Shown here: positions 1 to 41,718 of the stretch, piece by piece
Position numbering within the stretch: position 1 is the stretch's first letter
How the letters are laid out: each line of letters begins with the position of its first letter
Made by a program: the position numbers and the translations under genes
Assembly: GCA_002723085.1 (NCBI GenBank)
Contig: PBNK01000011.1
Coordinates: 1-41,718, forward strand
Source: Crocinitomicaceae bacterium
Lineage (GTDB): Bacteria; Bacteroidota; Bacteroidia; Flavobacteriales_D; Parvicellaceae
DNA length: 41,718 bases
Direction: 5' to 3'
The notes under the pieces: generated by a model
The model's database searches: none
What the model was told of the DNA's origin: nothing
What the model saw: only the letters and a program-made list of their open reading frames with translations

Positions 1-1164
1 AGTTACACCTTGAATACCCTGAGGACCTGTAGCTCCAGTTACACCTTGAAGTCCTTGTAAACCTGTTTGGCCTTGAATACCTTGTGGACCAGTAAGGCCA
101 AAGGGAGACAATTGAATAGAATCAATTCCTCCATTTTCTAATTCAAAAATAATTGTTTGAGTTATTGAATCATATTCAAAAACTTGAATTTGTTGATTAT
201 CTGTACCAATAAGTGAAGATAAGTCAACAAAAACACCAGAACCATCTTCAATACTTAGTGATAAAAGATTATTAGGAAGCAAAATAAAATCTTCTAAATT
301 TTGATCATCAGTTCCAGCATTAGATAAAGCTGTAGATAAGTCAGTACCAACTGTATTTCCATTTTCGATAGTTATATATAAAGAATCATTTATAACATAC
401 AGTGAGTCAATAATTTGATTATCAGTTCCGATTAGTGGAGACAAATCAACAAAAACACCAGAACCATCTTCAATACTTAAAGATAAAAGATTATTAGGAA
501 GCAAAATAAAATCTTCTAAATTTTGATCATCAGTATTTGTGGCAGCATCACCATTACATACGTAATTAGACTCAAGAATTTCTGAGACATCAAGAATGTT
601 ATCGTTATTGATATCAACTCCACTTTGAATCATAACACCTCCATTTGGACAGTTTGTATCGCCAGGAATTAATTGAGTTTGTAAAAATAATGTAGCTAAA
701 CCAGAGGGTCCAGTAGGGCCTATAGGTCCAGGTGGACCACCACCAGATGTTTTAGCATACAATGCATATGGAACACTCATTAATTCGTTACAAGACATCC
801 ATGTAAAACTATTTGAGCCGCCATCAATATCAAGTTCAGTAAGAATAAAATATGGGCCTTGACTCCAATCAATATTACTAAAAGCAGAAGATGTATCTAG
901 GGATCCAATAGATAAATTTACCAATCCGTAATTGTTTGTCAAAACATCAATATGAGCTTCTTGATAAATTAAAACACTTGAGGGGTTTGAACAACTGTTT
1001 TGAAAAATTGATATTTGAAAACTCACATTCTGATTTGGAATTGCTTGACCAGAATTGTTTCTAACAACGGCTTGATACCTGAAAGCTTCCGGCGGGGATT
1101 GAGAGAAAATAAAGTTAGAAACTCCCAAAACAACAAATACTAATAAAATTCTAAACCTAATCAA
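1..1164 (-). CDS. Collagen-like repeat surface protein, C-terminus beyond window
   Basis: The frame is open for 388 codons from a TTG at 1164 to the window edge, so the C-terminus is missing. No ATG fits: an in-frame TAA lies three codons upstream and the next Met is far inside. The N-terminus is a signal peptide ending around FIFSQ. It is followed by FRYQAVVRNNSGQAIPNQ, a domain start typical of Bacteroidota surface proteins carrying collagen-like or tail-fibre-like segments. A short Gly-Pro stretch (GGGPPGPIGPTGPSG) lies near residue 150. Two near-identical 36-residue units follow, and the part nearest the window edge is a Gly-x-y collagen-like repeat (GPQGIQGQTGLQG). Function is probably a secreted adhesive or surface fibre; this is inference from the repeats. 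A T9SS sorting domain may lie in the missing end. Confidence 0.8.
   Translation of the reverse strand, partial: MIRFRILLVFVVLGVSNFIFSQSPPEAFRYQAVVRNNSGQAIPNQNVSFQISIFQNSCSNPSSVLIYQEAHIDVLTNNYGLVNLSIGSLDTSSAFSNIDWSQGPYFILTELDIDGGSNSFTWMSCNELMSVPYALYAKTSGGGPPGPIGPTGPSGLATLFLQTQLIPGDTNCPNGGVMIQSGVDINNDNILDVSEILESNYVCNGDAATNTDDQNLEDFILLPNNLLSLSIEDGSGVFVDLSPLIGTDNQIIDSLYVINDSLYITIENGNTVGTDLSTALSNAGTDDQNLEDFILLPNNLLSLSIEDGSGVFVDLSSLIGTDNQQIQVFEYDSITQTIIFELENGGIDSIQLSPFGLTGPQGIQGQTGLQGLQGVTGATGPQGIQGVT
206..534 (-). repeat. Two direct repeats of about 107 bp inside the collagen-like gene
   Basis: Positions about 206-313 and 428-534 are nearly identical. Both encode a unit read as DDQNLEDFILLPNN followed by LLSLSIEDGSGVFVDLS and ending in LIGTDNQ. 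Differences cluster at the edges. The copies are in frame, so this is a domain duplication inside the protein and not an inserted element. The low divergence suggests recent duplication or gene conversion. Confidence 0.8.
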
Positions 1165-1398
1165 CTTATATTAAATTAAAATAATCAATAAAATCATCAA
1201 CGAACATTTTCTAAAAAGTTGCCTATACAATAAGATAAAAATTAATTTGCTTTATAATATTTATCTAATTTTAAATATAAGCAAATAATCTGAGCAATAG
1301 TTGATTTTTATTTAAACCGTATCAAAACATATTTATTTATTCATTAATTATTGATAAAAGTCAAAATATATAATCTAAAAATATCCAATAAATTGTAA

Positions 1399-1406
1399 TA
1401 TATTTG
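1399..1406 (+). promoter_or_regulatory. Putative Bacteroidota -7 box (TATATTTG)
   Basis: TATATTTG matches the TAnnTTTG -7 consensus of Bacteroidota housekeeping promoters. It would place the transcript start just before the cobalamin riboswitch. I see no good -33 TTG at the usual spacing, so this is moderate evidence only. The stretch 1165-1398 otherwise holds only AT-rich non-coding sequence between divergent genes. Confidence 0.45.
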
Positions 1407-1439
1407 CATCAAGTTCATTTCATATAAACTATCTGCTAA

Positions 1440-1583
1440 ATAGGTTTTTTTAATTAAAAGGGAATGATGTGAAACTCATCAACTGTCCCGCAACTGTAAG
1501 TAAATGTCATTTTTTACTAACAAGCCACTTTCATGTTAATGATGGGAAGGCTAGTAAAAAGTTTACAAGTCAGGAGACCTGCC
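1440..1583 (+). ncRNA. Cobalamin riboswitch
   Basis: The conserved blocks of the adenosylcobalamin-type aptamer are present in order: AAAAGGGAA, then TGTCCCGCAACTGTAAG, then AAGCCACTT at 1522-1530, GGGAAGGC at 1544-1551, and the B12 box AAGTCAGGAGACCTGCC at 1567-1583. It is on the same strand as, and directly upstream of, a TonB-dependent receptor operon. Known behaviour of the family is to lower expression of cobalamin uptake genes when B12 is abundant. The leader is about 170 nt longer than the aptamer, which leaves room for an expression platform. Confidence 0.95.
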
Positions 1584-1648
1584 TTTTTAGCCATGGGGCC
1601 TACTTTCGTGGATTGAAGTACACTTTTTGATAGATTTTAAATTAAAGA

Positions 1649-1679
1649 ATAATATATTATTTAGTTATTAATATATTAT
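1649..1679 (+). promoter_or_regulatory. Hairpin in riboswitch leader, possible expression platform
   Basis: An 11-bp perfect inverted repeat (ATAATATATTA at 1649-1659, TAATATATTAT at 1669-1679) with a 9-nt loop lies between the aptamer and the receptor gene, followed by CCCCTTTT. It is AT-only, so it is a weak terminator at best. It may instead take part in alternative pairing. The rest of 1584-1757 shows no gene. Confidence 0.35.
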
Positions 1680-1757
1680 CCCCTTTTAAGATTTATCATT
1701 TCTTCTTTTAATTCAACAAAATAGACCAAATTGAATTGACTTATTAAATACTAATAA

Positions 1758-3653
1758 GTGGTCATTTTAAGATTTTTTACTTTAATAATTCTAGTTGTAT
1801 TCTCTATTGAAATAAATGGACAAAAAAATGATACCATAATTTTACTTGAAGAATTTACTAAAATCACCAGGTTAAATAACACAAAATCTTATAATAAAAC
1901 TCTTAATCTTAGACCCAATAAAACAGAACTTAATAATTCTACACTAGATGAATTATTAAGTTCAAAATCTGCTATTTTCATTAAATCATATGGACCTGGA
2001 TATTTATCATCTATATCTTTAAGAGGAGGAAATGCACAACAAACTTCAATTATTTGGAATGGGTTCATAATAAATAGCCCATTAAATGGGATTTCAGACT
2101 TATCTACTATCCCAAATTCATTTATTGATGATATAAATATTCAATTTGGAAACTCTGCAGCTTTATGGGGAAATGGAGGTATAAGTGGCGCTATTCATTT
2201 ATCAAACAATTATAAATTTAACGATTCATTAAAAATTAAAATAGGTTCTTCAATTGGAAGCTTTTCAAATTTCAAGAGTTATTTTAACGTTAGTAAAGGA
2301 TTTAAAAAATGGCACACCAGTGTAAGGTTTTTTCATAATAAAAATGAAAATGATTTTACCATTTACAATTCATCAAACAATCAAACATCATCTCAATCAA
2401 ACTCAAGGATATATCAACTTAGTTTTATGAATGAGAATTATTTCCAACTAAATAACAACTCTTTTCTTAAAATTATTGGATTATATCAACAATATGAAAG
2501 GCAAATCCCTCCTACTCTTGATGAACAAGGAAGTTTAGCCAAACAAAATGATTACATAACTAGATTTTTTTCAGAATACAAATTAGTAAAGAATCTTTTT
2601 CTAGTAAATATTAAATCTTCTTATTTCAATACCATAAATGATTATTTCGACCCTATTTCATCTATAGTGGGAATCAATCCAAGCACTTCATTTTTAAATG
2701 AAATTGATTTAAAAAATAAAATAAACAATACAAATCAAATTTCATTCTCTATTATGAATAGCTATTGTTTTTCAAATGGAAATAATTTTTCACAGAAAAT
2801 AAATCAAAACAGGTGGTCAGCCACTTTTTTATATAATTGGAAATCTAAGAACAAAAAATGGAGTCAATCGCTTAATACAAGACAAGTAATGAATGACAAT
2901 AAATTTACACCACTAACCTTTTCATATGGAATAAATTGGAAACCATCAAATAAATTAAACTTTTATGGAAATATTGGGAAACTATACAGACTTCCTACAA
3001 TAAACGACTTGTATTGGAGCCCTGGAGGAAATATTGATTTACAACCTGAAAATGGATATAGTAACGACATTGGAGCCATTTTCTCATTACACTTATCTAA
3101 AAGCATTAACATTTCATTTGAGCCTAGTCTATTTAATAGAAAAATTAATAACTGGATTATATGGTATCCAAACGGTTCGTTTTGGTCACCTCAAAATATT
3201 CTTAAAGTATGGAGCCGAGGAATTGAAACAACATCAAACATAAGTTTTCAGAAGAAATTTTTTCTTCTTGACATAAACTTCAATTCCTCATATGTTATTA
3301 GCACCAATCAAGAAACTAATAATTCAAATGATCGATCATTAGGTAAACAATTGATTTATACTCCCTACTATGTATTTAACTTTTTTGTAAAACTGAACTA
3401 CAAGAAAATTGGTTTTAAATACAATCATACTTACAACGGATACAGGTATACCAGTTCTGATAATATGAATTTACTGTATCCATTCAATATTGCTAATATT
3501 TCGTTATCGTACAGTGGAAAAATAAATGAATATTCAACAAAAATATTTTACAAATTAAACAATGCTTTCAATGAAAATTACCAATTGATTCTAAATAGAC
3601 CTATGCCATTAATTAACCATGAAATAGGAATTAACCTAATAATAAATAAATAA
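1758..3653 (+). CDS. btuB: TonB-dependent outer-membrane receptor, BtuB-like cobalamin transporter
   Basis: This 631-residue protein starts at GTG 1758 with a signal peptide (about residues 1-21, ending NGQ). A plug domain follows around residues 50-155, with LSSISLRGGNAQQTSIIWNG and a FGNSAALWGNGGISGAI segment typical of TonB receptor plugs. The rest is a beta-barrel that closes with a strand near the C-terminus. The length is close to E. coli BtuB. The assignment to cobalamin rests on the riboswitch just upstream and the BtuG-like and DUF4465 genes just downstream. The family moves substrate across the outer membrane using TonB-ExbBD energy. It is the first gene of a tightly packed operon (2 bp to the next gene). 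Confidence 0.88.
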   Translation: MVILRFFTLIILVVFSIEINGQKNDTIILLEEFTKITRLNNTKSYNKTLNLRPNKTELNNSTLDELLSSKSAIFIKSYGPGYLSSISLRGGNAQQTSIIWNGFIINSPLNGISDLSTIPNSFIDDINIQFGNSAALWGNGGISGAIHLSNNYKFNDSLKIKIGSSIGSFSNFKSYFNVSKGFKKWHTSVRFFHNKNENDFTIYNSSNNQTSSQSNSRIYQLSFMNENYFQLNNNSFLKIIGLYQQYERQIPPTLDEQGSLAKQNDYITRFFSEYKLVKNLFLVNIKSSYFNTINDYFDPISSIVGINPSTSFLNEIDLKNKINNTNQISFSIMNSYCFSNGNNFSQKINQNRWSATFLYNWKSKNKKWSQSLNTRQVMNDNKFTPLTFSYGINWKPSNKLNFYGNIGKLYRLPTINDLYWSPGGNIDLQPENGYSNDIGAIFSLHLSKSINISFEPSLFNRKINNWIIWYPNGSFWSPQNILKVWSRGIETTSNISFQKKFFLLDINFNSSYVISTNQETNNSNDRSLGKQLIYTPYYVFNFFVKLNYKKIGFKYNHTYNGYRYTSSDNMNLLYPFNIANISLSYSGKINEYSTKIFYKLNNAFNENYQLILNRPMPLINHEIGINLIINK

Positions 3654-3655
3654 CA

Positions 3656-5290
3656 ATGAATAAAATAAATTCCCTAATACTTGCTCTATTAATAGTGAGC
3701 AGTTCTTTAAAAGCTCAAAATGTTGCTGATTTTGAAAACCTATCACTAAGTCCAGAATCATATTGGGATGGATCTGACTTATCAGGACTTTCTCTAGCAA
3801 GTGAATATACCTCAAGCTTTAATGTTGGTGATGTCACACTAAATAACACTTGGAACAGCAAATGGAGCTATTGGTCAGATGGTTGGATATACTCTAACAA
3901 TACTGACAGCATAACATCTGGATCTTCTAATTTATCAAGTTCGATAGCAGGTCATGGAGTTAATAATTCATCAAATTATGCAATTGGCATGAATAACGTT
4001 TATTTACATCTTGATACATCTAATACAAACGATTTAATATCTGGAATATACGTAACCAATAACACATATGCTCATAACAGTATGAGAGATGGAGATCAAT
4101 TTGCTAAAAAATTCACCAATGCAGATCAAGATTATTATAAACTAACAATTACGTCAATTAACAATGGTATAGATGTTGATTCTGTTGAATTTTTTCTAGC
4201 TGATTTTACTCATATAGACAGTACTCAAGATTATATTTTAAACGATTGGCAATATGTTGACTTAACACCATTAGGTTTTGTAGATTCCATAAAATTTTCT
4301 TTATCATCTTCCGATAATGGAACTTTTGGAATGAATACTCCAGCATTTTTTGCTATAGATGATATTGTTCATGGGGCATCTATATATGACTTTGAAAATT
4401 TAACTTTAAGTCCTGATTCATTCTTTGATGGTTCAGATTTATCAGGAACACCAGACAACCCAGATTATTTTTCTGAATTTTCAAGCGGTCCAATTACTCT
4501 TAATAACATTTGGAACAACAGCTGGAGCTATTGGAAATCAGGGTGGATTTATTCAAATACTACTGATTCAGTTACATCTGGATTTGCTAATCTTAGCAGT
4601 TCTAAAGCCGGTAGTGGATACATGGGAAGCGATAATTATGTAGTTGGGAAAAGTAAATCTTACATTACATATGATTCTCCTCAAGAATTTTCCGCTTTCA
4701 TTTCAAACAATACTTATGCAGCAAATAGCATGAGAGATGGCGATGGTTTTGCTAAAAAATTCACTAATGCTGACCAAGATTATTTGAAATTACATTTTTA
4801 CGGATATTTAAATGGAATACTAATCGACAGTTCAATTCTATATCTTGCAGATTTTACACATACTGACAGTACTTTAGATTACATTGTAAATGTAACACCT
4901 GGATTTGGTTGGCAGTATATTGAAATTCCATCTAACAATGTGGACAGTGTGGTGTTTCAATTAGAATCTAGTGATGTAGGAGCATTTGGAATGAATACAC
5001 CCGACTTTTTCTGTATGGATAACGTAGGAAACTATCCACTTTCAATTAGTGAGAATAATGACATTGCAATTAAAGCATATCCAAATCCAACAAAAGATTA
5101 TATATCATTTAATAATATTGCAGATATAAATGAATATAAAGTTAGTATTATTGATTTTTATGGAAAAGAAGTTATTAGTAATTTAGTAAATCCAAAATCC
5201 GTTGACGTTTCAATTCTTCCATCTGGTCAATACATAATAAAAATTGTTTCTGGTGATAAAATAAAATATGATAAAGTCATTAAAATATAA
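3656..5290 (+). CDS. Tandem DUF4465 secreted protein with T9SS sorting domain
   Basis: A signal peptide (about 1-20, ending LKAQ) precedes two homologous halves of about 215 residues. The first begins at DFENLSLSPESYWDGSDLSG and the second at DFENLTLSPDSFFDGSDLSG. Both contain the FAKKFTNADQDY motif and a late GMNTP motif. The last 75 residues look like a type A T9SS sorting domain (KAYPNPTKDYISF near its start, IKIVSGDKIKYDKVIKI at its end). Known context: DUF4465 proteins recur in Bacteroidota cobalamin loci, and surface B12-binding accessory proteins are described there. A role in binding B12 at the surface is inference. It overlaps the next gene by 23 bp. Confidence 0.85.
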   Translation: MNKINSLILALLIVSSSLKAQNVADFENLSLSPESYWDGSDLSGLSLASEYTSSFNVGDVTLNNTWNSKWSYWSDGWIYSNNTDSITSGSSNLSSSIAGHGVNNSSNYAIGMNNVYLHLDTSNTNDLISGIYVTNNTYAHNSMRDGDQFAKKFTNADQDYYKLTITSINNGIDVDSVEFFLADFTHIDSTQDYILNDWQYVDLTPLGFVDSIKFSLSSSDNGTFGMNTPAFFAIDDIVHGASIYDFENLTLSPDSFFDGSDLSGTPDNPDYFSEFSSGPITLNNIWNNSWSYWKSGWIYSNTTDSVTSGFANLSSSKAGSGYMGSDNYVVGKSKSYITYDSPQEFSAFISNNTYAANSMRDGDGFAKKFTNADQDYLKLHFYGYLNGILIDSSILYLADFTHTDSTLDYIVNVTPGFGWQYIEIPSNNVDSVVFQLESSDVGAFGMNTPDFFCMDNVGNYPLSISENNDIAIKAYPNPTKDYISFNNIADINEYKVSIIDFYGKEVISNLVNPKSVDVSILPSGQYIIKIVSGDKIKYDKVIKI

Positions 5291-6278
5291 AATACTATTT
5301 GGACTTTTAATTTGTTCTAATTTATTTATGAATTTAAGAGCTCAATTTGCACCTGCAGTAGGTCAAATTGGAACTACTGCAATACATAAAGACAGCAGTA
5401 TAATAATCAATTGGGCAAAGGCATGTGAATATTTCCCAGGCCCAGTTGATATTAGCGACAATAACAGCTCTTTTCCCACAGTAGGTGATTCGATATCACC
5501 TACTGGTAAAGCTGGTGAAAATGGAATTTTGAGTTTAGGTGATGGTGGCTCAGCAATTCTTTATTTCAATCCTCCAATTATAAATGACAATGGTTGGGAT
5601 TTTTGTGTTTTTGAAAATGCATTTAATGACAATTTTTTAGAACTCGGACATGTTGAAGTAAGTAGCAATGGTGTTGATTTTTTTAGATTCCCGTCTACAT
5701 CTTTAACTCAAGACTCAATTCAGATAGATGCCTTTGGAAGTACTAATCCTGAAGAAATAAACAACTTAGCTGGTAAATACAGAGTCAATTACGGAACCCC
5801 ATTTGATCTTGAAGAATTAGATAATATATTAGGGCTAAACATAAACAATATAACACATATTAAAATAATTGATGTAATTGGAAGTATTGATTATAATTAC
5901 TGTAGTTATGACGGTTCAAATAACAAAATTAATGACCCGTGGCCTACTCCATTTGCATCATCAGGTTTTGATTTAGAAGCAATTGGTGTTATTCATGAAC
6001 AACCAGCAGGTCTAATTTTAAGTGAAAACATTTATAATATAAGATATAATAATCCTTTTAATAAATCTATTGAACTCTCTTTTGAATATGAATTTAAAGA
6101 GCTCACTAAAATTACGATGTATAACTCTAATGGAAGTATCATAAAACAATTAAACCATTTAACAAATAATGGGTTGAACAACTTAAAAATTAACACATGT
6201 AATATGTCAAATGGATTCTATATTCTTAATATTGAATCTAAATACCAAAGCAAAAACATTAAACTTATAAAGTCTTGA
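5268..6278 (+). CDS. Secreted surface protein of the cobalamin locus with T9SS sorting domain
   Basis: The start ATG at 5268 lies 23 bp inside the previous gene, and the N-terminus is a signal peptide ending near NLRAQ. The main domain (about residues 27-245) contains NNGWDFCVFENAF and ELGHVEVSSNGVDFFRFPS, which I recognise from a family of Bacteroidota cell-surface proteins found beside cobalamin receptors. It probably has a beta-sandwich fold. The last 80 residues form a type A sorting domain (FYILNIESKYQSKNIKLIKS at the end). No catalytic motif is visible. Its place in the riboswitch operon suggests a role in B12 capture on the cell surface; the molecular job is unknown. Confidence 0.8.
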   Translation: MIKSLKYKILFGLLICSNLFMNLRAQFAPAVGQIGTTAIHKDSSIIINWAKACEYFPGPVDISDNNSSFPTVGDSISPTGKAGENGILSLGDGGSAILYFNPPIINDNGWDFCVFENAFNDNFLELGHVEVSSNGVDFFRFPSTSLTQDSIQIDAFGSTNPEEINNLAGKYRVNYGTPFDLEELDNILGLNINNITHIKIIDVIGSIDYNYCSYDGSNNKINDPWPTPFASSGFDLEAIGVIHEQPAGLILSENIYNIRYNNPFNKSIELSFEYEFKELTKITMYNSNGSIIKQLNHLTNNGLNNLKINTCNMSNGFYILNIESKYQSKNIKLIKS

Positions 6279-7306
6279 ATAAAATAATTATTATTTCAAC
6301 ATTATACATTTTAATTATATCATGTGTTAAACTAAACCCTGAACCTATTGTTAATGGAAATAATATTAATCTTGAAAGCAAGAGCTTGATCATTTGTAAT
6401 GAAGGCGGTTTTCAAAACGGAAATGCTTCAATTTCTTTATATAGTAAAGAGGATAATACAGTCACTAATAACCTTTATCATTCCATAAACCAATCTAACA
6501 TAGGCGATGTTCTTCAATCAATTGCACATATAAATCATGAAATTTATTTAGTAGTAAATAACTCCCAAAAAATAATTGTAATTGACGATGAAACTTTTGA
6601 ATATAAAACAGAAATAAATGACTTCATATCACCTAGAAATATAATTTTAATCAACTCAAACCAAGCATATGTTACAGATTTATATGCCAATAAAATTTAT
6701 ATAGTTAATATAAATACTAAATCTATTACAAATGAAATTCGAGTAAGTGGATGGTGCGAAGAAATGATTTTACATAATGGAAAAGTATATGTAGCAAACA
6801 GAACAAATAACCAATTATATATAATAAACACATCATCTAATATGATAATTGACAGCATTCCAACTGCTGATAATCCTTCAGATATTGATATTGATAATAA
6901 TAATAAAATCTGGATTCTATCTAAGGGAAGTGTTTCTAATAATACAAATCCCGCTATATCAATTTTAGACCCAATAATGGATAGTATTATTTATGTAGAA
7001 ACACTAAACAACCTTAATGGATCTCCAAGTAATTTATCAATGAATTCAGATAAATCTTTTGCCTATTTCATTCAAGGAGACATCATAAAAACAAAAACCA
7101 ACTACCCTCTATCATTTGAAACAATTTATGAAAATACTGGTCAGCAATTTTATGGTCTTGGGATTGATCCTTACAATCAAGAAATTTATGTTTCTGACGC
7201 TATTGACTATATTCAAAATGGTACGATTTATAGGTTAGATAGTCTAGGAAATGAAATTGATGTATTTAATGCAGGCATAATTCCTAATAAATTTTTATTT
7301 CATTAA
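6275..7306 (+). CDS. BtuG-like beta-propeller lipoprotein (YncE/DUF5074-like)
   Basis: The start is TTG 6275, overlapping the upstream TGA by 3 bp. A lipoprotein signal ends at Cys17 (LYILIIS-C). The remaining protein consists of repeated beta-propeller blades, for example KIIVIDDETFEYKTEIN, KIYIVNINTKSITNEIRVSG and QLYIINTSSNMIIDSI, the YncE-like pattern. Bacteroides BtuG proteins are surface lipoproteins with seven-bladed propellers that bind cobalamin very tightly and hand it to BtuB. Size (343 aa), lipid anchor and locus all fit that role, but propeller sequences are generic and cobalamin binding is inferred. It is the last gene of the operon. Confidence 0.82.
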   Translation: MNKIIIISTLYILIISCVKLNPEPIVNGNNINLESKSLIICNEGGFQNGNASISLYSKEDNTVTNNLYHSINQSNIGDVLQSIAHINHEIYLVVNNSQKIIVIDDETFEYKTEINDFISPRNIILINSNQAYVTDLYANKIYIVNINTKSITNEIRVSGWCEEMILHNGKVYVANRTNNQLYIINTSSNMIIDSIPTADNPSDIDIDNNNKIWILSKGSVSNNTNPAISILDPIMDSIIYVETLNNLNGSPSNLSMNSDKSFAYFIQGDIIKTKTNYPLSFETIYENTGQQFYGLGIDPYNQEIYVSDAIDYIQNGTIYRLDSLGNEIDVFNAGIIPNKFLFH

Positions 7307-7366
7307 TAACTAGCTTACAAAATAAAATTATTCATTTTTGAATATATATTTGATCTAAAAGAATAC

Positions 7367-7387
7367 AAGAAATTTTAATTTCTTTTT
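7367..7387 (+). terminator. Possible terminator after the cobalamin operon
   Basis: AAGAAATT and AATTTCTT form an 8-bp AT-rich stem with a very short loop, followed directly by a T run. It lies 60 bp after the BtuG-like gene. The stem has little GC, so strength is uncertain. Confidence 0.4.
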
Positions 7388-7479
7388 GGATTTTTCCTTT
7401 TTTACGATATTTATGGATAAACTTTGATTAAATTAATGGATTGAATCCTAAACCTATTTATAGATTATTGTAGTTTTTT

Positions 7480-8844
7480 ATGTTTAACAAAATAACATAT
7501 TATTTAAAAAACTTTGGAATAACAAATGATACACCAACCTTTCTAATAAGAAGGATTCATTTGCTTACCTACATTAATATCACATGTGTTTCAGTTGCCC
7601 TATTTTATTCCTTTCTTTTTTTAGTTTTAGGAGAATGGATTCCAGCAATACTAGATAGTATTTTAGTTATTTTATTTTTACCGTCATTAATTTTAAATAA
7701 AATACAAAAACATAAAACAGCCAATTATGTATTAATTATTAATGTAAACATTGCTATAATGATTGTTTCCATAGTTTATGGAGATGAGTACAGAAATGAA
7801 TTATTTTATTTAGTATCATCAATTCTAGGAATTATTATTCATAAAAAAAGGTTTGACGCTATTTTATCATTTATAATTACAATTGCATTTTACATTTTTT
7901 CAAAGTCATACTGTTACTACAATAGCCCTCTATTCCCAACAGATGACAAGCTAATTGGCCCTCTTAGTATTGTTGGCTTTATTTCAGTTGCTATTATATT
8001 ATACTTATTGATTGTTTATATAAGAAATGAAACTGATGATTATGAAACTAAAATTATAAATGCATTAAACAATCTTGAAGAAAAAAAACATTACATATTG
8101 GACAGCTTAACCTATGCGGCAAATATCCAAAAGACTATAGTTGGCAATAAAGAAGAAGTTTTAAATAAATTTAAGGATGGTTTTATAATCTTGAAGCCTA
8201 AAGATATAGTATGTGGAGACTTTTATTGGTTTTCTGAAGTTAATGGTCAAAAAATCATTGCTGCAGGAGATTGTACAGGACATGGAGTTCCAGCTGCTTT
8301 TATGACAATTATGGGAAATGATTTTTTAAATGACATTGTTATAAAAGAGAACATTACTTCACCAGATAAGATATTAATAGAACTTGATAAAAAAATAATT
8401 AACAAATTATCTTCCAATGAAGGAGAAGAAAGGCAAGATGGAATGGACATATCTATATTGGTTATTAATGATGAAACAAAAACCATGAAATTTGCTGGGG
8501 CAAAAAGTACAATATTCATAGTTAATGATAATGAACTAATTACTGTTAAAGGGAGTCATTTTCCTATTGGGTCTACACAATACAAAGAGACTAAAGAATA
8601 TGAATTGCATAATATTAAGTTTAATTCCGGTGAAAAAATATATTTATTTTCAGATGGTTACCAAGATCAATTTGGAGGAGAAAAAGGGAAAAAATTTCTA
8701 ACAAAGAAATTTAGAATGCTAATACACGAAATAAGTAATGAAACTATGTTTAACCAGAAACAAAGACTTAACGAAGAGTTTAAAAATTGGAAAAAAAATG
8801 AAGATCAAACAGATGATGTTCTTGTTATTGGATTAGAATTATAA
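7480..8844 (+). CDS. Membrane-bound SpoIIE/RsbU-type PP2C serine phosphatase
   Basis: Residues about 1-185 carry five or six hydrophobic membrane segments. A short helical linker (about 187-210) and a C-terminal SpoIIE-type PP2C domain (about 215-454) follow. The metal-binding and core motifs are present: VCGDFYWF, AGDCTGHGVPAAFM, QDGMDISILV, LFSDGYQDQFGG and a terminal QTDDVLVIGLEL. Such proteins dephosphorylate serine or threonine residues on regulatory partners, often anti-sigma-factor antagonists. The input signal is unknown; the membrane region has no ligand domain I recognise. No partner switch gene is next to it. It has its own transcription unit, followed 8 bp later by a small gene. 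Confidence 0.9.
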   Translation: MFNKITYYLKNFGITNDTPTFLIRRIHLLTYINITCVSVALFYSFLFLVLGEWIPAILDSILVILFLPSLILNKIQKHKTANYVLIINVNIAIMIVSIVYGDEYRNELFYLVSSILGIIIHKKRFDAILSFIITIAFYIFSKSYCYYNSPLFPTDDKLIGPLSIVGFISVAIILYLLIVYIRNETDDYETKIINALNNLEEKKHYILDSLTYAANIQKTIVGNKEEVLNKFKDGFIILKPKDIVCGDFYWFSEVNGQKIIAAGDCTGHGVPAAFMTIMGNDFLNDIVIKENITSPDKILIELDKKIINKLSSNEGEERQDGMDISILVINDETKTMKFAGAKSTIFIVNDNELITVKGSHFPIGSTQYKETKEYELHNIKFNSGEKIYLFSDGYQDQFGGEKGKKFLTKKFRMLIHEISNETMFNQKQRLNEEFKNWKKNEDQTDDVLVIGLEL

Positions 8845-8852
8845 TTTAAAGA

Positions 8853-9239
8853 ATGGTTTATTATTGTACTAATTGCTCAAAAAATAAAAACATTAGTAAA
8901 AAAACCAGCCCAGCTTATTTACTGTACAAAAGCGATAGAATAAAAACTTTACATAATAAGGCGAAAAAAAATGGAATTAACCTGTTAATACTTTCAGGAA
9001 AATATGGATTAATATATTCTGATGAATCCATAAAATATTACGATAAATTATTATTAAAAAAAGAGATAAATAATCACTCTAGATTAATTAGTCAACAATT
9101 ATCTGAAATACCTATTTCAAAAATGAAATTTTTTCATAAGTGCATTGAAAATGATAAAAATTTATCTAATTACTTAGAATGTATTTCCAAAGCCTGTAAA
9201 AGCAATAAAATTGAATTGATTTTTGAAAAAATTGATTAA
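8853..9239 (+). CDS. Small DUF6884-like protein
   Basis: This 128-residue protein begins MVYYCTNCSKNKN and has a central ILSGKYGLIYSDESIKYYD. Both resemble the CSKxK and S(A/G)KYGL signatures of DUF6884/YaaA-like proteins, whose biochemical function is not firmly known. The protein is Lys-rich and has no signal peptide or membrane segment. It starts 8 bp after the phosphatase gene and is probably co-transcribed with it. Its stop codon directly abuts the stop of the convergent CotH gene (9239/9240). The family call rests on two short motifs only. Confidence 0.7.
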   Translation: MVYYCTNCSKNKNISKKTSPAYLLYKSDRIKTLHNKAKKNGINLLILSGKYGLIYSDESIKYYDKLLLKKEINNHSRLISQQLSEIPISKMKFFHKCIENDKNLSNYLECISKACKSNKIELIFEKID

Positions 9240-12200
9240 TTATTTAACCAATATTAATTTATTAGTATAAATGCCCATTTCAGTCTCAATTTGAACATAA
9301 TAAACATCTCGAGCATATTTTTTTGTAGAAATGGGCTCATAAAATTGTCCAATAACATCATTGTACTTTTTTTCAAAAACTATTTGCCCCAAATTATTAA
9401 AAAGCGAAATTTTAATGTCTTGTGCTGAATTAATAGTAAAAACTACATTAAATGATTCTATTGCAGGATTTGGGTAAATTTCGTAAACAAAATCATCGTT
9501 TGAAAAGTATTTAATTTCAGAACTAACCACACAATTATTAGAAGAAATAACCAACTGATAGGTTCCTGAATTCACATTTAACAAAATACTATCGTTAGAA
9601 AGTAAAATGCCGTTTGAATACCATTCGTAAGTCAATTCCGTATCAACTCCTGAAACAATTGGATGCAAATCATCATCCAATTTTTCAAAATCCACTAATA
9701 TCACATCATCACATTCAATAAAATTAGCCTTAAATGAAACGTTTGAAGTCAAATCTGTAGTAATATTAGGTTGGGTTGGATTAGATGATGTAACTGCATT
9801 ATCATCCCAATGACTAAAAACATATCCACTATCAGGAATTGCTGAAATAGTTACAGGACATCCTCCTAAATAATCACCTTGCCAAGGATATACATTTGGA
9901 TTAATGGTATTAATATTGATTGAACCTGAGTTAGATGGGTTAACATTTAGATAAACAGTTTTTTTGCCATTTAAACCTAATGATTGACTTAAATGGAGTT
10001 GTGCAGTTGTTAATCGACTGCTATTATACTGAACAAAAGAATTAATGGCATTCTGCCAATTTGAAATAGAACTTATTGTTTGAGAACCAGAATTTATCCA
10101 TCTATTAATATGATCTTGCATTCCATCATACAATTGATTTTTAATTTTTAAAGCTTCATAAGAAACATTATTCGGCTGAAAAATAGTATTAACTAAATCA
10201 TTATACCTATTTGTAAATTGACATTTAAATTGTGGATTTTCCAAGACTTTATTGAAAATTTGAGAATGCCTATTCACAACACTAGGGCTTCTAGCTTTGC
10301 TCAAGTAATTTTCATAAATATTTTGTCCAAAATACCCATATGATGCATCAGTATCAAACAACATATATCTCCATTTTCCATTTGATTTTTGAGGTCTCCA
10401 TAATTTGGTATTATTTAACCCCCATTGAATGCCCATCCAATCCATATTTTGAATAAATGTTTGAATAGTAAAATAATCTATATAATTATCAATATCAAAC
10501 CTAGAATCAAATAAACCATAAAAGGAAATATCAGTTGCATTTGTAGACATTAAAAGGTTATAAGATTCAAAAAAATGATCAGTTGATCCAGCTAAAGCAG
10601 CTTCTCTACTAATTAAATCTACGCTATCTGCATCAACCCCATGATTATCTTCAATATAATGTTCATCAAATTTTTCTCTAATGCCATATATACCCCAATA
10701 ATCTCCATTTAAATAAACAATACAAGGCTCATAGGCCATCCTATCCACATTTGTTGATTTTGAAATTCTAGAAATTACTGCATCTTGAATTTTATCAGTC
10801 CAAGTGTGTTGACCACCATTTCTTAAATTTAAATTGTTAAAATCAGTAATAAATGATTTTTCAGGAATTACTGGCCAATCTATGTCCCCCGAATAAATTG
10901 ATTTAGCATCTAACCTAAAAGACCTTTGTGGTTCAGCCCTAGACCAACCGCCATGAATTTCTAAATCTACTTCAGCTTCTACCCTTTTAGTTTTGTTGGT
11001 GTCAAAATATTCTAATCTTGTATATTTTGACCAAGGTTGCCAAAAATTACTACCAAAATAAGGGTAATTTGTCGTAGCACCAGGGCCAGAAACATATATA
11101 CCAGTATTCCAATCCCATAAATTTGCATCATCAGTTATCAATGAAAAGACAGATAAGTTATGATTATCTTCATTGAAGATATAGGTTCTATCTACCACTT
11201 TACTTGGGAGCATATTAACACCACTAATAGGATATGCTTTAACACTTAAAACACTAGAATTAGAAATAGATATAGGTGCTGTAAACTGTTGATTAGAAAA
11301 TGTAGGAACATCACCGTTTTGAGTGTAGTATACCTTAGATAAACCATTAGTACTTTTATTAACCTGAATAGTAGAAGAATACCAACCAGATGGCATAGAT
11401 ATAATTGGTGGTTCTAAAATGCCAGAATAACACCAGCTGGAGTTATTAGAAGAAGCTGGTGTTGGTTGATCAAAATAACACCAATTACCAGAACCATCCG
11501 GTGAACGCCCCATAGTTAATCCATTATCGAGATTATTTGGAATACTAATACTGTCTAAAATAGTTAAGTTTGAAGAACTTAAAATAATTTTTTCACCGTA
11601 AGATAATTTAAAATTTGCATGAGTATTAATTGATGGAGGAACTAACCAACTAGGTAAACTTTGATAATTAAAATTTGATGATAAAATACCAGCAGAAAGA
11701 AAAAAGTTACTGCTCATGTCTGAAGAAGTAGTCGATGTATTGTGAACTTGAATAGCAAGAACATTATCTCCTTGAACTAAATATTGAGAAAATTCAAGTT
11801 TATTTAACAAAATACTTTCTGGAATTCCACCACTGTAGAGAACAGCTTCATGATCACTATTTGTTAATGTATTATAAACAGGATTAAGAACATCAAAATT
11901 ATTTGATCTCATTAATTCAGTTCCATTTAAATAAGCAACAAAGCCATCGTCATAATCAGCATGAAATAATAAATTTGACAAATCATTTATATCATTAATT
12001 GAAAATTTAATTCTTAAGTAAATAGAAGTTGCATTTGATGGAGTTACTGTATTATCATCATTATCTCCATAACCAAAACCACCTGAACCACTATTCCAAA
12101 ATTGATCATTAAAACTAATTTCCTTCCAATTTGAAGGAGGTTGTGAATAGCCTAACCAATAATTCCATGTATTTTGAGGTAATACTAAAGACTCCCAATG

Positions 12201-12494
12201 GTTAGGTACATCTAAAATATCATTACCAGAAGCACAAACAATTAATTTTTGATTAGGATTAATGGTTTGATTTGAAAACTTCCATTTGGATAAATTATTA
12301 ATATTATCAGATAAGTAATAATCAGAAATGTCTATAGGATTGCTACCATTATTAATAATTTCAATCCAATCTACATTATCACCAAACTCATCTGTATAGC
12401 CCTTATCAGCAGAAAATTCATTAATTTTTATCTGCGAATAAATTATATCATCAGAAAAAATTAAAAAAACAAAAAACAACAATCGGATTATCAT
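9240..12494 (-). CDS. Secreted multidomain CotH-family protein with lamin-tail, InlB-type repeat and T9SS domains
   Basis: This is a 1084-residue exported protein. In order: signal peptide (1-20); lamin tail domain (about 22-115, INEFSADKGYTDEFGDNVDW); an uncharacterised beta-rich region; a chitobiase/beta-hexosaminidase C-terminal-like domain (about 355-440, VYYTQNGDVPTFS); and a CotH domain (about 460-800). The CotH part shows DLEIHGGWSRAEPQRSFRLD, YLNGDYWGIYGIREKFDE and WRYMLFDTDASYGYFG. An InlB-type B repeat (SGYVFSHWDD), an Ig-like segment and a type A T9SS sorting domain (IYPNPAIESFNV) complete it. CotH proteins include atypical protein kinases (Bacillus spore coat); many Bacteroidota and Planctomycete homologues are secreted and of unknown substrate. 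Kinase activity here is not shown. The gene stands alone. Confidence 0.9.
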   Translation of the reverse strand: MIIRLLFFVFLIFSDDIIYSQIKINEFSADKGYTDEFGDNVDWIEIINNGSNPIDISDYYLSDNINNLSKWKFSNQTINPNQKLIVCASGNDILDVPNHWESLVLPQNTWNYWLGYSQPPSNWKEISFNDQFWNSGSGGFGYGDNDDNTVTPSNATSIYLRIKFSINDINDLSNLLFHADYDDGFVAYLNGTELMRSNNFDVLNPVYNTLTNSDHEAVLYSGGIPESILLNKLEFSQYLVQGDNVLAIQVHNTSTTSSDMSSNFFLSAGILSSNFNYQSLPSWLVPPSINTHANFKLSYGEKIILSSSNLTILDSISIPNNLDNGLTMGRSPDGSGNWCYFDQPTPASSNNSSWCYSGILEPPIISMPSGWYSSTIQVNKSTNGLSKVYYTQNGDVPTFSNQQFTAPISISNSSVLSVKAYPISGVNMLPSKVVDRTYIFNEDNHNLSVFSLITDDANLWDWNTGIYVSGPGATTNYPYFGSNFWQPWSKYTRLEYFDTNKTKRVEAEVDLEIHGGWSRAEPQRSFRLDAKSIYSGDIDWPVIPEKSFITDFNNLNLRNGGQHTWTDKIQDAVISRISKSTNVDRMAYEPCIVYLNGDYWGIYGIREKFDEHYIEDNHGVDADSVDLISREAALAGSTDHFFESYNLLMSTNATDISFYGLFDSRFDIDNYIDYFTIQTFIQNMDWMGIQWGLNNTKLWRPQKSNGKWRYMLFDTDASYGYFGQNIYENYLSKARSPSVVNRHSQIFNKVLENPQFKCQFTNRYNDLVNTIFQPNNVSYEALKIKNQLYDGMQDHINRWINSGSQTISSISNWQNAINSFVQYNSSRLTTAQLHLSQSLGLNGKKTVYLNVNPSNSGSININTINPNVYPWQGDYLGGCPVTISAIPDSGYVFSHWDDNAVTSSNPTQPNITTDLTSNVSFKANFIECDDVILVDFEKLDDDLHPIVSGVDTELTYEWYSNGILLSNDSILLNVNSGTYQLVISSNNCVVSSEIKYFSNDDFVYEIYPNPAIESFNVVFTINSAQDIKISLFNNLGQIVFEKKYNDVIGQFYEPISTKKYARDVYYVQIETEMGIYTNKLILVK

Positions 12495-12686
12495 AAATAA
12501 AAAACCAAATTAATAACTCAAATTTTGTAACAAATAAGTTTAGGATCTTAAAAATAAAGCAAAAAACAATATGTAATGAATATGATTAAACTTATATGAT
12601 TTATTAAAATAAATTAACATTTATTAAGATTATAAATTTCTTAAACAAGATTAGATATACTAAATTGAAAACATTAATTAAGACTA

Positions 12687-13004
12687 ATGTTAAAGTATTT
12701 CAACAATACATATTATTTATATTACTTATTAGTATTTTTTTCATTTTCACTTTGCATTTTACTTGTAAGTATTCCTGTAATAGATTTATGTGAAGACCAA
12801 ATAAATCAAGAGTTATTTAGCGACTTAAAAAGTGAAACCAATGGAGAGGAATGGAATAAAAAAAATGAATTAGATGAATACATAAACTGCTCTCTAAAAT
12901 TAAACCAATTTAATAAAAAATTTTATCAAAAACACTTTCAAAAAAACAACAATTTTAAAGTTCAATTTTTAGAAATTGACTCTCCACCTCCAGATTTAAT
13001 TTAA
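12687..13004 (+). CDS. Small single-span membrane protein with C-terminal LEIDSPPP tail
   Basis: This 105-residue protein has one strong hydrophobic span (about residues 8-32), followed by a charged soluble tail ending FLEIDSPPPDLI. I do not recognise a domain. The tail motif is shared with the protein at 15600-15980 (LEIDCPPPVI), although the rest of the two proteins differ. It lies 45 bp upstream of the SPFH gene on the same strand, so co-transcription is likely. The start ATG at 12687 is the first Met and gives a sensible membrane topology. Function unknown. Confidence 0.7.
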   Translation: MLKYFNNTYYLYYLLVFFSFSLCILLVSIPVIDLCEDQINQELFSDLKSETNGEEWNKKNELDEYINCSLKLNQFNKKFYQKHFQKNNNFKVQFLEIDSPPPDLI

Positions 13005-13049
13005 TTATTAACTTGAAAATAAATTATATAATTATTAAAAAATTAAATC

Positions 13050-13826
13050 ATGAAAAAATCAATTTTATATATAGGACTAATAACCTTCATCTTCTCGTCT
13101 TGTGCTGTTATAATAAGACCTGGACAAGTTGGTGTAAAACAAAGACTTGGAAAACTAACAGGCTCTCCTAAATCTCAAGGAATTATGCTTTTAAATCCAT
13201 TTACAACAACCATTGTTAAAGTTCCAACAAGAACAGTAAATAAAGAAGTTAAACTTAATCTCCCATCTAAAGAAGGGTTAAATGTTGCTTCTGAAATTTC
13301 TATATTATACCATGTAAAACCTGATAGAGCTATGAGTATAATTAATGAAGTTGGAAGAAACTATGAACAAGTTTTGATACTAAGCACCTTTAGATCTGCT
13401 TCGGCTGATGTATGTGCAAGATTTTATGCTAAAGATATGCACTCTGGGAAAAGAGCTGTAATTGAAGATGAAATCAAAAAACAAATGGCTGTACTTTTAA
13501 AAGACAGAGGTTTTGTTATTGAATCTGTTTTACTTAAAAGCATTAAACTTCCAAATGGTTTGTATGCTGCAATTGAATCCAAATTGAGAGCTGAACAACA
13601 AGCTCAACAAATGGAATTTGTTCTTCAAAGAGAGAAAAAAGAAGCAGAACGTAAGAGAATTGAAGCTGAGGGAATTAGAGATGCTCAATTAATTATCAAA
13701 GAAGGAATTTCGGAAGGTAATATTGAATGGAGAAGTTTAGAAGTTTTAAAAGAAATATCTGCTTCACCTAATGCAAAATTAATTATTACTGATGGCAAAA
13801 CACCAGTACTAATAAATGGAGAGTAA
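13050..13826 (+). CDS. SPFH/prohibitin-domain lipoprotein
   Basis: The protein has 258 residues. The N-terminus is a lipoprotein-type signal with the cleavage Cys at residue 18 (IFSS-C), followed directly by the SPFH domain (about 22-195: RPGQVGVKQRLGKL, VASEISILYHV). A charged coiled coil follows (about 185-225, QREKKEAERKRIEAEGIRDAQ). Known SPFH proteins form large membrane-associated rings or scaffolds and often modulate proteases. If the lipobox is used, this one would face the periplasm, as bacterial HflK/C largely do through a membrane anchor. The gene is followed by a strong bidirectional hairpin and faces the SulP gene. Confidence 0.88.
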   Translation: MKKSILYIGLITFIFSSCAVIIRPGQVGVKQRLGKLTGSPKSQGIMLLNPFTTTIVKVPTRTVNKEVKLNLPSKEGLNVASEISILYHVKPDRAMSIINEVGRNYEQVLILSTFRSASADVCARFYAKDMHSGKRAVIEDEIKKQMAVLLKDRGFVIESVLLKSIKLPNGLYAAIESKLRAEQQAQQMEFVLQREKKEAERKRIEAEGIRDAQLIIKEGISEGNIEWRSLEVLKEISASPNAKLIITDGKTPVLINGE

Positions 13827-13843
13827 TAGTTAATTTAATAGAT

Positions 13844-13874
13844 AAAAAAAGCCTGCGTTTGCAGGCTTTTTTTT
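13844..13874. terminator. Strong bidirectional rho-independent terminator
   Basis: The hairpin GCCTGC-GTTT-GCAGGC (13851-13866) has a 7-nt A tract before it and an 8-nt T tract after it, so it can stop transcription on both strands. It lies between the convergent SPFH and SulP genes. Confidence 0.93.
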
Positions 13875-13889
13875 GCAGGTAATTCAAAT

Positions 13890-15506
13890 TTATTTTAAAG
13901 CGTCAAATTTATCAAAACCAATCAGTTCAAGTTCTATGTTATTAGTTTTACTTGTAATATCTCTAAAATCAACTATTACTTCTTGAATTTCTTTACTCAT
14001 TGTATGACATTTTTTAGCACTCATTTTCACTTTAGCATTAGGTGGCACATTTTGAAGTAATTGCATCAAAGCACCTTTATTCAAAAATGAAACAATTTGA
14101 GAAAAAGAAATTGTAAGTTCTTTTTTACTTTCATCCCAATGATCAATAAATGCTAGTACATAATTTTTTCTTAAAATAAAGAACATTGCTAACGCGAAGC
14201 CAATTCCAACACCTTTCAATAAATCAGTCGCTAATACAGCTGAAATAGTCACAATTATAACAATTGCACCTTGAATATCAGTCTTAAACATTTCAATTAC
14301 TTTCTTTATTTTTAAAAGTTTGAAACCAAGAATGCATAATATTGCCGCTAATGATGCTGTAGGAATCATTTCTAATAATTTAGGAAATGTAAATACAGAC
14401 ACTATTAATAATATTCCATGATAGATAGCGGATAACTGAGTTTTAGCTTTTGCATTTATATTAGCCGAACTTCTCACTATTACCATTGTAATCGGCAATC
14501 CACCTATCAAACCAGATATAGCATTACCAATTCCTTGAGCTTTAAGTTCTTTGTTGGTTGGAGAAATATTTTTATCAGGATCAAGCTTATCAGTTGCTTC
14601 AACACTTAATAAAGTTTCAATACTACCAACAATAGCAATTGTGAGAGCAACTATCCAAACTTGGATATTAGCTAAATGAGAAAAATCAGGAAATCTAAAA
14701 AGATTTTTAAAATCCCAAGTTTTAACTGCTTCTGGTAAACCAACTTTTTGAGCATCTATTATTGCAAGAGACGAACCAGAATCAGTTCCGTTCAATGAAA
14801 ATAAATAAGCTAATATGCTACCAACAATTACCGCCACTAGGGAACCTGGCATATACTGAAATAATTTTCTTGATTTAAAAAACTTTAGTTCCCATAATAA
14901 CATAACTCCTAAACAAATTGTAAAAATTAGAATAGCTCCGAATGTAGGATCCATAATTGCTGATTTAGTATCTATCCAAAGCTTTGTTAATAAGTGTAAA
15001 TCTAACTTCTCTGCTTTTGAATAAGCAGCGTAAGCTAAATCATTGGAACCTTTATATCCACCAAATATAGATGGTATTTGTTTAAGCATTAGTATTAAAC
15101 CAATTGAGGCTAACATACCATTAATTACTGATGTTGGTACGAAATAACCAATTACTCCAAGTCTAAAAAGACCTAAAAGAAATTGTATAATTCCAGATAG
15201 AAAAACTGCAAGAAAGAAAATAGAAACCTGATCAGGACCTACATCACCATCTAATGTAGCAATACCGGCAACCACAATAGTAATAAGTCCAGCTGCTGGC
15301 CCACTTACTCCGAACTTAGAACCACTAAAAATGGTTACAATTATACCACCAATAATACCGGCAATTAAACCTGAAAAAGCATTAACATTTGAACCCTGAG
15401 CAATTCCAATACACAAAGGAAGGGCGACTAACCAAACAACTATAGAAGCAGGAAAATCATTCTTAAAGAATTTGGGATTAAAATTATTTTTTACTGAATT
15501 AGACAT
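13890..15506 (-). CDS. SulP-family inorganic anion transporter
   Basis: The 538 residues contain the multi-span SulP membrane domain (about 15-430), including NAFSGLIAGIIGGIIVTIFSG, FGVSGPAAGLITIVVAG and IGNAISGLIGGLPITMVIVRSSANINA. A C-terminal STAS-like domain (about 440-538) closes the protein. SulP proteins carry sulfate, bicarbonate or other anions across the inner membrane, often with Na+ or H+. In marine bacteria many are bicarbonate importers paired with carbonic anhydrase, but no carbonic anhydrase gene is next to this one, so substrate is undecided. A small LEIDCPPP membrane protein is encoded 93 bp upstream on the same strand. Confidence 0.92.
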   Translation of the reverse strand: MSNSVKNNFNPKFFKNDFPASIVVWLVALPLCIGIAQGSNVNAFSGLIAGIIGGIIVTIFSGSKFGVSGPAAGLITIVVAGIATLDGDVGPDQVSIFFLAVFLSGIIQFLLGLFRLGVIGYFVPTSVINGMLASIGLILMLKQIPSIFGGYKGSNDLAYAAYSKAEKLDLHLLTKLWIDTKSAIMDPTFGAILIFTICLGVMLLWELKFFKSRKLFQYMPGSLVAVIVGSILAYLFSLNGTDSGSSLAIIDAQKVGLPEAVKTWDFKNLFRFPDFSHLANIQVWIVALTIAIVGSIETLLSVEATDKLDPDKNISPTNKELKAQGIGNAISGLIGGLPITMVIVRSSANINAKAKTQLSAIYHGILLIVSVFTFPKLLEMIPTASLAAILCILGFKLLKIKKVIEMFKTDIQGAIVIIVTISAVLATDLLKGVGIGFALAMFFILRKNYVLAFIDHWDESKKELTISFSQIVSFLNKGALMQLLQNVPPNAKVKMSAKKCHTMSKEIQEVIVDFRDITSKTNNIELELIGFDKFDALK

Positions 15507-15599
15507 ATTTTATAAAATTATTTAATTAAATTATTGTTAAGCATATTGAAATATTTATTCATAAATAAGAATCAATATGACTTTTTTGCATAATAAAAA

Positions 15600-15980
15600 T
15601 TAAATAACTGGTGGAGGACAATCTATTTCCAAAATATAACTAGGAAAATATTTTTTTTTAGAATAATGTAAAAGTGTTGATAAATCATTTAATTCTAGAT
15701 TATATACAGAAAAATCATAAAAGTCATCTACTTCATCTACTTCATCTTCAGATTCTGAAGTTTCATTTTCTTGATCATTGTGCTCAATTTCAATGCCTTC
15801 AATTAAAGAAATATTAGAAGAATCATCATTAATAAAAACTAAATCAATAAAGTCAAACGTAAAATGAGTTATGAATATAAACAAAAAAGAAAGTAAAGTA
15901 AATTTCAATTTCTTCCCTTTTGATGATATGTTATTCTGATTTAATCTATCCAAAAGATTATTTTTGGTAAAAATAAACAA
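15600..15980 (-). CDS. Small membrane protein with acidic linker and C-terminal LEIDCPPP tail
   Basis: This 126-residue protein has a basic N-terminus and a hydrophobic span (about 25-48). A strongly acidic stretch (about 58-88; NETSESEDEVDEVDD) and the tail YILEIDCPPPVI follow. No known domain is recognised. The tail matches that of the protein at 12687-13004. It lies upstream of the SulP gene on the same strand and downstream of the nrd terminator, so it probably shares a transcript with SulP. Function unknown; an accessory role for the transporter is a guess from position. Confidence 0.72.
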   Translation of the reverse strand: MFIFTKNNLLDRLNQNNISSKGKKLKFTLLSFLFIFITHFTFDFIDLVFINDDSSNISLIEGIEIEHNDQENETSESEDEVDEVDDFYDFSVYNLELNDLSTLLHYSKKKYFPSYILEIDCPPPVI

Positions 15981-15990
15981 ATTTTAATTA

Positions 15991-16030
15991 AAAATTATAA
16001 TGTTTAAATAAGCATATGTAAACATTATAA
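15991..16030 (-). terminator. Terminator of the nrdB-nrdA operon
   Basis: A perfect 12-bp inverted repeat (TTATAATGTTTA at 15995-16006, TAAACATTATAA at 16019-16030, 12-nt loop) is followed on the minus strand by a short T run (complement of 15991-15994). It lies just past the nrdA stop. The stem is long but AT-rich. Confidence 0.65.
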
Positions 16031-16044
16031 AGATTTAAGACAAA

Positions 16045-17832
16045 CTAAGCTTCACACATTGCACAATCTTTTTTCTGTTTAAATTTTTGAGCAGCATTCA
16101 TGCTGTGTTGATAATACAACGATTTAAGCCCTAACTTCCAAGCAGTCACATAAATTTTATTGATGTCTTTAACAGGCATTTCAGGATGAACAATAATGTT
16201 AACTGATTGGCCTTGATCAATATAACTTTGTCTGTTTGCAGCTTGATATACAATATCCAACTGATCAATTTCAGAATATGTTTTAAAAACATCTTTCTCA
16301 TTATCAGATAAAAAATCTAAATGTTGAACAGAACCATCCCTATCTCTAATGCTGTGCCATACATCAATAGTATTTTTTCCTTTTTCATCTAATAATTTAA
16401 CTAAGAAAGGGTTTTTTATAGTTGTTTTAATTTTAGCAATGTCTTTTACATAAATATTAGACCATATAGGTTCAATTCCTTGAGAAACTTGTCCTAATAT
16501 AAAAGCTGAAGAAGTAGTTGGTGCAATGGCGTTTAAAGTTGCATTTCTTCTTCCATAACCTTTTAATATCTCTGGTTCTCCAAATTTACTTGCTAATTCT
16601 TCAGATGCCTTGTATGATTTTTCCTTTATTAATTTAAAGATTTCACTATTAAGGTTAAACGATTCTTGACTGTTAAATGGTAACATTTTAGACTGTAACA
16701 GTGAGTGCCATCCAAGTACACCTAAACCTAAAGACCTATTTTCTTTAGCGAAATTATAAGCCCTCTCCATAAATAAAAAGGTTTGGTTATCGTCTCTATC
16801 ATTTGAATCTCTATAAAACTCTAATTTTTCAAGAAACTCTGTAATAATGGCATCTAAAAAGTAAACCATAGTTTCTACAGCATCCGTATCTTTCCATTTA
16901 TCATAATGCAACACATTTAAAGAAGATAGACAACACACAAAAGACCATTTATCATTTGAAGGAAGCATAATTTCTGTACATAAGTTACTTGCATTTATTT
17001 TATATTCCTTGTCTTTATATACATCAGCAGCACCATTGTTTGCTTTATCTTTAAAAAAGATATAAGGATAACCCATCTCCCCTCTTCTCTGTAATACTTT
17101 TGCCCAAATGCTTCTTTTTTCTTGATCACCATCAACCATTTCTTTCATCCATTTATCAGTAACAGTAACCCCATGAGTAAGCTCTTGAATAGGATTTCCT
17201 TCTGTTCCAATATCTAAAAATTCTAAAATATCTTGATGTTCTATAGGCAAATAAGGAGAAAACCTTCCTCTTCTCACAGAACCTTGGCTGACCACATCAA
17301 CCATGGTTTCAAAAAGCTGCATAATGTGAACTGAACCTGACGCCTCACCATTATTTTTAACAGAAGAACCTCTATGTCTAATGTTTCCAAAATATCCAGA
17401 TGTTCCACCTCCGAGTTTAGACATCATACCTACCTCGGATTGTGTATATAGAATATTACCCATATCATCAGCGATATTTGAACCAAAACAACTTATTGGC
17501 AATCCCCTTTCCTTACCAAAGTTTGACCAAACAGGTGAAGACAAAGAAAAATAACCCAATGACATGTAATTATAAAACTTTTCAGCATAACCTTCTATTC
17601 CAAGAATTTGTTCTGCACGAGTTGCAATTTCTTTTATACGTGTTTCAGGTTTCACACCATCTGTTAAATAACCAGCTGCTAAAAAGTTACGGCTATGCTC
17701 AGTTAGCCATTCAAAATTATGACTGTATTTTTGATCTTTAAGCATCGCTTTTCTAGCGTTAAGCATTTGCTCTCTGTTGTGCATTTCTTCATGTTTTGCA
17801 CTTATATCTTGACTAGTAATTATTTTATCCAT
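16045..17832 (-). CDS. nrdA: Class I ribonucleotide reductase catalytic (alpha) subunit, lacking an N-terminal ATP-cone
   Basis: The 595-residue protein reduces ribonucleotides to deoxyribonucleotides in the cytoplasm. Visible catalytic features are: Cys115 in LPISCFGSN and Cys300/Cys301 in FVCCLSSLN (active-site disulfide pair); the NLCTE motif with Asn283, thiyl-radical Cys285 and Glu287; the LYYQ tyrosine pair of the radical path near residue 578; and a C-terminal CAMC (Cys590, Cys593) for re-reduction. The protein starts almost directly with the R1 core and has no ATP-cone, which explains the short length. The gene begins 1 bp after nrdB, in one operon with it. Confidence 0.95.
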   Translation of the reverse strand: MDKIITSQDISAKHEEMHNREQMLNARKAMLKDQKYSHNFEWLTEHSRNFLAAGYLTDGVKPETRIKEIATRAEQILGIEGYAEKFYNYMSLGYFSLSSPVWSNFGKERGLPISCFGSNIADDMGNILYTQSEVGMMSKLGGGTSGYFGNIRHRGSSVKNNGEASGSVHIMQLFETMVDVVSQGSVRRGRFSPYLPIEHQDILEFLDIGTEGNPIQELTHGVTVTDKWMKEMVDGDQEKRSIWAKVLQRRGEMGYPYIFFKDKANNGAADVYKDKEYKINASNLCTEIMLPSNDKWSFVCCLSSLNVLHYDKWKDTDAVETMVYFLDAIITEFLEKLEFYRDSNDRDDNQTFLFMERAYNFAKENRSLGLGVLGWHSLLQSKMLPFNSQESFNLNSEIFKLIKEKSYKASEELASKFGEPEILKGYGRRNATLNAIAPTTSSAFILGQVSQGIEPIWSNIYVKDIAKIKTTIKNPFLVKLLDEKGKNTIDVWHSIRDRDGSVQHLDFLSDNEKDVFKTYSEIDQLDIVYQAANRQSYIDQGQSVNIIVHPEMPVKDINKIYVTAWKLGLKSLYYQHSMNAAQKFKQKKDCAMCEA

Positions 17833-17833
17833 A

Positions 17834-19108
17834 TTAAAAAAGGTCGTCTGCTGTTATACTTTTTGTTCTTTTGCTGTAATTAATAGATCGCTTAACGAAA
17901 AAATCACCATGTTTTGTTCCAATGATTTCATCATTAAACCATTCAGTAAGTTCTAATAATGATTCATCAGTTTCAAAAACTTTGTCTACACCAATGCTAA
18001 CTAGAGATCTATTAAATCTATCTTTAATGAATTCTTTTACTTGGTTTTTAGGTAAGAATTCCAACTCACCTTCTTCGTATATCCAATCTATAATACCACT
18101 TTCTGCATCATAGGCTTTTAAACACATTTCCTGAATTCTGTTTTCATAGTCTTCATTAAACCACTCAGGATTTTCAGTTTTTATTATTTTAATTAAGTCA
18201 ATTCCAAAATCACCATGAATTTGCTCTTCTTTTGAAGTGGCTTCAACTACATTAGAAATGCCCTTAAGCATGTTTTTATGTTTATTAAAAGCCATTATGA
18301 TTAAAAATTGAGAAAACAATGAAACATGCTCAATAAATAAAGAGAACAACAATACAGATTCAGAATATTCACTTTCCACTTCACTTTTAGAATTTGAAAG
18401 GGCATTTTCAAGATATTGCACCCTTTTCATAATGACAGGTTTCTTTTTCAATACTTCAAACTCTTTATTTAATCCTAAAATTTCTAATAAATGAGAATAA
18501 GCATCAGCATGACGAACTTCACTCTCAGCAAAAGTAGCCCCAACTGATCCTATTTCAGGTTTAGGAATTTTATGATAAATGTCACCCCAAAAACTTTTCA
18601 CAGCCACCTCAATTTGTGATATAGCAAGCATTGTGTTTTTGATGGCATTTCTTTCCGATGATGAAAGACGTGCTTTAAAATCCTGAATATCACTAGTGAA
18701 ATTAAACTCTGAATGAATCCAATATGAATGCCTGATAGCAGGAACATATTCATACAATTCTGGATACTCGTATGGTTTTAAATTGATTCGTTTTTCAAAA
18801 ATATTACGTTGTCGTTTTTGAGCTTGATTGTTCCTATATATAATGTAGGATTTAGCAACTTCAAAAAACTTAGCTTCCATTAATTGTTGCTCAACTATGT
18901 CTTGAATTTCTTCTACATTAGGAACATAATTAGTAAACTTTTCATTTCTGTCAAGTAAAGTAAAATAAACATTCTTAGAAATATTTTCAGCATCTTCAGC
19001 AGATCCATTTCCGACTGATTTCATAGCTTTTAAAACAGCGCTAGTTATTTTGTCTAATTCAAATGCTTTCTTGGTAAAATCTCTTTTGATTATATTGATA
19101 ATCTTCAT
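17834..19108 (-). CDS. nrdB: Ribonucleotide reductase radical-generating (beta) subunit with N-terminal ATP-cone
   Basis: Residues about 1-95 form an ATP-cone (IIKRDFTKKAFELDKITSAV, then VPNVEEIQDIVEQQLMEAKF), the allosteric on/off domain usually found on NrdA. The R2 ferritin-like core follows. Likely metal ligands are Glu167, Glu197, His200, Glu260, Glu295 and His298 plus one further acidic residue, and Tyr204 sits where the radical tyrosine is expected. Established precedent is the Leeuwenhoekiella blandensis enzyme, where the cone on NrdB controls activity by changing quaternary structure on dATP binding. The partner NrdA here lacks a cone, consistent with that arrangement. First gene of the operon; its leader holds a -7 box and an inverted repeat. 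Confidence 0.95.
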   Translation of the reverse strand: MKIINIIKRDFTKKAFELDKITSAVLKAMKSVGNGSAEDAENISKNVYFTLLDRNEKFTNYVPNVEEIQDIVEQQLMEAKFFEVAKSYIIYRNNQAQKRQRNIFEKRINLKPYEYPELYEYVPAIRHSYWIHSEFNFTSDIQDFKARLSSSERNAIKNTMLAISQIEVAVKSFWGDIYHKIPKPEIGSVGATFAESEVRHADAYSHLLEILGLNKEFEVLKKKPVIMKRVQYLENALSNSKSEVESEYSESVLLFSLFIEHVSLFSQFLIIMAFNKHKNMLKGISNVVEATSKEEQIHGDFGIDLIKIIKTENPEWFNEDYENRIQEMCLKAYDAESGIIDWIYEEGELEFLPKNQVKEFIKDRFNRSLVSIGVDKVFETDESLLELTEWFNDEIIGTKHGDFFVKRSINYSKRTKSITADDLF

Positions 19109-19143
19109 ACTAATAAAATGTAATTTAGAATAGTTTTAAATAC

Positions 19144-19151
19144 CAAATCTA
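19144..19151 (-). promoter_or_regulatory. Putative -7 box of the nrdB-nrdA promoter (TAGATTTG)
   Basis: On the minus strand TAGATTTG matches TAnnTTTG and lies 36 bp before the nrdB ATG. No clear -33 TTTG is seen. Position and match make it the best promoter candidate for the operon. Confidence 0.5.
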
Positions 19152-19190
19152 CATGTAATAAACTTCGATTTTAAGCGAATTTAAAAGCTA

Positions 19191-19213
19191 TTATCAACAC
19201 TCAATGTTGATAA
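19191..19213. promoter_or_regulatory. Perfect 9-bp inverted repeat upstream of nrdB, DnaA-box-like
   Basis: TTATCAACA and TGTTGATAA face each other across a 5-bp spacer (CTCAA). Each arm differs from the DnaA box TTATCCACA at one base. The site is about 40-60 bp upstream of the putative nrd -7 box, a usual place for a regulator. DnaA control of nrd is known in E. coli. A different dimeric regulator would fit the symmetry equally well. Confidence 0.5.
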
Positions 19214-19372
19214 ATCACTTAACTTAAAGGCTATCAAAATGTTACATGCTAAATTTTGATTTAAATAAAAAAAACAGAAAATTTTAGCATTAAAATTTCT
19301 TTATTAATTAAAAAAAAATGTTTAATTGAGAAATTCTATATTTAAAATTTTAATCCAGACCTTATTCTATGT

Positions 19373-19615
19373 ATGGAAAATTCTTTAGAATCAATTGCCT
19401 CACTTGCAAAATTTAGAAATAAACCTATTTCATCAACAAATCTATCGAATCAAAAAAAAGAATATAATTTTAAATCAATACCAGTATTCGCAATACCTCA
19501 TCCTTCAGGATCATCAAGAGGATTTGCCAAGAACTTTCTTAAACTTCACAACAAGGTTTATAATTCAAAAACATATCTTACTAATGTTTTAAATCTTATA
19601 GAAAATTATCTATAG
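19373..19615 (+). CDS. Small ORF resembling the C-terminal part of a Mug/UDG-type DNA glycosylase; possible remnant
   Basis: This ORF of 80 codons encodes a hydrophilic N-terminal half and then IPVFAIPHPSGSSRGFAKNF. That segment resembles the motif near the C-terminus of Mug/TDG-family uracil-DNA glycosylases (E. coli Mug: LPNPSGLSR), with similar spacing to the protein end. The N-terminal catalytic motif and most of the fold are absent, and the DNA upstream to nrdB has no reading frame that would supply them. It is either a decayed gene fragment or an unrelated short protein. Coding status is uncertain. Confidence 0.4.
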   Translation: MENSLESIASLAKFRNKPISSTNLSNQKKEYNFKSIPVFAIPHPSGSSRGFAKNFLKLHNKVYNSKTYLTNVLNLIENYL

Positions 19616-19630
19616 ATGGTAGCCCCAAAA

Positions 19631-19664
19631 GAAAAAAAAGCCCAAACTTACTAGATTGAGCTTT
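19631..19664 (-). terminator. Terminator of the tRNA-Met gene
   Basis: On the minus strand AAAGCTCAA pairs with TTGGGCTTT over 9 bp (one G-T pair), with an 11-nt loop, followed by an 8-nt T run. It begins 2 bp past the tRNA 3' end. Confidence 0.8.
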
Positions 19665-19665
19665 G

Positions 19666-19739
19666 TGGCGCGAGGGAGATTTGAACTCCCGACCTCAGGG
19701 TTATGAATCCTGCGCTCTAACCAACTGAGCTACCGCGCC
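19666..19739 (-). tRNA. tRNA-Met (anticodon CAT), probably elongator
   Basis: The 74-nt cloverleaf reads GGCGCGG acceptor, TAGCTCAGTTGGTTAGAGC D arm, anticodon loop TTCATAA, GGGAGTTCAAATCTCCC T arm, and closing CGCGCC with discriminator A. The CCA end is not encoded. A paired G1-C72 argues against initiator tRNA. A CAT anticodon could also be tRNA-Ile2 (lysidine-modified), which sequence alone does not fully exclude. Confidence 0.93.
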
Positions 19740-19750
19740 AAATAAGGCGA

Positions 19751-19758
19751 CAAATATA
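19751..19758 (-). promoter_or_regulatory. Putative -7 box of the tRNA-Met gene (TATATTTG)
   Basis: On the minus strand TATATTTG matches TAnnTTTG and lies 11 bp before the mature tRNA 5' end. No clear -33 element is seen. Confidence 0.5.
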
Positions 19759-19904
19759 TATATTTTTTGGAAAGATAAATACACCTAAAATTTATATGAC
19801 TAAATTTAATTTGAACAGATTAATAAAATAGTTGTTTTTTATATTTATTTTTTTCTATATTGCCCACTCGCATTTGCTAATAATAAGAAGATTACATTTT
19901 AATA

Positions 19905-20291
19905 ATGGATAAAGTAAAAATAGAACTAGAATATTTAATTAAAACATCACCTAATATACTATTCAATTGTTTAACTACGCCAAGTGGTTTATCAGAATGG
20001 TTTGCAGACGATGTAAACCTTAAAAACGATTATTTCACCTTCTTTTGGGACGGAAGTGAAGAAACCGCAAAATACATAAACGTAAAAAAAGGAAATTCTG
20101 TAAGGTTCCAGTGGGAAGAAGACGAAGAAGATGGGAACGATTACTATTTTGAAATGGCCATTAAAATTGATGACTTAACTAAAGAAGTAGCTCTTATTAT
20201 TACAGATTTCGCTGAAGAGGATGAAGTTGATGAAACAAAATTACTTTGGGACAACAACATCAGTAAACTTAAGCAAGCTATTGGAGGTTAA
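19905..20291 (+). CDS. START-like (SRPBCC) domain protein
   Basis: This 128-residue cytoplasmic protein has the helix-grip pattern of Bacteroidota START-like proteins: IELEYLIKTSPNILFNCLTTPSGLSEWFADDV at the N-terminus, FFWDGSEETA and VRFQWEEDEEDG strands, and a final long helix. SRPBCC folds bind hydrophobic ligands, but no ligand can be read from this sequence. It is strongly acidic in the middle. It lies 29 bp upstream of the LptF-type permease gene on the same strand and probably shares its transcript. Confidence 0.85.
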   Translation: MDKVKIELEYLIKTSPNILFNCLTTPSGLSEWFADDVNLKNDYFTFFWDGSEETAKYINVKKGNSVRFQWEEDEEDGNDYYFEMAIKIDDLTKEVALIITDFAEEDEVDETKLLWDNNISKLKQAIGG

Positions 20292-20320
20292 AATACAGTT
20301 TCATTAATATTTAGCACGAT

Positions 20321-21787
20321 TTGAAAAGAATTGGCTGGATTATCATCAAATCATTTACAGGACCTTTCCTGTTAAACTTTATTATCTGGATGATTATTCT
20401 GGATATGCAATTTTTGTGGCTATATGTAGATGATTTGATGGGCAAAGGCTTAGACTGGATTATAATTCTTGAATTATTGTTTTACGCTTCAGCCAACTGG
20501 GTTCCAATGGCTTTACCCCTTTCTGTTCTTTTAGCATCCATAATGACTTTCGGAAGTTTAGGTGAAAAAAATGAATTGATAGCCATGAAAGCTGGGGGAA
20601 TGTCTCTAATAAAAATAATGCGTCCATTAATTATTGTTATTTTCTTTATCTCTGCATTTGCATTTTATTTTACCAATAACTTATGGCCTGTTGCAAATTT
20701 TAAAATGCGTGTTTTATTAAAAGACATTCAAAATACAAAAGTTGCCCTTGTCCTTCAACCAGGTGTATTTTTTAAATCTGATTTTTTCTCAATAAGAGTT
20801 GGTGAAAAAAGTAAAGATGGAAATAAATTTGAAGACATTTTAATTTATGACCGCACCAACATGAAAAAACAAACTTTAGGTGCATGGTCATATAAAAATG
20901 ACCCAAGAGATTATAAAAGAGTAATCAGAGCTCAAAAAGGAAGTTTAATAGACCCTGAAAATAAAAGTAAATTTCAACTAAAATTAGAGAATGGATATGT
21001 TGTTCAAGAATGGGATGCCAAATCAATTAAAGATTCAGAAGTGCCATTTATGAGGTATTTCTTTAAAAATTCTACCATATCTTTTGATATAAACTCTTTT
21101 GAATTTGAAAGATCAAATGAAGAAACGTATCAAAAAGAACAATATCTTCTAAACTTAAATCAAATTCACCTACTAAATGATTCTGTCAACGATGAGAGAG
21201 AAATTAGATTTGATAAAATCAAGGTGTTACTTGAAAAAAGCATTCCCTATAAAAGAGACTCCATTCCAATTAAACCTTTAGACAGTATATTAGCATATAA
21301 TTCTAAACCTATTGATCTTATAACTTTAAAGCAAAATAAATCTGGCCAAAAAACAGATTACAAAAAAGCGCTTAAAGAAATTGATAAAATCATTAATCAT
21401 GTTAATATTGTAAAATCCAAAGAAAAAACTACTTCAAACTATATAAATGATTTAAATGTTGAATGGAATAGAAAATTTACTTTATCCTACGCAGTATTTA
21501 TGTTATTTTTTCTAGGAGCACCTCTAGGTGCTATTGTTAAAAAAGGTGGACTTGGATGGCCAGTAATCACAGCAATTTTAATTTTCTTAGTTTACTTTAT
21601 ATTAACAAGAGCTGGGGAAGAAATGGCTGTTAATTATACACTTAATCCTGCTTTTGGGATGTGGCTAAGTGCTTTATGCATAACTCCTTTATCTATTTTT
21701 ATATTCTTTAAAGCAAACAATGACTCTAAACTTTTTGATATAGAATGGTATAGAAAACTTTACCAAAAACTATTTAAATCCAAATGA
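20321..21787 (+). CDS. LptF/LptG-family permease (YjgP/YjgQ)
   Basis: The 488-residue protein starts at TTG 20321; no in-frame ATG gives the full first membrane span. Three N-terminal spans (about 12-32, 50-75, 97-120) contain the LPLSVLLASIMTFGSLGEKNELIAMKAGG region characteristic of the family. A large periplasmic beta-jellyroll domain follows, then three C-terminal spans (about 388-470) including GAPLGAIVKKGGLGWPV. LptF/G with LptB2 extract lipopolysaccharide from the inner membrane. The periplasmic part is longer than in E. coli LptF, as usual in Bacteroidota. It overlaps the next gene by 4 bp (ATGA). Confidence 0.92.
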   Translation: MKRIGWIIIKSFTGPFLLNFIIWMIILDMQFLWLYVDDLMGKGLDWIIILELLFYASANWVPMALPLSVLLASIMTFGSLGEKNELIAMKAGGMSLIKIMRPLIIVIFFISAFAFYFTNNLWPVANFKMRVLLKDIQNTKVALVLQPGVFFKSDFFSIRVGEKSKDGNKFEDILIYDRTNMKKQTLGAWSYKNDPRDYKRVIRAQKGSLIDPENKSKFQLKLENGYVVQEWDAKSIKDSEVPFMRYFFKNSTISFDINSFEFERSNEETYQKEQYLLNLNQIHLLNDSVNDEREIRFDKIKVLLEKSIPYKRDSIPIKPLDSILAYNSKPIDLITLKQNKSGQKTDYKKALKEIDKIINHVNIVKSKEKTTSNYINDLNVEWNRKFTLSYAVFMLFFLGAPLGAIVKKGGLGWPVITAILIFLVYFILTRAGEEMAVNYTLNPAFGMWLSALCITPLSIFIFFKANNDSKLFDIEWYRKLYQKLFKSK

Positions 21788-22983
21788 AAATTTTACAAAT
21801 ATGTCATAAGCCACCCTTTCCTGCAATTGATGGAGGATGTATTGCTATAAATAATATATCTAGAGGTTTGTTAAATAACAAACAAGACCTTAAAATCATA
21901 ACAATTAGCACAAACAAACATCCGTTTATAATTGAAAAAATTGACCAAAATTTTATTGCTAAAACTAAAATTGAACATCTTTTTATTGACACAAAACTTA
22001 ACATAGTTGATGCTTTTTCTAATTTGGTCACTTATGACTCTTATAATATTTCAAGATTTTTTTCACCAGACTTTAATCAGTTAGTAATTAAAACTCTTCA
22101 ATCCAAAAAATTTGATGTTGTTCATCTTGAAAGTTTATTTACCACTCCATATTTAGAGACAATAAGAAACCATAGCGATGCTAAAATTGTATTAAGGTCG
22201 CATAACCTTGAATACATGATTTGGCAAAGATTAGCTGCAGAAACTAACAATCCTGCCAAAAAAATATATCTCAACTTATTATCTAATCAACTTAAAAAAT
22301 ATGAAGAAGATGTTATTTCAAAAATTGATGGAATTGCTGCTATAAGTTATGAAGATGAAAAAAAATACAAGAAATTAGGGTGTAAAGCGGCTTTAGAAAC
22401 TATCCCTTTTGGTATTGATACAAAATCATATAAATCAGTTAAAAAAACTTTTGATAAAAATAATTTATCATTTTTTCATTTAGGAGCTATGAATTGGAAA
22501 CCAAACCTTGAAGCTGTTGGTTGGTTAAATAAAGACATATGGCCAACTATTTCTTCTACTTTTCCAAACTATAAGCTACACCTTGCTGGTAAAAATATGC
22601 CTCAATGGTTAATTAATCATTCTTCAAAAAATATTATTAACCACAGAGAAGTTGAATCCGCTATTGATTTTATGAATAAATTTGATATCATGTTAGTCCC
22701 CTTACTATCAGCTGGGGGTATTAGAGTTAAAATAATTGAAGGAATGGCCCTAGGAAAAGTAATTATTTCCACTAAAATTGGTGCAGAAGGAATTGAATAT
22801 GAAGATGGAGTTAATATTTTAATAGCCAACACTGATAAAGAATTTAGAGATAAGATAAAATGGCTTTATTCAAATCCAAATAAAATAAATGAAATTGGAG
22901 ATAATGCTAAAAAGCAAATTATAAAAAAATATGATAACGATCTTATCAATAAAAAATTGATCCAATTTTATAAGAGCATTTAA
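21784..22983 (+). CDS. Glycosyltransferase family 4-like protein
   Basis: A 399-residue GT-B type enzyme. The N-terminal domain begins ILQICHKPPFPAIDGGCIAINN, a GT4-type start, and has RSHNLEYMIWQRLA. The C-terminal nucleotide-sugar domain shows LGAMNWKPNLEAVGWLN, VPLLSAGGIRVKIIEGMALGK and ISTKIGAEGIEYEDGVN. It probably transfers a sugar from a nucleotide donor in surface-glycan or LPS assembly, in the cytoplasm. Donor and acceptor cannot be told from sequence. Translationally coupled to the LptF-type gene (4-bp overlap) and followed after 1 bp by a second glycosyltransferase. Confidence 0.9.
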   Translation: MKILQICHKPPFPAIDGGCIAINNISRGLLNNKQDLKIITISTNKHPFIIEKIDQNFIAKTKIEHLFIDTKLNIVDAFSNLVTYDSYNISRFFSPDFNQLVIKTLQSKKFDVVHLESLFTTPYLETIRNHSDAKIVLRSHNLEYMIWQRLAAETNNPAKKIYLNLLSNQLKKYEEDVISKIDGIAAISYEDEKKYKKLGCKAALETIPFGIDTKSYKSVKKTFDKNNLSFFHLGAMNWKPNLEAVGWLNKDIWPTISSTFPNYKLHLAGKNMPQWLINHSSKNIINHREVESAIDFMNKFDIMLVPLLSAGGIRVKIIEGMALGKVIISTKIGAEGIEYEDGVNILIANTDKEFRDKIKWLYSNPNKINEIGDNAKKQIIKKYDNDLINKKLIQFYKSI

Positions 22984-22984
22984 A

Positions 22985-24154
22985 ATGGATATAGTTTTTA
23001 TTACTTCTAGATTTCCCTATCCTTTAAATAAAGGAGATAAACTTAGGGCATATCATCAAATAAAAGAATTAAGTATAAATCACAATATTCACTTAATTTC
23101 TTTAAGCGATAAAAAAATTTCAAAAATTCAGCTTCTAGAATTAGAAAAATTTTGTTCTAAAGTAGATGTTTTTTATTTATCAAAAATTAGAATTTTTTTC
23201 AATCTTTTGAGAGGCATATTTAATAACAAACCTTTTCAAGTAAACTATTTTTTCTCCTACTCTATTAAAAATAAAATCATTTCCATTATAAACAATAATA
23301 ATCCTGATCATATATTTTGTCAACTTATTAGATGTGCATGGTATTTAAAAGATGACTTCAAACATAGTAAGACCCTTGATTATATGGATGCATTATCAAA
23401 AGGTATGGAAAGAAGAGTTGCTGGTTCAGGATGGAAAAAATTTATATTTAAAATTGAACATGAAAGGTTGAAACAGTTTGAAAATCTTTCATATGAATTT
23501 TTTGATAATCATACCATAATATCAAAAACAGATCGGGAATACATTCCTCATGAAAAAAATAGGGAAATAAAAGTAATTCCAAATGGAATTGATACTGATT
23601 TCTTTTCTTTATTAGAAAAAGATATAAAATATGATTTGGTTTTTGTTGGGAACCTAAGTTATGCACCAAATATAGATGCAGTAGAATATATTGCCAACCG
23701 TTTACTAAACAAATTAAAAAGAATAAAACCTGAAATTAAAATTTTAATTTCAGGTAGCAACCCAAGTAATAAAATTTTAAAATACTCAAGCAATCACATA
23801 ACTATTCAAGGTTGGATTCCTGACATTAGAAAAGCCTATAATCAAGGTAAAATATTTATAGCTCCACTTAGAATAGGCTCAGGACTACAAAATAAATTAT
23901 TAGAAGCAATGAGTTTGAAAATGCCTTGTATAACTACTAAATTAGCCAACATGGCTTTAGAAGCTAAACATGAAAAAGAACTGTACATTGCTAACAATGA
24001 TGAAGAGTTTGTAGAAATCATAGAAAAATTACTTTTAAATCAAGATTTAATGAATCAAATTGGTGAAAATGCTAGATTTTTTGTTAAAAGTAATTTTGAC
24101 TGGAAAAAATCGACTAACAATTTAGCTAAAAATTTTACTGCTAAACGAACATAG
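22985..24154 (+). CDS. Glycosyltransferase, TIGR03087-like
   Basis: The 389-residue protein begins MDIVFITSRFPYPLNKGDK, matching the start of the glycosyltransferases described with PEP-CTERM/XrtA systems, and has DYMDALSKGMERRVAGSGW. The GT-B C-terminal domain has VFVGNLSYAPNIDAVEYI and IAPLRIGSGLQNKLLEAMSLKMPCITT. No exosortase or PEP-CTERM gene is in the window, so the family name does not imply that system here. It resembles the preceding glycosyltransferase in its C-terminal half, suggesting successive steps of one glycan. One base separates the two genes. Confidence 0.88.
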   Translation: MDIVFITSRFPYPLNKGDKLRAYHQIKELSINHNIHLISLSDKKISKIQLLELEKFCSKVDVFYLSKIRIFFNLLRGIFNNKPFQVNYFFSYSIKNKIISIINNNNPDHIFCQLIRCAWYLKDDFKHSKTLDYMDALSKGMERRVAGSGWKKFIFKIEHERLKQFENLSYEFFDNHTIISKTDREYIPHEKNREIKVIPNGIDTDFFSLLEKDIKYDLVFVGNLSYAPNIDAVEYIANRLLNKLKRIKPEIKILISGSNPSNKILKYSSNHITIQGWIPDIRKAYNQGKIFIAPLRIGSGLQNKLLEAMSLKMPCITTKLANMALEAKHEKELYIANNDEEFVEIIEKLLLNQDLMNQIGENARFFVKSNFDWKKSTNNLAKNFTAKRT

Positions 24155-24172
24155 TACAATCATTAAATATCA

Positions 24173-24180
24173 TAAATTTG
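24173..24180 (+). promoter_or_regulatory. Putative -7 box for ribBA (TAAATTTG)
   Basis: TAAATTTG matches TAnnTTTG and sits 16 bp before the ribBA ATG, giving a very short leader. No -33 TTG is clear. The 42-bp gap after the glycosyltransferase is too short for an FMN riboswitch. Confidence 0.4.
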
Positions 24181-24196
24181 CGCAAAACAAGTAGAA

Positions 24197-25399
24197 ATGA
24201 ATACAATTGAAGAAGCATTAGAGGACATAAAAGCTGGGAAAATTGTTATAGTTGTTGATGATGAGGACAGAGAGAATGAAGGAGATTTTGTAACTGCTGC
24301 TAGAAATGCTAATCCTGAATTAATCAATTTTATGGCTACGCATGGCAGAGGTTTAATTTGTACTCCACTTATTGAAGAAAGATGTGATGATTTAGGTCTT
24401 GAAATGATGGTTGATTCCAATAACTCACATTTTGACACTCCATTTACAGTTTCAATTGATTTAATTGGAAAAGGATGTTCAACTGGAATATCTGCTACTG
24501 ACAGGGCTAAAACAGTTCAAGCACTTATTGACCCTGAAACAAAACCAAAAGATTTAGGAAAACCTGGTCATATTTTTCCTTTAAGAGCAAAAGCTGGTGG
24601 GGTACTTAGAAGAGCTGGCCATACAGAGGCAGCTGTTGATTTAAGCAGATTAGCTGGTTTTGAACCCGCTGGTTTAATTGTTGAGATTATGAATGAGGAC
24701 GGTTCTATGGCAAGACTCCCTGAACTTAAAGAAATTTCAAAAAGGTTTAATTTAAAAATAATAACTATTGAAGACTTGATTGCTTATAGAATGAAGCATG
24801 AAACTTTAATAGAAGAAGTTGTAGAAGTTAACATGCCAACTAGGCATGGTGATTTTAAGCTCAAGGCTTTTAAACAAAACACCACAGACGAAGAACACTT
24901 AGCACTCGTCAAAGGGGAATGGGATAAAAACGAATCTGTTTTAGTAAGAGTTCACTCATCCTGCTTTACAGGAGATATAATTGGTTCTTTAAGATGTGAT
25001 TGTGGTGATCAATTAGCTGCTGCTATGGAAATGATTGAAAAAGCTGGTAAGGGTGTTATTTTATATATGAATCAGGAAGGAAGAGGAATAGGTCTTATGA
25101 ATAAATTGAAAGCTTATAAACTTCAGGAAGAAGGATACGATACATTAGATGCAAATATTAAATTAGGATTTAAAGGTGACGCTAGAGATTATGGTGTTGG
25201 TGCTCAAATTTTACGCTCAGTTGGAGTTAAAAAAATGCAGTTGCTTACCAATAATCCAAAAAAGAGAACTGGGTTAATAGGGTACGGATTAGAAATAACC
25301 AATACCGTAAACATTGAAACTGAATGCAACGTTCACAACGAAAAATATCTTAACACTAAGAAAGAAAAGATGGGGCACGACATTAAGGTAAAAGGATAA
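24197..25399 (+). CDS. ribBA: Bifunctional 3,4-dihydroxy-2-butanone-4-phosphate synthase / GTP cyclohydrolase II
   Basis: The 400-residue enzyme supplies both precursors of riboflavin. The RibB half (1-200) carries [10 protein letters not shown] at 21-30, [10 protein letters not shown] near 48-57 and the HTEAAVDL motif. The RibA half (about 205-400) has the zinc ligands Cys256, Cys267 and Cys269 ([18 protein letters not shown]) and the catalytic NQEGRGIG at 292-299. All key residues are intact. The LptF-type permease with ribBA nearby is a neighbourhood I recall from other Bacteroidota; two glycosyltransferases lie between them here. Convergent with the channel gene, 1 bp apart. Confidence 0.97.
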
Positions 25400-25400
25400 T

Positions 25401-27185
25401 CTACAGTTGCAGAATTTGACTTATCAGCGATACACTAAAAATCGTAAGTAAAAACCAACCAATAAAACCCTGTATTACAGCAACGTATCTTGATAAACCC
25501 TTTACAGGAATATCTCCAAAACCAAGTGTTGAAAAAGTATTTACACTTAGCACAAATGAGTTTAAAGCTCTAAGTAAAAAGAGATAAAGGCCATAAAATG
25601 TAATGAAACTAAAAAGCAACAGGCTTTTAAAAACTCTATTTCTAAAGCTGTAGTTTTTCCATTCTCCGTAGTTGAATTCTGATTTTTTGTAAAAAAACTT
25701 TAATAATTTATATTTTAAAATAGATACTTGATATAATGGTCTTGAAAGTAAATAAAAAAACAAAGGAAGCTTATTTCTAGCATCGGAAAGCTCTTGTTTA
25801 AACTCATTAAATGATTGTATTTTTTCATTTTGATTTTCATCAAAAAAATCAACCAAATGTTTATCTGTAGTAAGATAGACTAAAATTTTTCTATACTGCT
25901 TAATTAAAAAGCCTCTATTGATTTGATCCCAAGAACTAAAGAAAAAGAAATAGAAAACGGCAAATAAAATTATAATATAAAAAGAAATTATTAGGGATTT
26001 TGCAGGGTTGGTTCCGTAGTCACAAAACAACTTTAAAAACTTATTGATATACAACTCAAAAAACTTATTTAAGGTTTTATTTTGGCTATATTCATAAGCC
26101 AACATTTTAGTTTCAATTTCCTTTAAATCAACATAACATTGATTAGCAGAAGTCATATCTCCTCTAGTTTTATACATGTTAAAAAACTTATTGTAAACAC
26201 TTATAAGTTCTTTATAATTAAAAACATCACTTAGCTGTTCATTACTATTTGCTAAATAAGGCACAAAAAAATCATCACTATTGTGATCTCTTAAACAAAT
26301 TTTACCTCCTGAAATAAGCGAATAATCAAAGTGTGTATTGTTCTTTAAAAAATTAACACCATTAAAACCTAAAGGATAACCAAAATTGGATTCTTTAACT
26401 TCAAATCTTGATTTAACATTTAGCTTGTTTGAAGAAAATATTGCTTTATTAAAATTAGAATTATCAATTTCAACATTTTTAAACTCTCCTCCAACCACGA
26501 AAATATTTTGATAATCAGATGAATCCGTATAAAGTGTTCTCTCTTTAAAATCACATTCATTAATAATTAAAGTATTTATCAGCTCGTTATCATTTTCAAC
26601 CAACCCTAAATCAAAATCACGAAAAATATCACCCAAAAGGATTGAAGTATTTGTTATATCTCTTTTAAAAGAACTTCTTTTGAAACTCAACTCTCCAATA
26701 TTATTATTGTAAAAGTAAATACCGTTAAATGAACAATTGTTAAACCATATGTCTTTAATATTACTGTTTACAATGATTAATCCCTTTTTAAAATCACAAT
26801 TGCTAAAACCACCCCACCAATTATCCATTTCAAAAATCACAACAGGTTTATTAAACTCTATATGTCTGAAAGTCATGATTAAATCTTCACGAAAAGAAAC
26901 ATTTTTAAGAAAAACTTCACAGTGAACATTATAATCTCTAGACTTAACTACACTGTCGTAGTAGTCTATATTACCCCCACTATAAAAAGCTATATCATCT
27001 TTATAAATTCTAAAATCAAATTTTACATTGGTATCTGTTAGTTGAAATATTGAGTCTTCACAAGAAGTAATATCCTCAATTAGTTTACTAACGTGTAAAA
27101 CTTCAGAACTTTTTTGAGCATTTAGAAAAAGGCTGAAAAAAATAATAAAAATTATACTGAAATATGACTTTAAATAATCATTCAC
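25401..27185 (-). CDS. K+ channel with N-terminal pentapeptide-like beta-helix domain
   Basis: The 594-residue protein starts with a signal-like or anchoring hydrophobic segment (about 8-23). A region of short beta repeats follows (about 60-310: FNNCSFNGIYFYNNNIGELSF, NTLIINECDFKE), of pentapeptide-repeat/right-handed-helix type. After a linker there is one membrane span (about 390-415), a cytoplasmic loop, then a two-TM pore module: TM1 (about 520-540), selectivity filter TLGFGD at 553-558, and TM2 (about 568-592). The filter is typical of K+ channels. The repeat domain may sense a ligand or the cell wall; this is inference. It may be the third gene of the phoH-purC transcript (32 bp after purC). 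Confidence 0.85.
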   Translation of the reverse strand: MNDYLKSYFSIIFIIFFSLFLNAQKSSEVLHVSKLIEDITSCEDSIFQLTDTNVKFDFRIYKDDIAFYSGGNIDYYDSVVKSRDYNVHCEVFLKNVSFREDLIMTFRHIEFNKPVVIFEMDNWWGGFSNCDFKKGLIIVNSNIKDIWFNNCSFNGIYFYNNNIGELSFKRSSFKRDITNTSILLGDIFRDFDLGLVENDNELINTLIINECDFKERTLYTDSSDYQNIFVVGGEFKNVEIDNSNFNKAIFSSNKLNVKSRFEVKESNFGYPLGFNGVNFLKNNTHFDYSLISGGKICLRDHNSDDFFVPYLANSNEQLSDVFNYKELISVYNKFFNMYKTRGDMTSANQCYVDLKEIETKMLAYEYSQNKTLNKFFELYINKFLKLFCDYGTNPAKSLIISFYIIILFAVFYFFFFSSWDQINRGFLIKQYRKILVYLTTDKHLVDFFDENQNEKIQSFNEFKQELSDARNKLPLFFYLLSRPLYQVSILKYKLLKFFYKKSEFNYGEWKNYSFRNRVFKSLLLFSFITFYGLYLFLLRALNSFVLSVNTFSTLGFGDIPVKGLSRYVAVIQGFIGWFLLTIFSVSLISQILQL

Positions 27186-27217
27186 AATACATAAGTTAAG
27201 AAAATTAATTCTAAAAC

Positions 27218-28159
27218 TTACTGGGATAGAAAACTTAGTACGTTTTTCTCAATTCTATTAAGAGGATCTTGCAAATCAGATTTAACAAATTTATTACCAC
27301 TTACATTTTCATACAATTCAATATACCTTTCGGAAACAGATTGAACAAATTTATCGTTCATTTCAGGTATTGTTTGCCCATCTTTTCCTTGAAAACCATT
27401 TTCCATTAACCATTCTCTAACAAACTCTTTACTCAATTGTTTTTGTGGTTCGTTATTATCTTGTCTTTGTTGATATCCTTCAGCATAAAAATACCTGCTT
27501 GAGTCTGGAGTATGAATTTCATCAATTAAATAAATTTTACCATCTTTTTTACCAAATTCATATTTAGTATCAACCAAAATAAGTCCTCTTTCAGCAGCAA
27601 TATCAGTTCCTCTTTGAAATATTTTTCTTGTATAATTTTCTAACTGAACGTACTCAGACTCAGAAACTATTCCTTGATTAATAATTTCTTCTCTAGAAAT
27701 GTCTTCATCATGGCCCTCATCAGCTTTTGTTGAAGGAGTAATTATTGGTTCAGGAAATTTTTGATGTTCTTTCATTCCATCAGGCATCTCAACTCCACAT
27801 AATATTCGCTTGCCAGACTTATAGGTTCTCCATGCATGACCAGTAAGGTATCCGCGAATAACCATTTCTACTTTGTAAGGTTTACAACAATGACCAATTG
27901 TAACATTTGGATCAGGCGAAGCTAATCTCCAATTAGGAACTATATCTTTTGTTGCCTCAAGAAATTTTTCTGCCAATTGATTTAGCACTTGTCCTTTAAA
28001 TGGAATGCCTTTTGGCAACACAACATCAAAAGCAGAAATTCTATCGCTGACAACCATGACTAAAAAGTCATTATTAATATTATATACGTCTCTAACTTTT
28101 CCATGATACACATCTACTTGATTAGGAAAATTGAATGATGTTGAAGTTATTGCTTTCAA
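27218..28159 (-). CDS. purC: Phosphoribosylaminoimidazole-succinocarboxamide (SAICAR) synthase
   Basis: The 313-residue protein condenses CAIR with aspartate in purine synthesis, using ATP. Motifs seen: [26 protein letters not shown] near the N-terminus, [28 protein letters not shown], and [13 protein letters not shown]. Length matches the longer type common in Bacteroidota. Its start overlaps the phoH stop by 4 bp, so the two are translationally coupled. No purine riboswitch or other leader is possible in this arrangement. Confidence 0.97.
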
Positions 28160-29097
28160 GATTTATTGTTGTTAAATGCTTTAATAATTTGTTTTACTAA
28201 CGGATGTCTTATTACATCTGTCTCATCTAAAAAAACCATATCTATTCCTTTAGATTTTTTAAATAATTTCATAGCTAGTTTTAATCCGCTATTTTGATTT
28301 TTCGGCAAATCTATTTGAGTTACATCACCAGTAATTATAAATTTTGCAGATCTTCCCATTCTGGTAAGAAACATTTTAATTTGACTTTCAGTAGTGTTTT
28401 GACCTTCATCTAAAATAACAAAGGCATTATCTAAGGTTCTTCCTCTCATGAATCCCAATGGAGCAATTTGAATGATGCCTTCTTCCATATATTCAGATAA
28501 TTTTTCAGATGGAATCATATCCCTTAGAGCATCAAATAAAGGCAATAAATAAGGATCCAATTTATCTTTTAAATCTCCTGGAAGAAAACCTAAATTCTCA
28601 CCTGCTTCAACAGCTGGCCGGGTTAAAATAATTCTTTTTACCGATCTATTTTTAAGTGCTTTTACCGCAAGAGCAACAGCAGTATATGTTTTACCAGTAC
28701 CGGCTGGCCCAATTGCAAATAATAAATCATTTTTCTCAATAGAATCTACCATTTGAACTTGGTTTTTTGTCCTTGCTCTAACCACTAATCCCTTATTTCC
28801 ATAAATGAGAACTTTTTTTTGAAAATTAATGTCAGACATTGTATAACTGCCATTTAAAATACTTTTTAAATGTTCTTTATTAAGAGAATTAAAATTATTA
28901 TAATGACCAATAATTACATCCCATACAGTATTAAAATCGTCGATTGTATCGGAATCTCCAATAACTTTAAGTTTATCTCCACGAGCTATAACTTTTATTT
29001 TAGGATAATGACTACGAATTAAAGACAGGTTAGTATCTTTCGGTCCAAATAGATTAGCCTGATCAATTTTAGTTATGTCAAATATTATTTCTTGCAA
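28156..29097 (-). CDS. phoH: PhoH-family ATPase
   Basis: A 313-residue cytoplasmic P-loop protein. Walker A is GPAGTGKT at 130-137 and Walker B is FVILDEGQN at about 226-234. [12 protein letters not shown] and a late [14 protein letters not shown] are typical of PhoH/YbeZ proteins. The N-terminal ~100 residues form the small KH-like domain of the YbeZ branch. These proteins are linked to RNA metabolism and work with YbeY endonuclease; ybeY is not in the window. It heads the phoH-purC operon and is divergent from the SAM hydrolase gene, an adjacency I recall from other Bacteroidota. Confidence 0.95.
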
Positions 29098-29129
29098 ATA
29101 TTATGGAATATTTTGATGATAAAATATTG

Positions 29130-29137
29130 TATTTTTG
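29130..29137 (+). promoter_or_regulatory. Putative -7 box (TATTTTTG)
   Basis: TATTTTTG matches TAnnTTTG and lies 42 bp before the SAM hydrolase start. A TTTG lies at 29112-29115, but the 14-bp gap is shorter than usual for a -33/-7 pair. Confidence 0.4.
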
Positions 29138-29179
29138 GAAGGCAAAGGTAAAAAATACGTAATATAAATTTCAAAAAAA

Positions 29180-29977
29180 ATGTTTATTACATTAACAACT
29201 GACATGGGTTTAAAAGATTACTACGTAGCTACCTTAAAAGGAGCTATTTACAGTGAGCTTCCTAATGCTAATATTATTGACATAACCCATAACATAACCC
29301 CTTTTGACATTACTAATGCTGCTTTTGTTATAAAAAACTCCTACAAACATTTCCCAAAAAATACTATACATGTTATTGGAATTGATGCTGAACCTAGTGA
29401 AGCTACAAGACATATAATTGTTAAAACACACGATCAATACTTTATAGGTGCTGATAACGGAATATTTTCTTTAATATTTGATAAACAACCAGATGGAGTT
29501 TGGGAAATTAACCTAAAAACAGATGGGGAAGATTTTTCCTTTCCTACAAAAAATATTTTTATTAAATCTGCTTGTCATTTAGCAAGGGGTGGATTACCAG
29601 CAGTTATTGGAAACCCTATTAATAAAATAAAAAGCAAACAACTTTTTAGGCCTATCATTGAACCCAATTCTATTAAAGGTATGGTTAGCTACATAGATGA
29701 GTATGGAAATATAATTACTAACATAACCAAACAACTATTTAAAGAAATTGGAAAAAGTAGGCCATTTAATATTAACCTTACAAGATCAGGTTACAGTATT
29801 CAAAAGATTCATTCAAGATATGGAGAAGTTCCTGAAGGTGAAAGAATAGCTTTATTTGGCAGCAGTGGGTTTTTAGAAATTTCCATTAATAAAGGTGTCC
29901 AAGGATCAGGGGGTGGAGCTAGCCAGCTTTTTGGAATTGGATTAAATGACACCATAACCATTGACTTTAAAGATTAA
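29180..29977 (+). CDS. SAM hydrolase (SAM hydroxide adenosyltransferase, chlorinase/fluorinase superfamily)
   Basis: The 265-residue protein starts with FITLTTDMGLKDYYVATLKG and has IIDITHNITPFDITNAAFVI, VIGIDAEPSEATRHIIV and FIGADNGIFSL, the superfamily signatures (DUF62). A C-terminal beta-barrel domain begins about residue 170 (GMVSYIDEYGNIITNI). Most non-actinomycete members hydrolyse S-adenosylmethionine to adenosine and methionine, not halogenate, and I expect that here. The Gly-rich loop GVQGSGGGASQLFG is near the end. First gene of a likely four-gene run with the ABM protein, hutI and a DUF2490 protein. Confidence 0.92.
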   Translation: MFITLTTDMGLKDYYVATLKGAIYSELPNANIIDITHNITPFDITNAAFVIKNSYKHFPKNTIHVIGIDAEPSEATRHIIVKTHDQYFIGADNGIFSLIFDKQPDGVWEINLKTDGEDFSFPTKNIFIKSACHLARGGLPAVIGNPINKIKSKQLFRPIIEPNSIKGMVSYIDEYGNIITNITKQLFKEIGKSRPFNINLTRSGYSIQKIHSRYGEVPEGERIALFGSSGFLEISINKGVQGSGGGASQLFGIGLNDTITIDFKD

Positions 29978-29978
29978 T

Positions 29979-30272
29979 ATGATAAAGAGGATAGTTAAAT
30001 TATCAATTGAAAATAAAAAGAAGCAGGATTTTATTGATTTATTTACTCATAATCAAAGATTAATTTCTTCTTTTGAAGGGTGTTATAGTGTGGAGCTAAT
30101 TCAGGATATCAATCAAAAAAATATTTTTTTCACTTTAAGTGTATGGGAAAACGAAAATGCATTAAATAATTATAGAAACTCAAACTTATTTAATGGGATA
30201 TGGTCTAAAACGAAAACTTTTTTTAATGATAAACCAGAAGCCTGGAGTTTAGAAAAGATAAGTATAAAATAA
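29979..30272 (+). CDS. Antibiotic-biosynthesis-monooxygenase (ABM) domain protein
   Basis: A 97-residue dimeric alpha/beta-barrel type protein: IVKLSIENKKKQDFIDLF, then SSFEGCYSVELIQDIN and FFTLSVWENENALNNYRNS. I place the start at ATG 29979, just after the previous stop. An upstream TTG at 29961 in the same frame would add six residues overlapping the SAM hydrolase gene. ABM-domain proteins vary in function (heme degradation, quinol oxidation, or none known), and no active-site residue settles it here. One base separates it from hutI. Confidence 0.85.
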   Translation: MIKRIVKLSIENKKKQDFIDLFTHNQRLISSFEGCYSVELIQDINQKNIFFTLSVWENENALNNYRNSNLFNGIWSKTKTFFNDKPEAWSLEKISIK

Positions 30273-30273
30273 T

Positions 30274-31506
30274 ATGATTTTAACTAATATAAAGCAATTA
30301 GTAGGGATACAATCAGAAGATAAACTTAAAACTTCTGGATTTGAAATGAATAAACTTAACATTATTGAAAATGCTTATTTACAAATTAATAATGGTAAAA
30401 TAATTGGTTTTGGAAAGATGAAAGATCTTTCAATGGACGAAATAGAAGAAGTTGAAGATTTAACTGGCAAGCTAGTTTTACCTGCTTGGAATGATTCACA
30501 TACTCATCTAGTTTACGCAGGGACAAGAGAAAAAGAATTTATTGACCGAATTAATGGATTATCCTATGAAGAAATAGCTGCCAGAGGAGGTGGAATACTA
30601 AATTCAGCTAAACTGATGGAAGAAACTTCTGAAAATGATTTATATGCTGCAGCTGAAAATAGACTTAAGCAGGTAATGAATATGGGTACTGGAGCGATTG
30701 AAATTAAAAGTGGTTATGGTCTTTCATTGAATGGAGAATTAAAAATGTTAAGAACCATTAAAAGACTAAATGAAAAATTTGACTTAACAGTTAAAGCAAC
30801 TTTCTTAGGTGCTCATGCACTTCCAAAAAAATATAAAAACAATAAAGAAAAGTACCTTGATTTAATTATTAAGGAGATGCTTCCAAATATAGAAAAAGAA
30901 GGTCTTGCAGAATATATTGACATTTTCTGTGAAACTAATTATTTTTCGGTAGATGATATGCATAAAATACTTGAAGCTGGAAGGAAACATGGGTTAAAAC
31001 CAAAAGTTCATGTAAATCAATTCACAAGTATTGGAGGAATTCAAAAAGCTATTGAATGGGATGCTATTTCTGTTGATCATTTAGAAGTCATGAATGGGAA
31101 AGATTTTAATGCTCTAAAAAACAAATCAACAATTGCAACACTTCTTCCCTCCTGCTCTTTCTTTATTAACATACCATTTGGACCTGCTAAGAAGTTAATT
31201 GAAAAAAATATAAGTTTTGCATTAGCAACAGACTATAACCCTGGATCATCTCCAAATGGAAACATGAACTTAGTAAATGCTTTGGCTTGTATAAAAATGA
31301 ATATATCTCCTGAAGCAGCTTTTAATGCTAGCACCTTGAATGGAGCTTATGCTATGGAAATATCTAAAAATACAGGTTCTATAACAGAAGGGAAATTAGC
31401 TAACATTAATGTTACTTCAAATATTAACTCCTATGGATTTATGCCTTATTCCTTTGGGCAAAACCATATAGAAAGAACTATGATTAAAGGAAAATGGATT
31501 AATTAA
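30274..31506 (+). CDS. hutI: Imidazolonepropionase
   Basis: The 410-residue amidohydrolase opens imidazolone-5-propionate to N-formimino-L-glutamate in histidine breakdown. Metal-site and substrate motifs seen: NDSHTHLVYAGTREKEF (HxH), RGGGILNSAK, GAIEIKSGYGL, FLGAHALP, KVHVNQF, VDHLEVM and ATDYNPGSSPNGNMNL. Length is normal for the family. No other hut gene (hutH, hutU, hutG) is in the window, so the rest of the pathway must lie elsewhere. It sits in a run with the SAM hydrolase and ABM genes. Confidence 0.97.
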   Translation: MILTNIKQLVGIQSEDKLKTSGFEMNKLNIIENAYLQINNGKIIGFGKMKDLSMDEIEEVEDLTGKLVLPAWNDSHTHLVYAGTREKEFIDRINGLSYEEIAARGGGILNSAKLMEETSENDLYAAAENRLKQVMNMGTGAIEIKSGYGLSLNGELKMLRTIKRLNEKFDLTVKATFLGAHALPKKYKNNKEKYLDLIIKEMLPNIEKEGLAEYIDIFCETNYFSVDDMHKILEAGRKHGLKPKVHVNQFTSIGGIQKAIEWDAISVDHLEVMNGKDFNALKNKSTIATLLPSCSFFINIPFGPAKKLIEKNISFALATDYNPGSSPNGNMNLVNALACIKMNISPEAAFNASTLNGAYAMEISKNTGSITEGKLANINVTSNINSYGFMPYSFGQNHIERTMIKGKWIN

Positions 31507-31515
31507 ATATAAAAA

Positions 31516-32217
31516 ATGAAAAACAAAGTAATTTTAAGTTTGGCAATTTTAATTTTATCAAATGTTTCAATTGCTCAAAAAGAAGAAAGTTTAGGAAATT
31601 GGTTAATGTATTTTGGAACTCATAAACTAAACGACAAGCTCAGTTTACATTACGAAACACAATTACGTAATTATAAGGTAACTTCAAATTTCAATCAACT
31701 TCTTCCAAGAGTTGGCATCAATTATAAAATTGATGATAACTCTATGGTAACTGCTGGATATGCATTGATTCCAACTCAAAGTGAGTTTAATGATGGCTGG
31801 AACGAATCTATGTCTGTGGAAAATAGAATATGGCAACAATTCATTTTAAAAAATAAGATAGGTAATATAAGCATTAGGCACCGTTATAGACTAGAACAAA
31901 GATGGATTAAATCACAATATCATTTAAATCATATTAATCCAGTTACAAATACAACTTATAAAAATAGAGCACGATACATGTTGTCTGTTAAAATTCCATT
32001 ATCAAAAAATGAAGACTTTCCATTATTTCTTTCAGTCTATGATGAAATATTTTTAAACATTTCAGATACCCCATTTGATCAAAATAGACTTTTTGGAGCA
32101 CTTGGTTTTCAGTTAAGTAAAAGCATGAATATACAAGCTGGTTACTTGAGACATAGAACTGGTGATTTGAATTTAAACAGATTACAACTGGCTGTATTCC
32201 TGAATACAGGAAACTAA
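31516..32217 (+). CDS. DUF2490 outer-membrane beta-barrel protein
   Basis: A 233-residue protein with signal peptide (about 1-20, ending SIAQ). Alternating strands typical of DUF2490 follow: LGNWLMYFGTHKLNDKLSLH, LPRVGINYKIDDNSMVTAGY, ISIRHRYRLEQRWI. It ends in a short strand with aromatic content (LQLAVFLNTGN). It is predicted to sit in the outer membrane; function of the family is unknown. It follows hutI by 9 bp and its end overlaps the convergent TonB receptor gene by 4 bp. Confidence 0.88.
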   Translation: MKNKVILSLAILILSNVSIAQKEESLGNWLMYFGTHKLNDKLSLHYETQLRNYKVTSNFNQLLPRVGINYKIDDNSMVTAGYALIPTQSEFNDGWNESMSVENRIWQQFILKNKIGNISIRHRYRLEQRWIKSQYHLNHINPVTNTTYKNRARYMLSVKIPLSKNEDFPLFLSVYDEIFLNISDTPFDQNRLFGALGFQLSKSMNIQAGYLRHRTGDLNLNRLQLAVFLNTGN

Positions 32218-34514
32218 AACTCAGCTCTCAATTGAAGCATAAAGGTTCTTGGTGAACCCATGTTTGCTGGCCTTATTAAATAAGGTGTATTAAATATATT
32301 TTCACCTAAAAGACCTAATGTGAAACCATTTTCAAACTTATACTTAATTCGAGCGTCAAATAAATGGTATCCATTATTTAATCTTTCCAAAGAATTATTG
32401 ATTCCTAAATCAACTGTACCAATATTTGGATTATCAAGATTAAAAAGTTCAGTTGTAAAAACTTCATCAATGTTTATCATTTTCGCATTGTATTGGTAAG
32501 AAAAACCCAAACTAAAAGCATCTTTGTATTTAAATTCTAGATCAAAACGTACAGTCTGTCTATGTCTATACTTCAAAACTGATCCAGTAGTATCTGAACT
32601 TGTATTATTAAAAGTATAATCTATTGTATTTGAATAATTTGTAGCAAATGAAGAATCTGGATAAACAGAAATAGGATTAGACCATGTAAAACCACTTAAA
32701 ATTGCAAAAGAAAAATTTTCACTAATAGATCCACTTCCGTTTAATGTAAATTCAAAACCTGGGATTTTTGTAGTTCCAACATTCTGAGAAATAAATCCAA
32801 TTCCGAAAAGCGGATCACTTGTTGGACCCCATTGGCCAAAAGTAAATTCCATCATATCATTGTATTCCATTAAAAAGCCAACTAAGTCAATGTATCCACT
32901 AAAATCATCTATTTTAAATACTTTTTTAAATCCAATTTCTGACGTCCATCCTGATTCTGGTCTTAAGTTCAGATTATTATATAAGTTAACAGGTCCAATA
33001 TCTCCTCTCATATAAAGTTCAGTAATGGTAGGAAACCTAAAACCTTGACCAAAAGAAGCTCTTACATTAAATCCTTCTTTTAATTTATAATTTACACCAG
33101 CTCTAAAAACAGGTCTACCTACTTTTATGGTATCTAAATCAAAGTATTCATACCTAGCTCCACCAGAAAAATTCCATTTGGATACTTTATAATCAATTTG
33201 AGTATAACCGCTAATATTTTTGCCTTTTAATTCTCCTCCATAAGCATAGGCTCTACCCATCAATGTAGTTAATGTAGCACCAGAAGTAATTGTGGTATTA
33301 TCTGTTCTATACTGGTTTTGATATTCATTAAAAGTCAACAATGAAGTAATCGTACTTGGATTGTTGTTGACATAAGTGATGTTTCTTCTTAAAATTCTAC
33401 TTCTTAATGTATGTTTAAAAAAGTTTTTATAAAATGTAATATAAGGATCAATATAAAACCTAGAACCTGCATTTGGAATAGCCGTTCCATCAAATGGAAT
33501 ATAGGCAGAAGTATCAGAACTCCACATAGCAAAAAGAGGACTTTCTCTTTGCATATAATTGGCGTTAATTCCAAAAGTTACATCGTCCTTAACATATCTA
33601 GTATTCATAGATAAACGAGTTTGCACGTTATTTACATCCTTAACAAAACCTTTATCGTTGTAATGATTGGCCGAAAGTACTAAATCCAGTTTTTTTATTT
33701 TTCTAGAATGGGTCATGCTTACACCCGAACGCCATCTGGTATCATCTCCCCACCAATTTAAATTGGTATCAGATGGAGCATCCCAAAAACCTTGAAAAAA
33801 ACCTACTGTTGTTTTTGGTTCAATTCCTGGCATTTTTGTTTTAATGTTAACCACTCCATTTAAAGCTGAAGAACCATATAGTGCTGAAGAAGCACCTTTA
33901 ATTATTTCCATTTGCTCCACATTTTCCATTGGGATTAAATTAAACTCTACTTCACCTTGATCTGCTGATAGAATGGGCATATCATCTACCATAACTAAAA
34001 CCCTACTTCCAGTACCGTAACTCCATCCACTTCCAGCCCTTATATTTAATTGTCCATCTGTCAGTTGAACACCAGGAGCATTTCTAATAACATCAGCCAA
34101 TGTAATGCAGTTTTTACTTTCAATTAGCTTTGCTCCAATTACATCAACTGAAACGGTTACTTCTTCTAATTTTTGTTTAAACTTAGAAGCTGAGACTACC
34201 ATAACATCTAACTGATTATTTTCTTCAACGAGATAAATGTCTTTGACTATAGCCTTAGTAATTTGAACTGGAACCAACTGCGTTTGGTAACCAATATATG
34301 AATACATTATTTTATGAGACCCTGGCTCAAGTGATAGAGTGTATTCTCCATTGAAATCAGTAACTGTTCCTTTACTGTTGTTAACTTTTATATTTACACC
34401 TATTAATGGTTCTTTAGTGACAGCATCAAGTATTTTACCAGAAACAAAAGTTTCTTGAGCAAGAAAGATGCAAGAATATAATGTAGCAAATAATAAGAGA
34501 TAAAGTTTTGACAT
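32214..34514 (-). CDS. TonB-dependent receptor with N-terminal carboxypeptidase-like domain
   Basis: The 766-residue protein has a signal peptide (1-19), a CarboxypepD_reg-like domain (about 22-108: VSGKILDAVTKEPLIGVNIK) and a plug domain (about 110-225: GSGWSYGTGSRVLVMVDDMP, IIKGASSALYGSSALNGVVN). A 22-strand-type barrel ends in a typical FMLQLRAEF. Motifs such as RASFGQGFRFPTITELYMRG are shared with siderophore, heme and cobalamin receptors. Substrate is unknown: no SusD partner, riboswitch or dedicated binding protein is adjacent. The 237-bp upstream region holds inverted repeats that could serve regulation. Confidence 0.93.
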   Translation of the reverse strand: MSKLYLLLFATLYSCIFLAQETFVSGKILDAVTKEPLIGVNIKVNNSKGTVTDFNGEYTLSLEPGSHKIMYSYIGYQTQLVPVQITKAIVKDIYLVEENNQLDVMVVSASKFKQKLEEVTVSVDVIGAKLIESKNCITLADVIRNAPGVQLTDGQLNIRAGSGWSYGTGSRVLVMVDDMPILSADQGEVEFNLIPMENVEQMEIIKGASSALYGSSALNGVVNIKTKMPGIEPKTTVGFFQGFWDAPSDTNLNWWGDDTRWRSGVSMTHSRKIKKLDLVLSANHYNDKGFVKDVNNVQTRLSMNTRYVKDDVTFGINANYMQRESPLFAMWSSDTSAYIPFDGTAIPNAGSRFYIDPYITFYKNFFKHTLRSRILRRNITYVNNNPSTITSLLTFNEYQNQYRTDNTTITSGATLTTLMGRAYAYGGELKGKNISGYTQIDYKVSKWNFSGGARYEYFDLDTIKVGRPVFRAGVNYKLKEGFNVRASFGQGFRFPTITELYMRGDIGPVNLYNNLNLRPESGWTSEIGFKKVFKIDDFSGYIDLVGFLMEYNDMMEFTFGQWGPTSDPLFGIGFISQNVGTTKIPGFEFTLNGSGSISENFSFAILSGFTWSNPISVYPDSSFATNYSNTIDYTFNNTSSDTTGSVLKYRHRQTVRFDLEFKYKDAFSLGFSYQYNAKMINIDEVFTTELFNLDNPNIGTVDLGINNSLERLNNGYHLFDARIKYKFENGFTLGLLGENIFNTPYLIRPANMGSPRTFMLQLRAEF

Positions 34515-34626
34515 CTATAACAATGATAAAATAAAAATCAATTTAAAAATAACTTTAAAAAGTGAATTATTACATAAACTATGTTAATATATACACTTTA
34601 TAAATTAATACTCAAAATACATTTTT

Positions 34627-34700
34627 CTCATTAATAATGAGCCAAAAAAAATAATCTATTAATAATTAACACATTAGTTATTAACATTTATGGATGTTAA
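34627..34700. promoter_or_regulatory. Inverted repeats between divergent genes, possible operators
   Basis: Two perfect inverted repeats lie between the TonB receptor and the small secreted protein gene. CTCATTA-A-TAATGAG is at 34627-34641, and TTAACAT-(6 bp)-ATGTTAA at 34681-34700. In such AT-rich DNA some symmetry is expected by chance, so confidence is low. No Bacteroidota -7 box was found in this gap. Confidence 0.3.
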
Positions 34701-34751
34701 ACATGAAAAATTTTATAAAAAGAGAAGAGTTTAATATATTCACGACCCTTT

Positions 34752-35132
34752 TTGAAAATTTTGAATTTATCTAATTATAAATATATAGCCCTGTTCATTC
34801 TGTTTTTTGCAGGAAATTATTCTGCAATAGGTCAAGCATCAATTGTCCAACAAAATGGGGAACAATTTCAAATAAATAAAGAAAATTCTGAAGAAAAAGA
34901 TAACATTGTTAAAAACGATAAATTGATAGAAAACGAAAATAGTTTATTTAATAAAACACATATCTTTTCAAATAAAAATTACAGAAATAATCAAGAAATA
35001 CAACCAAAAAAAATAAGAACTACAAAAATTGGAGAACTGTTTTCAAGAATTGGTTTGGGTTTAAAAAAGTATTGTCAAGACAATAAAATTTCTGGTAAAA
35101 AAGCCCTAAGAATTCTTAAGATGATTAATTAG
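34752..35132 (+). CDS. Small secreted hypothetical protein
   Basis: The 126-residue protein starts at TTG 34752 and has a signal peptide (about 1-28, FILFFAGNYSAIGQ). An Asn/Lys/Glu-rich central segment with no clear fold follows. The last 35 residues (RTTKIGELFSRIGLGLKKYCQD to LRILKMIN) look like an amphipathic basic helix. I recognise no family. The stop overlaps the convergent kinase-like gene by 4 bp. The basic C-terminal helix could bind membrane or a partner; this is speculation. Confidence 0.55.
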   Translation: MKILNLSNYKYIALFILFFAGNYSAIGQASIVQQNGEQFQINKENSEEKDNIVKNDKLIENENSLFNKTHIFSNKNYRNNQEIQPKKIRTTKIGELFSRIGLGLKKYCQDNKISGKKALRILKMIN

Positions 35133-35980
35133 TCTTTTAACATTCTTATATGATAATCTACAAGCCCATTTACAGGTTTTCTTATAATATTTCCAATTTT
35201 AACTTTGTTTTTTTCTGCAGCTAATCTAAGTTCATTTTCGTATAAAGCACTGATTGAGCCAATAAAATGAGATTTAACTTCTTTATAATTATCATAACAA
35301 CAAACGTGTGTTTTCATAAATTGATCCATTCCGTTTTCCACCATTTTTGAAACATAATTGTTTTCTTTATGATTTGTAATAAACTTCATAAATGAAGCTA
35401 AATACACATTTGCATTTGGCCTCATATATACATTTTCAAAAATAATGGCTTTACTTATATTAAAATTACACTCTAAATCATCTTTAATTTCAGATGGTAA
35501 TTTATTATATAAATAATCCGTTAATAATTTTTTACCAAAATAAGAACCTGAACCTTCATCTCCTAAAACATATCCTAAAGCAGGTACTTTTTCAATTAAT
35601 TCATAACCATCATAATAACAAGAATTAGATCCAGTTCCTAAAATACATGAAATGGATGGTTCATTTTCATAAGTAGATAAGGCACAAGCTAATAAATCAT
35701 GTTCAACATTAACTTTTGCCTTTTTAAAAATGCCTTGTAAGGCATTTTTAATAACTGAATTCAATTCTTCAGACGAACAACCAGCACCATAAAAATAAAT
35801 TTCTTCTACATCTCTACAAGAGTTATAAAACTCAACATTCTCATGAATATGTTTGGAAATTAACTTATCATCATGAAAAAAAGGATTAAAACCAATAGTA
35901 TGAAAAACAGATAGTTGACTATTATGATTAATCAACACCCAATCTGTTTTTGTGGAACCGCTTTCAGCTATTAATATCAT
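35129..35980 (-). CDS. N-acetylglucosamine-kinase-like protein (BadF/BadG ATPase family)
   Basis: The 283-residue ASKHA-fold protein begins MILIAESGSTKTDWVLIN, the phosphate-1 motif. It carries CILGTGSNSCYYDG (phosphate-2) and ALGYVLGDEGSGSYFGKKLL, a combination typical of N-acetylglucosamine kinases of this family. The likely reaction is phosphorylation of GlcNAc (or a related amino sugar) for cell-wall recycling or glycan use, in the cytoplasm. No GlcNAc pathway partner is adjacent. It is separated by 144 bp of AT-rich sequence from the GH13-like gene upstream on the same strand. Confidence 0.9.
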   Translation of the reverse strand: MILIAESGSTKTDWVLINHNSQLSVFHTIGFNPFFHDDKLISKHIHENVEFYNSCRDVEEIYFYGAGCSSEELNSVIKNALQGIFKKAKVNVEHDLLACALSTYENEPSISCILGTGSNSCYYDGYELIEKVPALGYVLGDEGSGSYFGKKLLTDYLYNKLPSEIKDDLECNFNISKAIIFENVYMRPNANVYLASFMKFITNHKENNYVSKMVENGMDQFMKTHVCCYDNYKEVKSHFIGSISALYENELRLAAEKNKVKIGNIIRKPVNGLVDYHIRMLKD

Positions 35981-36124
35981 ATAACATGTATTTTACAAAC
36001 TGTTAATCAGATGAGAAACAAAATTATCTCGTTGCAATCTTATTGTAAGTTAAACACTAATATAATAAAATATAAAGAGATAGATATAAATAAGCAATAA
36101 TATTAAAATGGTGAAATTTAAAAA

Positions 36125-38020
36125 TTAAAAGAAATACTCAATTATTAGAAATCCATTTTTTTCAATATTGATTTTATCTTTAATATTTATCTCTTTGTTT
36201 TCTAAAAAATCAAGAGCAATTCCTTGTTTAGATTTTAATGGTATATCATTAATATAGCTTCTAATATCTATTGTCTTATTAATATTATCATTATTTAAAA
36301 ATAACAACACCATTTTTTCTTTATTGTATCTAACCAAGCAGTATAATTTATCATCAAAATCAGGAGCAAAATGTAATAACTTTCCATTATGTAATACTTT
36401 ATTGTTTAATCTCCAATTCAATAATTTTTTTAAGAAAATTTGTGCTTCAACTTGTTCTTCATTAAGTCCTTTACCAGAGAAACCGTTAATTTTATCGCTT
36501 TTCCATCCTCCTGGAAAATCAAGATCACACCCAGTAATTTTACCAGGTCCTAATCTATTAGAAAGTAAAATTTCAGATCCATAATATATCTGAGGAATTC
36601 CTCTTGTTATTAATAAGTAGGCTAAAGCCTTTTTCCAGTTAGCTAAATTATAATTTAATGAAGAGTAGACTCTTTTAATATTATTATTATCCAGAAAAAC
36701 AATCATTTTATGAGGATCTGAATACAAATAATCATCAACTAAACTCTCATATAAAAAGTGTAATTTATTTTCATTTTTAGAATCATTTTCTTGAAAAGAA
36801 TTTATAATAGCATTTTGCAATGGATAATCCATTAATGAAGAAATATTTGTTGGTTTTGAATTTAATAATACTGGAATATCAATAATTTCTTCTTCCGAAC
36901 TGTTTTTTTGCATTAATCCAATTGAGGATTTATTATAGACATTACCATCAACTATAATATTAATATTTGGATAAAATGTTTGTAACTCAGAAGCCCATTT
37001 ATTTAAAAATTTATTATCAACATATGAAAAATAAGGAACCCTTAAACCATCTAAATCAGCATATTCCATCCACCAAATAGCATTTTGAATCAAGTAAGTT
37101 GATAAATATTTATTAGCCTGATTTAAGTCTGGTTTATTGTCTTCAATCCATCCATTTTTGTAGTTATATAAATCTCTTTTGGAAGCATATGGATCATTTA
37201 AAGATTCTACCCTTTCATTTGACAACTTAATACTCTTTTGATTATTAAACCACTTTTTAGTTGGTATATCATTCATCCACCAATGTTCTAATCCTATGTG
37301 ATTTAAAACTAAATCTTTTATTAATTTGAGATTTTTTTTGTGGCACTCATTTGAAAGTTCTTTATACAATTTATTTGACCCATATCTTGGATCAATTTTA
37401 TACATATCTGTACAAGAAAAACCATTATATGATTTATTTTCTGCATTATTTTCTAAAACAGGATTCATACAAATAGATGTAAAACCCATATCTTTTATGT
37501 AGTTTAAATTATCAATTAAACCCTGTAAATCGCCTCCATGTCTGCTGTCTGAATTATTTCTATTTACTTTTTTTTGTTTAAACTCTTTGTTTTTATCATT
37601 GCTATTATCACCATTATTAAAACGATCAGCAGAAATCAAATAAATAACATCTGATGAACTTACTCCATTTTTAAAACTTTTAGAAGAGCTTCTCTCTTTT
37701 AAATTATAAGTGATTTTATCAATTAAATCCTCTTCATAATAAAATTGAATTTCAAAATTTGTAGCTTCATCAATATCTCCAATAATTAAATCAAGAAATA
37801 AGTAATTTATATTATTATCTGAGCTATACCTTTTAATTGATATGTTTTCATGATTAATAACAGGCCTCCTTTTTCCAATTTCATCTCCATATATCATTAA
37901 TTGCAGGTTTTCATTGGGCATATTAACCCACCAATTTGGTGGCTCAACCTTCCAAACATGACTTTGAGAAATAAAATAATTATTAAAAAAAATAATTAAT
38001 AAAAGAAAAACAATACGCAT
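36125..38020 (-). CDS. GH13 alpha-amylase/neopullulanase-like protein lacking catalytic residues
   Basis: The 631-residue protein has a signal peptide (about 1-19), a cyclomaltodextrinase-type N-terminal domain (about 21-110), a GH13 TIM barrel (about 120-545) and a C-terminal beta domain. The fold markers are intact: YLISADRFNNGD, HGGDLQGL, KDLVLNHIG (Asp236, Asn240, His241), DGLR at 324-327, TRGIPQIYYGSEIL and DFPGGW. The catalytic residues are not. The nucleophile position after DGLRV is Pro329 and not Asp. The acid/base Glu region reads IIVDGNVYN (Asp358/Gly359). FLDNHD has become FLDNNN (444-447, Asn447 for Asp). Active relatives such as neopullulanase/SusA hydrolyse alpha-glucans. This one is probably non-hydrolytic, perhaps glycan-binding. 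It follows the S9 peptidase gene by 16 bp. Confidence 0.9.
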   Translation of the reverse strand: MRIVFLLLIIFFNNYFISQSHVWKVEPPNWWVNMPNENLQLMIYGDEIGKRRPVINHENISIKRYSSDNNINYLFLDLIIGDIDEATNFEIQFYYEEDLIDKITYNLKERSSSKSFKNGVSSSDVIYLISADRFNNGDNSNDKNKEFKQKKVNRNNSDSRHGGDLQGLIDNLNYIKDMGFTSICMNPVLENNAENKSYNGFSCTDMYKIDPRYGSNKLYKELSNECHKKNLKLIKDLVLNHIGLEHWWMNDIPTKKWFNNQKSIKLSNERVESLNDPYASKRDLYNYKNGWIEDNKPDLNQANKYLSTYLIQNAIWWMEYADLDGLRVPYFSYVDNKFLNKWASELQTFYPNINIIVDGNVYNKSSIGLMQKNSSEEEIIDIPVLLNSKPTNISSLMDYPLQNAIINSFQENDSKNENKLHFLYESLVDDYLYSDPHKMIVFLDNNNIKRVYSSLNYNLANWKKALAYLLITRGIPQIYYGSEILLSNRLGPGKITGCDLDFPGGWKSDKINGFSGKGLNEEQVEAQIFLKKLLNWRLNNKVLHNGKLLHFAPDFDDKLYCLVRYNKEKMVLLFLNNDNINKTIDIRSYINDIPLKSKQGIALDFLENKEINIKDKINIEKNGFLIIEYFF

Positions 38021-38036
38021 ATGCTTTTAATAAAAT

Positions 38037-39959
38037 TCAATTTAAATAAAGACTCAAAAATTTCTCCATGGACCTGTAAAAATCAAATCTATTTTCTTCA
38101 TTTCTAAAACCATGTCCTTCGTCATCTTTTACTAAGTATTCAACATCAACCCCTCTTTCTTTCATTGCTTTTACCATTTGGTCTGATTCATCAACATTAA
38201 CCCTGGGATCATTAGCCCCTTGCGCTATGAAAAGAGGAGCTTTTATTTTGTCTACGTGAAATACGGGTGACACTTCTTTTAACATTATGCTGTCTTTTTC
38301 TACATCACCTACCATTTCATACATCATATCTAACATTGGTTCCCAATAAGGAGGAATAGTCTTCATGAATGTAAACATATTAGAAACGCCAACATAATCT
38401 ACACCAGCTGCATATAAATCTGGCTCTTTAACTAACCCCATCAATGTAGCATAGCCTCCATAACTTCCTCCATAAATTGCAATTTTATTTTTATCAGCAA
38501 TGCCTTGATCAATTAACCATTGCGTTCCATCAGTTATATCATCCTGCATTTCTCTTCCCCACTTTTTAAAAGAAGCTTCCCAAAATTTTCGTCCATATCC
38601 AGTAGAACCTCGGTAGTTCATTTGTAAAACAGCATATCCTCTATTTGCTAAAAATTGTATTTCAGGATTAAAGCCCCAACCGTCTCTAGTCCATGGACCT
38701 CCATGAGGATTTACAACAACAGGTAGGTTTTTTGCATTTTTCATATTATAACCTTTAGGAAGTGTTAAGTATCCGTTAATGGTTAATCCGTCTCTTGAAT
38801 TGTACTTAATGGGCAATTGACTGGACATTTCATTTTCATCAATCCAAGGGCTAACCTCAACAATTTTATCCATTTTATCTTCAGCAGAATTATATATAAA
38901 ATAGGCTCCTAATGATTTATCGCTGTAAGTTCTCACAATAAAAATATTTTCATCATCATTAATACCTGTTATGCCAATTTCATATCCAGGCAAGTGATTT
39001 TTGATATTTTCATAAGTTAATTTAGAATCAGAATCAAAAAAATGACGTTCACTTTTCCAACTGTTGTAATATGCTGCAGTAATTACTTTTCTTTTTCTTG
39101 AATACCCAACCCCACTTATATCATAATCATTATTTCCAAATAGCTCCTTGATTTCAGTGCCGGTTAAAGGGTCAAATTCTACAACAACTGATTTATCTCT
39201 ACCAAGATTAGAAACTCCTATTATGTTTTTATTATCGAAAGTGAAAAATTGTGGACTAAAACCTTCTTTAAAATTAGTAGTAACTATAGTTTTAAACTCC
39301 TCTTCCTCAGAGTCTCTATACAATATGCTTTGGTTTACACCATCAACAATGGCTGTGGCAATTCTTAATTTTCCATCATGATCAAACATCCATCCTTGAA
39401 TGTTCCCAGGATTTTCAGCCAACATTGACATTTCTCCTGACTTTAAATTAAGTCTATATGGATCAAATACTTGTTTATTACGCTTATTCAGGCCTATTAT
39501 AACAAAATCTTTCTGATCAGGTAAATCATCTATTATTTGCGCTCTAACCCCCTCAAAGTCTGTAAAGCTTATTGGGTTAGTTCCATCAATATTTACTCCA
39601 AATAAATGAAAATTCTCATCGCCACCAGCATCTTTTAAGAACATTATTTGTTCATCGTTTGGCCAGAAATAACCTGAGATGTCCCTATCTGTTTCATGAG
39701 TCAACTGAACAGCAGATGTATCCCCTATTTTCTGAACGAAAATATTCATTCTATTTTTGTAAGGAGCCATGTAAGAATAGTAATTTCCATTTGGAGATAT
39801 TTGATAACTTGATTTTTCTGGATTCTTAAAAAAATCTTCTAGAGGTATTTTTTTTGCTTTCACTATTTCGTTGTTTATTTGATTTGGTTCTGTAGAAGAA
39901 CATGAGAAAAGTCCAAAAGCTAAAATGGACATTAAAAAAAAAGGATTTAATTTTAACAT
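38037..39959 (-). CDS. S9-family (prolyl oligopeptidase type) serine peptidase lipoprotein
   Basis: The 640-residue protein has a lipoprotein signal with Cys20 (LAFGLFS-C), so it is anchored in the cell envelope. An N-terminal beta-propeller (about 40-370) has repeats such as GYFWPNDEQIMFLKDAGGDENF. The alpha/beta-hydrolase domain (about 385-640) carries catalytic Ser499 in GGSYGG, Asp584 in GANDPRV and His616 in EGHGF. Members cut short peptides after Pro, Ala or acylated residues. The triad is complete, so activity is expected, probably in periplasmic peptide use. It is the first gene of a likely two-gene unit with the GH13-like gene. Confidence 0.95.
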   Translation of the reverse strand: MLKLNPFFLMSILAFGLFSCSSTEPNQINNEIVKAKKIPLEDFFKNPEKSSYQISPNGNYYSYMAPYKNRMNIFVQKIGDTSAVQLTHETDRDISGYFWPNDEQIMFLKDAGGDENFHLFGVNIDGTNPISFTDFEGVRAQIIDDLPDQKDFVIIGLNKRNKQVFDPYRLNLKSGEMSMLAENPGNIQGWMFDHDGKLRIATAIVDGVNQSILYRDSEEEEFKTIVTTNFKEGFSPQFFTFDNKNIIGVSNLGRDKSVVVEFDPLTGTEIKELFGNNDYDISGVGYSRKRKVITAAYYNSWKSERHFFDSDSKLTYENIKNHLPGYEIGITGINDDENIFIVRTYSDKSLGAYFIYNSAEDKMDKIVEVSPWIDENEMSSQLPIKYNSRDGLTINGYLTLPKGYNMKNAKNLPVVVNPHGGPWTRDGWGFNPEIQFLANRGYAVLQMNYRGSTGYGRKFWEASFKKWGREMQDDITDGTQWLIDQGIADKNKIAIYGGSYGGYATLMGLVKEPDLYAAGVDYVGVSNMFTFMKTIPPYWEPMLDMMYEMVGDVEKDSIMLKEVSPVFHVDKIKAPLFIAQGANDPRVNVDESDQMVKAMKERGVDVEYLVKDDEGHGFRNEENRFDFYRSMEKFLSLYLN

Positions 39960-40123
39960 TTTAATATTTTTTGAATATATAATTCAATCAAAGCAGCACA
40001 ATTCTACGGAAAATTTTAATTAAAATGATTTGTTATATGGATTAAATTTTTTGACAATTATAATTATTCTTTAACTGTCGTTTTCCAATTTTATTTAATG
40101 GATATTTAACCAAAATTTTACAA

Positions 40124-40726
40124 TTGAATGATTTTCTAATATTAATAGAAAAACCTGTAGCATTAATTGCTTCATTATTAATTCTTATTGGGCAGTTAAC
40201 CTATCTTCTTGATGTTTGGAAGAAAAAAATTAAGCCCTCTATTTTATCATGGTATGGATGGGCCTTATTAATGATGACATTATTATTAGCTCAGTTAATA
40301 AGTATTGGATGGGATTGGAGTTTAATGAGTATCATTACTTGTACAATGGGATGTATTGGAATAGGAACAGTAGCCTTAATCAAAAAAAACTTCTCAATAT
40401 ATTCAAATGATTGGTGGTTTATATCTCTAGGTATTGTTTGCATAATATTATACTTAATTTCTAATAACCCATGGTTAACAACCATTTATGCTGCATTAGC
40501 AGATTTAGTTATTGGATTACCTACTATTATAAAAGCATATAAAGACCCTTTAAATGAAAAAAGCAATGCTTGGCTTATTTCACTATTTAGCTGGTCTTTA
40601 ACATTAATTATAAGCTTTAATCATGAATTTATTTATGCAATATTTCCAATATATGTTTGGCTTTATTGTATTATAATTTTTTATCTTATTTATCTTAGAA
40701 GAACTAATTATAAATACAACCATTAA
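40124..40726 (+). CDS. Six- or seven-span small membrane protein, PQ-loop-like
   Basis: The 200-residue, very hydrophobic protein starts at TTG 40124. Two related segments occur: GQLTYLLDVWKKKIKPSILSWYGWAL near residue 23, and DLVIGLPTIIKAYKDP followed by AWLISLFSWSL near residue 125. Both have the pattern of a helix, a short basic loop with Lys-Pro or Asp-Pro, and a Ser-Trp helix, reminiscent of PQ-loop/SWEET-type transporters. The canonical PQ pair is absent, so the family call is tentative. The gene stands alone, with about 160 bp of non-coding DNA before it and 146 bp after it. Confidence 0.7.
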   Translation: MNDFLILIEKPVALIASLLILIGQLTYLLDVWKKKIKPSILSWYGWALLMMTLLLAQLISIGWDWSLMSIITCTMGCIGIGTVALIKKNFSIYSNDWWFISLGIVCIILYLISNNPWLTTIYAALADLVIGLPTIIKAYKDPLNEKSNAWLISLFSWSLTLIISFNHEFIYAIFPIYVWLYCIIIFYLIYLRRTNYKYNH

Positions 40727-40872
40727 TTTTGACTTTCATATTTAACAATATTAAAAGTCAAGTAAAAACCCAAATGGCAAAAGGCTTTAAAATCTAAAAC
40801 TATTCTAATTATGACCACACAAATTTTACTAAATTTAATGGCTAATTATACTATTATCAATACACAAATACT

Positions 40873-41718
40873 ATGAAAAAACTTACGCATCTAGTTGTTT
40901 TATTTTCTTTAATTTTCATTTACAAAATCTCTTTTTGTCAAGATAAAAAAGAAGAAAAGGTTTCCCTTCCATCTGTCTTTAAAGGTTTTAAATTTAGAAG
41001 TATTGGCCCTGCATTTATGTCTGGGAGAATAGCAGACATTGCTATAGACCCAGAAAATGAAAACACATGGTATGTTGCTGTTGGTTCTGGTGGGGTTTGG
41101 AAAACTACTAATGCAGGTACAACATGGACACCACTTACAGAAAAAATGGCTTTCTATTCAACTGGTTGCATCACAATTGACCCTAATAACAATTCCTCAA
41201 TATGGTTAGGAACAGGAGAAAATGTTGGAGGAAGACACGTAGGAATTGGTCATGGAATTTTCCATAGTTCAGACGGTGGTAAATCTTGGGATGATAAGGG
41301 ACTTAAAAAATCTGAGCACATTTCTAAAATTATTGTTCATCCCAAAAACCCAAATACTATTTGGGTAGCATCACAAGGTCCACTTTGGAGTTCTGGTGGA
41401 GAAAGAGGTCTATATAAAAGTATTGATGGTGGATCAACATGGAAAAATACTTTGGAAATAAATGAGTGGACAGGTGTAACTGACCTTGTAATAGACCCAA
41501 CAAATCCAAACGTGCTTTATGCAGCTACCTGGCAAAGACACAGAAATGTAGCTGCTCTTCTTGGTGGAGGTCCAGGAACATCAATTTATAAAAGTATTGA
41601 TGGTGGCGATTCTTGGAATAAAATAAATAAAGGACTTCCTAATACTAATATGGGAAAAATAGGCTTGGCCATTTCGCCTATGCAACCTGAAGTACTTTAT
41701 GCTGCAATAGAACTTGAA
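40873..41718 (+). CDS. BNR/sortilin-type beta-propeller repeat protein, 3' end beyond window
   Basis: The frame is open for 282 codons from ATG 40873 to the window edge. A signal peptide (about 1-23, ending SFCQ) is followed by FKFRSIGPAFMSGRIADIAIDPENENTWYVA. BNR/Asp-box repeats then follow: GGVWKTTNAGTTWTPL, GIFHSSDGGKSWDDKG, GLYKSIDGGSTWKNT and SIYKSIDGGDSWNKI. This is the N-terminal VPS10/sortilin-like propeller of large exported Bacteroidota proteins often labelled glycosyl hydrolase. Hydrolase activity is unproven for the group. Such proteins commonly reach about 1000 residues, so most of the gene is likely missing. Confidence 0.9.
   Translation, partial: MKKLTHLVVLFSLIFIYKISFCQDKKEEKVSLPSVFKGFKFRSIGPAFMSGRIADIAIDPENENTWYVAVGSGGVWKTTNAGTTWTPLTEKMAFYSTGCITIDPNNNSSIWLGTGENVGGRHVGIGHGIFHSSDGGKSWDDKGLKKSEHISKIIVHPKNPNTIWVASQGPLWSSGGERGLYKSIDGGSTWKNTLEINEWTGVTDLVIDPTNPNVLYAATWQRHRNVAALLGGGPGTSIYKSIDGGDSWNKINKGLPNTNMGKIGLAISPMQPEVLYAAIELE

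Follow-up and report, generated by a model that had tools for sequence, protein, structure and literature searches.

A minus-strand gene at 36125-38020 of the analysed DNA probably encodes a diverged paralogue of the SusA-type amylase/cyclomaltodextrinases of GH13_46, which are periplasmic; it would have lost its hydrolase chemistry but still be retained as an exported and folded protein without catalysis. The window, i.e. the whole stretch that was analysed, comprises 41,718 nt of contig PBNK01000011.1 in GCA_002723085.1, a 46-contig draft assembly of a flavobacterial genome.

Reading frame and domain architecture

36125..38020, minus strand: GH13_46-like putative pseudoenzyme gene, complete ORF of 631 aa with PF00128, PF09087 and PF10438
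37961..38020, minus strand: hydrophobic N-terminus, probable signal peptide, residues 1-20 (read from the sequence)
37691..37951, minus strand: N domain, cyclomaltodextrinase N-terminal PF09087, residues 24-110 (Pfam, E 4.6e-23)
36557..37636, minus strand: GH13 TIM-barrel PF00128, residues 129-488 (Pfam; fold match to 1h3g, Z 28.6)
36137..36379, minus strand: C domain PF10438 (cyclomaltodextrinase C), residues 548-628 (Pfam)

The 631-aa frame on the minus strand is interrupted neither by a stop codon nor by a frameshift, and the plus strand at 36125-38020 is stop-ridden. As described in the first-pass annotation, the structural motifs KDLVLNHIG, HGGDLQGL, IPQIYYGSE and DFPGGW are retained over the full length. 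The same annotation had called the protein exported, which is likely in view of the hydrophobic N-terminus and the SusA-type relatives; a lipobox Cys was not seen on reading residues 1-20. The closest solved structures were all FsCMD, SusA or GH13_46, namely the cyclomaltodextrinase of Flavobacterium sp. No. 92 (1h3g, E 5.8e-134; alignment beginning at residue 24 of our protein), SusA (9fyz) and a Bacteroides GH13_46 protein (9dcq). Foldseek with our structure model matched the same entries. The model is of modest confidence (pLDDT 60, pTM 0.69) and superposes on 1h3g with Z 28.6 and an rmsd of 3.5 over 552 residues. Promoter matches were no commoner than in shuffled sequences and thus uninformative, and no terminator-like site was found.

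Loss of catalytic and subsite -1 residues

37034..37036, minus strand: Pro329 (CCT) in place of the nucleophile Asp, at the end of beta4 (1h3g alignment, structure model, homologue columns)
36947..36949, minus strand: Asp358 (GAT) in place of the acid/base Glu, at the end of beta5 (1h3g alignment, structure model, homologue columns)
36680..36685, minus strand: Asn446-Asn447 (AAT AAT) in place of the His-Asp pair (transition-state stabiliser) in beta7 (1h3g alignment, homologue columns)
37418..37426, minus strand: Asn199 and Phe201 at subsite -1, where His and Tyr of YHGY are otherwise invariant (homologue columns)

Alignment to 1h3g, of the kind that had been proposed as a check, placed P329, D358 and N447 at the three catalytic positions. 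Pro329 within DGLRVP aligns with the Asp of GLRIDTY in 1h3g and Asn447 within FLDNNN with the Asp of NHD, so that the earlier assignment of both replacements holds. Asp358 within NIIVDGNVYN aligns with the first Glu of VGEEW, and the 3edd construct, with its Gln in this column, corroborates the assignment. The acid/base motif had also been listed as altered; the Glu is indeed gone (IIVDGNVYN), but an acid is kept in its place. The exchange of Glu for Asp at 358 is conservative and that of the nucleophile for Pro at 329 is not. In all 94 homologues, which were fetched by similarity from the same family, order, class and phylum, the D/E/D triad and the His preceding the third Asp are invariant; this His is lost as well in our protein (Asn446). 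With D/E/D kept by 94/94, the replacements exceed what chance would give. The acids near the catalytic sites are D322, D324, D335, E345, D358 and D444, and no obvious substitute nucleophile was recognised among them.

The changes extend to further conserved positions. With the 94 homologues, 86 columns were at least 95% conserved, of which the window protein keeps 72 and changes 14 (P131A, W184C, H199N, Y201F, F292I, M296K, D329P, T330Y, E358D, W360N, F399Y, H446N, D447N, R499D). The homologues change six at most, and 54 of the 94 change none. When a set of 75 homologues was used (85 conserved columns, again 14 changed), six columns were changed and six kept within the four core motifs compared with eight changed and 65 kept elsewhere (Fisher p 0.004). 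Divergence from outgroups was raised in the barrel (0.60 vs about 0.51) and in its beta4-beta5 segment (0.77 vs about 0.59). It was not raised in the N and C domains, where distances are near saturation and equal rates are thus weak evidence.

In GH13 enzymes (Taka-amylase numbering: His80, Tyr82, His122, Arg204, Asp206, Glu230, His296 and Asp297), subsite -1 is lined by the His and Tyr of YHGY, the His of region I, the Arg that precedes the nucleophile by two residues and the region-IV His-Asp pair. Only Arg327 and His241 of these are kept and the others are replaced; Asp236 of the cleft is kept as well.

An acidic residue at the acid/base position could suggest an active enzyme of unusual mechanism, in which Asp358 would work with another acid. 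A changed third catalytic residue has been described for BmaN1, an amylase with an aberrant triad that carries His for the third Asp and is still active, which shows that activity can survive when only this Asp is lost (PMC5347038). BmaN1, however, keeps its nucleophile and acid/base residue, whereas our protein has Pro for the nucleophile and lacks several residues of subsite -1. We therefore regard such an enzyme as highly improbable.

Relation to GH13_46 enzymes

The study that defined GH13_46 admitted only sequences with an intact triad and described MPDLN in CSR-V, Glu directly following the proton donor and a tandem Trp as features of the subfamily (PMC9781549). The window protein has the FsCMD-type N domain before the barrel (PF09087, residues 24-110) and the tandem Trp in helix alpha3 (W316-W317). 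It lacks the intact triad (P329, D358, N447), and CSR-V reads KPDLN, the Met296 column being Met in 94/94 homologues. The Glu after the proton donor in CSR-III is replaced by Gly359; as Glu occurs in 60/94 homologues, this position is variable there too. Because domain order and tandem Trp agree and triad, MPDLN and Glu do not, we classed the protein as GH13_46-derived and not as a working member. Similarly, it resembles 1h3g and SusA (9fyz) in the N, A/B, C domain order, with about 35% identity over the full length, in the tandem Trp, in DFPGGW and in the calcium-site-like NGD...HGGD motifs, and differs from both in the triad, in KPDLN instead of MPDLN, in the missing Glu and in the aromatic end F-S-Y of CSR-II. 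Its catalytic residues are replaced and its fold is kept, as in a pseudoenzyme recognised by sequence.

Origin and distribution of the copy

The genome has one other full-length relative, which is 44% identical and intact (GFRVD, GEEW, DNHD); at this identity synonymous sites are presumably saturated. It lies on another contig than the window, in a locus for starch utilisation that also contains SusC/SusD-type genes and other GH13 genes. In the phylogeny the window copy was sister to a clade of seven SusA-type genes of the family including this paralogue (support 100/98), on a branch of 1.19, which is long and was placed in a tree without any other GH13 subfamily. The other GH13_46 genes of the family (L013, L014, L039) were placed elsewhere. 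A clade of the window copy and its own-genome paralogue alone was rejected by the AU test (p 0.003), a value to be read with caution for long branches. As judged from these comparisons, the copy is long diverged from the normal starch-digesting enzyme of the same genome. Duplication without catalytic loss also occurs, since another family genome (G023) has two GH13_46 genes, L039 and L040, both with the catalytic residues kept.

No orthologue was found in 39 genomes of the family, 399 of the order, 395 of the class and 395 of the phylum (overlapping samples). One scan of genome contigs with the window protein yielded five relatives of 31-35% identity, none of them an orthologue; its seeds were exact peptides, so only close relatives are detectable by it. 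The only other genome of the genus (73% complete) is without either copy. The copy is lineage-restricted as far as sampled. A search for orthologues sharing the substitutions had been proposed and came back empty in these samples. The substitutions were seen in one copy and, as no orthologue was found, are not demonstrable as shared. The first-pass annotation had further reasoned that orthologues all keeping D/E/D would mark a lone decaying copy: the homologues do all keep it, yet there is no orthologue of this copy among them, nor does the gene give the impression of decaying freely.

Retention of the reading frame

The missing orthologues and the long branch (1.19) are what one would also expect of a decaying duplicate, i.e. 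a gene that lost catalysis recently and drifts towards a pseudogene. Moreover, its GC content is below that of the paralogue at all three codon positions; its codon-position composition is nevertheless still gene-like. Against decay, the frame is free of stops and frameshifts and the losses cluster at the active site. We mutated the intact paralogue neutrally until 14 conserved columns were lost (3000 runs). Such loss left a mean of 7.9-8.8 stop codons (about 8), none of the 3000 runs was stop-free, and at least six core-motif hits were reached in 10/3000. Since neutral runs with equal loss were never stop-free, selection seems to have maintained the frame. Neutral drift through the whole period of loss is an assumption of the simulation, which constrains a partly selected history less. 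It is thus unlikely that the copy simply drifts, although selection may have acted before or during the loss. Altogether we consider decay improbable. The earlier proposal that the fold is under selection while the chemistry is lost is supported by the sequence, the 94 intact homologues, the active-site-focused change and the absent stop codons. At the sequence level, the assignment as a pseudoenzyme that is retained rather than decaying is well supported.

Genomic context

38037..39959, minus strand: S9 prolyl-oligopeptidase-family peptidase gene, directly upstream with a 16-bp gap (ORF, Pfam; probably co-transcribed)
35129..35980, minus strand: sugar-kinase-like gene (BadF/NagK type), downstream (weak NagK match; synteny)
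28156-35980: block with PhoH, SAM hydroxide adenosyltransferase, amidohydrolase, DUF2490, TonB receptor and the sugar-kinase-like gene; same gene order as at the far end of the starch locus of the sister genus g4

The position directly behind the S9 peptidase gene had been pointed out before. The short gap and the common strand bear this out, but the adjacency is absent in the related genomes checked and thus says little on function; in the sister genus, unrelated genes and no GH13 gene come after the S9 orthologues (82-87% identical). On the other side, the counterpart of the kinase stands at the end of the starch locus in g4, preceded there by a GH31 gene and in one genome also by apparent genes of a sugar-acid pathway. 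Collinearity with this end of the locus extends from the kinase to the TonB receptor at 32214 and further to the genes at 31516, 30274 and 29180. As the starch locus of our genome is on a different contig, the collinearity of 28156-35980 suggests that a rearrangement took place, with the pseudoenzyme and S9 genes at its apparent break. The link to alpha-glucan use that follows from this neighbourhood is one of ancestry only.

Elsewhere in the window, 16045-19108 encodes a ribonucleotide reductase large subunit beside a small subunit with an N-terminal ATP-cone, an allosteric domain usually carried by the large subunit. At 1758-7306, a TonB receptor precedes a DUF4465 protein, a second protein and a DUF5074 protein; the DUF4465 protein and the second one carry type IX secretion sorting tails, and the whole looks like a surface uptake cluster. 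The product of 9240-12494 is 1084 aa long and combines domains for CotH kinase, lamin-tail and type IX secretion sorting.

Possible functions

Computed from the alignments, all three catalytic positions and several subsite -1 residues are replaced and frame, domains and fold motifs are kept; such a protein would presumably be exported, lack hydrolase activity and be retained for a non-catalytic role. In the reading that we prefer, it might act via contacts with the intact paralogue or another periplasmic protein, or via a remodelled cleft. Its role could be that of a partner subunit, a repurposed binder or, less likely, a glucan sensor.

A periplasmic alpha-glucan binding or sensing protein using the old cleft, as first suggested, is one form of this explanation. 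The starch-locus ancestry, the kept cleft residues Asp236, His241 and Arg327 and the adjacent kinase, which is part of the starch locus in sister genomes, speak for it. The equivalents of His199, Tyr201, Trp184, Met296 and Arg499, however, were lost along with the catalytic residues, and no sensor or regulator gene adjoins the pseudoenzyme gene. As residues holding the sugar at subsite -1 are also lost, His199 and Tyr201 among them, the idea is weakened; a binder using the same cleft is less likely than supposed, and we consider it rather unlikely.

For a partner subunit, the example would be the intact paralogue. In plants, ISA2 is a catalytically dead GH13 protein that forms heteromers with the active ISA1 (PMC12510319), and the Flavobacterium relative oligomerises via its N domain (PMC9781549). 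Like ISA2, the window protein varies at the catalytic residues and exists beside an active paralogue; unlike it, ISA2 belongs to another GH13 subfamily and is deeply conserved in plants and green algae, and a partnership here is conjecture. By this analogy, a regulatory or structural subunit of the SusA-type paralogue or of another periplasmic protein, as a periplasmic counterpart of ISA1/ISA2, is a tentative possibility. Comparable losses were described for the 4F2hc ectodomain, a GH13 fold without catalytic residues that is kept for a protein partner (PMC8537225), and for MKIP1, a branching-enzyme homologue that lost GH13 catalysis and gained a non-carbohydrate function (PMC13172542). In contrast to our protein, 4F2hc is an animal membrane transporter subunit without domain B and MKIP1 a plant plastid splicing factor with a 150-aa insertion.

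Implications

GH13 proteins without catalysis but with a role are thus already documented in animals and plants. In the literature searched we found no report of a pseudoenzyme in the GH13_46 (SusA) subfamily, whose defining study selected for an intact triad (PMC9781549). The case cautions against calling such genes amylases. A bacterial case beside an active paralogue would make pseudoenzyme function testable in a simple system.
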